Of a stretch of 64,000 bases of DNA, positions 1 to 64,000 are shown one piece after another. The notes below the pieces were generated by a model. That model saw only the letters and a program-made list of their open reading frames with translations. It ran no database searches and had not been told where the DNA came from. The stretch's first letter is position 1. Each line of letters begins with the position of its first letter. The stretch lies in assembly GCA_016870995.1 (NCBI GenBank), contig VFZU01000002.1, positions 1-64,000 on the forward strand, read 5' to 3'. The position numbers and the translations under genes are program-made. The stretch comes from Acidobacteriota bacterium (GTDB taxonomy: Bacteria > Acidobacteriota > Terriglobia > Bryobacterales > Bryobacteraceae).

Positions 1-2
1 TC

Positions 3-215
3 GAACCCATCGAGGATCCACCCCGCGTCGAAACCCTCGGCCAGCTCGAAAGGCAAGCCAAAGCGGCGGGAACGTACCCATCCGGCCCCAAACTCGGCGA
101 GAGCATTAGCGAATACATCTATCAGGAATACTGCCGCCGCACAGGCATCACGCCGAAACCCTATGAACCGCGCCCCGACAAAGCGCAGCCAGATCCGCAG
201 CCCGCTCAAGGCTAA
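3..215 (+). CDS. C-terminal fragment of an unknown protein (cut by window start)
   Basis: An open frame enters at the left window edge and ends at TAA 213-215, giving about 70 residues. The visible part is charged and Pro-rich towards its end, with a stretch VETLGQLERQAKAAG and then an aromatic patch (residues around EYIYQEYCRR). The residue mix is protein-like, unlike the other two plus-strand frames, of which one is stopped near base 109 and the other has shadow-like Ser/Arg/Pro composition. I do not recognise the family. A 104-base gap separates it from the convergent gene that ends at 320. Confidence 0.5.
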   Translation, partial: EPIEDPPRVETLGQLERQAKAAGTYPSGPKLGESISEYIYQEYCRRTGITPKPYEPRPDKAQPDPQPAQG

Positions 216-319
216 CGAACGTCCAATCAAACCCATAACCCGAGGCCACCCGCAACCTCACAGCTCTTCGAAAACTGAATATCAGCAGGACCCGCGCAAG
301 CCGTCCGCCCCGGGTGTCT

Positions 320-685
320 CTACCGGTAACCCACCTGGGGCGCAACATACTCTCGTCTCGCACGGCGATCCTTGGCCACATTCCAGCCATAATCCCGCTT
401 CCACAAACCCGCCGGCAGCGCCAGCACCTCATCCATCCGCTCGGGCCCCATCGCCCGCACCTCGCGAATCCAAAACTCCGTCAGCGTCTCATGAAACCCC
501 GCATCCTCCGTATTCGCTCCCCCCATGCATTCATTCAAATGCCGGATCCCAACACGAATCCTCACCCCAGCCTCAATCGGCGGATAGCTCCACACATACC
601 AGTACGCCATCCGCAGATGCGCTTCATGCGTCCACTCTTCCTTTGTCAGCGTCCCCGCCTCAAACCGCTTGATGAAATCTTCCAT
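320..685 (-). CDS. Conserved hypothetical protein, 121 aa
   Basis: A soluble 121-residue protein with no signal peptide or membrane segment. It opens with a Phe/Glu-rich segment followed by EEWTHEAHLRMAYWYVW, a pattern I associate with small uncharacterised bacterial proteins beginning with a W-T-H-x-x-H-L motif. The two His and the conserved Trp/Tyr suggest a small helical fold with a possible ligand or metal site, but no function can be assigned. It is divergent from the Lrp/AsnC-type regulator that starts 46 bases away, an arrangement often seen between such regulators and a target gene; regulation is inference only. Confidence 0.7.
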   Translation of the reverse strand: MEDFIKRFEAGTLTKEEWTHEAHLRMAYWYVWSYPPIEAGVRIRVGIRHLNECMGGANTEDAGFHETLTEFWIREVRAMGPERMDEVLALPAGLWKRDYGWNVAKDRRARREYVAPQVGYR

Positions 686-731
686 GCAGATATCCTAGCC
701 AAACTCCGCAACATCGCTTACGATTCAAAAG

Positions 732-1211
732 ATGCAATCCATTTCTCCTTTGGATTCGAAACTTCTGCGCGCTCTCGTCAAGAACGCCCGCGCCTCCTGG
801 GCCGAACTTGCCCAGCTCATCGGCTATTCCCCGCCCGCCGCTGCCGACCGTGTCCACCGCCTCGAAGAACGTGGAGCCATCCTCGGTTATTCCGCCCGGC
901 TCAATGCCGAACTCACCGGCTACCCCCTCACCGCTTTCGTCTCCGTGATCCTCGATCGACCCGCCCGCCGCGCCGACTTCCTCAAACAAATCATCAAACT
1001 CGAACGTGTCCTCGAAGTCCACCACACCGCCGGCAACGAAGACTACCTGCTCAAAGTCGTCTCTCAATCCACCCGCGATCTCGAGCACTTCCTCAGCGAC
1101 ATCCTCAAGTCCATTCCGGGTCTCGCCCGCACCCGCACGACAATTGTCCTCGCCACCGCCAAAGAGGCCCCCTTGCTTCCCGCCAAAAGTTCAATACAAT
1201 CACTCTCATGA
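732..1211 (+). CDS. Lrp/AsnC family transcriptional regulator
   Basis: 159 residues, the usual length for the family. Residues about 5-55 form the AsnC-type winged helix-turn-helix (LDSKLLRALVKNARASWAEL, then a recognition helix around SPPAAADRVHRLEERGAI). Residues about 65-145 form the RAM effector-binding domain, with the typical ...VLEVHHTAGNEDYLLKV stretch. Family members bind DNA as multimers and often sense amino acids. The stop TGA overlaps the ATG of the following carboxylesterase in an ATGA quartet (1208-1211), so the two are translationally coupled. The divergent gene ending its start at 685 is another candidate target. The effector is not evident. Confidence 0.9.
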   Translation: MQSISPLDSKLLRALVKNARASWAELAQLIGYSPPAAADRVHRLEERGAILGYSARLNAELTGYPLTAFVSVILDRPARRADFLKQIIKLERVLEVHHTAGNEDYLLKVVSQSTRDLEHFLSDILKSIPGLARTRTTIVLATAKEAPLLPAKSSIQSLS

Positions 1212-2779
1212 TTGCGCCCCTCGCACTCCTCGTAATTGCCGCCACGAACCCCGGCACCCGCGTTGATACACCCCTTGGCCCCCTCGAAGGCGAACTCAAC
1301 TCTGGCGTTCGCATATTCCGCGGCGTCCCCTACGCTCAGCCTCCCGTCGGCGAGTTGCGCTTCGCCCCGCCTGCTCCCGCCACCAAATGGGCTGGCGTCC
1401 GTCAGGCCAAACAATTCGGCAATCAGTGCATGCAGCTGCCCCTCTTCGGCGACATGAATTTCCGCTCTTCCGGCATGAGTGAAGACTGCTTGTTCCTTAA
1501 TATCTGGGCACCCACATCAGCCAAGAATCAAAAACTCCCCGTCCTCGTCTACTTCTTCGGCGGCGGCTTCCAGGCTGGCGACGGCTCCGAGCCCCGCTAC
1601 GACGGAGAAGCCATGGCGCGCAAAGGCATCGTCTCAGTCACCATTAATTACCGCCTCGGCATTTTCGGCTTCCTCGCCCACCCCGGCATCACCGCCGCAT
1701 CTCAACAAAAAGCCAGCGGCAACTGGGGGCTCCTGGATCAGAGCGCAGCCCTCCACTGGGTCAAAGCCAACATCGGCTCCTTCGGCGGCGATCCCAACCA
1801 CATCGTTATCGCAGGAGAATCTGCAGGATCGAGTTCTTCAAGCGCCCAGATGGCCTCTCCGCTCTCCCGCGATTTGATCTACGCCGCCATCGGCGAAAGC
1901 GGCTCTACCCTTTCGGCCAACTCTCGCACTACCCTCGCCCAGGCCGAAGCGATCGGCGAAAAGTTCGCCGCTTGTCTCAATCTCAACTCTATCGCCGACC
2001 TCCGTGCCATCCCCGCTAAACAACTCCTCGAAGCCGTAGGCAAACCCGGCGCTCCACGCTTCAACGTCATCACCGATGGCTACTTCTTCCCGGAGCCTCC
2101 CGCTAAGATCTTCGCGGACGGCAAACAAGCGCACGTCCCGCTCCTCGCTGGCTGGAACTCTGAAGAACAAAACGTCCGCTCCATCATGGGTCGCGACCCA
2201 CACACTGTCGCCAACTTCAAAGCCAATGTCGAAAAACTGTACAAAGAACAAGCCGACGAAATTCTGAAAGCCTACCCGGTCAACAAGGATGAAGACGTCG
2301 AAGCCGTCGCCACACAACTCGCCGGCGATCGCTTCACCGGCCTTTCTACCTGGCGATGGATCGAGAACGCCGCCAAGACCGGCGGCAAACCTGTCTACCG
2401 TTACTACTACACGCGCCCCCGCCCAAAGAGGACTCCCGCGTTTGCCAACGCCACTCCCGGCCTTGCCGGAGGCATCATCCGCTCCGACGCACCGCCACCG
2501 CCTCGCCCCAAAGGCGCCGTTCACTCTGCGGAAATCGAATACGCCCTCGGCAACCTCGCCACCAACAAAGTCTACGCCTGGGAACCCGCTGACTTCGAAA
2601 CCTCAAAGCAAATGCTTGAGTACTTCGCCAACTTCATCAAGACCGGAAACCCCAATGGCAAAGGCCTCCCCAAGTGGCCCGAAGTCAAGACCGGTCATTT
2701 CATGCAAATCGATGCCAAGCCCGTCACCCAAAAGGACACGACGCGCGCACGCTACGAGCTACTCGATCGCCTCAACTAA
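1208..2779 (+). CDS. Type B carboxylesterase (para-nitrobenzyl esterase family), exported
   Basis: 523 residues from the ATG inside the ATGA overlap with the regulator gene; a longer upstream frame exists but only crosses that gene. A short hydrophobic leader (MIAPLALLVIAATNPG) suggests export. Family landmarks in order: PLGPLEGE, IFRGVPYAQPPVGELRF, SEDCLFLNIW, the oxyanion loop FFGGGFQAG, and GESAG with the nucleophile Ser205; the acid is probably Glu320 (GWNSEE) and the base His439 (GAVHSAEIEY). All three catalytic residues are therefore present. It hydrolyses carboxylic esters; the natural substrate is unknown. The stop codon shares the quartet CTAA (2776-2779) with the stop of the convergent acylase. 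Confidence 0.93.
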   Translation: MIAPLALLVIAATNPGTRVDTPLGPLEGELNSGVRIFRGVPYAQPPVGELRFAPPAPATKWAGVRQAKQFGNQCMQLPLFGDMNFRSSGMSEDCLFLNIWAPTSAKNQKLPVLVYFFGGGFQAGDGSEPRYDGEAMARKGIVSVTINYRLGIFGFLAHPGITAASQQKASGNWGLLDQSAALHWVKANIGSFGGDPNHIVIAGESAGSSSSSAQMASPLSRDLIYAAIGESGSTLSANSRTTLAQAEAIGEKFAACLNLNSIADLRAIPAKQLLEAVGKPGAPRFNVITDGYFFPEPPAKIFADGKQAHVPLLAGWNSEEQNVRSIMGRDPHTVANFKANVEKLYKEQADEILKAYPVNKDEDVEAVATQLAGDRFTGLSTWRWIENAAKTGGKPVYRYYYTRPRPKRTPAFANATPGLAGGIIRSDAPPPPRPKGAVHSAEIEYALGNLATNKVYAWEPADFETSKQMLEYFANFIKTGNPNGKGLPKWPEVKTGHFMQIDAKPVTQKDTTRARYELLDRLN

Positions 2780-4782
2780 AAGACGTACTTCGATTCGACG
2801 TTCTTTTCGACATCCTTGCGCAGCCGCCACACCTCGCGTAGTTTCTTCTGGCTCAAGAGCGGAAGCTGATCCACATCGTGCTTGGTTCCCGGCTGCGAAG
2901 AATTGCCATAGCTCACCAGCACACGCCCCCGTGGCCCGCTCTTTAACCATTCAATAGCGGCTACGAAAGTGTCTCCATGCACCGGAGCGCGATTCGGCCC
3001 AAACCGGATCACACGAAACGCCCCCAACGCCCCATCCCCCCCATTACCCGGGAAATCCGCCCCACGATACTTGAAGCGGTTCACATCTCCATAAGAAATA
3101 TCCAGTCGCCCGAAACTCTTCTCCACCTCGGCCGCCGCCTTCGCCAGCGCCTCCACGCCCGCCGCCGCGTTCTTCAAACCCATCGGAGTCTTCAGCGGGT
3201 CCTTCAAATCAGCCGCCACCTTCCACTCCGGCCGGAATCCACGCATCAGCGTCTCAAATAAGACCGCGCCTGTGCTCGCGTTATCCGCGTTCCGGTCCCA
3301 CGCAGCCAACACCCTCTTTGCCGCTGAATCGGGTGCCGCCGCCAAAAGATCATCCAGCATCCGGTCGGCAGTCTCGAAATGCGTCGAGTGCTTATACTCA
3401 ACGAGCTTGTCGAAGCTCAGCTTCTCGTCCTTACTCAACATCCGCAACGAAGACCGCGACCGCATCGAAACCTCCGACGCCGTCGTGTAGGCCGGAAACG
3501 CCTTCGGATCCAGCGTCGGCAAAGTCGCCGTCCAAGGCGGATCGTTCGTATTCTGCACCCAACCCACCGGCGGATCAATCACCTTCGGCAACTCCGCATA
3601 CGTGTGATAGGAATTCCACAACGTCTTGCTCGTATCTCCCGGCACGACGCCCGCCCAATAAGCAGCATCTCCGCTCTTGCGTTTCGGCATCGTCCCGTTA
3701 AACAGGTACATCACATGCCCATCCTTATCGGCGTACGTAATGTTAAACGTCGGCACCTCAAGCCGCGCCACCTGCGCCTGATACTCCGCAAAGTTCTTCG
3801 CGATCGCCATTTTCCAATACTGCTCAAGTAGAAACGGACGATCGAGCCCACCCGTCCGCATCGCCAGCACTTTCCCGTCCTGGTCCCACACCACCGGCCC
3901 ATGCACCGTCTTCTTCACTTCCATCACCACATCCGCCCCACCCTTCACCTTGAGCGTCACCTGCGACTTCTCATAGGCCTTCTTCTCGCCGTCAAATCGG
4001 TACCCATCCCCATCCGGCGTGATCTTGTACAAATCACTCGCATCCATCGAATTCACTGTCTGCGTGAACCCGAGATAATCGCTGAACACAAACCGCAACA
4101 CAGGGAATCCAATCTGGCTTGCCCCATACAAATTGGCCCCCGGCCCATTCAAGTGGATCTCGTAATACGTGTACCAGTCCTGCCACGGCAGATGCGGATT
4201 CATCAACATCATCGGTGTGCCGTCCGCGCTCTTCTTCGGCATAATGGCCCAAGCGTTCGACCCGATCCCACCTGGTTCCGCCCCTCTTCCCGTCGCCGCC
4301 GCCCTTACCCGCAATTGAGACGACACATAGCTGAAGTGCACAATCCGGTGCACATGCATCAAGCTATCCACCGGCTCAATTGGCAAAACTTGTTTGTACT
4401 CTTCCCCGATCGCTTCCGGGTGCCGTTTGGCATACTCATTCATCCCGTTCGCAAACGCCACCAGATACTTCTTGAACTCCGGCGTCTGCATTTTGTACCA
4501 CTGCTCGGCCCGCTCCGGCACCCCGTTCAAACGAACCCATTTGTCCAACTCGAGCCCCTTCGGCCCCCAATACTCCGCCCCGCGCCCGCGCGATTCCCCA
4601 TACAACTTCAGAATTAAATTTGCATGGCTTTGCATCTGCGCATAGCCATATCCATAAAACATCCCCTCACGATCCCGCGCATACACATGCGCCACGCCAT
4701 AGCGATCCCAGAGAATTTCCACACCCCTGGGCGCCGCCCCCATTGGCATCGCAATACAACACAATACGAACGCAAGCTTCAT
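2776..4782 (-). CDS. Penicillin acylase / acyl-homoserine-lactone acylase family hydrolase
   Basis: 668 residues with a signal peptide (MKLAFVLCCIAMPMGAA) for export. The N-terminal segment reads EILWDRYGVAHVYARDREG, a hallmark of Ntn-hydrolase acylases. The autoprocessing site is visible as GGIGSNAWA, where Ser175 would become the N-terminal nucleophile of the beta chain; an HNxH-like substrate loop follows (MNPHLPW). Members cleave amide bonds of beta-lactams, acyl-homoserine lactones or cyclic lipopeptides; the substrate cannot be read from sequence. The length is a little short for the family. It is divergent from the esterase at 4819 with only 36 bases between starts, and ends stop-to-stop with the carboxylesterase. 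Confidence 0.9.
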   Translation of the reverse strand: MKLAFVLCCIAMPMGAAPRGVEILWDRYGVAHVYARDREGMFYGYGYAQMQSHANLILKLYGESRGRGAEYWGPKGLELDKWVRLNGVPERAEQWYKMQTPEFKKYLVAFANGMNEYAKRHPEAIGEEYKQVLPIEPVDSLMHVHRIVHFSYVSSQLRVRAAATGRGAEPGGIGSNAWAIMPKKSADGTPMMLMNPHLPWQDWYTYYEIHLNGPGANLYGASQIGFPVLRFVFSDYLGFTQTVNSMDASDLYKITPDGDGYRFDGEKKAYEKSQVTLKVKGGADVVMEVKKTVHGPVVWDQDGKVLAMRTGGLDRPFLLEQYWKMAIAKNFAEYQAQVARLEVPTFNITYADKDGHVMYLFNGTMPKRKSGDAAYWAGVVPGDTSKTLWNSYHTYAELPKVIDPPVGWVQNTNDPPWTATLPTLDPKAFPAYTTASEVSMRSRSSLRMLSKDEKLSFDKLVEYKHSTHFETADRMLDDLLAAAPDSAAKRVLAAWDRNADNASTGAVLFETLMRGFRPEWKVAADLKDPLKTPMGLKNAAAGVEALAKAAAEVEKSFGRLDISYGDVNRFKYRGADFPGNGGDGALGAFRVIRFGPNRAPVHGDTFVAAIEWLKSGPRGRVLVSYGNSSQPGTKHDVDQLPLLSQKKLREVWRLRKDVEKNVESKYVF

Positions 4783-4818
4783 TCGACTAGAATACTCTGG
4801 CTGTTATCCTTTGGTTTC

Positions 4819-5535
4819 ATGCACCGCGAATACCACCATTGGTGGAGCCCCCGCCTCCAAAAGGACATGCAAATCCTCCAGTTTGGCCATTCTGGCCATC
4901 CGGTCCTGGTTTTCCCTTCCTCAATGGGCTCTTTTCATGAGTACGAAGACCAACGCATGGTCGAGACCCTTTACGACCGCCTCAACTACGGACACCTCAT
5001 GCTGTTCTGTGTCGACAGCGTCGACGCCGAATCCTGGTACAACAAGCGTGCCCACCCCGCCGACCGCGTCCGCCGCCATGACGATTACGAGCAGTACATC
5101 CTTCACGAAGTTCTTCCGCTGATTCGCCACCGGTCAGGTCGCATTGACCTCACTGTCCACGGTTGCTCCTTTGGTGGCTACCACGCACTCAACTTCGCCC
5201 TCCGTCATCCCGACGCTGTCACGAAATGCGTTGCTATGTCGGGCGCATTCAATAACCGCAACTTCCTGCAGGGCTACTCGGACGACCTGCTTTACTTCCA
5301 CAACCCCGTCGATTACGTCCCCAACCTCGACAGCGCCTGGCATCACTCCCACTTTCACGGTGATTGGTTCACGATCCTCGCTGCCTCAAATCACGACATC
5401 TGCCTCGGCGACAATTACAAAATGGCCGAACTGCTTGGCCGTAAACACATCCCACATCGGCTTGACGTTTGGAACAACGACATGCCCCACGATTGGCCCC
5501 TGTGGCGCCTCATGGCCCGCGCTTACTTCGCTTAA
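4819..5535 (+). CDS. Alpha/beta-fold esterase (putative esterase/COG4947-like)
   Basis: 238 residues, cytoplasmic (no leader). Start chosen at ATG 4819 because the longer frame runs antisense through the acylase gene. The sequence opens with MHREYHHWWSPRL and has VLVFPSSMGS as the oxyanion region, a nucleophile elbow HGCSFGG with Ser117, and a likely catalytic His224 in NDMPHDWPLW. This matches the esterase-D-like group of serine hydrolases often encoded next to ATP-grasp ligases. It lies 18 bases upstream of an ATP-grasp gene and probably heads a four-gene operon up to 7426. A role in releasing, capping or trimming the ligase product is inference. Confidence 0.88.
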   Translation: MHREYHHWWSPRLQKDMQILQFGHSGHPVLVFPSSMGSFHEYEDQRMVETLYDRLNYGHLMLFCVDSVDAESWYNKRAHPADRVRRHDDYEQYILHEVLPLIRHRSGRIDLTVHGCSFGGYHALNFALRHPDAVTKCVAMSGAFNNRNFLQGYSDDLLYFHNPVDYVPNLDSAWHHSHFHGDWFTILAASNHDICLGDNYKMAELLGRKHIPHRLDVWNNDMPHDWPLWRLMARAYFA

Positions 5536-5553
5536 CAAAGGACCCAGTTGATC

Positions 5554-6489
5554 ATGCGCAAAATTGCTGTCGTATACGGAATGGAGACCAGCTTCCCGCC
5601 CGCCCTGGTCGATTACATTAACTCGATGAAGGTGCCGGGTGTTGCCGCTGAACACCTCCGCATCGGTGGCATCAAGATGGCCGAACCTACCGGCTATAAC
5701 GTCATCGTGGATCGCATCAGCCACGACATTCCCTTTTATCGCGCCTTCCTGAAAAATGCCGTCCTCGGGGGCACTCACGTCATCAACAACCCCTTCTGGT
5801 GGAGTGCCGACGACAAGTTCTTCAACTATGCGATGGCTTCCAAGATCGGCATCGCCATCCCTAAAACAGCGATCCTGCCCCACCACTCTCACCCGCCGGG
5901 CACCACCGCGCAATCGATGAGGAACCTGATGTTCCCCCTTAATTGGCAGGAGATTTTCGATTACGTCGGCTTCCCCGCGTTCCTCAAGCCCTTTGATGGC
6001 GGCGGCTGGCGCGACGTTTACAAAGTTGACAACCCGGAAGAACTCTTCGCCGCCTATAACCAGACCGGCACTCTGTGCATGACCCTCCAGGCCGCCGTTA
6101 ACTTCACCGAATACTACCGCTGTTATGTCGTTGGCCAGGAACACGTCCACATCATGCAGTACGACCCGCGCGCCCCCCACTCCGACCGCTACGTCAAGAA
6201 CCCCGAGCCGCTCAAACCGGAAATGCAATCGCGGCTCACCAACGATTGCCTCAAGATCTGTCGCGCTCTTGGCTACGATCTCAACACCGTCGAGTTCGCT
6301 GTCGAAGACGGCATCCCCTATGCCATCGACTTCATGAACCCTGCCCCCGACGCTGGTATCGAATCGGTGGGCAAAGCGAACTTCGACTGGATCGTGAAAC
6401 ACGTCGCCGAACTCGCGGTCCGCAAGGCCCTATCAGACGACTCCCCGGCGTCAGAATACCGCTGGGCCAATTTCCTCAACGGCAAATAG
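5554..6489 (+). CDS. ATP-grasp domain ligase
   Basis: 311 residues starting MRKIAVVYGMETSFP. An AAAGGA ribosome-binding site lies at 5537-5542; a TTG six bases upstream is an alternative start. ATP-grasp features: a nucleotide-binding Lys in AFLKPFDGGGW (Lys145) followed by a glycine-rich loop, an acidic and aromatic substrate loop in the middle, and the metal-binding pattern AIDFMNPAPD (Asp259, Asn262). Such enzymes form an amide or peptide bond through an acyl-phosphate. The product is unknown. It sits between the alpha/beta esterase and the RraA-like gene in a tight operon (gaps of 18 and 4 bases). Confidence 0.88.
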   Translation: MRKIAVVYGMETSFPPALVDYINSMKVPGVAAEHLRIGGIKMAEPTGYNVIVDRISHDIPFYRAFLKNAVLGGTHVINNPFWWSADDKFFNYAMASKIGIAIPKTAILPHHSHPPGTTAQSMRNLMFPLNWQEIFDYVGFPAFLKPFDGGGWRDVYKVDNPEELFAAYNQTGTLCMTLQAAVNFTEYYRCYVVGQEHVHIMQYDPRAPHSDRYVKNPEPLKPEMQSRLTNDCLKICRALGYDLNTVEFAVEDGIPYAIDFMNPAPDAGIESVGKANFDWIVKHVAELAVRKALSDDSPASEYRWANFLNGK

Positions 6490-6493
6490 CGAT

Positions 6494-7222
6494 ATGAAGA
6501 AACTTCTTCTCATCCCGGTTGCGGCCATCCTGCTCGTCGGCTTCCAACAAGCCACACGACCCACTTACGCTGACCCTCTGCTGAATGGTTTCGCCAAATC
6601 CACCGTGGCTTCGGTCGCCGATGCCGTCGATCAAATCACTGGCCAGCGCGGTTACATGAGTCACGACATGCGCCCCCGCGTCGGCATGGCCTTCGTCGGC
6701 CGCGCCACCACAGCCATCCTGAAGCCTGCCCCGCCCGAGCAAGCCACTGCAGCCCTCTCCGCCAAAGACAGCGTCGCCATGATCGACGCCGCAAAGCCCG
6801 GCGAAGTCGGCATCATCGTTGTCGAAGGCTCTCTCGACCTCGCTGGAATGGGTGGCCTGATGGCCACCGCTGCCAAGAGCCGCAACATGGCTGGCATTGT
6901 CCTTGACGGCGGGGTTCGCGACATCGCCGAGATCCGGTCCCTCGGCTTGCCCGTCTTTGCAAGGTCCGTCAGCCCGGGTTCGAGCGTCGGCCGTTGGGCC
7001 AGCGTCGGCAAAGACATCCCCGTTACCTGCGGAGGAATCAAGGTCACCCCCGGCGACATCATCGTAGCTGGTGAAGATGGCGTCGTTGTCGTTCCCAAAG
7101 CTCAGGAGCAAGCCATCCTCAAGCGCTCTCAGGAAATCGATGACCGCGAAACCAAAATGGTCCCCTTCATCAAACAATTCAAGAGCCTCACCCAAACCGT
7201 TCAAAAGTTCAACCGCATTTAA
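6494..7222 (+). CDS. Secreted RraA-like / HMG-aldolase-fold protein
   Basis: 242 residues. The body matches the RraA/4-hydroxy-4-methyl-2-oxoglutarate aldolase family: SVADAVDQI near the start, then MAFVGRATT, VIDAAKPGEVGIIVVEG, and the core GIVLDGGVRDIAEIRSLGLP holding the conserved Gly-Gly and Arg-Asp used for pyruvate and metal binding in aldolases. Unusually it begins with a clear signal peptide (MKKLLLIPVAAILLVGFQQA), so it should act outside the cytoplasm; RraA and the aldolases are normally cytosolic. It follows the ATP-grasp gene by 4 bases and precedes a small membrane protein by 3. Function in this setting is unknown. Confidence 0.85.
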   Translation: MKKLLLIPVAAILLVGFQQATRPTYADPLLNGFAKSTVASVADAVDQITGQRGYMSHDMRPRVGMAFVGRATTAILKPAPPEQATAALSAKDSVAMIDAAKPGEVGIIVVEGSLDLAGMGGLMATAAKSRNMAGIVLDGGVRDIAEIRSLGLPVFARSVSPGSSVGRWASVGKDIPVTCGGIKVTPGDIIVAGEDGVVVVPKAQEQAILKRSQEIDDRETKMVPFIKQFKSLTQTVQKFNRI

Positions 7223-7225
7223 CCC

Positions 7226-7426
7226 ATGGATCAAAACATTCCCAAACAACAAATCGGCTATGTTCTGCTGACCTTGAGCGCAGTCCTCTTTGCTTTGATC
7301 TTCTTCCTGTTCTACCGGAACCTGACTGGCGAGGGAGGCCCGATCGCAGTCCCTCTTGGCCTCATACCCATCGCCCTTCTCAACTCGATCTTGGGCGCAA
7401 ACCTGATCGCGAAAGTGAAACCCTAG
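7226..7426 (+). CDS. Small membrane protein, 66 aa
   Basis: A 66-residue protein with two hydrophobic stretches, YVLLTLSAVLFALIFFLFY (about 12-30) and a second around PLGLIPIALLNSILGANLI (about 43-61), so two membrane helices joined by a short polar loop. It begins 3 bases after the RraA-like gene and is the last gene of the operon that starts at 4819. Its stop codon shares the palindrome CTAG (7423-7426) with the stop of the opposite gene. No family recognised. Confidence 0.75.
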   Translation: MDQNIPKQQIGYVLLTLSAVLFALIFFLFYRNLTGEGGPIAVPLGLIPIALLNSILGANLIAKVKP

Positions 7427-8442
7427 GGCGCCTTGCGCCGCGGCACCAGCCGCTTCACTTCTTCGATCAGTTCGATGGTGCTTTCCGTTCGCGCCACCAC
7501 GCGCCGGGACGCATCCAGCAACACATAGGTCGGGTATAGCCCCACCCTTAAACGAGAATCGTACAGCCACGCGGGCTCGGTCCCCTGCACGTCCGGCCAC
7601 AATACCTCAAACTGAGCGAGCACCTTCGAAGCTGCCCCGGCGTCTTCATCCCCATTCAAACCCAACACCTTCAAATCGTAGGTCTCAGCAAGGGCCTTCA
7701 GTTGTGGAAATGCCGCAATGCAGGGCCCGCACCAGCTCGCCCAGTAGTCCACCACCGTAAAGGCTGCGCCGTGGCTGCTCAAGGTCCGTCGCTCCTTCAG
7801 GCGATCCACATAAGTCACATCGGGAATCACGTCGCCGACTTTCATCTGCGGCCCGAGCGGCGCCTCGCGCATCAAGACCACCCGCCGCTGCCAATCCACG
7901 GCTTCAATCGTGTAACCCTTGCCCTCAATTTCGAACACCCCACCCTTCACCCGCGCATACTCTGCCGGGGAATTCACTTCGATTTTTCCGTCCCCGTTCA
8001 CATCCACCCCTTGAGGCCCACGCCCTGCAATGTCGACCATAGCCAGACGATTTCCACATCGCGCCGCTGCATAGGCACTTCCACTGACCTGAACCGTCAC
8101 TTCCGCCGCCCCCCAACCCACCTGATTGCGAAATACCCGCACCGCCTTCGGCACGTACTCGAATCCATTCTCGCCAGAGAAAACTTTCGCGATCCCTTCA
8201 ACCCCCAACAAGCCCATCGGCTTCAAATCGACAACCCGGCGTTCGATCAAAACACCAAAGGCGCCATCCCCAATCCGTCGGGTCAACTCGACATTCCCCG
8301 CCCGCCAAGTCTCAAACCCCCTGGCCGCCTTCTGTCTTTTCAGGATCACCGGCCGAAAATCCCCACCCGGCGGCAACCGCGCCTCACTCTCAATCCCACA
8401 CTCCAGCAGCTGCGCCAGCGCCACCGCCGCAATCCAATACAT
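7423..8442 (-). CDS. TlpA-like thioredoxin-domain protein with N-terminal extension
   Basis: 339 residues from ATG 8442 (MYWIAAVALAQLLEC, leader-like; another ATG lies six codons upstream). The C-terminal ~140 residues form a TlpA/ResA-type thioredoxin domain with FTVVDYWASWCGPC (active-site Cys238 and Cys241 by this numbering) and the cis-Pro region LYPTYVLLD. The first ~200 residues are an unrecognised beta-rich domain holding DVNGDGKIEVNS, a calcium-loop-like pattern also seen in dockerins. Likely a periplasmic thiol-disulfide reductase tied to protein maturation or redox sensing. Divergent from the TonB receptor at 8512. Confidence 0.85.
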   Translation of the reverse strand: MYWIAAVALAQLLECGIESEARLPPGGDFRPVILKRQKAARGFETWRAGNVELTRRIGDGAFGVLIERRVVDLKPMGLLGVEGIAKVFSGENGFEYVPKAVRVFRNQVGWGAAEVTVQVSGSAYAAARCGNRLAMVDIAGRGPQGVDVNGDGKIEVNSPAEYARVKGGVFEIEGKGYTIEAVDWQRRVVLMREAPLGPQMKVGDVIPDVTYVDRLKERRTLSSHGAAFTVVDYWASWCGPCIAAFPQLKALAETYDLKVLGLNGDEDAGAASKVLAQFEVLWPDVQGTEPAWLYDSRLRVGLYPTYVLLDASRRVVARTESTIELIEEVKRLVPRRKAP

Positions 8443-8511
8443 ACCCTCATCATCCAACAATCACTCTGTGGCTAGAATTGTGATAGATTATTTCAGATTT
8501 CAGGGATTTCC

Positions 8512-11500
8512 ATGAAGAACAAAATTACGTCCACTTTCCTCGCCGCCGCCCTGCTGCTGGCTGCGCTCCCCGCCTACTCACAACAAGGCCGTGGCACCAT
8601 CCTCGGCACCGTGACTGACTCGAGCGGGGCGCCCGCCGCCGCAGTCCTCGTCCGTGTCACGAACATCGCCACCAACACCACCTTCGAGACCCGCACCACA
8701 TCGGAAGGTCTCTACCAAGCCCCGAACCTCGCCGTTGGCGACTACTCCGTCACGGCCGAGCTCGCCGGCTTCCGTAAGGTCGTCCGAACCGGCATCCAAC
8801 TTCAGGTCGACCAGCGCGCCCAAGTCGACATTCGCCTCGAAGTCGGCCAAGTCACCGAATCGATCGAAGTCGCAGCCGAAGCTCCGCTTGTTGATACCTC
8901 CAACACTTCGATCGGTAAAGTCGTCGATCAGAAGCGAGTCAGCGAACTTCCCCTGAACGGCCGCAACGCCCTCGCGCTGACGCTCCTTACCCCCAGCGTC
9001 AAATCAAACGCCGGCCCAACTTCTTCGGGCTTCGCGGATCGCGGCATCCAGCTTTCAAGCATCTCGATCAACGGTGGCCCCAACGCGATGAATGGCCAGC
9101 TCCTCGATGGCGGCAACAACATCCAGAGCTACATCGGTGAGGTCGCCATCAACCCCGGCGTTGATTCGGTCGAAGAGTTCAAAGTCCAGTCCGGTGGCAT
9201 GTCCGCCGAATACGGGTTTACCGCCGGTGGCGTCATCAATATGGTGACCCGCTCCGGCACCAACCAGATCAAGGGCAGCATCTACAACTTCTTCCGCAAC
9301 GATGCGCTCGACGCGCGAAACACCTTCGCCGTCACCAAGCCGCCCTTCCGCTACAACCAGTTCGGCGCTTCCGTCGGCGGACCAGTCATCAAAGATCGCA
9401 CCTTCTTCTTCGGCAACTGGGAAGAATACCGCTTCAACCGTTCCCGCGCCCTGATCACCAGCTTCCCCACCGTGGGCCAGCGCACAGGAAACTTTAGCGA
9501 TCTCTTTACCGCCGCCGGAGCACTGATTCCCATCTATGACGCTTTCTCCACTCAAGGCTCCGGCACCGCAGCCACACGCGCCATCTACCCGGGCAACATC
9601 ATTCCGGCCACTCAACTGGATCCTGTCGCCCGTGCGATCAACGAGTTCTATCCGCTCCCCAACCGAACTCCTACGGACCGATTCACCAACGCCAATAACT
9701 TCCTTGGCATTGCCAAAGAGATCCAGACCATGCGGCAGTACACGCTCAAGGGCGACCACAAGTTCTCTTCAAACAACTCCATGTTTGGCCGCTATTCTTT
9801 CTTCAATCACAAGACCGACAATGGCGGCGGCGGCGCGGCCCTCTATCCGAACGAAGTCGTTGGCAAGCGTGACGACGACCTCAAGAACTGGAACGTTGTT
9901 CTCTCCGATACTCACGTTGTTTCACCAACGATCGTCAACGAACTGCGCGTCGGTGCCACTCGTGGCTACTTCCCATTCATCGTCCGCAGCTTCGGCGGCG
10001 GCTGGCCGCAAAAGCTCGGCTTGCCTTCTATCGTCCCGGCCGATACGTTCCCGGCCATCAGCAATGGTTTGACAGGCTTCAACACTGGCACTGCCGGTGT
10101 TCGTGGCAGCTTGAACTGGCAGTTTCTCGATCAGGTCAACATCATTCGCGGCAAGCACTCGATGAAGATCGGCTTCGACCTCCGCCTCCTTCAGGGTCAC
10201 AACCTGCAACGCTCTGCCCCCTCTGGCAGCTTTAACTTTGCCGCTGCCTTGACGGGCAACCCCACCGTTCCCGCTGGCACTGGCAGCGCTTACGCCAGCT
10301 TCCTACTCGGCGCGGTCTCAAACGCCAGCGTCTCCACTCACGTTGGTGAGTCGCAGGTTAGCCATTCGATTTCCGGTTACTTCCAGGACGACTGGAAGAT
10401 CTCCAAGCGCTTCACGCTCAATCTCGGCCTCCGTTATGACTACCAGTCGCAAGCTGTCGAGCGCAACAACGGTTCCACGAACTTTGATCCCACCTGCACT
10501 TTGCCCAATGGCTTGGCTGGTTGCCTCGTCTTTGCTGGTGTCGGTGGCCAACCCCGCAACTGGCGCGGCGAAGACTACACCAACTTTGGCCCACGCATTG
10601 GTTTCGCTTTCGACGTGTTCGGCAACACGAAGACCATTCTGCGCGCCGGCTACGGCATGATGTACCCCTCGCAGATGTGGCGTGAAAACTATGGCAACGC
10701 GAATGGCTTTGCCCAAACCACCACCAACTATCCACAGAATGATCCATTGCGCCCTGCCTTCCAGCTCCGCAATGGCTTCCCCTCGGCACCCGTCCCACCG
10801 CAGGGCCGTGCCCTTGGAGCGGCCGCCTTCCTCGGACAGAACGTTGCATACGACGAATCGAATGGCGACATCCCTCGCATTCAGCAGTTCACGCTGAGCC
10901 TTCAGCAACAGATGTTCAAGAGCTGGCTCTTTGAAGCCTCCTATGCCGGCAACCTCGGCCGTGGGCTAACGGCTGGCAGCTATGACTTGAATCAACTGGA
11001 TCCGCAGTTCCTCGCTCTGGGCCAGGCGCTCACCCAGCAGGTTCCCAATCCCTTTGCTGGCCGCGTTCCTGGCGCTCTCGGCGGCGCAACCATTTCCCGC
11101 GAACAGTCGCTCCGGCCTTACCCCTATTACAACGCCGTCACGGTTCGCAATCCTCGCCTCGGTAGCTACAACTCGCACCTGCTGCTACTGAGCGCCGAGA
11201 AGCGATTCTCGAAAGGCCTCGCCTTCTTGTTCTCCTACACCGGCGGCAAGATCATCTCCGACTCGATCGCCACGCCCGTCAACTTCGGCCCCATCGAACA
11301 AGCCTCCATCGTTGGCTATCAGAACGGGAAATTCAACCGCGCCGCAGAGCGTAGCGTCGACCCCTCCGACGTCGCCCAGCGCGCCACGATCAGCCTCGTC
11401 TATGAGCTCCCCTTCGGTAAGGATCAGAAGGGTATCAACAAGCTCATCGGTGGCTGGCAGGTCAACACCATCGGCATCATGCAGACCGGCATTCCGCTGG

Positions 11501-11901
11501 TCGTGACTGGTGCCAACAATCAGCGCGCCAATCGCCCTGATTCCACCGGCAAATCCCCGGCTATCGACAATCCCACGGCACAGCGCTGGTTCGACACGAC
11601 TGCCTTTGTGAATCCTGCTCCATTCACGTTTGGCAATGTTGGTCGCACGATCCCTGATGTGCGCACACCAGGCACGAAGAACTTCGACTTGTCGTTCATC
11701 AAGAACACTCGCATCGTCGAACGCTTCAACCTGCAGTTCCGCACCGAGATGTTCAACTTCATGAACAACGTCAACCTCGGCGCCCCCAACGCGGCGTTTT
11801 CTCCTGGTCCCAGCGGCTTCAACCAGTCTGGCAACTTCGGAGTCATCACTTCAGCCCGCGACGCACGCACGATCCAGTTGTCACTTAAGCTTATGTTTTA
11901 G
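8512..11901 (+). CDS. TonB-dependent receptor, Oar-like, with carboxypeptidase-regulatory domain
   Basis: 1129 residues with a signal peptide (MKNKITSTFLAAALLLAALP...AYSQQ). Residues about 28-110 form a carboxypeptidase-regulatory/beta-sandwich repeat (GTILGTVTDSSGAPAAAVLV). A plug domain follows with the acidobacterial signature LPLNGRN, then a long outer-membrane beta-barrel rich in aromatic strands and ending RTIQLSLKLMF with a C-terminal Phe, as expected for BAM recognition. Imports an unknown large substrate with TonB energy. AGGGA lies 6 bases upstream of the ATG. Its stop TAG overlaps the GTG start of the acetyltransferase gene by one base. Confidence 0.93.
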   Translation: MKNKITSTFLAAALLLAALPAYSQQGRGTILGTVTDSSGAPAAAVLVRVTNIATNTTFETRTTSEGLYQAPNLAVGDYSVTAELAGFRKVVRTGIQLQVDQRAQVDIRLEVGQVTESIEVAAEAPLVDTSNTSIGKVVDQKRVSELPLNGRNALALTLLTPSVKSNAGPTSSGFADRGIQLSSISINGGPNAMNGQLLDGGNNIQSYIGEVAINPGVDSVEEFKVQSGGMSAEYGFTAGGVINMVTRSGTNQIKGSIYNFFRNDALDARNTFAVTKPPFRYNQFGASVGGPVIKDRTFFFGNWEEYRFNRSRALITSFPTVGQRTGNFSDLFTAAGALIPIYDAFSTQGSGTAATRAIYPGNIIPATQLDPVARAINEFYPLPNRTPTDRFTNANNFLGIAKEIQTMRQYTLKGDHKFSSNNSMFGRYSFFNHKTDNGGGGAALYPNEVVGKRDDDLKNWNVVLSDTHVVSPTIVNELRVGATRGYFPFIVRSFGGGWPQKLGLPSIVPADTFPAISNGLTGFNTGTAGVRGSLNWQFLDQVNIIRGKHSMKIGFDLRLLQGHNLQRSAPSGSFNFAAALTGNPTVPAGTGSAYASFLLGAVSNASVSTHVGESQVSHSISGYFQDDWKISKRFTLNLGLRYDYQSQAVERNNGSTNFDPTCTLPNGLAGCLVFAGVGGQPRNWRGEDYTNFGPRIGFAFDVFGNTKTILRAGYGMMYPSQMWRENYGNANGFAQTTTNYPQNDPLRPAFQLRNGFPSAPVPPQGRALGAAAFLGQNVAYDESNGDIPRIQQFTLSLQQQMFKSWLFEASYAGNLGRGLTAGSYDLNQLDPQFLALGQALTQQVPNPFAGRVPGALGGATISREQSLRPYPYYNAVTVRNPRLGSYNSHLLLLSAEKRFSKGLAFLFSYTGGKIISDSIATPVNFGPIEQASIVGYQNGKFNRAAERSVDPSDVAQRATISLVYELPFGKDQKGINKLIGGWQVNTIGIMQTGIPLVVTGANNQRANRPDSTGKSPAIDNPTAQRWFDTTAFVNPAPFTFGNVGRTIPDVRTPGTKNFDLSFIKNTRIVERFNLQFRTEMFNFMNNVNLGAPNAAFSPGPSGFNQSGNFGVITSARDARTIQLSLKLMF

Positions 11902-12701
11902 TGGCTCTGACGAATTCTGCGATCCGGTCAGCACTCGACCAACTCGGCATCCAGACGGGTGACACCGTTATGGTCCATTCCAGTCTCCGCGCCATCGGCC
12001 CGATTACCGGTGGCGCGGAGATTCTCATTCGGGCCCTCCTTGAGGCCATCGGCCCTGCCGGAACTCTGGCTGCTTACGTCGACTTTGAGCCCTTTTACGA
12101 AGACGACGATCCCGAGATCCCTGTTTTTGACAAACACACGGCATCAGCCGCTCGCGATCACGGCGTCCTCCACGAGCTCATCCGAACCTGGCCTGGTTCG
12201 CTCCGCAGCGACCACCCTGGCGCCGGCGTTTCTGCGATCGGAGCCCAGGCCAAGTGGATCACGAGTGAACACCCGTTCCACTACGGCTACGGCCCCGGAA
12301 CGCCCTTCGCGAAACTACTTGAGCTGAATGCGAAAATTCTGATGCTCGGCGCGCCCCTCGACACGATCACGATGCTCCACTACGCCGAACATGTCGCGAA
12401 AATCCCGGACAAAAATGTTGTCCGTTACCGCCACCTGATGCCGACCGCTGATGGACCTCAATGGCTCGATTTTGAGGAGTTCGATACCAGCGACCCGGTT
12501 CATCCCAGCCTCCCAATCAATGTCTTCGAGCAAATCGCCGAAGCCTTCCTCGCATCTGGTCAGGGCCATCAGGCCCCTCTCGGTAATGCCACGGCCACCC
12601 GCCTCGATAGCCAGTCTCTGATCCCCTTTGCCATTACCTGGCTTGAAAAATTTGTGCTCACCTTCCCCGCCTCAAACAAGCCCGCAAAATTTTCGGCCTG
12701 A
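11901..12701 (+). CDS. AAC(3)-type aminoglycoside N-acetyltransferase family protein
   Basis: 266 residues beginning at GTG 11901, which shares one base with the preceding stop (TAGTG). Family landmarks: GDTVMVHSSLRAIGPI near the N-terminus, GTLAAYVDF, the aspartate/proline-rich loop, SDHPGAGVSAIG, GPGTPFAKL, and LGAPLDTITMLHYAE with the conserved His. The family transfers an acetyl group from acetyl-CoA to the 3-amino group of aminoglycosides, but many environmental homologues act on other amines. Coupling to a TonB receptor gene suggests it may modify an imported or exported amine. Resistance is possible but not shown. Confidence 0.88.
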   Translation: MALTNSAIRSALDQLGIQTGDTVMVHSSLRAIGPITGGAEILIRALLEAIGPAGTLAAYVDFEPFYEDDDPEIPVFDKHTASAARDHGVLHELIRTWPGSLRSDHPGAGVSAIGAQAKWITSEHPFHYGYGPGTPFAKLLELNAKILMLGAPLDTITMLHYAEHVAKIPDKNVVRYRHLMPTADGPQWLDFEEFDTSDPVHPSLPINVFEQIAEAFLASGQGHQAPLGNATATRLDSQSLIPFAITWLEKFVLTFPASNKPAKFSA

Positions 12702-12943
12702 GACAACAGGAAGCGTATTCACACACAAACCCACAAAGAATCGGTGCGCTCTTCTGGCACCGGGAACTGCTCCTCTTGGAGCACCTTGATGTCTGTGATT
12801 GCTTTCTGCCTCGTGGTTGCTTGGCTGATACACCCCGCGATCCAGAATCCATCTTCGGCAGGCCGCACCGCAACCTGTCTCTATGTCTCCTCTATCAATC
12901 GAATCAAAGCGCACCACCCTGCACTGGGAGATAATCACAACAT
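12702..12943. other. Non-coding gap before the GCS2 operon
   Basis: 242 bases between the acetyltransferase stop and the GCS2 ATG. No frame here has protein-like composition with a plausible start. It presumably holds the promoter and leader of the GCS2-M29-ATP-grasp operon. I see no clear -35/-10 pair, riboswitch fold or strong terminator. Confidence 0.5.
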
Positions 12944-14050
12944 ATGAGCAAGCCCTCTCTGACGATCGGCATTGAAGAGGAGTACCAGACGATCGATCCC
13001 GAAACCCGGGACCTACGATCTCACATCTCGGCCGAGATCATTTCCAAGGGCCAGCGCATTCTCGCCGAACGCGTTAAGCCCGAAATGCACCAAAGCGTCG
13101 TCGAAGTCGGTACAGGTATCTGCCACAACATTCAGGAAGCCAAGGCCGACCTCCGCGAACTTCGCACCAGCATCATCGGCCTCGCCAAGCAAAATAGCCT
13201 CCGCATCGCCGCCGCATCGACTCACCCCTTCGCAGATTGGCGCAAGCAGGAAATTTACCCAGACGAGCGCTACGCCACGATCGTCGAAGACATGCAGTCG
13301 GTCGCTCGCTCTAATTTGATCTTTGGCCTTCACGTGCACATTGGTATCGAAGACCGCGAAGCAGCGATTCAAATCATGAACGCTGCACGTTACTTCGTCC
13401 CTCACGTGCTTGGACTCACCGCCAATTCCCCGTTCTGGCTTGGTCTTGAAACCGGCCTCAAGAGCTATCGCTGTAAGGTCTTCGATAAGTTTCCTCGCAC
13501 AAACATCCCGGATTACTTTCCTTCGTGGGGCGAATATACAAACTTCGTGAACCTGCTGATCAAGACGAACTGCATCGACAACGCGAAGAAGATCTGGTGG
13601 GATATTCGGCCTCATCCAAGCTTTCCAACCCTTGAGTTCCGCATCATGGATCTCCCGATGCGGCTCGACGAAACCATCGCCATCGCCGCACTGTTGCAGG
13701 CCACGGTGGCCAAGCTCTATAAGCTTCACACCAATAACCAGGGCTTCCGGCTCTACCGCCGGGCGCTTATCATGGAGAATAAGTGGCGCGCTGCGCGCTA
13801 CGGCCTCGAAGGCAAGCTAGTCGACTTCGGCAAACAGATCGAAGTCCCCTTGAGAGACCTGCTTTTTGAGTACCTTCATTTCATCGACGACGTGGTCGAT
13901 GAGTTAGGCAGTCGGGAAGAAATTTCCTACATCTATAAGATGCTGCGCGCTGGTACGGGAGCGGACCGGCAGCTCCAGGTTTGGCGCGAAACCGGCGACC
14001 TGAAGAAGGTTGTCGACTACGTTATTTCTGAAACGGAGGCTGGCCTTTAA
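12944..14050 (+). CDS. GCS2/YbdK-family carboxylate-amine ligase
   Basis: 368 residues. Opens with LTIGIEEEYQTID (Glu11-13 region), the ATP/metal-binding start of the glutamate-cysteine ligase 2 (YbdK, COG2170) family. Other landmarks: MHQSVVEVGTGIC, LRIAAASTHPFADW, FGLHVHIGIED (His130, His132), ANSPFWLG and LEFRIMDLPM. These enzymes join an amino group to a carboxylate with ATP; E. coli YbdK has weak glutamate-cysteine ligase activity and the true products of most members are unknown. First gene of a three-gene operon with an M29 aminopeptidase and an ATP-grasp-like protein; its stop is one base before the next start. Confidence 0.92.
   Translation: MSKPSLTIGIEEEYQTIDPETRDLRSHISAEIISKGQRILAERVKPEMHQSVVEVGTGICHNIQEAKADLRELRTSIIGLAKQNSLRIAAASTHPFADWRKQEIYPDERYATIVEDMQSVARSNLIFGLHVHIGIEDREAAIQIMNAARYFVPHVLGLTANSPFWLGLETGLKSYRCKVFDKFPRTNIPDYFPSWGEYTNFVNLLIKTNCIDNAKKIWWDIRPHPSFPTLEFRIMDLPMRLDETIAIAALLQATVAKLYKLHTNNQGFRLYRRALIMENKWRAARYGLEGKLVDFGKQIEVPLRDLLFEYLHFIDDVVDELGSREEISYIYKMLRAGTGADRQLQVWRETGDLKKVVDYVISETEAGL
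14035..14039 (+). promoter_or_regulatory. Ribosome-binding site for the M29 gene (non-ATG start)
   Basis: GGAGG at 14035-14039, inside the end of the GCS2 gene. It sits 12 bases before TTG 14052 and is the only strong site near the start of the aminopeptidase. It favours TTG 14052 over the upstream TTG 14010, which has no comparable site. Confidence 0.45.
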
Positions 14051-14051
14051 A

Positions 14052-15065
14052 TTGTTGCTCGCTACATTTGATCCTGAATTACTTCCTGGTGCGCGCAACG
14101 CCGTCAGAACCTGCCTTCGGATTGACCCCTCTGAGCGCGTTACGCTGATTACCGACAAGGCTTGCGAGGAAATCGCCGCCGCACTGGCCCATGAGCTCAC
14201 TGACCTTGGCTGCGAGTTTATGGCGTTTCGCCTCGAAGACTTTGCCGACCGCCCTTTGGCCGGTATGCCTGAAGTTGTTCTTTCTGACATGGAGCTGTCG
14301 AGCGTCTCCATCTTTGCCGTTGTGGCCCAGCAAGGTGAACTTCACAGCCGCATGCAAATGACCGATGTCGTGAACCGACGCCGCATGCGCCACGCGCACA
14401 TGGTCAACATCGAAAAGCGGATCATGATGCAAGGGATGCGCGCCGACTTCCACCGTGTGGATGCGCTGTCTGTGCAGGTCCGTGACATCGCCGCCAGCGC
14501 CAAGAAGATCAAGGCCACTACCGCCAATGGCACACACATCATTGCCGACATGCACCCTGACTACAAGTGGATCAAGACCAGTGGCATCATCTCTACCGCC
14601 AAGTGGGGCAATCTCCCGGGCGGTGAGTGCTTTACCTCTCCAGGTGAAGTGAACGGCGTCTTTGTAATCGATGGCGTTGTGGGAGATTATCTTTGCGCCA
14701 AGTATGGCGACTTGCGGAATACACCACTCACGGTGAAGATCGAGAAGAACCGCATGGTCTGGGCTGAATCCAAGAACAAAGAACTGCGCGACGAATTCTG
14801 GGCTTACTGTCACACCGACGAGAACTCCAATCGCGTTGGCGAATTTGCGATCGGCACCAATCTTGCCCTTGACAATGTGATTGGCAACATCCTGCAGGAC
14901 GAGAAGATTCCTGGCATTCATATCGCCTTCGGCAACCCCTACGGCGCCCACACTGGTGCTGACTGGTGGTCAGGAACGCATATCGATGTAGTGGGTCGCA
15001 AGTTCAATATCTGGGCCGATGATCGCCAGATCATGCGCGACGGCCACTTCCTGCTCGAACACTAA
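14052..15065 (+). CDS. M29-family metallo-aminopeptidase
   Basis: 337 residues from TTG 14052; no ATG exists before residue 57 and the conserved N-terminal fold needs the earlier start. A likely full set of M29 metal ligands is visible: Glu192 (LPGGECFTSPG), Glu264 (RVGEFAIGTN), His290 (GIHIAFG), Tyr297 seven residues later, and His310/Asp312 (GTHIDVV). M29 enzymes (AmpS, AmpT) remove N-terminal residues with two cobalt or zinc ions. The N-terminal half is more divergent from textbook members. It sits between two ATP-dependent ligase genes, with gaps of one base on each side, so it probably trims or recycles their peptide product. Confidence 0.88.
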   Translation: MLLATFDPELLPGARNAVRTCLRIDPSERVTLITDKACEEIAAALAHELTDLGCEFMAFRLEDFADRPLAGMPEVVLSDMELSSVSIFAVVAQQGELHSRMQMTDVVNRRRMRHAHMVNIEKRIMMQGMRADFHRVDALSVQVRDIAASAKKIKATTANGTHIIADMHPDYKWIKTSGIISTAKWGNLPGGECFTSPGEVNGVFVIDGVVGDYLCAKYGDLRNTPLTVKIEKNRMVWAESKNKELRDEFWAYCHTDENSNRVGEFAIGTNLALDNVIGNILQDEKIPGIHIAFGNPYGAHTGADWWSGTHIDVVGRKFNIWADDRQIMRDGHFLLEH

Positions 15066-15066
15066 A

Positions 15067-16257
15067 ATGATCACCGCTCTTCGCGAGGATTTTAATCGCC
15101 GCTGGACCCCAGAGAAGTATCAACAATTCCTCCATTCGATCGACTCTGCGATCGGACGGCACGTTGAATTCCGCCACTCGGAGACCCCTTGCTTCTTCCC
15201 CCGCGAACTCCTGCAGGAGATGTCGCGCGCGGGCCGTGAGCTCGTTGGCCAACTTCTCAACAACAAGCTCTATATGGAGGCATCCGACCGCGAGATTCCA
15301 CCGCAGTATCGTGTGCCGAACGAAGCGAGCGCGCCTCTGTTCATTCAAGCTGATTTCGGCATCGTTCACGAGAATGGTCGCCTCGCTCCAAAGTTGGTCG
15401 AGATCCAGGGCTTCCCGAGCCTTTACGCCCACCAGACCGAGATGGCGCGCCAGTATATGCGTGCCTATGATCTCGACCCCAATCTCAAACATCTCCTGAG
15501 CGAGCTCGACCTCGGCCAGTATCACTCGCTCCTGGGTGAGGCGATCCTCAACGGCCACTCCCCTGAGAACGTGATTCTGATGGAGATCGACCCCGATCAG
15601 CAAAAGACGGTCTGCGATTTTATCTGCACCGAACGTATCTACAAGATCCGAGCAGTCTGCATCACCAAGATCAAGAAGCGTGGCAACAAGCTTTACTATG
15701 ACCGCGATGGCGTCGAGACCCCAATCCATCGTATCTACAACCGTGCCATCTTCGATGAGCTTGAGCGCAAGAAGGTAGAGATCCCCTTTCATTGGACTGA
15801 CGATTTGCAGGTGGAATGGGCGGGCCATCCGAACTGGTTCTTCCGCCTGAGCAAGTTCTCGATCCCCTGGTTTAACCACCCCACGGTGCCGAAGAGTCAT
15901 TTCTTCCACGAAGTGACCGACCTTCCCAGCGACCCTGAGAATTACGTTTTGAAGCCTCTGTACAGCTTTGCTGGCATTGGCGTAATTGTCGGCCCAACAA
16001 CAGAGCAATTGGAAGCGATCCCGTTCCGCGACCGCCGTCATTACATCCTTCAAGAGCGCGTCCGGTTCGCTCCCACCATCAACACGCCCCACGGACCCAC
16101 GATGGCTGAAGTTCGCATCATGTACATCTGGCTCCCGAGCACGCAACTACCGATGGCGGCGAATATGATTGTCCGCATGGGCAGAGGCAAGCAGATGGGT
16201 GTCGACCACAACAAGAACCTCGAATGGGTCGGCGCCTCAGCGGGCTTCTACCTTTAA
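15067..16257 (+). CDS. ATP-grasp-like protein (glutathionylspermidine-synthase-like fold)
   Basis: 396 residues from ATG 15067, one base after the aminopeptidase stop. Not a standard family I can name, but the C-terminal third has ATP-grasp marks: ENYVLKPLYSFAGIGVIVGP (Lys296 and a glycine-rich loop), YILQERV (Glu330) and AEVRIMYIW (Arg350). The middle holds KLVEIQGFPSLYAHQ, like the substrate/metal segment of circularly permuted ATP-grasp enzymes. Predicted to form an amide bond using ATP. Last gene of the GCS2-M29-ATP-grasp operon. Its stop shares TTAA (16254-16257) with the opposite DUF1501 gene. Confidence 0.75.
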   Translation: MITALREDFNRRWTPEKYQQFLHSIDSAIGRHVEFRHSETPCFFPRELLQEMSRAGRELVGQLLNNKLYMEASDREIPPQYRVPNEASAPLFIQADFGIVHENGRLAPKLVEIQGFPSLYAHQTEMARQYMRAYDLDPNLKHLLSELDLGQYHSLLGEAILNGHSPENVILMEIDPDQQKTVCDFICTERIYKIRAVCITKIKKRGNKLYYDRDGVETPIHRIYNRAIFDELERKKVEIPFHWTDDLQVEWAGHPNWFFRLSKFSIPWFNHPTVPKSHFFHEVTDLPSDPENYVLKPLYSFAGIGVIVGPTTEQLEAIPFRDRRHYILQERVRFAPTINTPHGPTMAEVRIMYIWLPSTQLPMAANMIVRMGRGKQMGVDHNKNLEWVGASAGFYL

Positions 16258-17645
16258 GCGAGCAGGGACTGAATGACGTGGCCGTGGACGTCAGTGAGAC
16301 GTCGATTGAGGCCATTGTGGTACCAGGTGAGCTTTTCATGGTTGAGGCCCAGAAGGTGCAGGACCGTGGCCCAGAAGTCGTAGACCGTGGCTGCGTTTTC
16401 AACTACGCGGCGGCCGAAGTCGTCGGTTGCGCCCCAGGATGAGGCAGGCCTGATGCCAGCTCCCAGCATCCAGACTGTGTAGGCATCGGGGTTGTGGTCG
16501 CGACCAAGAGTCCCTTGCTGATGGGTAGGCATACGGCCAAATTCCGTGGTCCAAATGACGAGAGTGTCGTTGAGAAGACCACGAGCGGCAAGGTCTTGAA
16601 TGAGGCCAGCAGTGGGTTGATCGAGGATCGGGAGATGGCGATCGTAGTCTGCCTGAAGAGTCTTGTGTGCGTCCCAATTCAGAAGGCCATCAACCCCAGA
16701 GGCTCGGGAGGCGCAGTAGAGCTGCACGTATCGAACGCCGCGTTCCACCAGACGACGAGCAAGAAGGCAGTTGCGGGCGTAGGCGGCGAGCAAGGGGTTT
16801 GAGTGGTTGGTGCCGTAGAGGTCCAGGGTGGCTTTGGATTCGCTCGAGATGTCGGCTACTTCAGGGGCGGAAAGTTGCATCCTGGCCGCAAGAGCGTAGG
16901 AAGCGATGCGAGCCTGAAGTTCGGAATCGCCGGGGTGAAGCGCGGCGTGACGAGTATTGAGGAAAGTCGAAAGGTCGAGAGTCGCCTGGTCCGCCTCTGG
17001 CGAGACGACAGAGGGGCGAGCGAGATTTCGAATCGGGCTCGCCGCATTGAAGGCGACGCCCTGGTGCTCGGCAGGAAGAAAACCGGAGGTCCAGTTCGCC
17101 GGGCCTGAAGGCGGAATGCCTCTAATGTCGGGAATGGCGACGTAGGCGGGGAGGTTGTCGCTCTCTGCACCGAGAGCGTAGCTGAGCCAGGCGCCGGCAG
17201 AGGGGAAGCCTTCGAAGACAAAGCCGGTATTCATAGCGACGCAGGCAGGGCCGTGGGTGTTGGAGCGGGAACTCATGGAGTGGATGAAGGCCATGCGGTC
17301 CACGTGCCGGGCGAGGTGCGGGAGCTTGGTGGTGATGGGCTTGCCGGATTGGCCTGCGGGCGCGAAAGCCCAAGGGCTGCGCATCAGGTTGCCATTGGCA
17401 CCCTGAAAGGTGACGTCCTTATCGCCGCCGGGCATAGGCTGGCCGCTGCGTTTTTCGAGCTCAGGCTTGTAATCGAAGGTGTCGATGTGGGAGACGCCGC
17501 CAGGACAAAAGATCTGAATGACGCGCTTGGCTTTGGGAGTGAAGTGAGGTTGCCTGGTGGCACCGGAGAGCAGGTCGGCGGCGGCGATAGCGCCGAGGCC
17601 GTTGAGGAAGCCGCGGCGATGGAGAGCGTGGCTGTTAGTAGACAT
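16254..17645 (-). CDS. DUF1501 family protein, twin-arginine leader
   Basis: 463 residues from ATG 17645, which overlaps the stop of the upstream DUF1553 gene by 11 bases; a longer frame exists but adds only antisense-like residues. The leader has LHRRGFLNGLGAIAAADLL, a twin-arginine signal. The body is DUF1501, a sulfatase/alkaline-phosphatase-superfamily relative: IQIFCPGGVSHIDTFDYKP, NTHGPACVAMNTG, TLVIWTTEFGRMP and GRDHNP. DUF1501 genes are almost always paired with DUF1549/1553 genes in Planctomycetes and Acidobacteria, and the role is thought to be in polysaccharide or sulfate-ester breakdown, unproven. Confidence 0.92.
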   Translation of the reverse strand: MSTNSHALHRRGFLNGLGAIAAADLLSGATRQPHFTPKAKRVIQIFCPGGVSHIDTFDYKPELEKRSGQPMPGGDKDVTFQGANGNLMRSPWAFAPAGQSGKPITTKLPHLARHVDRMAFIHSMSSRSNTHGPACVAMNTGFVFEGFPSAGAWLSYALGAESDNLPAYVAIPDIRGIPPSGPANWTSGFLPAEHQGVAFNAASPIRNLARPSVVSPEADQATLDLSTFLNTRHAALHPGDSELQARIASYALAARMQLSAPEVADISSESKATLDLYGTNHSNPLLAAYARNCLLARRLVERGVRYVQLYCASRASGVDGLLNWDAHKTLQADYDRHLPILDQPTAGLIQDLAARGLLNDTLVIWTTEFGRMPTHQQGTLGRDHNPDAYTVWMLGAGIRPASSWGATDDFGRRVVENAATVYDFWATVLHLLGLNHEKLTWYHNGLNRRLTDVHGHVIQSLLA

Positions 17646-20328
17646 AGAGGAACTCGTTGGTGTTGAACAGGGCGCGAGCAAAGTGGAGGAAGCCATGGGT
17701 GTCGATCAACTTCGCCGATTCGTTGAGCTCTTCAGGCTCTGGCGGCCGACCGTAGGCGAGGAGAAAAGCTTGAGAGATGCGATCCGGTTCGGATGCATTG
17801 GAAAGGCGTTTTTCGAGAGCATCAGCCATGCTGAGTGTGAAGCCATGATTGAGCAGCGTGAGGGCTTGAAGAGGTGAGGTAGTTGAGACGCGGCGCGGTT
17901 CGGGGAGAGAAGAATCGGGGCAATCGAAGACGGTGAGGAGTTCGTTGGGGATGGAGCGGGCCGACTCGGCGTAGACCGAGCGGCGATAGGTTTCGGGGCC
18001 GAATTTGTCGAGGGGGAAGTAGGTGGCGACATTGTCGACGGTGTATTTGTAGAGGCGGAAGCTGGGGCCTCCGCGTTCCGGGTTGAGACTGCCAGAGACG
18101 GCGAGCATGGAATCGCGGAGGGCTTCGGCCTGGAGTCGTTGGGGAGGGAAGCGCCACAGCAGGCGCGAGCTTGCATCGATGCGGGCGGCGGCGGGGTTGA
18201 AGGTGCTCGATTGCTGGTAGGCGGTCGAGAGTAGGATCTCTTTGTGGAGGGGCTTCAGATGCCAGCCGTGAGCGAGGAGGCGCTGGGCCAAGTGGTCGAG
18301 CAGGGCAGGGTGAGAGGGGCGCTCGCCGTTGAAGCCGAAGTCCGACGGGGTGGCGACAAGGCCTAGGCCAAAGTGAGAGTGCCAGAGGCGATTGACGATG
18401 ACTCGCGGGGTGAGTGGATTGCGATCATCGGCGAGCCATTTGGCAAACTCGAGGCGGGCGTTTTGTTCGGGCGCGTCAAGGGGAATGCTGAATGAGGCGT
18501 GTTTGAGCGTGGAAAGGCTGGCAGGGAGAACAGGGTCACCACGCTGCATGACGCCGCCACCTTTGAGCAGATAGACGGGCTCGGTGGGTTGTTTGAAGAC
18601 ACCCGCGTAGGCAAGGGGGAGTGGGGGGACCAGCTTGAGTTGGGCTTCGGCTTGTTTGAGCTCGGCCTCTGCGGTTTCAAAGGTTGCTCGATCCGCTGGC
18701 GAGAGGGCTTCGAGGGTGATGAGGCGGTCGAGATCGGGCTTGCGGTGTGGCAGGCGGTTTACGTTCGAGGCAATGGGCGTCCAGGACTTGCCGTCCAGGG
18801 AAATCTCGATGGTGTAGGCGGCGACGGTGTTTTGTTCAAAGCGGCCCTGGAAGGCGCGAGCTCGATCGGTGGACCACGCAAGCTTTTGGGTAGCTGTGGG
18901 CTCGGGAAGTTCGATGGTGATGAAGGCAGGGCCGGCACCTTCGGAGAACCAGCGCTTATCAAAAGATTGGTCGTTGAGGTGGCGGGCGTGATAGGCATCG
19001 GGATTCCCTTCGGCGATGCGCGTAGAAGAGACGTTGAGCTTGGCGGTTGGGGCGAGGTTGACGCCAGAGGCAGAAAAGAGTTCGACTTCGTCGAGGCCGC
19101 CGGGAAAGCCCTGAGGGGCTGAGAATCGAACAAAGCGCGCGGGGGCGGCAGGCCAGGATTCATCGACGCCGAACGGAGTTACGGCAGGGCGGTGCTTGTC
19201 GCGAACGGCTTGCTCGGCGGTCTCGCGCCTTGAAGTGGTTGAAGCGGTAAGGGCAGCAAGCTGATCTTTCGCGGCCTTAATGGCTTGATCGAGAGGGGCA
19301 GCGAGCTCATTGCGGCGGGCGCGAGCCTCAGCCGAGGCAACGGGGCGTTCGCCATGGTTGACGCCGTTAAAGATGGCGGCGAGGCGGTAGTAGTCGAGCT
19401 GCTGGATGGGATCGAATTTGTGGTCGTGGCAGCGGGCGCAGTTGACGGTGAGGCCAAGGAAGGAGGACGCGGTGGCGTTGACCATGTCGTCGAGATCGTC
19501 AGCGCGTTGTTGACGGAGGGCGGCAGTGTTGGAATTGCCGACGGTGTCGTGAGGCCCTGCAACGAGGAAGCCGGTAGCGATCTCAACGTTAGGATTACCC
19601 GGGTCGAGAAGGTCGCCGGCGACTTGTTCCATCATGAAGCGATTGAAGGGGAGGTCTTGATTGAAAGCGCGGATGACGTAATCGCGGAAACGCCATGCGT
19701 TGGGGCGGACGTGATTCTGCTCATAGCCGTGGGATTCTCCGTAGCGGATGACGTCGAGCCAGTGGCGTCCCCAGCGCTCGCCATAGGCGGGCGAAGCGAG
19801 GAGGCGGTCGATGAGTTTTTCGTAGGCGTTGGGGGCCGAGTCGTTGAGGAAGGCGTCGATTTCGGCTGGGGTGGGAGGGAGGCCCGTGAGGTCGAAAGTC
19901 GCGCGGCGGATCAGGGTGCGACGGCTGGCCGGCGGGGAGAATTTGAGACCCTTTGCCTGGAGGGCGGCTGACAGGTGGGAATCGATGGTGCCTCCAGGGT
20001 TGGAGAGGGGTTGGAGGGACCAAAAGGAGGAGGTGGCGCGGGGACGAGCCGAGAGGGTGGATTCCCAGGGCGCACCTGATTCAATCCATTGTTTGAGGGT
20101 CGCGCGCTCTTCGGGTGGGAGGCCGCCGCCGGGGGGCATTTCACCGCGAGTAACGCGGGTGAGGAGTTTTGATTCGAGAACGTATGCGGCGTTTGTGCGG
20201 GAGGTGAGGGAGAGATTGCCGAGCCGGGTGGTGTCGTTGTGGCAGGAGAGACAGCGTTGGATGAGGATAGCGGTGGGCTCGGCGGCGATGAGAGGTATGG
20301 CGAGCCCGATGAAAAGCAGAAAGCGCAT
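17635..20328 (-). CDS. DUF1549/DUF1553 protein with cytochrome c-like and discoidin-like domains
   Basis: 897 residues with a signal peptide (MRFLLFIGLAIPLIAAEP). Just after it lies a single heme c motif CLSCH (Cys26, Cys29, His30) in a planctomycete-type cytochrome domain (to about 95). DUF1549 follows (RRATFDLTGLPPTPAEID, YGERWGRHWLDV, NCARCHDHKFDP with a second CxxCH), then a discoidin/F5-8-type carbohydrate-binding insert around 390-540, and DUF1553 at the end (LTPRVIVNRLWHSHFG, GERPSHPALLDHLA). Likely periplasmic and electron-transferring. Its stop overlaps the start of its DUF1501 partner by 11 bases. Confidence 0.92.
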   Translation of the reverse strand: MRFLLFIGLAIPLIAAEPTAILIQRCLSCHNDTTRLGNLSLTSRTNAAYVLESKLLTRVTRGEMPPGGGLPPEERATLKQWIESGAPWESTLSARPRATSSFWSLQPLSNPGGTIDSHLSAALQAKGLKFSPPASRRTLIRRATFDLTGLPPTPAEIDAFLNDSAPNAYEKLIDRLLASPAYGERWGRHWLDVIRYGESHGYEQNHVRPNAWRFRDYVIRAFNQDLPFNRFMMEQVAGDLLDPGNPNVEIATGFLVAGPHDTVGNSNTAALRQQRADDLDDMVNATASSFLGLTVNCARCHDHKFDPIQQLDYYRLAAIFNGVNHGERPVASAEARARRNELAAPLDQAIKAAKDQLAALTASTTSRRETAEQAVRDKHRPAVTPFGVDESWPAAPARFVRFSAPQGFPGGLDEVELFSASGVNLAPTAKLNVSSTRIAEGNPDAYHARHLNDQSFDKRWFSEGAGPAFITIELPEPTATQKLAWSTDRARAFQGRFEQNTVAAYTIEISLDGKSWTPIASNVNRLPHRKPDLDRLITLEALSPADRATFETAEAELKQAEAQLKLVPPLPLAYAGVFKQPTEPVYLLKGGGVMQRGDPVLPASLSTLKHASFSIPLDAPEQNARLEFAKWLADDRNPLTPRVIVNRLWHSHFGLGLVATPSDFGFNGERPSHPALLDHLAQRLLAHGWHLKPLHKEILLSTAYQQSSTFNPAAARIDASSRLLWRFPPQRLQAEALRDSMLAVSGSLNPERGGPSFRLYKYTVDNVATYFPLDKFGPETYRRSVYAESARSIPNELLTVFDCPDSSLPEPRRVSTTSPLQALTLLNHGFTLSMADALEKRLSNASEPDRISQAFLLAYGRPPEPEELNESAKLIDTHGFLHFARALFNTNEFLYVY

Positions 20329-20575
20329 TGCTGGGAAGAATCTATCATAGCGGGGTGGCGGGAGTGCTCAGGAGGCTTGCTGGACGCCTTCGAGCTTGAG
20401 ATGGGTTGCTCTTGCCGCGCTCATTGTTGGCCAACCAAAGCCGACTCATCAAGCTATTGTCGAAAGCGACCGTAGCTTTCGATTGCCTTTGCAAGACCGG
20501 AAAGGGAGATGGAGCCGACGACCTCATCCAGGTTTGTGCTTGGGGTGGCGTTGGCCGGCTGGGTGCAAGCTTGTC
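20329..20575. other. Non-coding gap with a small hairpin
   Basis: 247 bases between two minus-strand genes. No convincing reading frame. The only structure I see is a perfect 8-base inverted repeat: TCGAAAGC at 20460-20467 and GCTTTCGA at 20475-20482 with a 7-base loop. It has no adjoining T run, so it is not a typical intrinsic terminator; it might still end transcription from the sigma-factor operon or be a chance repeat. The promoter of the DUF1553 gene should also lie here. Confidence 0.4.
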
Positions 20576-21223
20576 TCAGACTGAGGCTCCTTGATCGGGC
20601 TCGATCGGCTCGTCCAGCAGGCGCTCGGAGCGATTCAGGAAATAACCACCAGCGGTTTTAGATTCTCCAAGTCGTCGCAAGATCCACAACACAACTGGAA
20701 TTATGGCAAGCCCGGCGAGCAGATTCCAAATCAGCCAGGACCAACCAAACAGGGCGTATGCGTAGATTCCTGCGAAGCCTTGCAGGCACACGACCAGCAG
20801 GGGAGGCCAAATGAGAGTCGCGGTAAGCCAAACCCATTTCAGCATCTGGAAACTGGATTTTCGAAGTGCGGCAATTCGCTGCTGGATTTCAACGACCGGC
20901 TCGCCGTAGGTTATCTGGAGCGTCAGGTGGATGTACCGGAAACGCAGGGCCACCAAGAAGAGCACGTAGAAATGCAAGAGCACTGCCGGGAGGACGAATC
21001 TCCATTCGGACCAATGCTCATAGATGAAATTGCCGATCCAGGGGAGAATTACCACGGCTGGCAAAGCCCCGAGAGCCATCAGGATCGCCCCGCGATGCAA
21101 TTCGACCCGGACAGGTTCGAAGGTAAGACGAGCGAGGATCTTGCGGTTCAGCCGAAGATTCTCCGCAAGCAGCTGTTCCTGCCCGGCCCAAATTCGTTGC
21201 AGTGTGTGATCATCGATTTGCAT
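20576..21223 (-). CDS. Integral membrane protein downstream of an ECF sigma factor
   Basis: 215 residues. Starts MQIDDHTLQRIWAGQEQLLAENLRL, a helical cytosolic segment, then four hydrophobic stretches (about 46-68, 75-97, 126-148 and 150-180) and a charged tail. Its ATG lies inside the end of the sigma-factor gene (14-base overlap), so the two are coupled. Position and topology suggest a membrane partner or anti-sigma-like regulator, but the sequence lacks a zinc-binding anti-sigma motif and I do not recognise the family. Confidence 0.8.
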   Translation of the reverse strand: MQIDDHTLQRIWAGQEQLLAENLRLNRKILARLTFEPVRVELHRGAILMALGALPAVVILPWIGNFIYEHWSEWRFVLPAVLLHFYVLFLVALRFRYIHLTLQITYGEPVVEIQQRIAALRKSSFQMLKWVWLTATLIWPPLLVVCLQGFAGIYAYALFGWSWLIWNLLAGLAIIPVVLWILRRLGESKTAGGYFLNRSERLLDEPIEPDQGASV

Positions 21224-21725
21224 TTATCGAACCTCCGGTTAGATCCTGTTTCATTGCGTCGCGCAGACGGCTCAGGCGGGTGGCAATGTTGGTTTCGGAG
21301 ATCCCGAGAATGGCAGAGATCTCCTGGTAGCTTTGACCATCAAGATAGAGAAGCACGAGAGCTTTGTTTGCTTCGTCGAGCTTGCCAATCCAGTCGTATA
21401 GCATCCGGACTTCGTCGGAAACGGCGGATGTCATTTGCAGCAGCTCCGGCTGAGTTTCTTCAAGTGGCTCGTGATTGCGGATGCGCTCGCGGCGATAGAA
21501 AGAAATGGAGACGTTGAGCGCAACGCGGTAGAGCCAGGTCGAGAATTTGGCCGTGCGTGGATCGAATGCGGGGAAAGACCGCCAGAGCTGCGCAATGATT
21601 TCTTGCGCCAGATCTTCGAGGTCACTGGCGTTGCGGCAGTAGGCCCGAGCAACTTTGTAGAGAATGCCTTTGTGTAGTTCCAACAGGCACTCGAATTCGG
21701 CACTGGTACTGCCAGGGCTGCTCAC
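21210..21725 (-). CDS. ECF-type RNA polymerase sigma factor
   Basis: 171 residues, typical for the group. Region 2 is at about 10-75 (LYKVARAYCRNASDLEDLAQEI, then TWLYRVALNVSISFYRRE for -10 melting) and region 4 at about 110-160, with the helix-turn-helix SYQEISAILGISETNIATRL. No C-terminal extension. It is coupled to the membrane protein downstream, which may control it. About 150 bases of upstream sequence lie between this gene and the divergent amidotransferase gene at 21878; I cannot assign a promoter there. Confidence 0.93.
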   Translation of the reverse strand: MSSPGSTSAEFECLLELHKGILYKVARAYCRNASDLEDLAQEIIAQLWRSFPAFDPRTAKFSTWLYRVALNVSISFYRRERIRNHEPLEETQPELLQMTSAVSDEVRMLYDWIGKLDEANKALVLLYLDGQSYQEISAILGISETNIATRLSRLRDAMKQDLTGGSINANR

Positions 21726-21877
21726 AACTCATGATTCACATGGGCGTGCCCAGAAATCACACCCAGCTTGGCTTTATTTTGGAGCTTCGATCGAGTGGGT
21801 CATTCCCTATTGATTTCCGGCAGGGAGATGACTGCTAATTACGCGGTGAGTCTTTAGGCGCTCTCTGTAATTGCAAC

Positions 21878-22570
21878 ATGCAGGCGAGAGTGGCGCTAGT
21901 AGGGGATTTCGATTCGCGAGTGATTGCTCATCAGGCGATTCCGCTAGCGATTGAGCGAGCTAAGCGATCTTTGCAAGTCGACTCGCTGCGGTACGAGTGG
22001 AAGCATACGGCGAGTCTTAGCTCTCTTGAAAGCTATGACGGAGTTTGGTGTGTTCCTGCTTCTCCCTATGCCGATGAAGGGGCGGCGCTTGAGTCGATTC
22101 GTTGGGCGAGAGAAGGCCGAGTCCCCTTTCTTGGAACCTGTGGCGGATTTCAACATGCGGTGCTCGAATTCGCGAGGAAAGTACTGGGAATCGAATCGGC
22201 CGAGCATGAAGAGACCGCAACCGGCGCAGGGCCGCTAGTGATCTCAAGGTTGTCTTGTTCACTTGTCGAAGTAGAAGAGGATGTCTTTGCGACTGAAGGA
22301 TCGCGGTTTGCGCAAATCTATGGAGGAGGACCGATCTGGGCTGGCTATCACTGCAATTTCGGCTTCAACGCAAATCTCGTGGAGGCCTTTGAAACTGCCG
22401 GGATGAAGGTGGCGGCTACAGATGGGCAAGGGGAAGTGCGAGCAATGGAGTTGGCGGATCATCCTTTCTTTGTCGGAACGCTTTTTCAACCGGAGCGGAG
22501 CGCACTGAGAGACCAGCCGTCGCCCCTAATTGAGGCGTTTATCCGTGCCGTAACCGAACGCGGGCGATGA
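21878..22570 (+). CDS. CTP-synthase C-terminal-like glutamine amidotransferase, His replaced
   Basis: 230 residues resembling the stand-alone glutaminase half of CTP synthase (the CTP-synthase C-terminal-related protein group). The opening MQARVALVGDFDSRVIAHQA and the segment VPFLGTCGGFQHAVLE with the nucleophile Cys are clear. The usual catalytic pair in an F-H-P-E motif reads GTLFQPERSAL here, so the His is replaced by Gln while the Glu is kept. Glutaminase activity is therefore doubtful; a thiol chemistry or binding role is possible. It stands alone, 62 bases before the blaI-like gene. Confidence 0.85.
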   Translation: MQARVALVGDFDSRVIAHQAIPLAIERAKRSLQVDSLRYEWKHTASLSSLESYDGVWCVPASPYADEGAALESIRWAREGRVPFLGTCGGFQHAVLEFARKVLGIESAEHEETATGAGPLVISRLSCSLVEVEEDVFATEGSRFAQIYGGGPIWAGYHCNFGFNANLVEAFETAGMKVAATDGQGEVRAMELADHPFFVGTLFQPERSALRDQPSPLIEAFIRAVTERGR

Positions 22571-22573
22571 ACA

Positions 22574-22624
22574 CTTAAAGAATTAGTTGACCGATTCGGC
22601 ACTGCGTGCTACTAATTCCTTAAG
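22574..22624 (+). promoter_or_regulatory. Palindromic promoter/operator upstream of the BlaI-like gene
   Basis: Two 14-base arms form an inverted repeat with 13 of 14 positions paired: CTTAAAGAATTAGT (22574-22587) and ACTAATTCCTTAAG (22611-22624), 23 bases apart. A candidate -35 TTGACC (22587-22592) and a weak -10 TACTAA (22610-22615) are spaced 17 bases and each touches the inner end of an arm, so a protein bound to the arms would cover the promoter. This is the layout expected for autorepression by the BlaI-type dimer encoded at 22633. Confidence 0.6.
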
Positions 22625-22632
22625 AGTTAGAA

Positions 22633-23010
22633 ATGGCGCGGAAAGAATCAACAGTATTGACGGAAGCGGAGTTGCGGCTGATGGAGGTGTTGTGGACTCG
22701 GGGGCCAAGCACCGTGAACGAGGTGCTTGAGGCGCTACCGGGGGAGCCAGCACTCGCTTACAACACGGTGCTGACGACGATGCGGATTCTTGAGGATAAG
22801 GGATACCTGGAACACGAGAAGGATGGGCGGGCGTTTGTCTATGCACCGACCGTTGAACGGGACAAGGCGCGGCAGAGCGCACTGCGAATGCTGTTGAGCC
22901 GATTCTTCGAAAATTCGGCGGAGCAACTCGTACTCAACCTGCTCAAGAACGAGAAGCTCAGCCGATCTGAGATCCGGCGACTGAAAAAGATGATCGAGGA
23001 GGCAAACTAA
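22633..23010 (+). CDS. BlaI/MecI/CopY-family repressor
   Basis: 125 residues with the Penicillinase_R fold: a winged helix at about 8-75 (LTEAELRLMEVLWTRGPSTV, then YNTVLTTMRILEDKGYLEHE) and a C-terminal dimerisation helix region. Such repressors are inactivated by proteolysis triggered by an M56 sensor. The following gene is an M56 protease whose ATG overlaps the stop (TAATG), so repressor and protease are co-translated. Likely binds the palindrome at 22574-22624. Confidence 0.92.
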   Translation: MARKESTVLTEAELRLMEVLWTRGPSTVNEVLEALPGEPALAYNTVLTTMRILEDKGYLEHEKDGRAFVYAPTVERDKARQSALRMLLSRFFENSAEQLVLNLLKNEKLSRSEIRRLKKMIEEAN

Positions 23011-25010
23011 TGCCGACGTTTGTGGAAGCTCTAGTGAATGGCTGGTGGCAAGGAATTCTGCTGACCGCCGCAGTGTGGTTGCTGATGCGTGAGACGGCGA
23101 GGCTGAGCGCGGCGACACGGCTGGCAATCTGGCAAGTAACACTGGCAGTCGTAGTGTTGCTACCAGTGTTGCAATGGCTGCCGCAAGAAAGACGGCAGGT
23201 GGAGCCCAGGATGGTTTCTGCAACGCCGACGACGGCACCCAAAGGACGGATTGAGCCCGCCCCTCAACCTTCGCTGCCAGCGACACAGCCTCCTCTGGTA
23301 GAATTGCGCGAGGCAGATGCCGCAGGGTTCTTTTTGGGGCTAGGGCTCGCTCTTGCCTTTCTGCAATTTTTGCGAGTGGTGCTCGGGTATGGGTGGATGT
23401 GGTGGATCAAGAGAAGTTCTCAGGAGAGCGCGATTGCACTGCCAGGCTTCTTGAGCCGCGATGCGCGCATTGTCTGGAATGACCGGGTGAGAATGCCCAT
23501 GGCAATGGGATATCTGCATCCTTGTGTGGTGTTGCCGGAGCGGATGCGGACCGAGCTCAGCGAAGAACAGTTGCAACAGGTGGTGTGGCATGAGGCGGCA
23601 CATCTGGAGCGGCGCGATGACTGGTTTGCGCTGTTGGAACGACTCGTCCGGGTTGTGTTTGTGATCCAACCGGCGGTTTGGCTAATCGGGCGAGAGATTG
23701 ATCGGGAGCGCGAACTGGCTTGCGACGACTGGGTCGTGGCGAAGTCAGGTGAGGCGAAGGCTTACGCAAGCGCGCTCACACGAGTGGCCGAGCTTGGATC
23801 GACCGGACGGACGCCGATTCTGGCAGCGGGGGCAGGGCGACGCAAGGAGATCTTTGCCCGCGTGGAGGCACTGCTCGATGAGACGCGGAACCGGATGCCG
23901 GCGGCTTCGGGGCCGATGGTATTGGCAGTGGGATTGTTGCTGGTGTTTGTTGTGGTGAAGGCAGCACCGTTCAGCCGGTTGCTCAGCGTAGAGGACTATC
24001 AGAGATCCTCTGTGATTGACGATGGCAAGACGCGGCGGGAGTTCCGCATGAAAGGCGACATTGTGTTTCGCGAGGACGAGAAGGATGTCGATTCGATCGC
24101 CTCTGGGGCCAGCATGGTGCTGAGCCGGCGAGATAGTTGGGTAACGCGGACGGTGAAAATCGAGGCAGACGAGCAGGGACGCGTATCGCGGCTCTACTTC
24201 GTCGGAGGTCTGTCGCAGCCCTATAGCAACGAAGCGGCGAGACTGCTTGAGAGGGAGTTGCCGCAGTGGTTGAAGGATCGCGAAGATCGCCTGCCGCAGA
24301 GGCTGGAGAAGTGGCTGAAGAGCGAGGGCGTTGAGGGTGCGCTGCGCGAGGTACAGACCGTAACCGAGGTGAATGCAAAGGTGCAGTACCTCGACAGGCT
24401 GATGAAGGATACGACGATGGATTCGGCGCAGACGAGGCGCTGGCTCCGGATGGCGTCAGAGGTTCATATCGAGCCCGAAAAGATTCGGTTGGCTGGAATG
24501 GCGCAAGCGCATGTGAAGGCGATGGCGCTTGAGTTGCCCATGCTGGACCTGATTCACACCCTGAACGGAGAAGAAGACCGGGCCGATTTGCTGCGGAAGA
24601 TGGTGCGAGAAATGGAACCGTCACTGTCGCAGCGGATGCTGCGCGAAGTGGGTGCACTCTACACGGAGGGCTTGAAGCAGGAGCTATTGCAGGGTATCGC
24701 CGAACGATTGACTGGCCCGTTGCCAGCAGCCTTCTTTGAGGTGACGCGCGGCATCCATGGGGAGGAAGCGAGAAAGGAAATTCTGCTCAAAGTACTTGTA
24801 TCGCATGGCCAGGAACGCACGATCCAGGAGCAAGTAGTGGCCGAAGCGGCGGAGTTGCACAGCAGCGACTACAAGAGAGACGTGTTTCTGGCAGTGGCGA
24901 AGCATCCTCAAACGGGAGTGGACGTCAAGGAGAAGATCCATAATCTCGCCGTGCCGATGCATGACGAGAAGGACCGAGAGATGGTGCTGAATCAGCTTAG
25001 TTTGAGATAG
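23010..25010 (+). CDS. M56-family (BlaR1-like) membrane metallopeptidase
   Basis: 666 residues. N-terminal membrane helices (about 12-28, 38-58, 106-130), then the cytosolic zinc protease core with [15 protein letters not shown] (His194, Glu195, His198) and the downstream [11 protein letters not shown] motif carrying the third ligand. A last helix lies at about 300-320. The remaining ~340 residues are polar and mostly helical; there is no penicillin-binding serine motif of the BlaR1 sensor type, so the signal sensed is unknown. Its start overlaps the repressor stop. Its 3' end overlaps the convergent ybjQ-like gene by 14 bases. Confidence 0.9.
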
Positions 25011-25323
25011 AGACGGCAGTGCCGCTGACACTGACCATGAGCATGGTGCCTTGGCCGGGAGAGATCTCTTCGTAGTCGATATCGATGCCGATAATAGCGT
25101 TGGCGCCCAGGCGCTGGGCTTCTTCACGCATTTCAGACATCGCAATTTCCTTGGCTTTGCGTAGCTCTTTCTCGTAGGTTGCAGAGCGGCCGCCGATGAT
25201 ATCGGTGATGCCAGCGAAGAAGTCCTTGAACATGTTGGTGCCGAGGATCGCCTCGCCGGTGACGATGCCGTGGTAGCGATTGATCTTCATGCCTTCGAGG
25301 GAAGATGTGGTGGTGAGGAGCAT
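24997..25323 (-). CDS. ybjQ: YbjQ/UPF0145 family protein
   Basis: 108 residues, matching E. coli YbjQ along its whole length: TTTSSLEG at the start, then [55 protein letters not shown] and [11 protein letters not shown] at the end. The family is a small pentameric fold, sometimes called heavy-metal-binding, without proven function. The start at 25323 is supported by alignment to the family N-terminus. Overlaps the M56 gene tail-to-tail. Confidence 0.93.
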
Positions 25324-25372
25324 GCCTTGAGGCTAGCGCATCCGTTTCGTCCCAGCGGTATAGATTGTGGGG

Positions 25373-25816
25373 ATGAAACTTTTGGTGGCGTTTTTGCTTC
25401 CACTCGCGGCGGCAGAGCCTGAAGTGGCGTCGTTAGGCTGGATGTCCGGCTGCTGGGTGATGGAGCGGAATGGGGTGAAGGTAGAGGAGCACTGGTCGAA
25501 GCCTGCGGGAGACGTGATGCTGGGCTACAGCCGGACGATGCGACCGGGGCGGCCGACGTTCTATGAACAGCTGCGAATCGGCGTGCGCGAGGGTGTGATT
25601 CAATATGTGCCGATTGTCGGTAAACAGGGGCCAATCGAGTTTGCGTTGAAGAAAAGCGCGGAGAATGAGGCGGTGTTTGAGAATCCGGCACACGACTATC
25701 CGCAGAGGATTGCGTATGTCCGAAGTGGAGATGAATTGAGGGCCACGACTTCGACTCTTGACGAGACGAAACCGCGGCCCCAGAGGTTTGTTTACAAGCG
25801 TGTGGCTTGCGATTAG
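25373..25816 (+). CDS. Small secreted protein, DUF6265-like
   Basis: 147 residues with a short signal peptide (MKLLVAFLLPLAAAEP). The body has LGWMSGCWVMERNGVKVEEHW, VMLGYSRTMRPGRPTFYEQL and AVFENPAHDYPQRIAYVR, which match a calycin-like beta-barrel family of small exported proteins (DUF6265 and relatives). The ligand is unknown. ATG 25373 chosen; a GTG two codons upstream is possible. Its stop shares TTAG (25813-25816) with the convergent receptor gene. Confidence 0.82.
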   Translation: MKLLVAFLLPLAAAEPEVASLGWMSGCWVMERNGVKVEEHWSKPAGDVMLGYSRTMRPGRPTFYEQLRIGVREGVIQYVPIVGKQGPIEFALKKSAENEAVFENPAHDYPQRIAYVRSGDELRATTSTLDETKPRPQRFVYKRVACD

Positions 25817-27980
25817 AAGAATCGGACGGAGTAGTTGAAGGCGACGCCGCGGCCGATTTCTGGAGCGTACTCCTTGATGAACGACAAGTGGTTGCGATAG
25901 AGGCGGTTGTTGGCGTTAAACCAGTTGACACCAAAGAATTGGATGGTGTGCTGGCGGACCAAGGTGTAGCCGCTACGCATGTTGATGGTGACGTAGCCGT
26001 CCGTGGGGGTCTCGCTGGTGAAAACGCGATCCTGACGGGCGGCCAGAGTGGCCTCAGGCATGACGCTGATGTTCTTGTAGCGCAAGTCAACACCAAGGCG
26101 GCCGCGGACGGGAGGGGTGCGGGGCAGGCTGATGCTACGAGCGGTGAGTTCCGTACGGACCATATCGAAGCCTGCGTTGAGCCAGGCATACTTGTTGAGG
26201 CCAGCCTGGAGGCGGGCATCAAAACCGGTGTAGCGGGAGTTGCCCTGGCGGTATTCGGCGCGAGGCAGGCCATCTTCAATCTTGCCGGTGGGCGCAAGGA
26301 AGACCTGATCGTTGAGCCAGTAATTGAACACGTTGGCTTCGGTCTTGATGCGGCCGTCCTGGCGACGGTATGAGAGATCGAGGCCGTTCATGCGTTCGCG
26401 GTTGAGGTTGACGTCGCCCACTTCAAAGGCGAGCAGGCCAGGGTGGGGACCGTTGGCGTAGAGCTCTTCGATGGCAGGAGCGCGGTACGCGAGCGAGTAA
26501 TTCGCGACAACGACCGAGGAATTGTCGATCGGCACAGAGATGCCCGCGCCACCAGAGAATCCGGTGAAGTCACGCTTGCGGCCAAATTGGGGGTTGTAGC
26601 GATTGGTTTCCACGCGGCCACCGAACTGGAAACGAACGCGTTCGAGGTTCAGAGTTTGGACGCCGTAGCCAGCGAAGGCATTCTGGATAGTTGGCGGAGT
26701 GATCGCCTCGGCACCACGGGATTCGTAGTCGCGCCGAAGACCCCAGATGCCAAAGCTGCCGGACCAGGGACCGCGGCGGGGTTGTTCGACCAGGAAGCGA
26801 TAGTCGAGTTGCTTGTTGAAGAAACGGGTTTCGACTTCGCCATCGGCGATTTCCTGGTGCTTCCAGTCGGAGTAGTTGAGGCTGTATTGGAAGCGGTCGC
26901 GAGCGCCGCCGTTGACGCGGAAATTCCAGCGCTGGTTGGGAAGGGAAACCGACTCGTGGGAGTGGCCTTCTTCTTCCTCCTCTCCTTCCTCTTCATGTTC
27001 GGGCTCTGTGGGGAGTTGGTAGAGGCCGCGCTGTGAGGTGAACGAGGTGGTGAGGAAGTGCTTGCGACCGTAGTAGGAGAAGCCGGTGGAGCCATTGAAG
27101 GCACGGGTGCGGGAGTTGAAGATGCGTTCTTCGGGGGAACGATAGTCGCTGGTGCGCTGGCCACCGGAATTGACGCGGAAGACCCACCGGTCAAAGCCAA
27201 AGTCGATGCCGGCGCTGGTGCCGTGGAGGCCATTGTTGGTGCCGCCAATGCCGGAGACGTAGCCGTGGACACCGCGGTGACCCTGGTCTTTGGCTTCATG
27301 ATGACCGCTGACCATGTTGACGACGCCGCCGATGGCACTGGAGCCGTAAAGCAGTGTGCCAGGGCCGCGGACGACTTCGACGCGATCGAGGCTCTGCGGA
27401 TCGACGGGTTCACCGTGGTCGCCAGACTGAGCGCCAAGGGTGCCGGTACGAACGCCGTCCTGGAGGATGAGGATACGGTCGCCATCGAAACCACGGAGAC
27501 GGGGCGAGTGGTGCCAGGGCCGAAGCTGCGGCGGTGAATGCCGGCTTCACCGTCGAGGACGTCACCAAGAGAGGTGGCAGCTTTGGAGGCGAGCGTTGTG
27601 GAGTCGAGGGTCAGCGTTGAGCTAAAGGTTTCAAGGGAGGATTCGGGCCTGCTGGCCGAGGCAGTAATCGTGATTTCCTGACGGAGAGGGGAGACGCCCA
27701 TTTGGAAGTCGACCGTTCCAGGGGTCGAATCTGTTACCTCAATGGAGCGACGGATGTCGCTTAACCCCTCGCCAGTAGCGACGAGGGTGTACTTGCCAGC
27801 GGGGATATCTTTGAATTCGTAGGTGCCCTGGTTGTTTGTTTCCAGAACGCGGCCTGAGGGCAAAAGAAGGACCGTGATGTTATGAACGGGATTGCCGGTG
27901 GCTTGGAGTGTGACTTTACCGCGGATTTCCGCGGCTGTGAGCACACTGGCAGCCATGAAAAAAATTAATACTGATTTCAC
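25813..27980 (-). pseudogene. ZnuD-like TonB-dependent receptor, interrupted by a one-base frameshift
   Basis: Starts at GTG 27980 (signal peptide around VLIFFMAASVLTAAE), followed by a carboxypeptidase-regulatory domain and a plug reading up to GIHRRSFGPGTTRP. The frame then breaks near 27496-27500 and the plug resumes in another frame with RGFDGDRILILQDGV and RVEVVRGPGTLLYGSSAIGG. The span of 2168 bases is one short of a whole number of codons, which fits a single missing base. A His/Glu-rich loop (26950-27010, containing EEEGHSHES) and the plug resemble zinc receptor ZnuD. The downstream barrel ends in a C-terminal Phe. It may be a true pseudogene or a sequencing error. Confidence 0.82.
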
Positions 27981-27982
27981 AT

Positions 27983-28001
27983 TTTCATTATCGTAATGAA
28001 A
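27983..28001 (-). promoter_or_regulatory. Perfect palindrome directly upstream of the ZnuD-like receptor
   Basis: TTTCATTATCGTAATGAAA: two perfect 8-base arms around a 3-base centre, ending 2 bases before the GTG start of the receptor. Its size, AT-rich arms and position suit a Fur/Zur-type metalloregulator operator, and the receptor has zinc-receptor features. The regulator itself is not in the window. Confidence 0.55.
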
Positions 28002-29162
28002 CTAGATTCTCGTCAAGCCGAGGAGTTTGGCGGCATTGTTGTGATAGACTTTTTTGAGGATGCCTTGGGGCAGGCCGATGCCGTAGATCTGCCAGCGGCC
28101 CTGCGGTGGGACAGGGGCCGGGGCGTAGTTGAAATACTCGTCCGTAGTCTCGAGGAAGCGGTAGTAGATTTCGTAGAGTTGGTCGCCGAAGATCTGTTGG
28201 GGGGTCTCGAAGCCGTTGGGGACGGCGTCGGTGCCAAAGAGGATGCGGTCTTGGTATTTGTCGAAGAACTTGCGGGAGGCGCGGGGCTGGCGGCCGAGTT
28301 CGCCGACGCGGGCGGCGATGTCGACGTGAAAGTTGGGGTGGTTGTCGAGGGTGTTTGAGACGTTCGCCAGATCTTCGGCGAAGTTGCCGACGTGGAGACC
28401 GACGAATTGGGTTTTGGGATGGCGGGCGAAGACGCGGTTGCGCGCGGCAAGGAGTTGATCGTTGGAAGGAAAGTCCTTGCCATGGAAACTCCAGTCAGGG
28501 TGGTTGTTGAGTTCTTCGAAGCGCTCGTTGAAACGGTCGGTGGGAAGGAAGAAGGCGATGGGGTCGGAGACGTGGATGGCGACGGGGATCTTCAATTGGC
28601 CGCAAGCGTCCCAAAGGGGATCGAAGCGTTTGTCGTCGATCTCGATGAGCTTGCCGTCGGAGATGTTGGAGCGGAGATATAGGCCGAGGGTCTTGAGGAC
28701 CTTGAGGCCGCAGGCACCGTTGCGCTTGGCTTCGTTGAGCAGATCGCCCTGGAGCTTGGGGTAGTTTGGATCCTGGGTGAGGGCCCAAGCGGGTTCGGTC
28801 ATGGTGAGGAAGCGACCGGGATAAGCTTTGTCGAATTTGTCGACAGCTTGCTTGAGGCCGTTCGCGTAGCCGCCGGTGAGGTTGACGACCGTCTTGAGCT
28901 TCTGACGGTCCATGGTGGGGAGAAGATCTTTGGGTTCGGCGATGAAGGTGCGATCGCCAGTGAGGGCGACTCCGTTCTTGGATCGCGCGGCCCAAGAGAG
29001 GTGGGCGTGAAAGTCGATGACGGGGAAGGCGGGGCCGTTGATAGGGGTAGCCTTGGCCTTGAGCATGGAGCGGGGTTCGAATTTTTCGATGGGGACGGAT
29101 TGTTGGGCAAGGGCGGCGGTGGCGGAGGAGAGGAAAATGCGGCGGCGCATGAGAGCGATCAT
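28002..29162 (-). CDS. Amidohydrolase (amidohydrolase_2 family), exported
   Basis: 386 residues from ATG 29162, which overlaps the MFS stop in an ATGA quartet; a second ATG four codons on (MRRRIFLSSATAAL) gives the twin-arginine-like leader. The metal-binding HxH is in PVIDFHAHLSWA; other marks are VNLTGGYANG, VAIHVSDPIAFF (His ligand), FVGLHVGNFAE and RILFGTDAVP with the conserved Asp. Family members hydrolyse or decarboxylate cyclic and aromatic substrates. Probably works with the MFS carrier just upstream. The long N-terminal frame beyond 29162 runs through the MFS gene and is rejected. Confidence 0.88.
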   Translation of the reverse strand: MIALMRRRIFLSSATAALAQQSVPIEKFEPRSMLKAKATPINGPAFPVIDFHAHLSWAARSKNGVALTGDRTFIAEPKDLLPTMDRQKLKTVVNLTGGYANGLKQAVDKFDKAYPGRFLTMTEPAWALTQDPNYPKLQGDLLNEAKRNGACGLKVLKTLGLYLRSNISDGKLIEIDDKRFDPLWDACGQLKIPVAIHVSDPIAFFLPTDRFNERFEELNNHPDWSFHGKDFPSNDQLLAARNRVFARHPKTQFVGLHVGNFAEDLANVSNTLDNHPNFHVDIAARVGELGRQPRASRKFFDKYQDRILFGTDAVPNGFETPQQIFGDQLYEIYYRFLETTDEYFNYAPAPVPPQGRWQIYGIGLPQGILKKVYHNNAAKLLGLTRI

Positions 29163-30349
29163 CTCATGGGGCGGGAGCGCATGGAAAAATGCAGAATCGT
29201 GTAAGCGATGATCGAGATGGCCCCAGTTGTGGCGAAGGCATAGCGGTAGCCGAAAGACTGCACGACATAGCCGGTGAGCCAAGTGAACAACGCACCACCT
29301 GCGCTGGAGGCGGCGGTGGTGAAGCCAACGGCAGTAGCAAGCTGAGTTGGGTGGAAGGAATCGGAGTGGAGCGCAAGGATGTTGACGCTCCAAAGACCGA
29401 AGCCGAATGTGCCGAGGGAGATCCAAGCGATCGCATTTGCCGAGGAGGCGGCGTCCACCACGAAGACACCTGCGGCCATCAGCACAGCGCCGATGGCCAT
29501 GACCGTGCGCCGGGCCGCGAGAGGATTGCTGCGAGAGAGAGCCAGGCGATCTGAGAAGAAACCGCCAGTCCATTTGCCCAAATCGACGGTGAGGTAGGGA
29601 ACCCAACCAACAATGCCAATTTGCTCAATTGAGAGGCCGCGCCCCTGAGAGAGGTAATCAGGAAGCCAGAAAACGTAGAACCACCAGACTGGCGTGGCGA
29701 AGAAGCGCGTGGCCATCAGGGCCCAAAGAATGGGTTGAGTGAGGAGTGGCGCGCCGGAGTGAATTGCCGGGGGAGAGAAGGAGGGAAGGGAGTGGTCGTC
29801 GATGGAGAGCAGCCAGAAAATTAGCCAGATGAGACCGATGGAGCCAACCGCCAAAAATGCGGCGCGCCAACCGAATTGTGTGGAGAGTCCAGCCATCAAT
29901 GGGAACCCGAGAACCGAGCCGAAAGCGGCGCCCCCGTCGAAGATCCCAAGATAGAGAGCGCGGCGATGGGCAGGGTACCAAAGCGTGATTACTTTGACGC
30001 CCGCAGGCCAATTGCCAGCCTCGGCGACGCCCAACAGGACTCGCAGCACCAGCAGATGGAAGGCGCTTTGGGCAAAGCCGTGAAGCATTGCGGCCAGCGA
30101 CCAGAAGCCAACGAAAAGTGCGAGCCCAAGGCGAAGGCCAAGCGTATTGATGACAGGGCCGGCAAGCAGTTGGCCGAAGCTGTAGGCGATCAGGAATGCC
30201 GCGGAGATCAACCCATAGTCTGTAGGAAGAAGATGGATCTGATCGCGAAGGATGGGCAGAACGACCGCCAGGGACTGGCGGTCGAGGTAGTTGACGAGCG
30301 TAGAGAGGGTGAGCAGGGCCAGAACCCAATGCGCTCTAAAGGCAGGCAC
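29159..30349 (-). CDS. MFS transporter (anion:cation symporter type)
   Basis: 396 residues starting at GTG 30349, with AGGA a few bases upstream. Twelve hydrophobic segments and the ACS-like signature RALYLGIFDGGAAFGSVLGF together with TLVNYLDRQSLAVVLPIL at helix 1. The group imports organic anions such as hexuronates and aromatic acids. It lies 20 bases downstream of a TonB receptor gene and overlaps the amidohydrolase, suggesting a path from outer membrane to inner membrane to hydrolysis. Substrate unknown. Confidence 0.9.
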   Translation of the reverse strand: MPAFRAHWVLALLTLSTLVNYLDRQSLAVVLPILRDQIHLLPTDYGLISAAFLIAYSFGQLLAGPVINTLGLRLGLALFVGFWSLAAMLHGFAQSAFHLLVLRVLLGVAEAGNWPAGVKVITLWYPAHRRALYLGIFDGGAAFGSVLGFPLMAGLSTQFGWRAAFLAVGSIGLIWLIFWLLSIDDHSLPSFSPPAIHSGAPLLTQPILWALMATRFFATPVWWFYVFWLPDYLSQGRGLSIEQIGIVGWVPYLTVDLGKWTGGFFSDRLALSRSNPLAARRTVMAIGAVLMAAGVFVVDAASSANAIAWISLGTFGFGLWSVNILALHSDSFHPTQLATAVGFTTAASSAGGALFTWLTGYVVQSFGYRYAFATTGAISIIAYTILHFSMRSRPMR

Positions 30350-30369
30350 GCGGTCCTGCTATCGTATCG

Positions 30370-33300
30370 CTACCAAATGAGCTTAAGAGCAAATTGCAGC
30401 TGACGGGCGAAGGTGTTGACGCTGGTGACGCGGCCGAAGTTGGCTGAGGCGAAAGCTCCCGATGGAGAAGAGTACTCGGGGCGATTGAAGGCGTTAAAGG
30501 CTTCGGCGCGAAATTGAAGCTTGATCGATTCCGTGATGCGATTTGTCTTGAAGAAGGACAGATCGACATTGTTACGACCTCCGGAACGGACATCTGGAAG
30601 GCGAGCGGTTCGAACCAACTCGACAGGTTGGCGCTGACGGAAGGCGGAGGTGTCGAACCATTGGGCGGTTGTGGAAGAGGAAGATTTGGCGCTGCGGCCG
30701 AGGCTTTCCGCACCGGTGATCTCAATTGGAACACCGCTTTGAGCCTGATAGATCGTGTTGATCTGCATGCCTTCGAGGAGGCGAGCCATGAAACCCGAGG
30801 TCTTGTTGAGGAACTTGCGACCCGGACCGAAGGGAAGCTCATAGGCAACGGAAGTGACGAAGCGGTGTGGAAGGTCGAATTCAGTGAGTTCGCGGACAGG
30901 AGTCTCATCCTGATCGTTGAGGAAGCGCGTCTGCTCGATCTGTTTGGTGAAGGCGTAGGAAGCAGTGAGACTGACACCATTCGCGAAGCGGCGGGTGAGC
31001 TTGGATTGGAGCGCGTCGTAACGGCTGACGCCAACGGGGAGGCTCTGGACCTGAATGCCGGTGAAGTGGGGATAGGGCCGGAGGAGCTGGCCGCGGGCGA
31101 CAGTGCGGGCGGAGAGGGGACCGGCTGCAATGACTTCAAAGAAGGGGTTGGTGACGGGCTCGTTGAGAGTGTTGCGATTGGAGGCAAAGAAGGTGGATTC
31201 CGCAGGGGCGCGGAAGGATTCGGGGATGCCATTGAGATTTCGACTTACTGGGAGATCGCGAACCTGATTGCCGACGTAGCTGACCTCAAGCAATAAGGCA
31301 CCGGGAAGCTGGCGTTGGATCCCGATGGAGTATTGGTGAGCCATGGGCTGACGGCGGTCGGGACTAGTGAAGGAAACGCCCTGGCCGGCAAGGGTGAGAA
31401 GCCCCTGGGACGCGCCGGTTGCGGGGACGAGGCCAGTGGGGAAGGGGTTTCGCAGGGAGTTGGCCGCGGTGTTGCCGCCGTCGACGGAAGCGACGTAAGG
31501 AGTGGCGACGGAGAAGCCATTGCGGGTTTCGCCGGTTTGGGTGCTGGCACCGTAGAACAGGCCGTAGCCGACGCGGAGCACGGTTTTGGAATCGATCTGA
31601 TAGCTGATGCCGATGCGGGGCGCGATGTTGTTGCGGTCAATATCGGACAGGCCGCGAGGCACACCGCCAACGCCGGCGAAGAGGAGCCCGCCAGTGGCGC
31701 GGAAGTTGGAGGCGGCAAGTTCTGGAATCGGCGCCGCGGCATAGTTGGCACGAGTAGCTGCGGAGAGGGGGCTTTCGGTGGAGAAATCGTAGCCACGATT
31801 CAGGCGGTTGTAGCGTTCGACGTACGCGCCTTCCCATTCGTAGCGGAGACCGAGGTTCAGAGTGAGGCGGCTTGAGACACGCCAATCGTCATGAAAGAAG
31901 AAGCCCTTGTAGTTGGTTTGGTCGGCGGTGGCGGCGTTGTTGGCGACACTGCCAGAGGCGGGCAGGCCAAGCAGGAAGCTAGCGAGGCCGTGGCCGAGAT
32001 TCACACCGGCAACCTGGGGATTGGCTCCGCGGCTAAAGGCTTGGTCGAATGCAAAGGCGCCCGTGGCGTTGGCACCGAGACTGGCGACGTTTGAATTGAG
32101 AAGACGGAACTCGAAACCAGTTTTGAAGGTGTGGCGATTGACGCTCTTGGTGAGGGCGATGCGAGCGGTGTGGGAATCTTCCGCGCCACGGCTTTGTTTG
32201 TTGGCACCGCTGATGCCGGTGAGGCCATTGCTGAGCGAGATTTGAGGGATGGCCTGAAAGGGGAGTAAGCCGATGAATTGCGGAGAGAATCCGAGCGAAG
32301 CGAGGTCATAGCCGAGGTTGTCAGCGCGGCTGAGTGTTTTGAAGCGGGCAAGGCCGTAACGGAAGTTGAGAATGGTGGTGGAGTTGAGCAGGAAAGTATC
32401 GTCGAAGGCAAAGCCGGGAGCGTCTCGGCGGTCGATATCGCCGGTGGCGAGGGACTTGAAGGCACCCTGCCGATCGACGCCGAACTGACGCCAGGAGTAG
32501 CGGAAGAAGGCGGAGTGACGATCGGAGAAGCGGTGGTCAATCTTCCAGACATAGCCGTTGTCGAAGACGGGATCTTTGAAAGAGAGGATGTGATTGGTAG
32601 CCCCGGTAACGGCATCGCCGGTGGTATTGGGAAGCGGATAGAGAGCCAGGAGCCCGCGAGCGATCGGGCTGATGGCCGATGCGGGGATGGTGTTATTGGG
32701 GAAGGCATCGCGGACAAACGTCGTGCCCTGAAGGCGAGTGGTGGCGGGATTGAAGATCTGAACGGGAAGAATGTTAGCGCCACTGCGGACCCGGGACTGG
32801 CTGAAATCGCCGTTTCTTTCGAGGGCGCTCGGGACGGTGTTGACGTTGGCGCGCGGAACGCCTTCGCGAGAGCCTTCGTAGTTGAAGAACCAGAAAGTGC
32901 GATTGCGGCCGTTGTAGAGCTTGGGGATGGTGACCGGAGCACCAGCAGAACCACCGAAGAGGTTGTAGCCGAACTGAGGGATGTTGGCGGCGAAGGTGTC
33001 GCGGGCATTCCAGTAAGAGTTGCGGGTGAAATTGAATAGTGTGCCGTGGAACTGATTGGTGCCGCTGCGGATTGCGGCATTCAGGACACCACCGGTGAAG
33101 CGACCATACTCGGCATCGAAGACGTTGGTTTGGACCTTGAACTCGCTGGCGGCATCGACACTGGGGACGTACTGAACGACGCCATCGGTGCCGGTGTTTG
33201 GAACTCCATCGAGGAGAGATTCGTTGCTGCGGAAGCCACCTCCGCCGAAGGTGGCGCTGGAGATCCCACCATTGCCAGTGGTGCGAAAGAAGGTGCTGGC

Positions 33301-33810
33301 AGTGCCGCGGGCGGTGAAGTTGACGCCGGGCTCAAGAGCGGCGAGGGCGAAGGCATTGCGGCCATTGAGGGGAAGGTCAACCAGCGTACGGCCAGTGATG
33401 ACGCCGCCACGGCTGGCAGAGGAGGTTTCGAGCAATGGCGATTCGGCCGTTACCTGGATGGAGGATTGAACGTCGCCAGTCTCGAGACGAATATCGATCT
33501 GAGGGCGGCCCTGGACTTCGAGGGTCAAGCCCTCGCGGACGAAGCGCTTGAAGCCGGTGATCTCGGCGGTGAGGGTGTAGCGGCCAGGAGGTAAGGAGGG
33601 AACGGTGTAGAGACCACTGGCGTTACTGGAGCCGCTGGTTGTGACGCCGGTTTCGATATTCGTGGCCGTAACCCGAACGTTGGGGATGGCGGCGTCACTC
33701 GAATCGGTGATGCGCCCGGAGATGACGGCGCGAAAGTCCTGGCTCAACAGAGAGACAGCCATTAGGGATAGGGCGGCGAGACGGAGCCGCGAGAAAGCAC
33801 GGGAGTTCAT
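30370..33810 (-). CDS. TonB-dependent receptor, Oar-like
   Basis: 1146 residues. Leader MNSRAFSRLRLAALSLMAVS, then a carboxypeptidase-regulatory domain (AVISGRITDSSDAAIPNVRV), a plug with LPLNGRN, and a large barrel ending RQLQFALKLIW. Typical of acidobacterial substrate receptors. Its ATG overlaps the stop of the LacI gene (ATGA, 33807-33810) and a MFS carrier follows after 20 bases, so regulator, receptor and carrier are co-transcribed. Confidence 0.93.
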   Translation of the reverse strand: MNSRAFSRLRLAALSLMAVSLLSQDFRAVISGRITDSSDAAIPNVRVTATNIETGVTTSGSSNASGLYTVPSLPPGRYTLTAEITGFKRFVREGLTLEVQGRPQIDIRLETGDVQSSIQVTAESPLLETSSASRGGVITGRTLVDLPLNGRNAFALAALEPGVNFTARGTASTFFRTTGNGGISSATFGGGGFRSNESLLDGVPNTGTDGVVQYVPSVDAASEFKVQTNVFDAEYGRFTGGVLNAAIRSGTNQFHGTLFNFTRNSYWNARDTFAANIPQFGYNLFGGSAGAPVTIPKLYNGRNRTFWFFNYEGSREGVPRANVNTVPSALERNGDFSQSRVRSGANILPVQIFNPATTRLQGTTFVRDAFPNNTIPASAISPIARGLLALYPLPNTTGDAVTGATNHILSFKDPVFDNGYVWKIDHRFSDRHSAFFRYSWRQFGVDRQGAFKSLATGDIDRRDAPGFAFDDTFLLNSTTILNFRYGLARFKTLSRADNLGYDLASLGFSPQFIGLLPFQAIPQISLSNGLTGISGANKQSRGAEDSHTARIALTKSVNRHTFKTGFEFRLLNSNVASLGANATGAFAFDQAFSRGANPQVAGVNLGHGLASFLLGLPASGSVANNAATADQTNYKGFFFHDDWRVSSRLTLNLGLRYEWEGAYVERYNRLNRGYDFSTESPLSAATRANYAAAPIPELAASNFRATGGLLFAGVGGVPRGLSDIDRNNIAPRIGISYQIDSKTVLRVGYGLFYGASTQTGETRNGFSVATPYVASVDGGNTAANSLRNPFPTGLVPATGASQGLLTLAGQGVSFTSPDRRQPMAHQYSIGIQRQLPGALLLEVSYVGNQVRDLPVSRNLNGIPESFRAPAESTFFASNRNTLNEPVTNPFFEVIAAGPLSARTVARGQLLRPYPHFTGIQVQSLPVGVSRYDALQSKLTRRFANGVSLTASYAFTKQIEQTRFLNDQDETPVRELTEFDLPHRFVTSVAYELPFGPGRKFLNKTSGFMARLLEGMQINTIYQAQSGVPIEITGAESLGRSAKSSSSTTAQWFDTSAFRQRQPVELVRTARLPDVRSGGRNNVDLSFFKTNRITESIKLQFRAEAFNAFNRPEYSSPSGAFASANFGRVTSVNTFARQLQFALKLIW

Positions 33811-34871
33811 TGAGAGTTCCTTTTCAAGGTGTGGAGCTTGAATTCTTCAGGAGGTGGAGCGCAAGAGGCTCGTTCCATTAATTTGCAGGGAAGAAGTTCC
33901 GAGGGAAGGCTGAGACGAGGATTGCGAATCTGCTCGATGAGCATGAGAGTAAGGCGCTCACCAAGTTGTTCCGGAAAGACAGAGATGGAAGTGAGCGCTG
34001 GCTCGAGAATCGAGAATTCTGGGCGATCGCCAATGCCGATCAGGCTTATGCGAGAAGGGATCTGGATCTGGCGCCTGGTCAGTTCTTTCCAGCAGCCGGC
34101 GGCAATTTCGTCGTTACCGGCGAGAATCGCCGTTGGGACTTCCTGTTCGCGCAAGAGCTGCGCCAGAGCGAGCGTGCCGTAGTCGATGTTAGAAATGCGC
34201 CAGTTTTCGGTGACGCCCATCGCGGTGAGTTCGCTCGCGTCGATGGCGCGAAGGTAGCCGGCGTGACGGTTGCGAAACCAGGGGAAGGAGGTGTTGCCGA
34301 TAAAAGCAACGCGGCGATGGCCGAGGCGGAGGAGGTATTGGGTCGCATCCTGCATTGCGGTCAGGTCGTCAAAAGAAACGCAATTGTGAGGAGGCACACC
34401 TGCAAAACCTTCGAAATTGTTGCCGAGCATCGCGAAGGGTATCTGTCTCTTTCGAAGTACACTCACCAAGTTCTGGTAGTGGATGCCAGCCAGCAAGACA
34501 CCATCGATAGAGCCTTCATGATTCAGCATGGAAGGGAGGGGTAGATCGACGGGACGCATGTCGCCGGTGTACTCGTGGCGGGCAAATACAAGGTCGTAGC
34601 CTTTGGCGCGGAGGTTCTTTTCGCAAGCCTCAAGCACGCGGGTATGGAAGGTATTGAAGTTGGCGTGGTTGCTGAGCAGAAAGAGAATGGTGTTGGAAGA
34701 CTTGCGCTTGAGACGGCTCCAGTGGATGTTTGTCTTGTAGCCAAGCTCCGAAACCGCGTCAAGGACACGGGTGCGGGTATCGGCATCGGCGTAGCCGCTC
34801 TGATTGAGAACCCGAGAGACCGTGGCGACACTGACGCCGGCCAGGGCGGCGACATCTTTGATCGTTGGCAT
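33807..34871 (-). CDS. LacI-family transcriptional regulator
   Basis: 354 residues from ATG 34871; the helix-turn-helix is at the very N-terminus (TIKDVAALAGVSVATVSRVL, followed by the hinge helix up to GYKTN). The C-terminal periplasmic-binding-protein-like domain has SNTILFLLSNHANFN, GVLLAGIHYQ, ATQYLLRLGHRRVAFIGNT and ISLIGIGDRPE. Such proteins respond to sugars or sugar derivatives. It is embedded in the operon: its start shares a base with the DUF1501 stop (TGATG) and its stop overlaps the receptor start. Confidence 0.94.
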   Translation of the reverse strand: MPTIKDVAALAGVSVATVSRVLNQSGYADADTRTRVLDAVSELGYKTNIHWSRLKRKSSNTILFLLSNHANFNTFHTRVLEACEKNLRAKGYDLVFARHEYTGDMRPVDLPLPSMLNHEGSIDGVLLAGIHYQNLVSVLRKRQIPFAMLGNNFEGFAGVPPHNCVSFDDLTAMQDATQYLLRLGHRRVAFIGNTSFPWFRNRHAGYLRAIDASELTAMGVTENWRISNIDYGTLALAQLLREQEVPTAILAGNDEIAAGCWKELTRRQIQIPSRISLIGIGDRPEFSILEPALTSISVFPEQLGERLTLMLIEQIRNPRLSLPSELLPCKLMERASCAPPPEEFKLHTLKRNSQ

Positions 34872-36307
34872 CAGCCTTGCCAGAGCTCCTTGACCATGTG
34901 TTCTCCGGCAACGATGGTGGGCCGTTCCGCGCGGCCATTGTGAAGATAGGTGAGCTTGAGATGATCGAGCCCGAGCAGCCAAAGGATCGAAGCGTGGATG
35001 TCGTGAACATGCGCAGGGCGCTCGGTGGCGCGAAGGCCAATCTCGTCGGTGGCGCCGATGGTCTGGCCACCTTTCACTCCGCCGCCAGCGAAGAACATGG
35101 TGAAGCCCCAGGGGTTGTGATCGCGGCCATCGCCTTTTTCGTTAAAGGGTGTGCGACCGAATTCCCCGCCCCAGACGACGAGGGTTTCATCGAGCAGACC
35201 GCGGCGGTGGAGGTCTTCGATTAGGCCAGCCACGGGCTTGTCGGAGGCGCGGCACCACTTGGCGTGATTGCCTTCGAGATCGTTGTGCGCGTCCCAGCCG
35301 CTACCGGAACCGCAGTAGAGTTCGACAAAACGGACACCACGCTCGACGAGGCGGCGAGCAAGTAGGCAATTGCGTCCGAATGTTGCGGTGGCGGGTTGAT
35401 CGAGGCCGTAAAGGGATTTGGTTTCCTCGGTCTCGCCCGTGAGATCGACAACTTCAGGGCCTGACTTCTGCAGAGCATAAGCGAGCTCGAAACTGCGAAT
35501 GCGGGCTTCAAGAGAGGAGTCATCCGGGTGGAGATTGAAGTAGTCGCGATTCTGGGCTTCGAGAAGGGATAGGCGAGCGCGCTGGCGTTCGGGCGTATCG
35601 CCGGGAGCGAGTTTGGTGTTGAGGATCGGATTGGGTCCCTGGCGGAACAACGTGCCCTGATAGACGGCGGGCAGGAAGCCTGAGCCCCAATTCTTGGCGT
35701 TGCCGAAGGGTTCGCGCTCGTCGATCATGCTGACGAAGGTGGGAAGGTTTTTGTTGGCGGTGCCGAGGCCGTAGTTGACCCAGGCACCGAGGCTGGGACG
35801 GCCAGAGAGGATGTCGCCTGTGTTCATTTGACTAACGCCGCCGGCGTGATTGAGACCATCGCATTGGCACGAACGGAGAACGGCAAGCTTGTCAGCATGC
35901 TTGGCAACATTCGGGTAAAGTTCGCTGACCCAAATGCCGGACTTGCCGTGCTGGGCCCATTTGCGTGGGGAGCCCATCAGGGTGTTGCCAGCCGTGCCCA
36001 TTGCAGTGATCGGCCGACCGAAGGATTCGGGCATCGGCTTACCGGCGAGTTCGTTCAGGCGGGGCTTTGGATCGAAGAGATCGATATGGCTTGGGCCCCC
36101 TTCCATAAAGAGGAAGATGACGGACTTGGCCTTGGGCTGGTGATGGGGCTTGCGGGGAACCGTAGCGTCGTGAGTCGTGGCGGCCTGTGATTGCTCCGCG
36201 AGCATCGTGGCCATCGCCATCGCGCCCAAACCACTGCCGGCGCCACGCAGGAACTTACGCCGATTGATCGAATGGAGATCCATTGAGGCGGGAAGCTTAG
36301 TCGACAT
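34871..36307 (-). CDS. DUF1501 family protein, twin-arginine leader (second copy)
   Basis: 478 residues from ATG 36307, overlapping the DUF1553 stop by 11 bases exactly as in the first pair; other ATGs exist upstream and at 36283. Leader INRRKFLRGAGSGLGAMAMA is a good Tat signal. Body marks: SVIFLFMEGGPSHIDLFDPK, NHAGGVSQMNTG, FVELYCGSGSGWDAH, TLVVWGGEFGRTP and GRDHNPWGFT. Predicted periplasmic hydrolase-fold protein working with the DUF1553 partner. Followed by the LacI regulator. Confidence 0.92.
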   Translation of the reverse strand: MSTKLPASMDLHSINRRKFLRGAGSGLGAMAMATMLAEQSQAATTHDATVPRKPHHQPKAKSVIFLFMEGGPSHIDLFDPKPRLNELAGKPMPESFGRPITAMGTAGNTLMGSPRKWAQHGKSGIWVSELYPNVAKHADKLAVLRSCQCDGLNHAGGVSQMNTGDILSGRPSLGAWVNYGLGTANKNLPTFVSMIDEREPFGNAKNWGSGFLPAVYQGTLFRQGPNPILNTKLAPGDTPERQRARLSLLEAQNRDYFNLHPDDSSLEARIRSFELAYALQKSGPEVVDLTGETEETKSLYGLDQPATATFGRNCLLARRLVERGVRFVELYCGSGSGWDAHNDLEGNHAKWCRASDKPVAGLIEDLHRRGLLDETLVVWGGEFGRTPFNEKGDGRDHNPWGFTMFFAGGGVKGGQTIGATDEIGLRATERPAHVHDIHASILWLLGLDHLKLTYLHNGRAERPTIVAGEHMVKELWQG

Positions 36308-38489
36308 AAAGGAACTCACTGGAGGCAAGGAGCGTTTGCGCGAGATCCTGGAGGGCAGCGGCACGCCCACCGGAAAGAGCGGATTGTTCTTTGAGGAAGG
36401 CGGTAGCCCGAGACAGTTCTAATGAACTGGGGGATCGGCCCAGGGTGAGACTATAGGCGCGACTGGCGAGCGAGTCATGAGACTGCCCCTCGTCGTTGCC
36501 AATGCGATCCGCAAGGGCGCGGGCGAAGTTGTGCGTGGCGGAGCCATTGAGGAGCTCGAGGGCCTGGTCGGCGGTGACAGTCTGTTGACGGCGGCCGCAA
36601 CTTTCGAAGGCGAGGGGGGCATCGAAGCTTTCAAGCATGGGATAACGGACGAGGCGGCGAGCGAAAATGTAGACGCTGCGACGGTATTCATCCTGGGTAC
36701 CGCGAGACTTTTTCCAGTGGCGGCCTTCCTGAATCTCCGTGCCGGCGGGGGCAGTGGGGAAGACACCTGGCCCACCCATGGTGGGGTCGAGCAAGCCGGA
36801 GACGAACAGCATTGAATCGCGAATCGATTCCGCTTCGAGGCGACGGCGAGGGTAGCGCCAGAGCAGTTTGTTATCGGGATCCACGGCAGCAGCTTCGACA
36901 TTATTGCTGGAGGATTGACGATAGGTGGCGCTGAGGAGAATGCGGCGGTGGAGCTTCTTGAGACTCCAACCGTCGGTGGTTGTAAAGGTGTGAGTGAGCC
37001 AGTCGAGCATTTCGCGGTGGGAGGGACGCTCACCCATGACGCCGAAGTCGTTGGGGGTGCCGACAATACCTCGCCCGAAATGGTAGTGCCAAACTCGGTT
37101 GACCATGACGCGTGTGGTGAGGGGATTGGATGGGTCGGCCAGGGCCAGGGCTAATGCAGAGCGACGACCGCTCGAATCCTGGTTGGGGATGGTAGTGAAT
37201 TTGGAAGGTGCGGGATTCAAGATGCTGAGCAATCCGGGGGCAACTTCGTCACCAGGTTGATCGATGGAACCGCCGCGAAGAATGAAAGTAGGCGGAGCGA
37301 TCGCAGCCTGATCGCGCATAATTTGAGCCACCGGCAAAGGGGCAGGCAAGTGTTGCTTGTAATTGTCCAGCTCAGCCATGAGAGCTTTGTACTTTGCTTT
37401 GCCTGCGGCATCGAGGAACTTCGGTATCACCTCCGCATCCGGAACTTCAATCTGAGTGACAGCCTTGTAGTAGATCTGATGCTGAATGGGCGAGCGGTCT
37501 TTGGCGGGCATTGCGATGATTGCCTGGACCTCTTCAGGCAGGCGCTCCGTATATTGTTTGCGGAAGTTGGCTCGAGGCCCCTGCATCAAGGCTTCGATCT
37601 TTTCGAGCGTGGGCTTGGCGATTTCACGATAGCGAGCCATTTGTGTGCTGTGCTCCTGGACCTTCGAAGGCGGGACCAGGGTAGCGTCATCAATGATGCG
37701 CAAGTTTGCAAAATGAGCTTGCAGGCGGTAGTAATCCTTGTGGAGCAAGGGATCAAACTTGTGATCGTGGCAGCGGGCACAGGCCAGTGTGACGCCCATG
37801 AATGCGTAGGCCGTGTTGTCGGTGAGGTCGTTTAACAATTCCTGACGGCGGAGACGAACATGGGCCTGATTGAATTCGTCCTCGAAAAGGCGGAGGAACC
37901 CGAGGCCTGGGAGGGCGTTGAGGTCACCAGGGTAGAGTTCGTCGGCAGCAATCTGCTCTTTGATGAAGCGGTCGTAGGGCTTGTCTTGATTGAAGCTATT
38001 GATGACCCAATCGCGGTAGCGCCACATATTGGGGCGGGTGTCGTCCTGCTTGAATCCATCGCTATCGGCGTAGCGGACCACGTCGAGCCAGTGGCGGCCC
38101 CAACGCTCGCCGTAGGCGGGGCTCGCCAGGATGCGATCCACAAGGCGTTCTTCGGCACCAGGCTGAGAATCACCGAGGAAGGCTTGAACTTCGACGGGCG
38201 AAGGGGGCAGGCCAGTCATATCGAAGGTAACGCGCCGGATATAGGTTTCGCGCGAAGCCGGGGAGGAAGGCTTGAGGTTCTTGGCTTGGAGCTTCTGATA
38301 GATGAAATGGTCGATTGGATTCTGCGCCCAGGAGCGGCCTGCTGCATCCAGTTCCGGGAGAACTGGGCTGACGACGGGTTGGATGGCCCACCAGCGGCGC
38401 TGCTGAGGCTTAAAGGTGACTTCGTCGGCAAGAAGGGTTATTGCCAGTGCGCAGGAACAAAGAATTCCCGCAGTGTTTCGAAACGTCAT
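36297..38489 (-). CDS. DUF1549/DUF1553 protein lacking the N-terminal heme domain
   Basis: 730 residues from ATG 38489 (leader FRNTAGILCSCALAITLL). It starts directly with the RWWAIQP segment and DUF1549 (RRVTFDMTGLPPSPVEVQAF, YGERWGRHWLDVVRYAD, LACARCHDHKFDP with one CxxCH), then DUF1553 (LTTRVMVNRVWHYHFGRG, GERPSHREMLDWL). Compared with the 17635-20328 paralogue it lacks both the N-terminal CxxCH cytochrome domain and the discoidin-like insert, which explains its shorter length. First gene of the stretch carrying DUF1501, LacI and the TonB receptor. Confidence 0.92.
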   Translation of the reverse strand: MTFRNTAGILCSCALAITLLADEVTFKPQQRRWWAIQPVVSPVLPELDAAGRSWAQNPIDHFIYQKLQAKNLKPSSPASRETYIRRVTFDMTGLPPSPVEVQAFLGDSQPGAEERLVDRILASPAYGERWGRHWLDVVRYADSDGFKQDDTRPNMWRYRDWVINSFNQDKPYDRFIKEQIAADELYPGDLNALPGLGFLRLFEDEFNQAHVRLRRQELLNDLTDNTAYAFMGVTLACARCHDHKFDPLLHKDYYRLQAHFANLRIIDDATLVPPSKVQEHSTQMARYREIAKPTLEKIEALMQGPRANFRKQYTERLPEEVQAIIAMPAKDRSPIQHQIYYKAVTQIEVPDAEVIPKFLDAAGKAKYKALMAELDNYKQHLPAPLPVAQIMRDQAAIAPPTFILRGGSIDQPGDEVAPGLLSILNPAPSKFTTIPNQDSSGRRSALALALADPSNPLTTRVMVNRVWHYHFGRGIVGTPNDFGVMGERPSHREMLDWLTHTFTTTDGWSLKKLHRRILLSATYRQSSSNNVEAAAVDPDNKLLWRYPRRRLEAESIRDSMLFVSGLLDPTMGGPGVFPTAPAGTEIQEGRHWKKSRGTQDEYRRSVYIFARRLVRYPMLESFDAPLAFESCGRRQQTVTADQALELLNGSATHNFARALADRIGNDEGQSHDSLASRAYSLTLGRSPSSLELSRATAFLKEQSALSGGRAAALQDLAQTLLASSEFLYVD

Positions 38490-38497
38490 AATGCTTA

Positions 38498-38520
38498 TGG
38501 AAATGTTTTCACATTTTCCA
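38498..38520 (-). promoter_or_regulatory. Imperfect palindrome upstream of the DUF1553 gene
   Basis: Arms TGGAAATGT (38498-38506) and ACATTTTCCA (38511-38520) flank a 4-base centre; one extra T in the right arm spoils perfect symmetry. It ends 8 bases before the ATG at 38489, in the only 57-base gap of this gene run, and is the best candidate operator for the LacI-type regulator encoded downstream, although it lacks the central CG common in LacI operators. Confidence 0.4.
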
Positions 38521-38546
38521 GAAGGCGTCAAGTGCGGGCCATGGGC

Positions 38547-39830
38547 CTATGCCTTCAGGCGGATCGCACGGAGGCGGGTGAGGGATTCGATCATGGCGCG
38601 GCCGTTGTGATAGGCGGCCTTCCAGGGGCCGGCTTTGTCGCCCTGTGGCTTGAGATCAGGGGTGATGTTGGCGTGCCAGTCGCCGTGCGTGGCATCGATG
38701 AGATGCTTTTCGCAGAAGGCCCAGGTTTTGCGGAAGACTTCGAAGTACTCCGTGCTGCTGGTGAGCTGATACATGGTGAGGGCGCTGACCAGTGCTTCAG
38801 CCTGCACCCACCAGGATTTCCTTTTGTCTTCGGCGGGCTGGTTGAACTGGCCGGTGTAGAAGAAGCCGCCATTGAGTTCGTCGAAGCCGAACTTACGGCA
38901 GTAGGCAAAATTGGCCTTGAACAGATCCGTGTAGGGGCTAACTTGCAGGCCTGCGGTTTTGATGGCTTCGGTGAGCAGCCAGATGTTCTCAACGTCGTGG
39001 CCGTAGCTGACTGTGGAGTAAGTGCCTTCGAGGCGCGGAGACCAGTCGCGATCGAACTTGTCGGTGGCGGCCATGTATGGCTTGCGAATGACAGCACTGG
39101 ACTCGATGGCGATGAGTTCGAGGAGGCGATCACGAACCTTGGGGTTTGCGGTGGCCTGGAGAAGGGTGGTCATGGCCTCCATGAGGTGGAGGTGGGTGTT
39201 CATGAGCTTCATGCCAGCCGAGGAACCAGCCATGTAAATGGGTTCGTTGACTGGGGGATTGAGCCAATCCTGAAGGAAGTACTCGACGTAGCCGCCATGG
39301 ATGGGATCGTGAGATTGCTTGTCGAGAAGGTTGAAGAAGTCGAGCGAAAAATTGAGCACGTCCTTCCGGCGTGAGGCTTGAGCGTATTCGGCGCAAGCGA
39401 AGAGGGCGAAACTCTGGCCGTAAAGGTGCTTGTTCGGTTTGGTGGGCTTGCCGAGGGCGTCGACTTCCCAATAGAAGCCGCCGTGCTTGGCATCCCACAT
39501 GCGCTCTCGAAGGAATTTATAGCCATGTTCGGCGGCTTCGAGCATTCGCTTGGGTTCGTGGCCGAAGCGGGCCATGCGAGCGAAGAACCAGAGCATGCGA
39601 GCTTGCGTAACGATGGCACGGGGGGCAGAGCCTTTGGGATTGCCATCGATGTCGTGATTGAGGAGGTAGCCGCCGACGGGGTCGATAGTTTTGGGATACC
39701 AGAAGGCCAGGATGTTTTCGAGGAGGATTTTTTCGAGGCGCTGAATGAGGAGATCCAGCTCGCCGCGAGTGGGGAGAAGAGGGGCGGCCGCGGCGGCCAA
39801 GGGCATGGCGGAAAAGGTGCGGCGGGTCAT
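38547..39830 (-). CDS. AGE-family epimerase/isomerase, exported
   Basis: 427 residues. Leader MTRRTFSAMPLAAAAAPLL (twin-arginine-like). The body is an (alpha/alpha)6 barrel of the N-acylglucosamine/cellobiose 2-epimerase family: GGYLLNHDIDGNP, VTQARMLWFFARM, HGGFYWEVDALG, HLYGQSFALFACAEY, NTHLHLMEAMT and SYGHDVENIWLL with the catalytic His residues. Epimerises the C2 position of sugars at a reducing end. Export would be unusual for the family. It lies just upstream of the DUF1553-DUF1501-LacI-receptor block, in keeping with carbohydrate use. Confidence 0.9.
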   Translation of the reverse strand: MTRRTFSAMPLAAAAAPLLPTRGELDLLIQRLEKILLENILAFWYPKTIDPVGGYLLNHDIDGNPKGSAPRAIVTQARMLWFFARMARFGHEPKRMLEAAEHGYKFLRERMWDAKHGGFYWEVDALGKPTKPNKHLYGQSFALFACAEYAQASRRKDVLNFSLDFFNLLDKQSHDPIHGGYVEYFLQDWLNPPVNEPIYMAGSSAGMKLMNTHLHLMEAMTTLLQATANPKVRDRLLELIAIESSAVIRKPYMAATDKFDRDWSPRLEGTYSTVSYGHDVENIWLLTEAIKTAGLQVSPYTDLFKANFAYCRKFGFDELNGGFFYTGQFNQPAEDKRKSWWVQAEALVSALTMYQLTSSTEYFEVFRKTWAFCEKHLIDATHGDWHANITPDLKPQGDKAGPWKAAYHNGRAMIESLTRLRAIRLKA

Positions 39831-39843
39831 CTTTAGGTTCAGT

Positions 39844-41115
39844 CTAGCGTTGGCGGATGGCGCGGATCATTTTGCCCCACAGGGAATGCGTGAGGTCTTC
39901 GAGGTCGCGAGCTTCGTTGTCGACCGTGACGTTAAAGTGGACCCCGGCCATCTCGTCGGTGGTGCCCGGGCCCCAGAGTACTCGTTGTGGAGGACGGTTG
40001 GGGTTGCGGGCATTCGCATCAGAGTTGTCGTAGCGGACCTGCATTTCAAGCAGAGTGCCAGCCTTGAGATGGAGCGGAGTTTTGAGCTGGTAGATGTCTT
40101 GCCAGTTGAAGTCCCAGTCGGTAATGGTGAGGAGCGGTTTGCGGAGGCCGCCGGGCGGAGTGGCCCAGGCGCGGACTTCGCGGGCGATGAAATGGGCGTG
40201 GGGAATGATTTGCCAGAGCGTGATGTCGACGGGAAGCTCGAAGTAGTCGGTGACTTCGTAGCGGGATTGGCCTGCGGGGATGTCGATGGCTTTGGAGGTG
40301 AGGGGGATGTCGAGGAGTTTTTTCTGCGGGGGTTTTTCTGAATAGCGAACAGCAACGGCGCTTGTGTCGGACTCAGGCTTGCCGGTGAAGTGGTAGTGGA
40401 TCTGAAAAACGAGGTCGGCACCGGCGGGAGCTTTGATCGCCGTGCCCGGAGGCATTTGTAGAAGGCCATTGCCGGGGCTCCAGCCGCCGAGGCTGGAGGT
40501 GGGCAGGAAGCCGGGCGTGCCGAAGCAGGGGTAGCCGGGGCCGTCCGATTCGGCGTCGAGTTTGCGGGCGGCGCCGCTGAGATCGAAGAACATCAAAGCG
40601 TGGTGAACGACGCGGCGGTTGCCGGGAAGGAACTCGAAGGCATCGATGTAGCGGGCATCCTTGAGCTGAGTGGGGATAACGAAGCACCGGTATTGATCGG
40701 GACCGTCGGCGGGTAGGTCATAGGGAGAGAGCATGCGCCAGGTTTCGCTAGGCGGAGGTGGGGGAGCTGCGGGCCTAGATGGAATTGAGGTTTTGATGCC
40801 GCGGGGAGCGCCCGTCGAGGCCCAGGCCTGGAGGGTTCTGATTTCGATACTGCTCATGCGGCGCTCACGGTGAAACGTGAGACTGGGTGGGACCGGTTTA
40901 AAGGGAGGCATGAACCGCGTGGACGCAGCGAGCGCAATTTGCCTTGCGTGCTTGCGCGCGGCCTCGTAGGTATCGAGAGGAAAAGGCCCTACCTCGCCCG
41001 CGCGGTGGCACTGGACGCAATGGCGATCCAGAATCGGTGCAACGTCACGGGAATAGGTTGCGGCGCTACTCGGCAGGCTTTTCGCGAGGAGGAGCGATAG
41101 CCAGAAAATCTTCAC
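39844..41115 (-). CDS. Cytochrome c fused to copper type II monooxygenase-like domain
   Basis: 423 residues from GTG 41115, giving the leader VKIFWLSLLLAKSLPSSAA. One heme c motif CVQCH (Cys33, Cys36, His37) sits in an N-terminal cytochrome domain. From about 130 the protein resembles the PHM/dopamine-beta-monooxygenase fold: RRVVHHALMFF, FQIHYHFTG and IPHAHFI supply His residues fit for two copper sites. Family members hydroxylate substrates with copper and an electron donor; here the donor may be the fused heme. The substrate is unknown. The 5' end overlaps the ATP-grasp gene by 50 bases. Confidence 0.82.
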   Translation of the reverse strand: MKIFWLSLLLAKSLPSSAATYSRDVAPILDRHCVQCHRAGEVGPFPLDTYEAARKHARQIALAASTRFMPPFKPVPPSLTFHRERRMSSIEIRTLQAWASTGAPRGIKTSIPSRPAAPPPPPSETWRMLSPYDLPADGPDQYRCFVIPTQLKDARYIDAFEFLPGNRRVVHHALMFFDLSGAARKLDAESDGPGYPCFGTPGFLPTSSLGGWSPGNGLLQMPPGTAIKAPAGADLVFQIHYHFTGKPESDTSAVAVRYSEKPPQKKLLDIPLTSKAIDIPAGQSRYEVTDYFELPVDITLWQIIPHAHFIAREVRAWATPPGGLRKPLLTITDWDFNWQDIYQLKTPLHLKAGTLLEMQVRYDNSDANARNPNRPPQRVLWGPGTTDEMAGVHFNVTVDNEARDLEDLTHSLWGKMIRAIRQR

Positions 41116-42274
41116 GAACACGCTCCAGGTATTGATCCATGAGGTATTGGACGCGCTCGTAGCTGGTGCTGGAGACCACGAAGCCGACGTGATGTTTTTT
41201 CTCCATGCGCCAGACGAGTTCGGGGTCGTTGTAAGCCGAAGTGTCGGGCTTTTCCTGCCGGGCGAGGCTGACGAGGAGGCCACCGTAGCTGTCTCTGGCC
41301 GGGCCTAACTTGTAACCGCCAGCACCGCCGTCGACTTCAATTTTGGCCCATTCGGCCCAAAGGTTGATACCCGTGGAGGCGTCGATGAGGTCGGCAATGT
41401 GTGCGCCGCCGACGCGCGCCGAAGTTTCGAGAAAGTAGATCTTGCCGTCTTCGCGACCCTGGATGTATTCCGTATGAGAAACACCGCGGAGGAGCCCCAT
41501 AGCGGAGAGCACGAGCTGGTTCTTCTCAAGAAGGCTCTTCTCAAGGGGAGTGTTGTGTTCAAGAAGGCGCGTGGTGAAGACGCCGCCTTCATGGCTGACG
41601 TCCATGGGTGGACGCCCGTAGCGGCTGGCGACGGCGAAAAGAATTTCTCGCTCGCTCACGACGGAATCAACGTGAAAGATGTGGCCCGGAATGTAGCGTT
41701 CGACAAGGTAGTTGGATTGATCGTTGCCGAGGGAGTTGACAATGTTCCAGAACTCATCCTTGGTGAAGACCTTCTTGATGCCGATGGCACCGGCCATAAA
41801 GCGAGGTTTGAGGACCCACGGCGCAGGGATGCGATCGAGAAACTCGTTGACCTTGTCGTGGTTGAGGACGTGAACGAAGTCAGGAATATTGAGACCTTTG
41901 TCGGCGGCCTGACGGCGCATGGCGAGTTTGTCGCGGAAGTAACGGGTAGTGGTTTCGCCCATGCCCGGGATTCGCAGATGCTCGCGCAGGGCGGCGGCCA
42001 TTTCAAGATCGAAGTCGTCGAGGGGAACGATGCGGTCGATTTGTTCTGTGCGGGCCAGATAGCTCACGGCATTGATGGTTTGCTGCTTGTCCCACTTCTT
42101 TTTGTCGTCCGGCATGTAGAAGATGTCGTCGATCGACTCCATCGGCCACTTGGCGGATTCTTTCAGGCTGTGAGAGGAGAGAAGCAATACGCGACAGCCT
42201 TGGCGCTTGGCTTCGCGGAGGAACTCATAACCTTTTTCGTAACTGGCAATACAGAGAACTGTGAGGGGACGCAT
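41066..42274 (-). CDS. ATP-grasp family carboxylate-amine ligase
   Basis: 402 residues, soluble. PreATP-grasp domain at the start (LTVLCIASYEKGYEFLREAK), then ATP-grasp: RDKLAMRRQAADKGLNIP, PWVLKPRFMAGAIGIKKV (nucleotide Lys and Gly loop), NYLVERYIPGHIFHVDS and the metal site IYFLETSARVGGAHIADL. Closest in layout to carbamoyl-phosphate-synthase-like ligases of the biotin carboxylase type. It heads the 16-kb minus-strand gene run. The substrate is unknown; it is the third ATP-grasp protein of the window. Confidence 0.88.
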   Translation of the reverse strand: MRPLTVLCIASYEKGYEFLREAKRQGCRVLLLSSHSLKESAKWPMESIDDIFYMPDDKKKWDKQQTINAVSYLARTEQIDRIVPLDDFDLEMAAALREHLRIPGMGETTTRYFRDKLAMRRQAADKGLNIPDFVHVLNHDKVNEFLDRIPAPWVLKPRFMAGAIGIKKVFTKDEFWNIVNSLGNDQSNYLVERYIPGHIFHVDSVVSEREILFAVASRYGRPPMDVSHEGGVFTTRLLEHNTPLEKSLLEKNQLVLSAMGLLRGVSHTEYIQGREDGKIYFLETSARVGGAHIADLIDASTGINLWAEWAKIEVDGGAGGYKLGPARDSYGGLLVSLARQEKPDTSAYNDPELVWRMEKKHHVGFVVSSTSYERVQYLMDQYLERVREDFLAIAPPREKPAE

Positions 42275-42327
42275 GCTCGGAAAACCTCGATGAGTGGAAG
42301 CACTGCTACACTTTTCAGGTTAGCCGC

Positions 42328-44841
42328 ATGAAAGGCGTCCGTCAGCATCTCCTTTTCGAATTCTTAGAAAAACTGTTTGCCGCTCTGGCGATTGGGACCG
42401 GAAGTGTCCTGACTCCAGTGGCTTTGTTCCCATTGGTGGGACGAAGGTTGGCCTGGCGGAGGTTTACTCCGCACGACGCGGTAGCAAGGACTTTAGCAGT
42501 GCGAGAAATCGCGCTGTTTCTGGCCTTGGCGTTGGGAGCGTTGGTTCAGCCTGCGCTGCGGTTCTCACCGCTTGACTCAGTAATTCTGGCGGTTTTCTTC
42601 TTGATTTTGAGCTTTGGAGCGATGCTACTGGCCGAACGATCCAGCGCGGCGCTGGCGCCAAAGTGGAGCGAAGTGGAATGGACGGGGCGCGGCCTTCGCA
42701 ATTTGTTCGGCTGGCTGTTGATGGGCTTAGCGCTGGCTACGTTCTTGCGCGGGATGGATTCTTTGACGTTGATGGGTGTATGCGTGGTCGCAATGGTGAC
42801 CGCCGGCGTCCCGTTGGGAATGGCCTACCGCAGAGGCGAGCCGGGGATGTTGCTGCTGGGGGCTTTGCTGCTGCTGGTGGGGATTGGGTTTTGGAATCCG
42901 TGGATTGCAGCTGCGGGAATGGGATGGCTGGCGGCGGGTGCCGTGCAAGTCACGGTCAATTTGAAGGCCTCCTTCGCCTTGCGTTCCCTGGCTTGCTGGA
43001 TTGGCGCGGTAGCCGGATTGTATGCTCCGAGTTGGGTTGCTGTATTGGCCGCAGCGGCGCTCTTCGTCTTGACGCTGGAGATGTGGCGGTTCATTGTGAG
43101 GCTGGCGATTTACTGGCCGTTGCGGACCGTGCACCGGTTTGTAGTTTACGGGTCGGAGAATTGCGCAGCGGAGGGTCCAGGCATTGTTGTTTCGAATCAC
43201 GTGACGTTGGCCGATGGTTGGCTACTCGGTTCGATGACGCAGCGGATGGTGCGATTTCTGGTGTTCGATGCTTATTACAAGAACCCGGCCTCACGGTTTT
43301 TGTTGAACTTGTTTCGGACGATTCCAATCTCGCAAGGGGCGCGGCGGGAGGCGGTGGAGAGTTTAAGACAGGCGCGAAAGGTGATCGAAGAAGGTCACTT
43401 TGCGGGGATTTTTCCTGAAGGCGGAATTACGCGAAGCGGGCATCTGCATGCATTTCAAAAGGGGTTCACGCGAATCGTAGCAGGGACGCAGATCCCGGTC
43501 ATTCCGGCCTACATGAATGGACTTTGGACGAGTCTGGCGAGCTTCAGCGAACAGAAGGTGTATCTGCGGCTGGGACGCTTCTTCCGTCCTTTTGAGATCG
43601 AGTTTGGCACGCCACTGCCCCCAACGGTTTCGGCTAACGACCTGTGGCGGACGGTGAAGGGGTTGGAGGTAAATGCCGCGTTTCGGGATGCGCATCATGC
43701 CGAGATTCTGCCGGTCGCTTTCTTGAGAGCCGCTAGTAAGAACAGCTCGCAGTTGGCTGTCAAGGACGGTGCAAAAAAGCTGACCTATGGAGAATTGGCC
43801 TCAAGCGCTTTGCTATTCGCGAGACACATCAACCGCAGGGCCAACCGCAAGGCGAGAATCGGCATCTACTTGCCTGACGGTGTGGAGAAGGTAATTGCAC
43901 ATGTGGCTGTGGTGCTGGCGGGCCATGTGGCGATGGAAATTCCCGAGTTAAGCGGCAAAGACGTAGAGGACTACGTGGGCGAGCATGGGCTGGGGACGAT
44001 CATCACTTCTCAAGCCTGGATCGAAGCGCATGCAGTGCCCAAGGCCGATCATCAGTTGTTTATCGGGAGAGCGCTCGAGCGGTTTGATTCGCGCGAACAG
44101 ACGCGGACATGGATTTACCAGAAGCTGTCGCCATCGATGGCGTGGAAGCAAGTGTGCGCCTATTCGATGCGAAAGGGTACCGCCGCGGCGATTGTGACCT
44201 CTCCGCGGGGGCCGGTGGTGCTTTCGCACAGAGGGATCTGGAGCGCGGCGCATGGAGCGCGGCGTGTTTTGTGGTGGAAGCCTGGAGTGACGGTACGAAA
44301 CCAGATGCCGCTCAATCGAGCGGTGGGATTAACCTTGGGACTTTGGATGCCGTTACTGCATGGCGCGGCGCTTGTGATTGGCGACCGCAAGGCGGATTTT
44401 GAATTGGTGGATGGACCCAATTGGGCGGATGCGCACGCAGAAAGCCGCTATGTGATGGTGGTCGATTCTCTTGAGGATTTAGGCGAAAGGTATCTGCCAA
44501 TCCGCGAATTGGCCGAGGCGTCCGGCGCGGTAGCGATTTCATCGCCGCCGGTGGATTTCATGGGCGAAGTGCAAAGCGGAGTAAAGGCGGGAACCTGGGG
44601 CCGGCTACCTTTTGGGCTTGAGATTCGCGAGGCGGGAAAGGGATTTGAAGTGAGAGGGCCAGCGAGGATTTTGAGATACCTCGATGCGGGCGAGACAAAG
44701 ACGCAGGCCCGCATCGATGAATGGCTTGCGGTGAACGAACCGCTGGAATTGCACGAACTGGGGTACGTGATTACTTCAGAGCGGCAAACTTCTTCCACGC
44801 CGCCGCCGGATCAAACGCCTTCGAATCCCCAGGGTGAATGA
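42328..44841 (+). CDS. Aas-like fusion: membrane domain, PlsC acyltransferase, degenerate AMP-binding domain
   Basis: 837 residues. The first ~270 hold about eight hydrophobic helices. A PlsC glycerophosphate acyltransferase domain follows, with SNHVTLADGW (His291, Asp296) and FPEGGITRSG (Glu364). From about 485 an AMP-forming synthetase-like domain begins (LTYGELASSALLF), but its P-loop region (622-637, IVTSPRGPVVLSHRGI) lacks the usual Ser/Thr/Gly-rich lysine motif, and the protein stops before the C-terminal catalytic-lysine subdomain. It resembles LplT-Aas fusions that re-acylate lysophospholipids, but the synthetase half looks inactive. The 3' end overlaps the opposite gene by 71 bases. 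Confidence 0.85.
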   Translation: MKGVRQHLLFEFLEKLFAALAIGTGSVLTPVALFPLVGRRLAWRRFTPHDAVARTLAVREIALFLALALGALVQPALRFSPLDSVILAVFFLILSFGAMLLAERSSAALAPKWSEVEWTGRGLRNLFGWLLMGLALATFLRGMDSLTLMGVCVVAMVTAGVPLGMAYRRGEPGMLLLGALLLLVGIGFWNPWIAAAGMGWLAAGAVQVTVNLKASFALRSLACWIGAVAGLYAPSWVAVLAAAALFVLTLEMWRFIVRLAIYWPLRTVHRFVVYGSENCAAEGPGIVVSNHVTLADGWLLGSMTQRMVRFLVFDAYYKNPASRFLLNLFRTIPISQGARREAVESLRQARKVIEEGHFAGIFPEGGITRSGHLHAFQKGFTRIVAGTQIPVIPAYMNGLWTSLASFSEQKVYLRLGRFFRPFEIEFGTPLPPTVSANDLWRTVKGLEVNAAFRDAHHAEILPVAFLRAASKNSSQLAVKDGAKKLTYGELASSALLFARHINRRANRKARIGIYLPDGVEKVIAHVAVVLAGHVAMEIPELSGKDVEDYVGEHGLGTIITSQAWIEAHAVPKADHQLFIGRALERFDSREQTRTWIYQKLSPSMAWKQVCAYSMRKGTAAAIVTSPRGPVVLSHRGIWSAAHGARRVLWWKPGVTVRNQMPLNRAVGLTLGLWMPLLHGAALVIGDRKADFELVDGPNWADAHAESRYVMVVDSLEDLGERYLPIRELAEASGAVAISSPPVDFMGEVQSGVKAGTWGRLPFGLEIREAGKGFEVRGPARILRYLDAGETKTQARIDEWLAVNEPLELHELGYVITSERQTSSTPPPDQTPSNPQGE

Positions 44842-45715
44842 CGACGCGGAAACGGAATCGCATGGTTTCACCGGGCTTGAGTGTGGCAGCACCGAGGGTG
44901 GAATTCTTGTCGCGAGTAAAGTCGTGGATACCGAAGACATTTGAAGCAAAAAGACCGTAGGCGCGGGAATGCCAGTACGTGGGATGGCGGAAACTCGTGG
45001 GGTGATCGAGAATTACAACTCCTACCTTTTCGCCGTCGAGCGTGCCTGAATAATCTACCCACGGGCTGCGCTTGCCCCAGACATTCTTTTCTTTTTCGCC
45101 ACCTTCGGAGTTGATCATTGTGCCGGTGGACTCTTCTTCGAGAGCCCGCACAAGACGCATGGCAAAGGCACCCTCCTTGGTGTCACCGAAAACCGATTCT
45201 TCGATCGCTGTCAGGGTGATGTCGAAATCCATGGTGCGGTTGCCGCCGGGTTCGGAGTAAAAGGTCATCGTGCGGGCCTCAGAGAGGAGGCGCTTGCCTG
45301 AGCCGTCGATCCAATCCTGAAGCGTTGAGACAGAGCCTGATTTCTTGCCACTCTTGAGGTCTTTCACTTTGACGACCTTGATTTCACCGCGGCCCTTGCC
45401 CACCCCCTTCTGATTTTTTTCGTTGGCCCAAAAGTCCCAACCGTTGACATCGCCGTGCGAGAACCAGAGGCCGCGATGATGGGGATGATCCCGCTTCTCG
45501 CCCTCGACCAGGTCCATGGGGAAGCTGCGGGTGATCTGTTTGCCGGCGGTCGTACGGAGTGGATGGAGGTAAGGTTTGGGAGCGTCGGCGGCGATGATGT
45601 AGTCGGTAAAATGCTTGCCGTCGATTTCGACGCGGATGCGATCGGGGGCCTGAGTGAGTTTTACCTGGGACCAGGAAAACGTGGCCGCCAGCAGGAGGAG
45701 ACAGTGGAGCTTCAT
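44771..45715 (-). CDS. DUF6807/PmoA-like exported protein
   Basis: 314 residues from ATG 45715 (signal peptide MKLHCLLLLAATFSWSQ); a longer frame upstream crosses the tat genes and is rejected. Landmarks: KPYLHPLRTTAGKQITRSFP, DHPHHRGLWFSHGDVNGWDFW and HPTYWHSRAYGLFASNVFG. These match the family named after PmoA-like proteins of Planctomycetes and Acidobacteria, a carbohydrate-processing-type beta-sandwich with several conserved His. Function unproven. Divergent from tatA/B with 58 bases between. Confidence 0.85.
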   Translation of the reverse strand: MKLHCLLLLAATFSWSQVKLTQAPDRIRVEIDGKHFTDYIIAADAPKPYLHPLRTTAGKQITRSFPMDLVEGEKRDHPHHRGLWFSHGDVNGWDFWANEKNQKGVGKGRGEIKVVKVKDLKSGKKSGSVSTLQDWIDGSGKRLLSEARTMTFYSEPGGNRTMDFDITLTAIEESVFGDTKEGAFAMRLVRALEEESTGTMINSEGGEKEKNVWGKRSPWVDYSGTLDGEKVGVVILDHPTSFRHPTYWHSRAYGLFASNVFGIHDFTRDKNSTLGAATLKPGETMRFRFRVVIHPGDSKAFDPAAAWKKFAALK

Positions 45716-45747
45716 CAAGGCAAGTAGATCACACCGGGGGTGTCGGT

Positions 45748-45767
45748 TACAATGATGCAATAGGAGG
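45748..45767 (+). promoter_or_regulatory. Candidate -10 and strong ribosome-binding site of tatA/B
   Basis: TACAAT at 45748-45753 is a good -10 box; the matching -35 position (45725-45730, TAGATC) is weak. AGGAGG at 45762-45767 lies 6 bases before the ATG at 45774 and is one of the strongest ribosome-binding sites in the window, fixing that start. Confidence 0.4.
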
Positions 45768-45773
45768 ACAGCA

Positions 45774-46274
45774 ATGGGACCATTGGGTTGGCAAGAAACC
45801 ATCTTTATCTTTTTGCTTGCACTGCTCATTTTCGGCCCCAAGAAACTGCCCGAGCTTGGCCGGAATATCGGTAAGGCTCTCACGGAATTCCGCCGTGCTT
45901 CGAGTGAGTTGCGCGCGACGTTTGATCGTGAAATGGCCAACATCGAGAGGGAAACTTCTCCGATTAAAGACGAGGCCGCCCGGTTGGGGAGTGATCTCCA
46001 CAATACGGTTTACGACAACAGCTCGTACCCGCATGACGACTACGGCTATAGCTACGATGGCTACAGCTACCCCGATTACACGTCGGAGACGTCAGGCGAG
46101 GGAAGCACGACAGAAACCATCGCGACGGAGGAAAGCTCCAGCGCGGTAACCGAGAGCATACAGATCGCCCAAGCCGAGGGAACAGTCGCTGTGGGATCGC
46201 ATGACGATTCGACAGTAGTGTCCACTGCGGAAAGCGCAACGGAAAAGGCCGATCAACAAGAAGCCAAGGCTTAA
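45774..46274 (+). CDS. Twin-arginine translocase subunit TatA/TatB
   Basis: 166 residues. N-terminal membrane helix and hinge WQETIFIFLLALLIFGPKKL, then PELGRNIGKALTEFRRASSE, the amphipathic helix. The Phe-Gly-Pro hinge fits both TatA and TatB types; only one such gene is present here. The tail is long and acidic. It has a tyrosine-rich stretch at about 80-102 (DDYGYSYDGYSYPDY), encoded by an imperfect 15-base tandem repeat. It makes up the protein-conducting part of the Tat exporter with TatC, 14 bases downstream. Confidence 0.93.
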   Translation: MGPLGWQETIFIFLLALLIFGPKKLPELGRNIGKALTEFRRASSELRATFDREMANIERETSPIKDEAARLGSDLHNTVYDNSSYPHDDYGYSYDGYSYPDYTSETSGEGSTTETIATEESSSAVTESIQIAQAEGTVAVGSHDDSTVVSTAESATEKADQQEAKA

Positions 46275-46288
46275 GAAAGCACGAAACG

Positions 46289-47368
46289 ATGCCGCAGGAC
46301 GAGCAAGAGAATAAAAGTGTGCCCGAAAGCGAGGGCGCAATCATCCCGGCGTATGATCACCCGGGTGGTGCCGATTCGCATGGATATCAACAACCGCCGC
46401 TAGAAAAACCTGTCGCAGCCCAGCCGCCGCCTCCGCCTCCCTCGCCGCCTGCGGATGAAGAAGAGGATGAAGACGAAGATGGCATGCTCCGCATGTCGTT
46501 CCTCGATCACCTCGAGGAACTGCGGTCAAGAATCATCAAAGCTGTTGGCGGGCTTGTGGCAGCCTACGTGGGATGCCTGATCTTTGCCGGCAAGCTGTGG
46601 GAGATTGTCTCTGAGCCCGCGGCCGCAGCTTTGCGAGCGATTGGGGCTGAGCCGGATCTGGCGCAGTTGGAGCCGATGGATGGATTCATCATCGTGTACT
46701 TCAAGCTGCCCCTTCTCGCAGCTTTGTTTATCGCCTCACCCTGGATTCTGTGGCAGGTGTGGGCCTTTGTCGCACCCGGCCTCTACAAAAAAGAACGCAA
46801 GATGGCAGGGCCATTTGTGCTGAGTACTGCGGGACTCTTCATCGCCGGAGGCTGCTTTGCCTACTTTGTGGCCTTCCGTTTTGGATTGGCCTTCCTGCTT
46901 GGAATCGGCATGAATTTCGGTGCAACTACCGGCGCGAAAATCAAGCCAGTCGTGTCGATCGTGTCGTACTTTGACCTGTTTGTAAATGTGATGCTGGGAC
47001 TCGGCGTGACGTTCGAACTACCGGTGCTGATCTTCTTCCTGACTATGTTGCGGATTGTGACACCAGGATTTCTGATCGAGCATTCCCGGTACGCGATTCT
47101 CGCGATCACGGTGCTGGCTGCGTTCATTACGCCGACCCCGGATATCGTCAACCTGCTGATCTTCGCAGTGCCGATGATTCTGCTTTACTTCGTTGGAGTT
47201 TTTGCGGGGTACTTGCTGGTTCTATCGCGTGAAGGCAAACGATTCCCCTGGCACATTCTGCTCATGATTCTTGCTGGAATTGCGGCAGTGATTGGCGGCG
47301 TGGTGTACCTGATGGTGACTCGCTACGGGTTCAAGCTTGTGCCGTATTGGCCCTTGATTACAAAGTAG
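46289..47368 (+). CDS. tatC: Sec-independent translocase TatC with long acidic N-terminus
   Basis: 359 residues, about 100 more than E. coli TatC. The core starts at about 67 with MSFLDHLEELRSRI, the conserved cytosolic motif that reads twin-arginine leaders, and continues with six helices (FKLPLLAALFIASPWILWQVWAFVAPGLY in the middle, here quoted only by its start FKLPLLAALFIASPW). The first 66 residues are a disordered tail with a poly-proline run followed by a Glu/Asp run (PADEEEDEDEDG). Substrates in this window may include both DUF1501 proteins, PhoD and other RR-leader enzymes. Confidence 0.94.
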   Translation: MPQDEQENKSVPESEGAIIPAYDHPGGADSHGYQQPPLEKPVAAQPPPPPPSPPADEEEDEDEDGMLRMSFLDHLEELRSRIIKAVGGLVAAYVGCLIFAGKLWEIVSEPAAAALRAIGAEPDLAQLEPMDGFIIVYFKLPLLAALFIASPWILWQVWAFVAPGLYKKERKMAGPFVLSTAGLFIAGGCFAYFVAFRFGLAFLLGIGMNFGATTGAKIKPVVSIVSYFDLFVNVMLGLGVTFELPVLIFFLTMLRIVTPGFLIEHSRYAILAITVLAAFITPTPDIVNLLIFAVPMILLYFVGVFAGYLLVLSREGKRFPWHILLMILAGIAAVIGGVVYLMVTRYGFKLVPYWPLITK

Positions 47369-47371
47369 CGA

Positions 47372-48103
47372 TCAATCTCTGTGAGGAAGCTGAAGCGCAT
47401 GCACCAGTAACTGGAGCAGCGCTTCAAAATTCGAGACCGTGTGCGTGGATGCCGTCCATGGGCGAAAGCCACGGGCCTCTCCCCTATAGCTGGGATGAAT
47501 TTCGATGCCATTCGTGGTGCGGCGAAAGAACTCCAGATCCGCTCGATCATAATGCGCAGAATCGATGGCGAGGCCTGCAGGACGGATTCGGATCTCTCCC
47601 TTGCCAAGAATCGAGAACGGAACACTGCCGCCACGCTCTAAAATCCCTGTGGCAATATCGAGAACCCGGTGCGTCCAAATGGCTTCCGCCGCCTCGAGCA
47701 AATGAACGATGTGGTCCTGCGGAATTGGCTCAGAAAGGCTGTCTGCATAGCGGAAGACCAGGCGGTCCAGAGGATCCTTCCAGAGATACTCGAACGTCGA
47801 TGGTCCGCGAGACTTAAAGAGGCTGGCGGCATCGGCAAAGACTAGCACTTCGCGACGGATGAGCCTCCCCGGGTTGCGGTCGCATTCGAAGCAGGCAACG
47901 CCAGAACCGCCAATGTATCCCAATGTATGGCGGAAGGCGAAGCCGATCGAAGAGAGCGCTTTAGTCCAGACTCTGCTTTGCGGTAGCGTGCTCGATACGA
48001 TCTGAACTGAACCGATTTCCGCAGGGGGCGGAGCGAACAGATGACGCTCAACGTCGAACGGGGTGCCGTCCGGCCAAGCGTAATTCTGCGGCGAACGCGG
48101 CAT
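47372..48103 (-). CDS. Hypothetical protein, 243 aa
   Basis: A soluble protein of mixed alpha/beta character without signal peptide. Segments such as FAFRHTLGYIGGSGVACFECDR and EVLVFADAASLF could belong to a Rossmann-like or acyltransferase-like fold, but no family is recognised. Its ATG shares one base with the stop of the methyltransferase gene (TAATG), so it is made together with that enzyme. Three bases separate its stop from the stop of tatC on the other strand. Confidence 0.7.
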   Translation of the reverse strand: MPRSPQNYAWPDGTPFDVERHLFAPPPAEIGSVQIVSSTLPQSRVWTKALSSIGFAFRHTLGYIGGSGVACFECDRNPGRLIRREVLVFADAASLFKSRGPSTFEYLWKDPLDRLVFRYADSLSEPIPQDHIVHLLEAAEAIWTHRVLDIATGILERGGSVPFSILGKGEIRIRPAGLAIDSAHYDRADLEFFRRTTNGIEIHPSYRGEARGFRPWTASTHTVSNFEALLQLLVHALQLPHRD

Positions 48104-48771
48104 TAGATCTTGAAGAACCAGAGCCAGAAGTATTGTTGTCCGGCTCCGTGACGATATCGGGGCTGGAAGCCGCAGCGCTCGGCCAGTTCTTTGGCTTCTT
48201 CATCGCTATAGCTGGCACCCACCCAGGTGTCATCAGGATTGAAGTCGCAGCCGGTAAAGCCTTGAACCTGAAACTTAAACAAGGCTCCGGGCCGGAGCAG
48301 ACGGCTGACTTCCCGGACGTACGTCTCGATGACTTCCTTGGAGGGAATGTGCTGGAAAACGATCGTCGAAAAAGCGAAGTTGTAGCCGAGATCGGGCAGG
48401 ACGCTGAGGTCCTTGCCGTTATTGCGGTACACGTGGGCATTGGGATGATTGCAAAGCCCCTTCTTGGCCTGGGCAATCATTTCCTCAGAAATATCGACCG
48501 CGTGGACTTCACCGAACAGATTTGCCAGGGCGCGCGTCACACGGCCGGCGCCGCAACCGATCTCCAGAACACGCATTTGCTTGGGATCTTTCCCTTGGCA
48601 AATGTTGATCATGTCGGTGCGAATCTCTTCGCTAACCGTTTGCTCGCCGGAAGCGTAGAACTCCTCATCAGACCAATCGGTTTGGGCAGTTTGCACGTAA
48701 TGCTTGGCGTTCTCGCGGGCGCGCGCGTCCCAATCTTCGCGCATTTTCAATAGTTGCTGTTCAATGTCCAT
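48103..48771 (-). CDS. Class I SAM-dependent methyltransferase
   Basis: 222 residues from ATG 48771; an upstream extension to 48855 would run into the divergent gene. SAM-binding motif I is MRVLEIGCGAGRVTRAL, followed by VHAVDISEEMIAQA (acidic residue binding the ribose) and NFAFSTIVFQHIPSKEV. The N-terminal helix MDIEQQLLKMREDWDARARE and the C-terminal WVGASYSDEEAKELAERCGF are typical of small-molecule methyltransferases. The acceptor is unknown; the coupled hypothetical protein downstream is a likely partner. Confidence 0.9.
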   Translation of the reverse strand: MDIEQQLLKMREDWDARARENAKHYVQTAQTDWSDEEFYASGEQTVSEEIRTDMINICQGKDPKQMRVLEIGCGAGRVTRALANLFGEVHAVDISEEMIAQAKKGLCNHPNAHVYRNNGKDLSVLPDLGYNFAFSTIVFQHIPSKEVIETYVREVSRLLRPGALFKFQVQGFTGCDFNPDDTWVGASYSDEEAKELAERCGFQPRYRHGAGQQYFWLWFFKI

Positions 48772-48793
48772 CAAATCTCTTATTTTAGTAGGG

Positions 48794-49378
48794 ATGCTGC
48801 CAATCTTCCTATTCGCCTTGTTTGCCGGCGAGATGATCGACGCCTTTGGGTACAAATGGAAAGTTCCGAACGCGGCCGAATGGGCTTACCGCAATGGAGA
48901 ACTCGCAATGCTGGCGGCGCGGCCACAAGAATCGAATCCAAGGTACCCCATTCAGTATGCCTTACTCGAAGGGAAGGAGTTTGAATCGTTCACCCTCGAA
49001 TGTGAGGTGAAGCGAGATTCGGGCAGCCTGATCCTGCTCTACAACTGGAAGGATTCCTCGCACTTCAACTACGTGCATCTGAGCGTGGATTCGCCGGAAA
49101 AGCAGATCGTGCACAATGGCGTCTTCCACGTTTACGGGTCGGACCGGTCGAGAATTTCGAAGGGTATTGGCGCTGGAAGCCTGCCGACGACCGAGTGGAC
49201 CAAGGTGAAGATGATGTATGACTCGAAGAGCGGACGCATCATCGCTGAGGTTGGGGGGCAACGGTTTCCCTCGCTCGACGCCGTCGATGTTTCGCTGACG
49301 TCGGGCAAGATCGGATTGGGTTCGTTTTTTGAAACTGCGCAATTCCGGGGACTGAAGATTACTCCCACAGTTCAATAG
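48794..49378 (+). CDS. Secreted LamG/DUF1080-like protein
   Basis: 194 residues from ATG 48794, with a signal peptide (MLPIFLFALFAGEMIDAF). The body has FESFTLECEVKRDSGSLILLY, FNYVHLSVDSPEKQIVHNGV and EWTKVKMMYDSKSGRIIAEV, a concanavalin-like jelly roll of the kind found in DUF1080 and 3-keto-glycoside-hydrolase families. It may bind or cleave a carbohydrate; catalytic residues are not clear. Only 22 bases separate it from the divergent methyltransferase gene, so promoters overlap. Confidence 0.78.
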   Translation: MLPIFLFALFAGEMIDAFGYKWKVPNAAEWAYRNGELAMLAARPQESNPRYPIQYALLEGKEFESFTLECEVKRDSGSLILLYNWKDSSHFNYVHLSVDSPEKQIVHNGVFHVYGSDRSRISKGIGAGSLPTTEWTKVKMMYDSKSGRIIAEVGGQRFPSLDAVDVSLTSGKIGLGSFFETAQFRGLKITPTVQ

Positions 49379-49386
49379 CCGTCCGC

Positions 49387-50553
49387 TTAGGTGCGGAAGA
49401 GAACTTTTTCGTCGTTGAAACTGCGCACCGCAAGCAAGAAGCAGATTCCCGCATAGACAATATTCGCCAGATTGGTGACGACGAAGGACACCCCTTGCAC
49501 ATCACCTTGCAAAATCGATTTGAGCAACTGGCTGGAGTTGAAGATCGGGATCAGGCTGAGAACCGGGGTTAGCTCCATGCCGGGCAAGCCGCCGAGGAGT
49601 GATGGGAAGATGACGACCATAATCAGTGGCGTCAGGTAGCTTTGGGCCTCCTTGAAGCCACGCGCCATGAGGGCGATGGAGAGCATGAGAGAGCCAGCCA
49701 TAATGGCGACCGGCAGCAAAGTGAGCACCATAAAGGCAATTGTTTGCGGGTCTGTGGGCACATTGCCAATCAGCTTTTCCATGCCCTTCATTTCGAGGCC
49801 GCCCTTGCGAATACTGAAGAAAAGGCTGGCGGTTGTCAGCAGCGCCGTCGCGTAGGTTGCGACGACAGTGGCGATAATTTTCCCCAATACGAGGTCGGTG
49901 CGCCGGGCTGGACTGGTGATCAGCGCCTCAAGGGTCTTGCGCTCTTTTTCACCGGCGGTCATGTCGATGGCCGGATACATTCCGCCGGAAAACATCAGCA
50001 GGATCACGATATAGCCGAGCATCGTGCCAAGCAATTGTCCGCCCATCTTGCGCTCGCTGGCCACGTTTTCGCGCTTGACGGCAAAGGGCTTGAGAACTGA
50101 GCCGTCGAGATTGGCGGAGCGCAATTTCTCAAGAACGAACGCGTCTCGCAAATCGTTGAGAGCCGTGCGGAGCTTTTCGGCGGCGATGGTGCTGGACTGG
50201 CGTGTTCCTTCGGCAAACAACGTGATCAGCTTGCCGTCGGCTGAGATGGTGATACCCGTGGCAGTCGTTTTGTCCAGCACTGCTTTGGCGACATCAGAGA
50301 CCTCGAAGATACGCAAGCCGCTGCGGGTTAAGGCAGGTTCAAAGGCTTGCGGGATGGAACCCTTCACGATCGCAACGGTTGTAGCTTCGGTCTCCGCCTT
50401 CTTTTCGGCTTCTCCCATAAAGCGATTCATCACGGCAAAGATCAAGGGAAAGACAACCACGGGCAACACGACCATGCTGAGCATCGTGCGGCGGTCACGC
50501 AGCAGATCAGTGAGTTCTTTTTTGAGGACGGTCAGGATGACGGTGGGATTCAT
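49387..50553 (-). CDS. ABC-2 type transporter permease (NatB-like)
   Basis: 388 residues. Helix 1 lies in LTDLLRDRRTMLSMVVLPVVVFPLIF, followed by a large periplasmic-type loop and at least five more helices (LLGTMLGYIVILLMFSGGMYP and others). The segment GEKERKTLEALITSPARRTDLVLGK is the typical ABC-2/NatB coupling region. Partner of the ATPase gene immediately upstream, whose stop overlaps this ATG (ATGA, 50550-50553). Exports sodium ions or a drug-like solute; the substrate is unknown. Confidence 0.9.
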   Translation of the reverse strand: MNPTVILTVLKKELTDLLRDRRTMLSMVVLPVVVFPLIFAVMNRFMGEAEKKAETEATTVAIVKGSIPQAFEPALTRSGLRIFEVSDVAKAVLDKTTATGITISADGKLITLFAEGTRQSSTIAAEKLRTALNDLRDAFVLEKLRSANLDGSVLKPFAVKRENVASERKMGGQLLGTMLGYIVILLMFSGGMYPAIDMTAGEKERKTLEALITSPARRTDLVLGKIIATVVATYATALLTTASLFFSIRKGGLEMKGMEKLIGNVPTDPQTIAFMVLTLLPVAIMAGSLMLSIALMARGFKEAQSYLTPLIMVVIFPSLLGGLPGMELTPVLSLIPIFNSSQLLKSILQGDVQGVSFVVTNLANIVYAGICFLLAVRSFNDEKVLFRT

Positions 50554-51293
50554 GCGGCACTCTTCAGTTCGAGTAAGTCGAGGAAGATCTCACGCAACCG
50601 TTGCTTGCCGGTGGCCGCGCGGAGTTCATCCATCGTGCCAGAGATCTTGAGTTGGCCGTGGTTGATCACGGCGATGCGGTCACAAAGGTATTCCGCTTCT
50701 TCCATGATGTGCGTCGAGTAAACGATGCACTTGCCGGCGCGTCGCGCATCGAGGATGCTGGCTTCAATGACGCGAGCCGTGGGAAGGTCGAGAGTAGCGG
50801 TAGGTTCGTCAAGGATCAACACCGGAGGATCATGGACCAGGGTCCGGGCGATCGCGGTCTTTTGCTTCATGCCGCTCGAAAGCTTGTCGGAGCGTGTGTC
50901 TGCGAACTCGCGCATGTCGAGACGGTCAATCAAATCGCTTGCGCGGCGGCTCAGATCTTGTTCGGGAACTTCGGCAAGACGGCCGAAGAACATCAGAATT
51001 TCACGCGGAGTTAGCCTTGCATAGAGCCCCATATCGCCGGTAAGAAATCCGATTTGCCGTCTGACATCCGCAGGGTTCGATGCGATGCTAAACCCATTGA
51101 TTGTGGCCGTGCCAGAGGTGGGCTTGAGAAGCGTGGAGATCAGGCGCAGGGTTGTCGACTTGCCTGCACCATTCGGGCCGAGCAATCCGAAAATTTCACC
51201 CTTACCGACAGTGAAGCTGACCTGATCCACCGCTTTGACGGTGCCACGCTTGGGATCGGAGAAGTGGCGACTAAGCGAGTCGACTTGTATCAT
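50550..51293 (-). CDS. ABC transporter ATP-binding protein (NatA-like)
   Basis: 247 residues from ATG 51293; the longer frame overlaps the ankyrin gene. Walker A GLLGPNGAGKSTTLRL, signature KLSSGMKQKTAIARTL and Walker B PPVLILDEPTATLD are all present, with the H-loop in IVYSTHIMEEAEYL. Forms an exporter with the permease downstream (4-base overlap). Divergent from the ankyrin-repeat gene with 27 bases between start codons. Confidence 0.94.
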   Translation of the reverse strand: MIQVDSLSRHFSDPKRGTVKAVDQVSFTVGKGEIFGLLGPNGAGKSTTLRLISTLLKPTSGTATINGFSIASNPADVRRQIGFLTGDMGLYARLTPREILMFFGRLAEVPEQDLSRRASDLIDRLDMREFADTRSDKLSSGMKQKTAIARTLVHDPPVLILDEPTATLDLPTARVIEASILDARRAGKCIVYSTHIMEEAEYLCDRIAVINHGQLKISGTMDELRAATGKQRLREIFLDLLELKSAA

Positions 51294-51320
51294 CCGTTTT
51301 CTGATTGTAGCGAGGTGAGC

Positions 51321-52295
51321 GTGAAACCGGCAGATGTCGAAGCAATGTTGAAGAAGAAGGATGCGGCAGGGCTGCGGAGGGTGGAGGCGGACTTGCTGCA
51401 ACATGCACAAGTAACTTGCGCGGCAGGCCAACAAGGCTGGATCGAGGGCCTTGTAATCATGGCGGAGACCGTTACAAATTGGAATCGGCTATGGCGCGGC
51501 TATCGCCCGCTTCATGCTGCCATTCAGGAGAAAGCACATGGGCCAGGCGAAGCATCCCTGGAACGGCTTGAGGCTATCCGCTGGCTGATCGAGCATGGGG
51601 CGGACGTGGAGGCTCATGGGGCCTGGCCACCGGCTCGGTGCTTGTTGATTGCTTGCTTTTCGGGGGTTCGAAGCGTGGTTGATCTGATTTTGCGCTCGGC
51701 AAACCAGGACGGGTTTATGGCGATTGCACTGGGGGAGCTCGGCAAGGTCAAGAAGATCCTGAGCCGGGATGCGACTTTTGCCTCACAACGAGCCGATGGT
51801 GGGCTTACGCCATTGATGATTTCGTGTGCAACTCGAATGGTCAACGAGGCAAGTCTGCAGATCGCAACGCTGCTGATCGAAGCAGGAGCGGATGTTCAAG
51901 CGCAAACAAAGACCTGGGACCATTCTGTAGATGCAGTTTACTTTTGTGCCGGAAGTGGCAAGAACACGTTGTTCCAGTTGTTGCTCGATCGAGGGGCCGA
52001 TGCAACGGCTGCATTGGTTCCGGCGCTCTGGCAGGATGACCTTGAATTGGCGCAAGCATGTATCAATGCTGGAGGTCAAGTCGATGCGTGCCGAGATGGC
52101 GAAACCCCGATCCTGAATCAGATGATCCGATGGGGAAGGGTGAAACAGGCTCTGTGGCTGCTTGAGCACGGCGCGAATCCTGAGTTGACGGACTCACGCG
52201 GGTGGACAGCGTGTGATCAGGCCGAAAGCCGTGGCAATGCGCGGATACTCGAGGCGGTGCAGCTAGCGCGGAAGCGCAAGTACACCCCAAGGTGA
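51321..52295 (+). CDS. Ankyrin-repeat protein
   Basis: 324 residues from GTG 51321 (GAGGT just upstream; another GTG two codons before). It holds about five ankyrin-like repeats: RPLHAAIQEKA, IRWLIEHGADVEAHG, TPLMISCATRMVNEA, TLLIEAGADVQAQ, FQLLLDRGADATAALV and LWLLEHGANPELTDSRGWTA. No signal peptide. Ankyrin proteins serve as protein-binding scaffolds. Its 3' end overlaps the YVTN gene by 33 bases. Confidence 0.88.
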   Translation: MKPADVEAMLKKKDAAGLRRVEADLLQHAQVTCAAGQQGWIEGLVIMAETVTNWNRLWRGYRPLHAAIQEKAHGPGEASLERLEAIRWLIEHGADVEAHGAWPPARCLLIACFSGVRSVVDLILRSANQDGFMAIALGELGKVKKILSRDATFASQRADGGLTPLMISCATRMVNEASLQIATLLIEAGADVQAQTKTWDHSVDAVYFCAGSGKNTLFQLLLDRGADATAALVPALWQDDLELAQACINAGGQVDACRDGETPILNQMIRWGRVKQALWLLEHGANPELTDSRGWTACDQAESRGNARILEAVQLARKRKYTPR

Positions 52296-53294
52296 GCCGA
52301 CGGATTCGATCCGCTTGGTGACGGCTTTCGTAGCGATGTCGATCACTGCGATGTCATTGCCTGGGCCATTTGCGGTGAACAACGTCTTGCCGTCAGGAGA
52401 GAGCGCGATGCCCCAGGGCCTGCGGCCCGCCTCGACTTCCGCAAGAGTCTTGCCAGTGGTGGCATCGAGGAAGAAAACCTTCTTGCCACGGCCAGTGCTG
52501 ACATAGAGAGTCTTCGAGTCCGGCGAAAGCAAAACTTTCATCGGCTTGACGACTCCCGCTTCTCCAAGCGAAACGGTTTGAAGCGCTTTCTTTGCGGCGA
52601 TGTCGATCAACACGACCGTGCCATCATTTTCAGCATTCAACCAGGCGCGATTGCCATCGGGCAGAAAGGCGATCGATCGAGGACGGCGCCCGACCTTGAT
52701 GTTGTCAACCAGCTCCTGGCGTGCGGTGTCGATCACGGCCACCGTGCCCGCATCCTCCGAGGTCACCAGCACAAGTTTTCCGTCGGGGCTAACAGTGACG
52801 CCCTCGGGTTCGTCTCCGGTTTTGATCTCTTTCACGATCTTTCCCGCTGCGAGGTCAAGGATCGAGGCGCCACCGACATCTTCGTTGGAAACGTAGAGCA
52901 ACTTGCCATCCCTGCTGAGGTCGAATTCTTCGGGGTCTGATCCGCTATGAATGACGCGAAGCAGCTTTTGCCGAGCCACATCGAAGACACCAATGCCATC
53001 GGCGCTCTTGTCTGGAGGGGGCAAAGTGCTTTCGTCGACACCTGGGCCGGCAATGGGAGAGCCACTCAGAGCCACGTAAATCGTCTTGCCGTCGGGGCTC
53101 GCATGAATGCCTCTGGGTCGCTTGCCGAGCGGCACCTTGGCGACGACTTCCATTTTGAGGGAATCGATGATCGTGAGGTCGCCGCTCACTTCGTTGGTGA
53201 CATAGATGCGGTAACCGCCCGCCTGGGGCTGTTGTGTGCAACTGGCGAGAATCAAGGCGAGGCAGAAGAAAAGCAGGCGGGGCATGCCCTTCAT
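52263..53294 (-). CDS. YVTN beta-propeller lipoprotein
   Basis: 343 residues with a lipobox (LILASC, Cys19). The body consists of seven or eight repeats of the YVTN type (RIYVTNEVSGDLTIID, GIHASPDGKTIYVAL, VTVSPDGKLVLVTSEDAGT, IALSPDGKTLFTANGPGND). Such propellers resemble the heavy chain of methylamine dehydrogenase and other periplasmic enzyme scaffolds. Starts 4 bases after the cupredoxin-like gene and belongs to the operon with the MauG-like di-heme protein. Confidence 0.92.
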   Translation of the reverse strand: MKGMPRLLFFCLALILASCTQQPQAGGYRIYVTNEVSGDLTIIDSLKMEVVAKVPLGKRPRGIHASPDGKTIYVALSGSPIAGPGVDESTLPPPDKSADGIGVFDVARQKLLRVIHSGSDPEEFDLSRDGKLLYVSNEDVGGASILDLAAGKIVKEIKTGDEPEGVTVSPDGKLVLVTSEDAGTVAVIDTARQELVDNIKVGRRPRSIAFLPDGNRAWLNAENDGTVVLIDIAAKKALQTVSLGEAGVVKPMKVLLSPDSKTLYVSTGRGKKVFFLDATTGKTLAEVEAGRRPWGIALSPDGKTLFTANGPGNDIAVIDIATKAVTKRIESVGSPWGVLALPR

Positions 53295-53298
53295 TATT

Positions 53299-54033
53299 TC
53301 ACTGTCCTGTAAATTTGAATTCGAGTCGCGATTGCGCAGCTGGAGTTAAGGTGACGCTGAGTTCGCGCGTGCCGAGGGTCTCGTGCCAGGCCACCAGAGT
53401 GTAGTTTCCGGGGGGCAGGTTGGGAATCGTGAATCGACCGTCAGGGCCGGTGGTGAAAAAGTAGGGATGAGGGAGAACGCCGATCCAGGACCGCATCCAT
53501 TTATGCACGTTGCACTTGATGCGGATCATCACCTCCTGGGCGACGAAGCAGCGCTTCAGGGGTGGGTCTTGCGGGGCCTGGCTTTGATTCCACTCGCGGT
53601 TCACTTGAGCCAGGGGGTGGATGTTGTGGGTGACGGGATCGGAGTTTGTTACCTCAAAGGGTTGACCCACCTGGATACCGCTGACTCGCGGCGCAAACCA
53701 GCAGCCTTTCTGATCGATGCGCGCAGTAGTGAGAGGCTGCTCAAATGACTTGCCTTCGAGACCGGATTTGACGTAGACGAACGCATTCGAGAGGCCACCA
53801 CTGGGGCTGATGACCACGGCGAGATCTTCCCGTTTGCCATCGGGATACAGCTTGCGGCATTCGGGGTCTTGATCCATATCGATGATTGTGGCTGTAGTCG
53901 GTTTGCCTGTGTAGATCACTTGACCAGTTAGCGTGGCGGCTGAGGATGGATCCACTCGAAAGTGAGTTGGTGTAGATTCTCGCTTGGAGCAGGCGGCCAT
54001 TAGTAATGTTGCAACAATGAGGAGCCACTTCAT
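53299..54033 (-). CDS. Cupredoxin-like/carboxypeptidase-regulatory lipoprotein
   Basis: 244 residues with lipobox LMAAC (Cys15). An N-terminal beta-sandwich (ATLTGQVIYTGKPTTATIID) contains metal-site-like residues: THNIHP, then CNVHKWMRSW with a Cys-x-x-His and a Met, the spacing seen in plastocyanin-like methylamine-utilisation proteins. The last ~60 residues form a carboxypeptidase-regulatory fold (GRFTIPNLPPGNYTLVAWHE). Likely an electron-transfer or copper-binding periplasmic protein. Its ATG overlaps the MauG-like stop. Confidence 0.82.
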   Translation of the reverse strand: MKWLLIVATLLMAACSKRESTPTHFRVDPSSAATLTGQVIYTGKPTTATIIDMDQDPECRKLYPDGKREDLAVVISPSGGLSNAFVYVKSGLEGKSFEQPLTTARIDQKGCWFAPRVSGIQVGQPFEVTNSDPVTHNIHPLAQVNREWNQSQAPQDPPLKRCFVAQEVMIRIKCNVHKWMRSWIGVLPHPYFFTTGPDGRFTIPNLPPGNYTLVAWHETLGTRELSVTLTPAAQSRLEFKFTGQ

Positions 54034-54968
54034 TTGGGGAGTTCTCCGTTAAGCGCTTCAAGAAAAGCGATGAGACCGTCGCGGTCTTCATTCGAGAGGT
54101 CGAGTGGGCGGATAAGCGGGTCGAGGTACTGGTTGGAGTTGCCGCCGCCAATGTAGAAGTCGACCACCTCCCGAAGTGTCTTCAAGCTGCCGTCGTGCAT
54201 ATAGGGCGCGGTGCGCGCGACGTTGCGCAACGAGGGTGTGCGGAATTCTCCGCGGCCGCGGCCGAGATCGGTGAGTTCCCCTTCGGAGTTCACGCCTACG
54301 CCGACATTGTGAAACAGCTGGTCTGTGTAGAGACCGTGATTGTTGTTGATGGAGTGGCAATTCACGCAATGGCGGCCAAAGATCTTCAGCCCAAGAATGG
54401 CAGAGTCGGACAAAGCAGACTTGTCACCGCCGTACATGTAACGGTCCGCAGGAGAATTGCCACTGAGGAGTGTTCGCTCATAGGCTGCGATCGCCTCGAG
54501 CACCTGATTCATGCGGATGGTTCCACCACCAAAAGCCTGCTTGTAAGAACTGTCTGCATTCAATCGGGCAAGCAGAGCTTCCGGCTTGTGGTTCATCTCA
54601 AGCTCGTTCGAGATGGGCCCAGCGGCTTGTTCTTCAAGGCTGCCAGCGCGGCCGTCCCAAAACTGGCGCTTCCAGTAGGCAGCATTCAGGACCGTCGGGG
54701 CATTCCGCTTTCCAGCTCGGTCGGCAACGCCGAGAGAGACCTTGCGGGCGTCGGCAAAGCCAGTATCGGGGTTGTGGCAGGACGCGCATGAAATCTTTCC
54801 GTCCACCGAAAGCATGGGGTCGAAGAACAGCTTCTTGCCGACTGCGACGAGTTCTGGGGATGGCTTGCGCGGTACAGTCAGGGGCGGCAGGCCAAGCGGC
54901 CCCGGAATTTGTTCAGGGGCGCGGCAACCGCACAACACAACCAACGCAATGAGGAAAACTTTAGCCAA
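54030..54968 (-). CDS. Di-heme cytochrome c peroxidase / MauG family protein
   Basis: 312 residues from TTG 54968 (AAAGGA just upstream), with a lipobox-like leader (VVLCGC). Two heme c sites are clear: CASCH (Cys61-His65) and CVNCH (Cys201-His205), with GKKLFFDPMLSVDG ahead of the first and RTPSLRNVARTAPYMHDGS near the second, the classic family sequence. Members either reduce hydrogen peroxide or, like MauG, modify a partner protein by long-range oxidation. Its start overlaps the oxidoreductase stop by 8 bases. Confidence 0.93.
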   Translation of the reverse strand: MAKVFLIALVVLCGCRAPEQIPGPLGLPPLTVPRKPSPELVAVGKKLFFDPMLSVDGKISCASCHNPDTGFADARKVSLGVADRAGKRNAPTVLNAAYWKRQFWDGRAGSLEEQAAGPISNELEMNHKPEALLARLNADSSYKQAFGGGTIRMNQVLEAIAAYERTLLSGNSPADRYMYGGDKSALSDSAILGLKIFGRHCVNCHSINNNHGLYTDQLFHNVGVGVNSEGELTDLGRGRGEFRTPSLRNVARTAPYMHDGSLKTLREVVDFYIGGGNSNQYLDPLIRPLDLSNEDRDGLIAFLEALNGELPK

Positions 54969-56262
54969 TTCCTTTTACCTTCCAGCCCTGCCTGTATTTT
55001 CTCTTGAGGAAGGCATTGGCTGCTTTTTCATTTTTGAAGCGAAGGCGATTGGTATCCCATTCAAGGGTGGTCTTGGGGAAGCGTGTGGCCAGGCTGCCGA
55101 GCAACACGGTTTCGCTTAAAGGGCCGGAATAATCAAAGCCAGCCGAAGGTTGACCTTTACCCTGAATCGCGTCGACCCATTGGTGGTAGTGGTCATTCGC
55201 ACGAACCTCTGGCATCTTGAAATCGCGGAACGAAGCCACCGGGAAAAGCTTGGGGAACGAGACGTGGGGTAACAACATCGCCCCCTGAGTGCCAACGAAG
55301 ATCGAGCCCTGGCTGGGCAGTTTTTCGCCCTCAATGAGTGTGGCGATTTCTTTAGGTGGGCGCTCGTCGCCGTCATACCAGGTGACAGCAACCGTCTTGC
55401 CCTCTGTATAGAGTGTGCCGCCAAAGACGTACTTCACGATGGCGTTGATCGCCCAACTGTGTTCATTGGGTGCAGGGCCTTCAGAGCGAACGGTTAACGG
55501 TGAGGTGACGCCGAGGGCGCCAAAGACGGGATCGTAAATGTGGCAGCCCATATCGCCAAAGGTGCCAGTGCCAAATTCGAGACGCTTGCGCCAGTTACCA
55601 GGGTGGACGTAGCCCTTGATGTAAGGTTCCAGGCGACCAACCCCAATCCAACCGTCCCAATCGAGAGTGGTGGGCACGGCATCGGACTGCTGCGGCTTTG
55701 GGTTTACGTCGCCCCACTTCTTGTTGCTCCAGGCGTGGACCTCGCGGATCTTGCCAACAGCACCTGACTGAATCAACTGAACGGCGAGGCGGTATTCCGC
55801 GTTCGAGTGAATCTGAATACCCATCTGGGTGACGAGTTTTTTTCGACGCGCGTATTCGGCGACTTTTCGCGATTCGTGGACATGCGAGGTTAGAGGTTTC
55901 TGACAGTAGACATGCAGTCCGCGTCGCATGGCGGCCATCGTTTGCGGAGCATGCATATGATCGGGAGTGCCGACGCAGACGGCATCCAGATCCTTGTATT
56001 CAAGGTCCAGCATCTTGCGCCAGTCCTGCACGAGTTTGGCCTTGGGATACTTTTGGACAACGCGTCGATTGCTGGATGTGTCCACGTCAGCAACCGCGAT
56101 CAGATCCACCGATGGGTGGGTTGAGATGGCATCGAGAGTGGCCCAGGCCATGCCCCCGGCCCCCATCGATGCGAGGCGCACCCTGCCACTGGGCGGCGCC
56201 GAAATCAGATTGCGAATGAAAAAAGGAGCGGCGAGCAGGCTGCGCCGGGACGTGACATTCAT
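54961..56262 (-). CDS. Gfo/Idh/MocA-family oxidoreductase, exported
   Basis: 433 residues from ATG 56262. The leader NVTSRRSLLAAPFFIRNL is twin-arginine-like. NAD-binding motif ASMGAGGMAWATLDAI, then CVGTPDHMHAPQTMAAMRRG and YCQKPLTSHVHESR, where the usual Glu-Lys-Pro is Gln-Lys-Pro, as in acidobacterial and planctomycetal members. C-terminal half has GTGTFGDMGCHIYDPVF. Acts on sugars or polyols. Divergent from the TonB receptor at 56286 with only 23 bases between start codons. Confidence 0.9.
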   Translation of the reverse strand: MNVTSRRSLLAAPFFIRNLISAPPSGRVRLASMGAGGMAWATLDAISTHPSVDLIAVADVDTSSNRRVVQKYPKAKLVQDWRKMLDLEYKDLDAVCVGTPDHMHAPQTMAAMRRGLHVYCQKPLTSHVHESRKVAEYARRKKLVTQMGIQIHSNAEYRLAVQLIQSGAVGKIREVHAWSNKKWGDVNPKPQQSDAVPTTLDWDGWIGVGRLEPYIKGYVHPGNWRKRLEFGTGTFGDMGCHIYDPVFGALGVTSPLTVRSEGPAPNEHSWAINAIVKYVFGGTLYTEGKTVAVTWYDGDERPPKEIATLIEGEKLPSQGSIFVGTQGAMLLPHVSFPKLFPVASFRDFKMPEVRANDHYHQWVDAIQGKGQPSAGFDYSGPLSETVLLGSLATRFPKTTLEWDTNRLRFKNEKAANAFLKRKYRQGWKVKGIG

Positions 56263-56285
56263 ATCCACTACGATATCCTTTTGCG

Positions 56286-58997
56286 ATGAAGTATCTGAGG
56301 GTGGCGATGGTGGCCGCCTTGTTGAGCATTCTGTGCCAGTCGACCCTGGCAGCAAATGCCGTATTGATCGTCGTAAAGGATTCGAGTGGTGCCCGAATTG
56401 CCTGCGATGGGGTTATTGTGCGGCATGAGACAGGGCGCGTCGATTCTTTTCGGACCGATGCGGAAGGCAGGAAGCAGTTCGAATCGCTCGCCGAGGGGCG
56501 CTACCGGATTGAAGTAACCGCTGCCGGCTTTCAGATGGCGAGCATCGACGTGGATGTGCGCAGCGGAGCCGATGTGTCCCGCGAGATCGTGCTGGGAGTG
56601 ATCGGCTCGAACTTCAAGATCGAGGTGACCAGCGTGTTGCCATTGCCTGGTGTGGGCCGAGCCCTTGATGAACTGCCAGCTCCCTACCAGGTGGAAAGCG
56701 CGGCCGCTCTGCATTCGGCCCTGAATCTGGCCGATTTTCTCAATCGGCAAGTACGCGGCGTACATGTGAACGAGATCCAGGGCAACCCGTTTCAGATGGA
56801 CGTCAATTACCGCGGTTACACGGCATCGCCGTTGTTGGGCACACCGCAAGGCATCTCGATTTACCTGGACGGCGTGCGGATGAACAAACCATTTGGGGAT
56901 GCCATCAGCTGGGATCTGATCCCCAAGAACCTCATTAGCGAAATGACGCTAGCGCCGGGATCGAATCCGCTCTTCGGGCTGAATACGCTCGGCGGAGCCA
57001 TCGCGGCCGAGTCGAAGGATGGGCGGCGTCACGGCGGAACTTCGCTTCAGTTGAGCGGAGGAAGCTTCGGACGCAAGATGGCGGAATTGGAGCATGGTGG
57101 CGCAACGCAACAAGGCTGGCACTGGTTGCTCGGCAGCAGCCTGTTCTTTGAAGACGGTTGGAGAGAAAGCTCGCCCTCCAGTGTGCGGCAGTTTTACGCA
57201 AAGGGTGGGTGGCAGAGGGCGCGCACATCGATCTCGGTGACCACCAGCTTTGCGAATAACTCTATGGTTGGAAATGGCCTGCAGGAGCAACGCCTGTTGG
57301 AGTGGGATTACCGCAGCATCTACACGAAGCCGGATATTACGAATCAGAAGAGCCCATTCGTGAATGTGCAACTTCGAAGGGATTTAGGCTCTCGCTGGGA
57401 TGCGGCGGGCAACGTTTACTATCGAGGAATTCCCTCAAGAGTTTTGAACGGGGACATCAACGAGGAGTCGCTCGATCAGTCTCTCTACAGCTTGAATGCG
57501 CAGGAACAGGCCGCGCTACGAGCGGCCGGCTTCAGTGGATTTCCTACGTCGGGTGCGAACGCCGCCAATACGCCATTCCCGTTCTGGAGGTGCATCGCGC
57601 AAGTTTTGTTGGTGGATGAACCCGGAGAGAAATGCAATGGGTTGCTGAACCGGTCCGAGACGTTGCAGCACAACTATGGCTTCACTGGCCAATTGAGCTG
57701 GCGGGGAACCGCCGCAAAGACGCGTCATCAATTGACGATGGGCGGCGCTTTCGATGGGAACCGCGTACGATTCCTGCAATCGAGCGAGCTGGGCTATCTC
57801 AACCCCGACCGCAGCGTGACGGGCTTAAGAGTCTTCGCCGATGGGGTCACCGGAGGCGAGATAGATGGGGAGCCTTTCGATACGCGCGTGAACTTGCGGA
57901 GCAGGATTCAGGCGGTGAGCGCTTACGCCACAGACACGATGTCAGTCGGCAACCGGTGGAACTTTACTTTTTCAGGCCGCTGGAACCGCACCATGATTCG
58001 CAATCGCGACCGGATTCTACCTGGAGGCGGGACGGGCTCGCTCGATGGCGATCACAATTACCAGCGATTCAATCCGGCGGTTGGAGTTACGACTCGGATC
58101 GCGGGCAATGCCACGGCTTATGCCAGTTACTCAGAAGGCAGCCGGGCACCCACGGCAATCGAGCTCGGTTGCGCCGATCCGAATTCGCCATGCCGTCTGC
58201 CGAATGCGTTGGCAGGCGACCCGCCTTTGAATCAAGTGGTGACGCGAACCATCGAGTTTGGCGTCCGCGGCAATGTGGAGGGCAACTGGAAGTGGAATGC
58301 CGGGTTCTTCCGGGCCGTGAACCGCGATGATCTTTTGTTTGTAGCCAGCCCGCAAACCGGGTTTGGTTACTTTAGAAACTTTGGCAGAACACGACGGCAA
58401 GGATTCGAAAGCGGGCTATCGGGACAGCTGGGCCGCTTTCATGCCGGGATGAATTACACGTATCTCGACGCGACGTTTCAGAGCCCTGAAGAAGTGAACG
58501 GCACTGGAAACAGTACGAACGAAGAAGGCCTGGGATTTGAGGGCACCATCGATATCCGGCCGGGCAACCGTATCCCACTCACGCCTTCGCATATTGGCAA
58601 GGGCAGGCTGGACGCACGGCTCACTCGCAGGCTGAATCTGGACCTCGGCCTGGTGGTAATTTCGAGCTCAGTGGCGCGCGGCAACGAGAACAACGCGCAT
58701 CAAGCCGACGGGCGATTCTATGTGGGCCGAAGCAACTCGGCTGGTTACGCGGTGTTGAATGGAGGGTTGCGCTTCCAACTGGTTCCGCGCGCGGAGTTAT
58801 TTGTGCAAGCAAACAATTTGCTGGACCGCAGGTTCCATACTGCGGCACAATTGGGGTCGACCGGGTTTACGGATCGCGGGAACTTTATCGCGCGTCCCTT
58901 TGCGCCGGTGAACGGCGAGTACCCTCTGGTAGGCAGCACCTTTCTCGCGCCAGGCGCACCGCGCGGGGTTTGGGGTGGATTACGAATTCGTTTTTGA
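56286..58997 (+). CDS. TonB-dependent receptor linked to PhoD
   Basis: 903 residues with signal peptide (MKYLRVAMVAALLSILCQST). N-terminal carboxypeptidase-regulatory domain (NAVLIVVKDSSGARIACDG), then a plug unlike the Oar group: NPFQMDVNYRGYTASPLLG and ISIYLDGVRMNKPFGDAISW. Barrel strands follow, ending GVWGGLRIRF with a terminal Phe. It is 7 bases upstream of a PhoD-type phosphatase gene, so it likely imports a phosphorylated compound or works with the phosphatase to gain phosphate. Confidence 0.92.
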   Translation: MKYLRVAMVAALLSILCQSTLAANAVLIVVKDSSGARIACDGVIVRHETGRVDSFRTDAEGRKQFESLAEGRYRIEVTAAGFQMASIDVDVRSGADVSREIVLGVIGSNFKIEVTSVLPLPGVGRALDELPAPYQVESAAALHSALNLADFLNRQVRGVHVNEIQGNPFQMDVNYRGYTASPLLGTPQGISIYLDGVRMNKPFGDAISWDLIPKNLISEMTLAPGSNPLFGLNTLGGAIAAESKDGRRHGGTSLQLSGGSFGRKMAELEHGGATQQGWHWLLGSSLFFEDGWRESSPSSVRQFYAKGGWQRARTSISVTTSFANNSMVGNGLQEQRLLEWDYRSIYTKPDITNQKSPFVNVQLRRDLGSRWDAAGNVYYRGIPSRVLNGDINEESLDQSLYSLNAQEQAALRAAGFSGFPTSGANAANTPFPFWRCIAQVLLVDEPGEKCNGLLNRSETLQHNYGFTGQLSWRGTAAKTRHQLTMGGAFDGNRVRFLQSSELGYLNPDRSVTGLRVFADGVTGGEIDGEPFDTRVNLRSRIQAVSAYATDTMSVGNRWNFTFSGRWNRTMIRNRDRILPGGGTGSLDGDHNYQRFNPAVGVTTRIAGNATAYASYSEGSRAPTAIELGCADPNSPCRLPNALAGDPPLNQVVTRTIEFGVRGNVEGNWKWNAGFFRAVNRDDLLFVASPQTGFGYFRNFGRTRRQGFESGLSGQLGRFHAGMNYTYLDATFQSPEEVNGTGNSTNEEGLGFEGTIDIRPGNRIPLTPSHIGKGRLDARLTRRLNLDLGLVVISSSVARGNENNAHQADGRFYVGRSNSAGYAVLNGGLRFQLVPRAELFVQANNLLDRRFHTAAQLGSTGFTDRGNFIARPFAPVNGEYPLVGSTFLAPGAPRGVWGGLRIRF

Positions 58998-59004
58998 GAA
59001 CCTT

Positions 59005-60825
59005 ATGAAACTGAATCGAAGAAGAGCAGCAGAACTGTTGGTTGCGGGATCGCAAATCGGCGCAGCAAGCGCAGCGGCTACGGACATCACGCACGGCCCT
59101 TTTTTGGGACACGTCGGAATGACGGATGTGCATGTTTGGGCCCGCACGGCTCGCGCCGGGGGCTTTCGAGTGCAATACGGCACCAGCCCGGAAGCAATGA
59201 GCTCGACATCGAAGTTGTGCGCCACGGAAGCCTCGCATGACAATGCGGCGTGGCTGAAGCTGGAAGGGTTGCAGCCAGGAACCCGCTACTACTACAAGCT
59301 CGAGGGAACCAACAGCCCCGAGCGCAGTGGGACATTTCTAACGCTGCCCTCCGCCGATACTTACCGGGATGCGGAGACAAATCCCAAGGGGTTGTTCAAT
59401 TTCAGCTTTCAGTTCGGATCCTGCGCGGACCAGAAGGTTGGCGGGGCGAAAGGCGCCACGTTGCCTGCATATAAGACGATGCGGGAGCGCCATGGGTCGA
59501 AGGTGTTGTTCTCGATCATGAATGGCGACTGGGTGTACGAAGAGAAGCGCGATTACCCAGTAGCGGAATGGTTGAAGCAGTGCGGCCTGACGCCAGAAAA
59601 TACGCCTGCGATCGCGAAGCTTGCGCCCAGCATCACTGGCGTCTGGGAGAACTTCAAGTTGTATCTCGATCGCGGCAAGACTTTGTCAGCCTGGCATCGC
59701 GATGTCCCCGGGTACTTCACGCCGGACGATCACGAAATCCTGAACGATGTCACGGGCACCGGAACGGCTGGCGTGAAAACGCAAGAGGCGGTTTTTCGCG
59801 ATATTGCGCTGCGCGGCTGGTATGACTACATCGCGGGTTCAAATCCGCTGGTGACAAAACAAGGAATGCAGTTTGGCGAAGCCAAGTTTGAAGGATACAT
59901 TCTGACAGACCCTTCCGCAAGCTTTCGCAAAATCGATCTGGCTGAGGCTTCGAACGTGCACGTGCATTGGGGTGGCCAGTTGGCGGGTACGCCGCCGGGC
60001 AAGAAGCCACCTGTCGGCAACCCGAACGCGGGGGTTTATGAAATTGTCGCAGTGCTCGACGACAAACGCATTCGAGTGAAGCCTGGCTTTGCTCAAGCAG
60101 GCTCGGGAGCTTATTCCATCGGCCGGCAAAACTATTGCAGCTTTCGAGTCGGCAACGTGGAAGTGTACTTGCTCGATACGAGGGGCACGCGCGACCTGGG
60201 AGACTTCGACAATCCGAGGCGTGGCGGTCCGCTAATGTTGGGGCGCAAGCAGCATGAATGGCTGAAGAAGTCGATGAAAGAATCTGACGCCGATTTCTTC
60301 TTCCTCGCCTCGTCAGTGAATTTGATGATTCCGCATGTGGGCGCACCGAACTCCAAAGATCCAATCGCCGGAAAGGATGACGCGTGGACGGCCTTTCTCG
60401 CTGAACGCGAAGAGTTGCTTGCGTTCTGGGAGAACCTTGGCAAGCCTGTGATGGTGATGACCGGGGACCTGCACAACAGCTTTGCCGTGAAGGTCACCGA
60501 TCGAGTGTGGGAGTTTGCCGCCGGCCCCCACAACTCGCAGAACCATCCCGCGATTAGCGAAGGCAGCCGACCACCCAACGGCATGTTCGATTCCCGCGGA
60601 CGCAACTGTGAGATTCGCTGGTCGAGCTACATCCGCAACGATGTGCCAGCGCGGCTGCGCTGGTGGCCGATCTATGCGGTGGCACAGATCAACAATGTGT
60701 TTCCGAACCCCACGCCGGAGGGCAAGACTCGCTGGGTGGCGTATCCCAAGCCTCACGTGGTGATTCAGTACTTCGATGGCGTGACGGGCGACTTGCTTTA
60801 TGCCGAGCCCGTGCATGTGAAGTAG
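59005..60825 (+). CDS. phoD: PhoD-like alkaline phosphatase/phosphodiesterase
   Basis: 606 residues from ATG 59005. Leader KLNRRRAAELLVAGSQIGAA is a twin-arginine signal. An N-terminal fibronectin-like domain (VHVWARTARAGGFRVQYG, YYKLEGTNSPERSGTF) is followed by the PhoD metallophosphatase core: FSFQFGSCADQK, MNGDWVYEEKRD, YFTPDDHEILND and MVMTGDLHNSF. These carry the Asp/Asn/His metal ligands. Releases phosphate from mono- or diesters outside the cytoplasm. Co-transcribed with the receptor upstream. Confidence 0.92.
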   Translation: MKLNRRRAAELLVAGSQIGAASAAATDITHGPFLGHVGMTDVHVWARTARAGGFRVQYGTSPEAMSSTSKLCATEASHDNAAWLKLEGLQPGTRYYYKLEGTNSPERSGTFLTLPSADTYRDAETNPKGLFNFSFQFGSCADQKVGGAKGATLPAYKTMRERHGSKVLFSIMNGDWVYEEKRDYPVAEWLKQCGLTPENTPAIAKLAPSITGVWENFKLYLDRGKTLSAWHRDVPGYFTPDDHEILNDVTGTGTAGVKTQEAVFRDIALRGWYDYIAGSNPLVTKQGMQFGEAKFEGYILTDPSASFRKIDLAEASNVHVHWGGQLAGTPPGKKPPVGNPNAGVYEIVAVLDDKRIRVKPGFAQAGSGAYSIGRQNYCSFRVGNVEVYLLDTRGTRDLGDFDNPRRGGPLMLGRKQHEWLKKSMKESDADFFFLASSVNLMIPHVGAPNSKDPIAGKDDAWTAFLAEREELLAFWENLGKPVMVMTGDLHNSFAVKVTDRVWEFAAGPHNSQNHPAISEGSRPPNGMFDSRGRNCEIRWSSYIRNDVPARLRWWPIYAVAQINNVFPNPTPEGKTRWVAYPKPHVVIQYFDGVTGDLLYAEPVHVK

Positions 60826-60833
60826 CCGGTCGG

Positions 60834-63800
60834 CTACCAAACCATGCGGGCGCCTAACTGCACGCGGCGTCCAGGGTCGGCCGAATTGATGACGCCGAAT
60901 CCAGGAGCACCCAAGGCAGTTCCGGGATTGCCAAAGTTCGCTTGATTGGTGAGGTTGAAAAATTCACCGCGAAGCTGGATCTTGCGACGCTCGCCGATCG
61001 GGAAGTTCTTCAGCAACGAGACGTCAAAATTGATTTTGCCGTCGGCCCTCACAATGCCAACTCCGCCCGTACCGTTACGGAAAGCGGCGGGCTGCGCAAA
61101 CGCCGCCGTATTGAACCATCGCGAAGGGTTACGCTGATCGGTTGGCAGAGTTGGATCGCCAACCAGATCCGCCCGCAAAGCACCTGCCGAGAAGTTGTTG
61201 CGGGTGTCAACCAGAGTCGTCACCGTGAACGGGGCACCAGCCTGGAGCAGTGCGTTGATGCCAAGGTTCCAATCGCCAAGCACCCAGCGGACGGGAGAAT
61301 TCCCATTGAGGAAACGGCGGCCCGTCCCGAAGGGCAATTCGTAAACGCTCGCGAAAGTCATGCGGTGCGGCACGTCGTTGCCGCTGTAGCCGTAGTCGAG
61401 ACGGCGATTGTAGAAGTCAGAGTAGGGACCGCCATCGGCTCCCACCTGACCGCCGCCCTCGCTCGTGTTGTTGAGAAATTTCGACCAGGTATAAGTGCCA
61501 AGGAAGTTTAGCCCGCCGGAGAAGCGCTTCTCAAAACGGGTGGAGAGCGCGTGATAACTGGAATCGCCGAGACTCGGCAACACCGCGGTGACACCGCTAA
61601 ACTGCGGAAATGGCCGGAACCGCTGTATGTTTTGACCTGCTGCGGCTTGCTCAAGCGGAATCTGGTTGAGAGAGATGTTTGTGCTGGCAAGCTTGTGAGA
61701 AATGTTGCCGAGGTAAGTAGCTTCCAGAAGAATCCCGCCACGAACCACATGCTGCAAGCCCATGTTGAACTGATGCGAGTAGCCTGTGGATCGGCCGAAT
61801 TCGTAAAAGGTAACGGCGGTATTCGGTGCAGCGCCAACGCGGACCGAGCCAAAGGAATCGTTCAGCACCGAGGAGGCGAGCGCACTGGATCCTGGCCCCT
61901 GGCTCAACACAAAAGGATGCGTGATCCCTTGGTCTGGACTCACGAGGTTAATGGACTTCTCAAAGCCAAGGCTGGCGCTTGATGGCGCGCCGGCATCGAA
62001 CGGATGCGCGAAGTACGTGCCATAGCCGGCGCGAAGAACCGTGGTGTCCTTGCCGAATACTTTGTAGGCCAGACCAATACGGGGGCCGAAGTTATTCAGA
62101 TCGGTGCGGTAGGGACTTGTCGGCCAACCGTCTTGCCCCATGAAGCGGACCACTCCAGGAGTGCCGCTCACCGGATTGATTTGGTCGATGGCAAAACCAT
62201 TCATCCGGTTGTTGCTGTCGACGATCGGAGTATCGAGTTCCCAACGCAGACCCAGGTTCAGGGTGAGGTCACGGGAGAGCTTCCAATCGTCCTGTACAAA
62301 CCAGGCCCAGTAGGTACTTGAACGGTTCAGAACTTCCGTTTCGCGAACGGTGTAATTTGTCATCAAACCCAACAACATCGATGCGAAGCCGTTGCCGGAG
62401 GCGGCGGTGCCAGGTTGACCAGTGGAGAACGGTACGAAGTTGAAGCTACCGGAGGCGCTCGGGCGATTAATTTCGTAATTCATGCTCTTGCGATATTCGA
62501 AGCCGAACTTCAGGTTGTGGCGGCCTTTGACCCACGAGAAGTTGTCGATGATCTGATGTTGTTGGATGGGGAACTGACGGCGTTCCTGATTGCCGGCTCC
62601 CATCGCCGTGTAACCAGCGGTATTCAGAGTGGGGAAGGCCCCGGCTGGCAGATTGTTGAGCCCGATGGTCTTGCCCCAATCCTGCCCTAGGCCTTTAGAC
62701 CTTTCCCAATTGATGCGATTGCCATAGGTGTAGCGAAGCTCGTTAAGAATCGACGGAGTGAGGATCTTGTTGTAGCTCAGGTAGGTGTAGTGCTGGTGGC
62801 GTTGGGGATCGGTTAAGGTGTCAGCGGCATCCAGCGGGAAGACGGTGGTGTTGAAGCGGTCGTCTGAGTTGTAGAGATACCGGAAGGTCAGTTTGTCGTT
62901 CTGCGTCAGGTTGTGATCGACCTTGGCGGTGTAGTTGTCTCTTGGAAACTGCGTCACGTAGTTTGCCCGAAAGTTATTGACGCCGGTGGCGTTGTCGGGA
63001 GGCCGGTTGGGGAGCGGGAAGTATGTGGCGATCTTCTGCGCTGCAGCATCAAGCCGGCTGCGGGGGATGATGTTGCCGGGAAATTGCGTGCGGCGATTCT
63101 GGCCATTCACTAGCGCGGTGGTGGCGGGATCGAAGATGGGGTTTGAATTGGCGCTGAAGTTGCCTTCGCGCTGGGCGATGGTTGGTACGGTCATCGTACG
63201 CACGACGCCTTCGTTGCGGCGGCTGCCTTCATAGGCGAAGAAAAAGAACGTGCGGTCCTTGCCGTTGTAGAGCTTTGGAATGCGAATGGGACCGCCCACG
63301 GTGCCGCCGAACACGTTGTAACGCAGCGGCGCGCGAACTTTGCGGCCATCGGCGATGGGAGCAAAGAAATTGGCAGCGTCCAGCTTCTCGTTGCGGAAGT
63401 ATTCGAACAGGGTGCCTTGCAGTTGGTTGGTGCCGCTTTTGGTGGTGGCGATCACCACTCCTCCGGCGCTGCCGCCGTACTCGGCGCTGTAGCTATTGGA
63501 GAGCACCTTCACTTCCGCGACGGTTTCCACCGGGGGATCCAGATCTACCTGCCCGATGCCCAGGCGCATGTTCTGCGCAGTGCCGCCATCGATGAAGAAA
63601 TTCTGCGATTGGGTGCGGCCGCCCGCCAGAGAGAAGTTCGGCTTGCCACCGGCATCGTAATTGACAAAAACGGCAGCGCCGGTGAGGCCGATGATATTCA
63701 TGCTGCGGCGATCTCCGATCGGCATGTCTTCGATCGTCTTGGCCTCCACCAATTGGCTGACGTCGCTCGACCGCGTCTCGATCGATGACGCCGTTGCCAC

Positions 63801-64000
63801 CACGCTGATGGATTCAGTGACCGCGCCCACTTCGAGAGTAAGATTCAGCTCAAGACTCTGCCCGGTGGTGAGCGTCATGTTCGTACGAACCAACTTCTTG
63901 AACCCCGCCTTCTCCACGGTGAGCGTGTAGCGACCAATCGGCAGGGCACGCAGGGCATAGAATCCACTGTCATTGGAGGTAACTGTGGAGGGAGTACCAG
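60834..64000 (-). CDS. TonB-dependent receptor, Oar-like (runs past window end)
   Basis: At least 1054 residues are visible; the frame continues through 64000, so the signal peptide and first part of the carboxypeptidase-regulatory domain are missing. Visible: the end of that domain (ALRAKPIGRY-like sequence LRALPIGRYTLTVEKAGFKK), then the plug with VSQLVEAKTIEDMPIGDRRS (an IGDRR variant of the usual LNGRN), GLTGAAVFVNYDAGGKPNFS, and a large barrel ending RRVQLGARMVW. Convergent with phoD, 8 bases apart. Confidence 0.92.
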   Translation of the reverse strand, partial: GTPSTVTSNDSGFYALRALPIGRYTLTVEKAGFKKLVRTNMTLTTGQSLELNLTLEVGAVTESISVVATASSIETRSSDVSQLVEAKTIEDMPIGDRRSMNIIGLTGAAVFVNYDAGGKPNFSLAGGRTQSQNFFIDGGTAQNMRLGIGQVDLDPPVETVAEVKVLSNSYSAEYGGSAGGVVIATTKSGTNQLQGTLFEYFRNEKLDAANFFAPIADGRKVRAPLRYNVFGGTVGGPIRIPKLYNGKDRTFFFFAYEGSRRNEGVVRTMTVPTIAQREGNFSANSNPIFDPATTALVNGQNRRTQFPGNIIPRSRLDAAAQKIATYFPLPNRPPDNATGVNNFRANYVTQFPRDNYTAKVDHNLTQNDKLTFRYLYNSDDRFNTTVFPLDAADTLTDPQRHQHYTYLSYNKILTPSILNELRYTYGNRINWERSKGLGQDWGKTIGLNNLPAGAFPTLNTAGYTAMGAGNQERRQFPIQQHQIIDNFSWVKGRHNLKFGFEYRKSMNYEINRPSASGSFNFVPFSTGQPGTAASGNGFASMLLGLMTNYTVRETEVLNRSSTYWAWFVQDDWKLSRDLTLNLGLRWELDTPIVDSNNRMNGFAIDQINPVSGTPGVVRFMGQDGWPTSPYRTDLNNFGPRIGLAYKVFGKDTTVLRAGYGTYFAHPFDAGAPSSASLGFEKSINLVSPDQGITHPFVLSQGPGSSALASSVLNDSFGSVRVGAAPNTAVTFYEFGRSTGYSHQFNMGLQHVVRGGILLEATYLGNISHKLASTNISLNQIPLEQAAAGQNIQRFRPFPQFSGVTAVLPSLGDSSYHALSTRFEKRFSGGLNFLGTYTWSKFLNNTSEGGGQVGADGGPYSDFYNRRLDYGYSGNDVPHRMTFASVYELPFGTGRRFLNGNSPVRWVLGDWNLGINALLQAGAPFTVTTLVDTRNNFSAGALRADLVGDPTLPTDQRNPSRWFNTAAFAQPAAFRNGTGGVGIVRADGKINFDVSLLKNFPIGERRKIQLRGEFFNLTNQANFGNPGTALGAPGFGVINSADPGRRVQLGARMVW

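Follow-up and report, generated by a model that had tools for sequence, protein, structure and literature searches.

We analysed positions 1 to 64,000 of contig VFZU01000002.1 from an Acidobacteriota bacterium of the family Bryobacteraceae (GCA_016870995.1), and refer to this 64,000-nucleotide stretch as the window. Near its start, four plus-strand ORFs of 238, 311, 242 and 66 amino acids are separated by gaps of 18, 4 and 3 bases, exactly as described in the original prediction, which had proposed an operon of an esterase, an ATP-grasp ligase, an exported RraA-like protein and a small membrane protein. An intervening block of three genes follows, and 5.5 kb beyond the four-gene cluster lie a GCS2 gene, an M29-type peptidase gene and a second ATP-grasp gene (Table 1).

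Table 1. Features of the locus, in window coordinates
Feature	Position	Strand	Basis
Esterase of the alpha/beta hydrolase type; opens the recurring set	4819..5535	+	PF00756, 4.5e-12
ATP-grasp ligase 1, LysX/ArgX/RimK fold	5554..6489	+	Structure model and conserved residues
RraA-like protein, genus-specific insertion	6494..7222	+	PF03737, 2.2e-33
66-aa ORF, orphan, two hydrophobic stretches (by eye)	7226..7426	+	No family match in Pfam or NCBIfam
Intervening block between the front and rear halves of the set	7423..12701	mixed	ORF list, family searches
Thioredoxin-like gene (within intervening block)	7423-8460	minus	
TonB-receptor-like gene (within intervening block)	8512-11901		Named by eye
AAC(3)-family acetyltransferase-like gene (within intervening block)	11901-12701		
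GCS2/YbdK-type carboxylate-amine ligase	12944..14050	+	PF04107; NF010039 above cut-off
M29-type metallopeptidase	14043..15065	+	PF02073, partial profile match, 9.1e-13
ATP-grasp ligase 2, glutathione-synthetase/glutathionylspermidine-synthase fold	15067..16257	+	Model; 17-sequence alignment

The esterase scores 46.7 bits against PF00756, for which the Pfam cut-off is 22. It has the nucleophile elbow GCSFG; the elbow serine is present in 16 of 17 chosen aligned sequences and an HDW/HNW histidine in all 17. In the relative at locus L103, Asp replaces the nucleophile Ser, and the relative at L083 lacks the acid residue and sits 4 kb downstream instead of upstream. The second gene, ligase 1 (311 residues counted from the ATG, in a listed ORF that begins at TTG 5548), matched no Pfam model at 1e-3. 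Its RimK-family match in NCBIfam is weak (2.5e-5) and far under cut-off, with 23.8 bits against 143.4 for TIGR00768 and 18.8 against 275.6 for TIGR02144 (LysX_arch). The predicted structure (pLDDT 87) has LysX/ArgX and RimK as its top matches (VIA Z 21.7 to 22.0), the highest being 5k2m_A over 256 residues at 2.7 A. K88, K145, G149-G151, W152, E247, D259 and N262 are invariant in 26 chosen sequences. We take K88 and K145 to be the two conserved lysines of the ATP-grasp fold, G149-G151 its glycine-rich loop, and E247, D259 and N262 its acidic and asparagine metal ligands. Because the folds of the model and these enzymes match at a Z of about 22, ligase 1 may work like RimK and LysX, though it is not classed as a member of the family.

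The GCS2 gene is above all curated cut-offs (NF010039, 546 bits against 371; TIGR02050, 307.5 against 176.4; PF04107, 207.4 against 21), and residues 9-13 of its product, GIEEE, fit GhExE, a motif given as the active-site signature of this family (PMC2588565). The peptidase matches PF02073 over residues 164-312 at 48.2 bits against 27; its start codon is uncertain, the listed ORF beginning at TTG 14010. E195, E267, H293, Y300, H313 and D315 are invariant in 14 chosen sequences and are presumably metal-ligand or catalytic residues.

For ligase 2, the ATG at 15067 was picked inside the listed ORF 15019-16257. It matched no Pfam family at E 5, NCBIfam likewise gave no classification, a profile search found no PDB sequence at E 10, and a single-sequence PDB search returned only unrelated proteins at E 0.21 or worse. 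Its placement in a fold like that of glutathione synthetase (GS) comes from the structure model only (pLDDT 93). The model has 1m0w_B as its top Foldseek match (E 2.5e-16) and aligns with human GS (2hgs) over 368 residues at 3.5 A with a VIA Z of 25.9; the match is tied with YgiC, YjfC and GspS, and so is not specific to GS. In hhalign, at a probability of 2 percent and thus a weak sequence link, the invariant K296 aligns with K364 of human GS, which binds ATP. By default no more than residues 288-357 were aligned, and with -glob no more than 9 columns; mapping the full length took an accuracy threshold of zero, and that mapping is of low confidence. In that forced alignment, invariant R226 falls on R267 of GS, which in the human enzyme serves the gamma-glutamyl carboxylate, and the likewise invariant R370 on R450, which serves the C-terminal carboxylate. 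Human GS contacts gamma-Glu-Cys through R125, S149, S151, E214, N216 and R267 (PMC2845819). Five of these six are unmatched, in an alignment too weak to exclude them: R125 and S151 face gaps, and S149, E214 and N216 face P117, Q179 and T181, respectively.

The esterase, the RimK/LysX-fold ATP-grasp ligase, the YbdK/GCS2 ligase, the M29-type metallopeptidase and the GS-fold ATP-grasp ligase form a set that recurs across genomes. We examined two samples that overlap in part: 297 Acidobacteriota genomes, and named loci that are the best 80 of 578 confirmed and therefore lean to close relatives. Among these best 80 loci, many of which are cut by contig ends, 22 carry all five genes on one strand, and GCS2 lies within 2 kb downstream of ligase 1 in 49 of the 70 with room. 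A strong ligase 1 match, defined as E 6.4e-75 or better, is present in 78 of the 297 genomes; weaker matches do not count, among them those of 10 genomes in the E range 1.9e-42 to 1.0e-32, and neither do two partial extra matches (in G181 and G229, both genomes being counted anyway). With chosen cut-offs of 1e-35, 1e-100, 1e-10 and 1e-40, respectively, the 78 genomes contain the esterase in 74 cases (Fisher p 1.8e-52), GCS2 in 66 (p 4.3e-33), ligase 2 in 36 (p 3.5e-22) and the peptidase in 22 (p 2.5e-12), all p values being computed over the 297 genomes and inflated by shared ancestry. GCS2 follows ligase 1 within 2 kb and in the same orientation in 37 of the 66 genomes with both, spanning 15 GTDB families. 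Some other members are linked only loosely: ligase 2 follows the peptidase within 2 kb in 11 of 21 genomes, and the esterase lies up to 2 kb upstream of ligase 1, in the same orientation, in just 21 of the 74 genomes that have both genes, with a divergent arrangement in 8 more. Twelve of the 78 genomes have ligase 1 without GCS2 at the chosen cut-off, so the set is modular. These are tblastn counts, because in GC-rich DNA the greedy choice of ORFs let antisense ORFs displace true genes, and of the 80 loci with ligase 1 just 67 yielded it; clustering of the ORFs from the best 80 of 578 loci yielded no further core gene.

Some loci show other genes at these positions. In two Ignavibacteria loci (L096 and L108, by Pfam), GCS2 is followed not by the M29-type aminopeptidase gene but by one for a class-I glutamine amidotransferase (GATase)-like protein; the sequence of L108 ends right after it, making the absence of M29 there uninformative. 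A BLAST cluster-mate of this gene is near ligase 1 in L100. L075 has a CP_ATPgrasp_2-type gene (Pfam) between ligase 1 and GCS2, and L099 has a cluster-mate of it.

The natural unit at this locus is thus not the four packed genes; the esterase and ligase 1 are the front half of the recurring five-gene set. The suggestion that an esterase and an ATP-grasp ligase point to a dedicated peptide or amide pathway was right in direction and wrong in its unit, which omitted the recurring partners downstream, GCS2, the M29-type peptidase and the GS-fold ligase. The window probably holds a split copy of this set, in which three ATP-dependent ligases would assemble a short peptide or amide in the cytoplasm, without the ribosome. 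The GCS2-type, RimK/LysX-fold and GS-fold enzymes would each spend ATP to link a carboxylate with an amino group, with GCS2 probably forming the first gamma-glutamyl bond. The aminopeptidase may trim or recycle the product, and the esterase may hydrolyse an ester intermediate or conjugate. The data show gene content, gene order, co-occurrence, predicted folds and conserved candidate catalytic residues; step order, substrates, product and a single pathway for all five are what we infer.

Parts of this arrangement have precedents. The GCS2 gene belongs with the YbdK-family carboxylate-amine ligases and differs by its multi-ligase context. The N-acetylglutaminylglutamine amide (NAGGN) system serves a small peptide solute with an ATP-grasp ligase and a peptidase, both dedicated to it; unlike that system, the set here has no asparagine-synthase-like gene or GNAT/ATP-grasp fusion that we noticed, and its peptidase is of a different family. 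Iyer et al. reportedly surveyed amidoligase neighbourhoods in 2009 and described ATP-grasp and GS-like ligases with unrelated peptidases, the same general class as the set here. We know of no GCS2 or RimK-fold partner in the fungal E-64 pathway, whose ATP-grasp ligase Cp1B (9cjn) shares the fold of ligase 2 (Z 22.8, 357 residues). Cp1B is described as a non-NRPS ATP-grasp ligase with a small peptide product, in a pathway that starts from epoxysuccinate (PMC12568646). The original prediction knew of no characterised pathway with its genes, and the titles and abstract openings returned by literature searches agree; no publication describing the five-gene set surfaced among them either.

It is unlikely that the ligases modify a protein or ribosomal peptide, by RimK- or LysW-like tailing, in place of a free small molecule. 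Ligase 1 shares its fold and ATP-grasp residues with LysX/ArgX, which were solved with the carrier LysW, and with RimK, solved with RpsF. However, its sequence similarity to these enzymes is weak, and no conserved small carrier ORF, LysW-like or other, is among the 40 largest neighbour clusters of the best 80 of 578 loci, a count of ORFs of at least 70 aa that would miss a shorter carrier. The presence of a GCS2 and GS-fold pair, typical of small peptides, also counts against tailing.

We give a still lower probability to a glutathione-like low-molecular-weight thiol, for which GCS2 would make gamma-glutamyl-cysteine, the GS-fold ligase would add a third residue, the esterase would act like S-formylglutathione hydrolase, and the peptidases would recycle the thiol. 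Folds and gene order parallel glutathione and homoglutathione biosynthesis (GCL plus eukaryotic-type GS) in pairing a GCS2-family with a GS-fold ligase, YbdK is cited for gamma-glutamyl:cysteine ligase activity (PMC2588565), and the genome itself has no PF02955 match. The set differs, however, in adding a RimK-fold ligase, a peptidase and an esterase, and in a ligase 2 that lacks a sequence-level family match and leaves most gamma-Glu-Cys contacts unmatched in the weak alignment, among them the cysteine contacts R125 and S149. Moreover, BshC accompanies ligase 1 in 75 of 78 genomes, so bacillithiol is expected there. Replacement of glutathione is disfavoured, as the BshC search gave near-complete overlap and not a complementary pattern.

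The remaining two genes of the cluster have a different history. The RraA-like protein scores 116.1 bits against PF03737 (cut-off 24.5) and is under the equivalog cut-offs for the RNase E regulator RraA (NF006875, 55.7 bits against 136; TIGR02998, 26.2 against 241.25). By eye, its N terminus is signal-peptide-like and it contains GGVRD, which we take to be an aldolase-type motif. It adjoins ligase 1 in all six same-genus genomes with the full ligase gene, and in G303 it adjoins the cut end of that gene at a contig edge. In none of the seven other family genomes with ligase 1 is it adjacent, and six of these have the five genes in order without RraA. Both the recurrence of esterase with ATP-grasp and the adjacency within the genus are beyond chance. 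Among the best 80 of 578 loci, 78 have at least 300 bases of room, and RraA is within 3 kb downstream of ligase 1 in only two, both Bryobacter sp. records. Eleven of 41 relatives (G307, G309, G311, G316, G317, G320, G321, G328 and G332-334) have RraA but no strong ligase 1 match. Whether the 66-aa ORF is a gene is uncertain: its matches are at chance level in the best 80 of 578 loci (E 6.6 and 9.1), are no better than E 0.0186 among 20 relatives and 0.0143 in the rest of its genome, and are absent from 13 family regions at E 0.01. Of the four genes, the esterase and ATP-grasp genes recur together, RraA adjoins ligase 1 within the genus only, and the fourth gene lacks conservation. Scattering in close relatives, named in advance as evidence against an operon, is seen for the fourth gene within the genus and the third outside it, but not for the first two.

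The membrane role proposed for the RraA-like and small proteins is not supported, as RraA seldom follows the ATP-grasp gene in the best 80 of 578 loci and also occurs without a strong match to that gene, and the matches of the small protein are at chance level. One envelope-linked pathway of all four products, to which the tight packing and the adjacency within the genus lend support, is very improbable given the distribution of RraA and the absence of the small ORF from all other loci and regions searched, those of the genus included; on neighbourhood and phyletic data we rejected the four-gene cluster as a functional module. We also rejected an anti-phage defence system, PADLOC giving no matches for seven proteins at E 0.01. 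The RraA-like and small proteins are probably passengers, or inserted neighbours and not components, with RraA outside the pathway, and they look like local additions that helped split the five-gene set in one genus of soil bacteria. Homologues of all three intervening-block genes are present in L135 and L147; L136 has the thioredoxin-like homologue only, followed by the contig end. In L137 the block is absent and GCS2 is 40 bp after RraA, and in same-genus genome G300 (L139) no GCS2 was found in the 13.7 kb downstream of RraA. On this reading, the four-gene "operon" is a junction where a recent insertion meets a gene set of greater age, and a caution against reading function from gene packing alone.

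Returning to the three-ligase pathway, we suggest tentatively that an undescribed metabolite or cofactor, an oligopeptide of gamma-glutamyl type, is made beside bacillithiol in Acidobacteriota, Ignavibacteria and relatives, on a line that would draw on glutamine-synthetase-like, RimK-like and glutathione-synthetase-like ATP-grasp types and have its own peptidase and esterase. We hold this slightly less firmly because the GS contact E214 is unmatched in ligase 2. If true, a peptide-metabolite pathway, with two of its three ligases below the cut-off of every curated family, would be present in a good part of the Acidobacteriota, judging from the strong ligase 1 matches in the sampled genomes, and in several other bacterial lineages, and the gene set offers concrete targets for knock-out or expression to find its product.

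The window's ORF listing bears out the four plus-strand ORFs, with gaps of 18, 4 and 3 bases, that the original prediction read as one operon. By family search, the first gene is a PF00756 esterase and the third is RraA-like, with a score well above the cut-off. For the second, ATP-grasp 1, Pfam was empty at 1e-3 and NCBIfam gave a weak RimK-family match; the fourth, of 66 aa, had no family match in Pfam or NCBIfam. When used as a query against 297 Acidobacteriota genomes, its own included, ATP-grasp 1 had some match at 1e-3 in 123 genomes and a strong one in 78. We took a first look at 30 loci, the window copy and 29 others, with flanks no longer than 1.5 kb. ATP-grasp 1 repeatedly has the esterase and a GCS2 ligase as neighbors there, but RraA and the small protein appear at none of the 29 other loci. 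The four-gene reading of 4819-7426 is partly supported: its first two genes recur together.

A scan of named genomes gave 578 confirmed loci, of which the best 80 were retained. Among these 80, the gene order is esterase, ATP-grasp 1, GCS2, M29-type peptidase and ATP-grasp 2, with plus-strand matches for all five at 22. GCS2 lies within 2 kb downstream at 49 of the 70 loci with room, and the esterase within 1.5 kb upstream at 32 of 67. These 80 are mostly metagenome-assembled records, with titles naming Acidobacteria, Ignavibacteria, Kapaibacterium, Bacteroidota, KSB1 and Cloacimonetes; the complete set of five was seen in Acidobacteriota and in a single Ignavibacteriales record (L095), and the remaining groups have subsets of it.

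Across the 297 genomes, the 78 with strong ATP-grasp 1 include 74 of the 85 with the esterase, 66 of the 90 with GCS2, 36 of the 38 with ATP-grasp 2 and 22 of the 24 with the peptidase; Fisher p-values for this co-occurrence are inflated through shared ancestry. Of the 66 genomes with both ATP-grasp 1 and GCS2, 37, from 15 families, have GCS2 downstream on the same strand at a distance of up to 2 kb. The peptidase comes after GCS2, again within 2 kb, in 17 of 21 genomes, and ATP-grasp 2 comes after the peptidase in 11 of 21. Of the 74 genomes with both esterase and ATP-grasp 1, 21 (5 families) have the esterase on the same strand and no more than 2 kb upstream, and 8 have it in divergent orientation. 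Parts that lie apart or on separate contigs in many genomes count against a rigid operon, as does the lack of GCS2 at the cut-off in 12 of the 78.

The ATP-grasp 1 model (pLDDT 87) matches LysX/ArgX/RimK (Z 21.7-22.0 over 256-262 residues, 2.6-3.1 Å), with synapsins and D-Ala-D-Ala ligases lower (Z < 20). The ATP-grasp 2 model (pLDDT 93) matches YjfC, YgiC, human glutathione synthetase, homoglutathione synthetase and glutathionylspermidine synthetase over nearly its full length (Z 25-26.4); the top Foldseek match is yeast glutathione synthase (E 2.5e-16). These matches are nearly tied, and therefore the fold leaves the substrate undecided. Invariant K296 of ATP-grasp 2 was placed by hhalign, at 2 percent probability, on K364 of the human enzyme, the ATP lysine according to PMC2845819. 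A forced full-length run paired R226 with R267 and R370 with R450; R226 and R370 are invariant, and their human counterparts bind the gamma-glutamyl and glycyl carboxylates, respectively, according to the same paper. The five remaining gamma-Glu-Cys contacts (R125, S149, S151, E214, N216) had no match in this run. By family models, GCS2 is a clear YbdK-type member, and it carries the GhExE signature described in a passage of PMC2588565. The peptidase's candidate M29 metal ligands are kept in 14 of 14 chosen sequences, and the esterase's nucleophile Ser in 16 of 17. An esterase relative in the operon at L103 is perhaps not a serine hydrolase, because Asp replaces this Ser (GCDLG).

The window copy of the set is split, its last three genes standing apart from its first two. 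RraA directly follows ATP-grasp 1 in all six same-genus genomes with ATP-grasp 1 (the window, G297-G300 and G302). In G303, RraA adjoins the cut end of an ATP-grasp gene; in G301, neither gene was found at the cut-offs used. GCS2 follows RraA after 40 bp in G297 (L137) and after 5.7 kb in G302 (L138). A similar 7.8-kb block, carrying the thioredoxin-like, TonB-receptor-like and AAC(3)-family gene types of the window, intervenes in G298 (L135); GCS2 was not found in the 13.7 kb examined beyond RraA in G300 (L139), and the G299 contig (L136) ends 1.8 kb past RraA. The five genes are contiguous without RraA in six of seven other-genus family genomes with ATP-grasp 1; in the seventh (G319), the region holds the esterase and ATP-grasp 1 alone. 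Because of this same-genus adjacency and the RraA-free runs in other genera, RraA was most likely inserted into a pre-existing operon, and further genes afterwards. The RraA-like protein looks exported and has an aldolase-type motif by eye; its genome holds four PF03737 matches, this one included. Its only link to the ligases is its position, in one genus. The 66-aa ORF had no above-chance match in any relative searched. The penicillin-amidase gene is also upstream at same-genus loci L135-L137 and L139.

Features of the window and of loci from the named-genome scan (L numbers)
Feature	Location	Coordinates	Strand	Remarks
Penicillin-amidase family	window	2776-4782	minus	PF01804; divergent from esterase
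Esterase	window	4819-5535	plus
ATP-grasp 1	window	5554-6489	plus
RraA-like	window	6494-7222	plus	between halves
66-aa ORF	window	7226-7426	plus	between halves
Thioredoxin-like	window	7423-8460	minus	between halves; overlaps end of 66-aa ORF by 4 bases
TonB-receptor-like	window			between halves; by eye
AAC(3)-family aminoglycoside N-acetyltransferase-like	window	11901-12701		between halves, flanked by TonB-receptor-like and GCS2 genes; NF033082, 290.7 bits vs cut-off 270; homologues at L135, L147
GCS2	window	12944-14050
M29-type peptidase	window	14043-15065
ATP-grasp 2	window	15067-16257
Two large ORFs	window	16254-20328	minus	resembling a DUF1501-type plus DUF1549/cytochrome-like pair
Stand-alone CTP-synthase C-terminal-related glutamine amidotransferase	window	21878-22570		NF004836, 286 bits vs 260
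Class-I GATase-like	L096	4923-5744		Pfam; directly 3' of GCS2
Class-I GATase-like	L108	6087-6875		Pfam; directly 3' of GCS2
Class-I GATase-like	L100	4067-5035		BLAST cluster; near ATP-grasp 1
CP_ATPgrasp_2-type	L075	11005-12363		Pfam; between ATP-grasp 1 and GCS2
CP_ATPgrasp_2-type	L099	2434-3834		BLAST cluster; between ATP-grasp 1 and GCS2
CP_ATPgrasp_2-type	L110	3621-5072		Pfam; near GCS2
Esterase relative	L103	9257-9976

The three ligases, of different types, would each form amide bonds using ATP. Three such ligases next to a peptidase and an esterase point most simply to the synthesis and turnover of a short peptide or amide. A role as a glutathione substitute is less likely, because BshC is present in 75 of the 78 strong ATP-grasp 1 genomes. 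In the short peptide or amide, the first bond would be gamma-glutamyl, judging mainly from GCS2. The CP_ATPgrasp_2-type protein, of about 460 aa, possibly replaces ATP-grasp 2, and such exchange of parts, GATase-like genes included, suits a logic of ligases plus hydrolases. The recurring five-gene set, with the function we infer for it, is a more interesting object than the four-gene unit.
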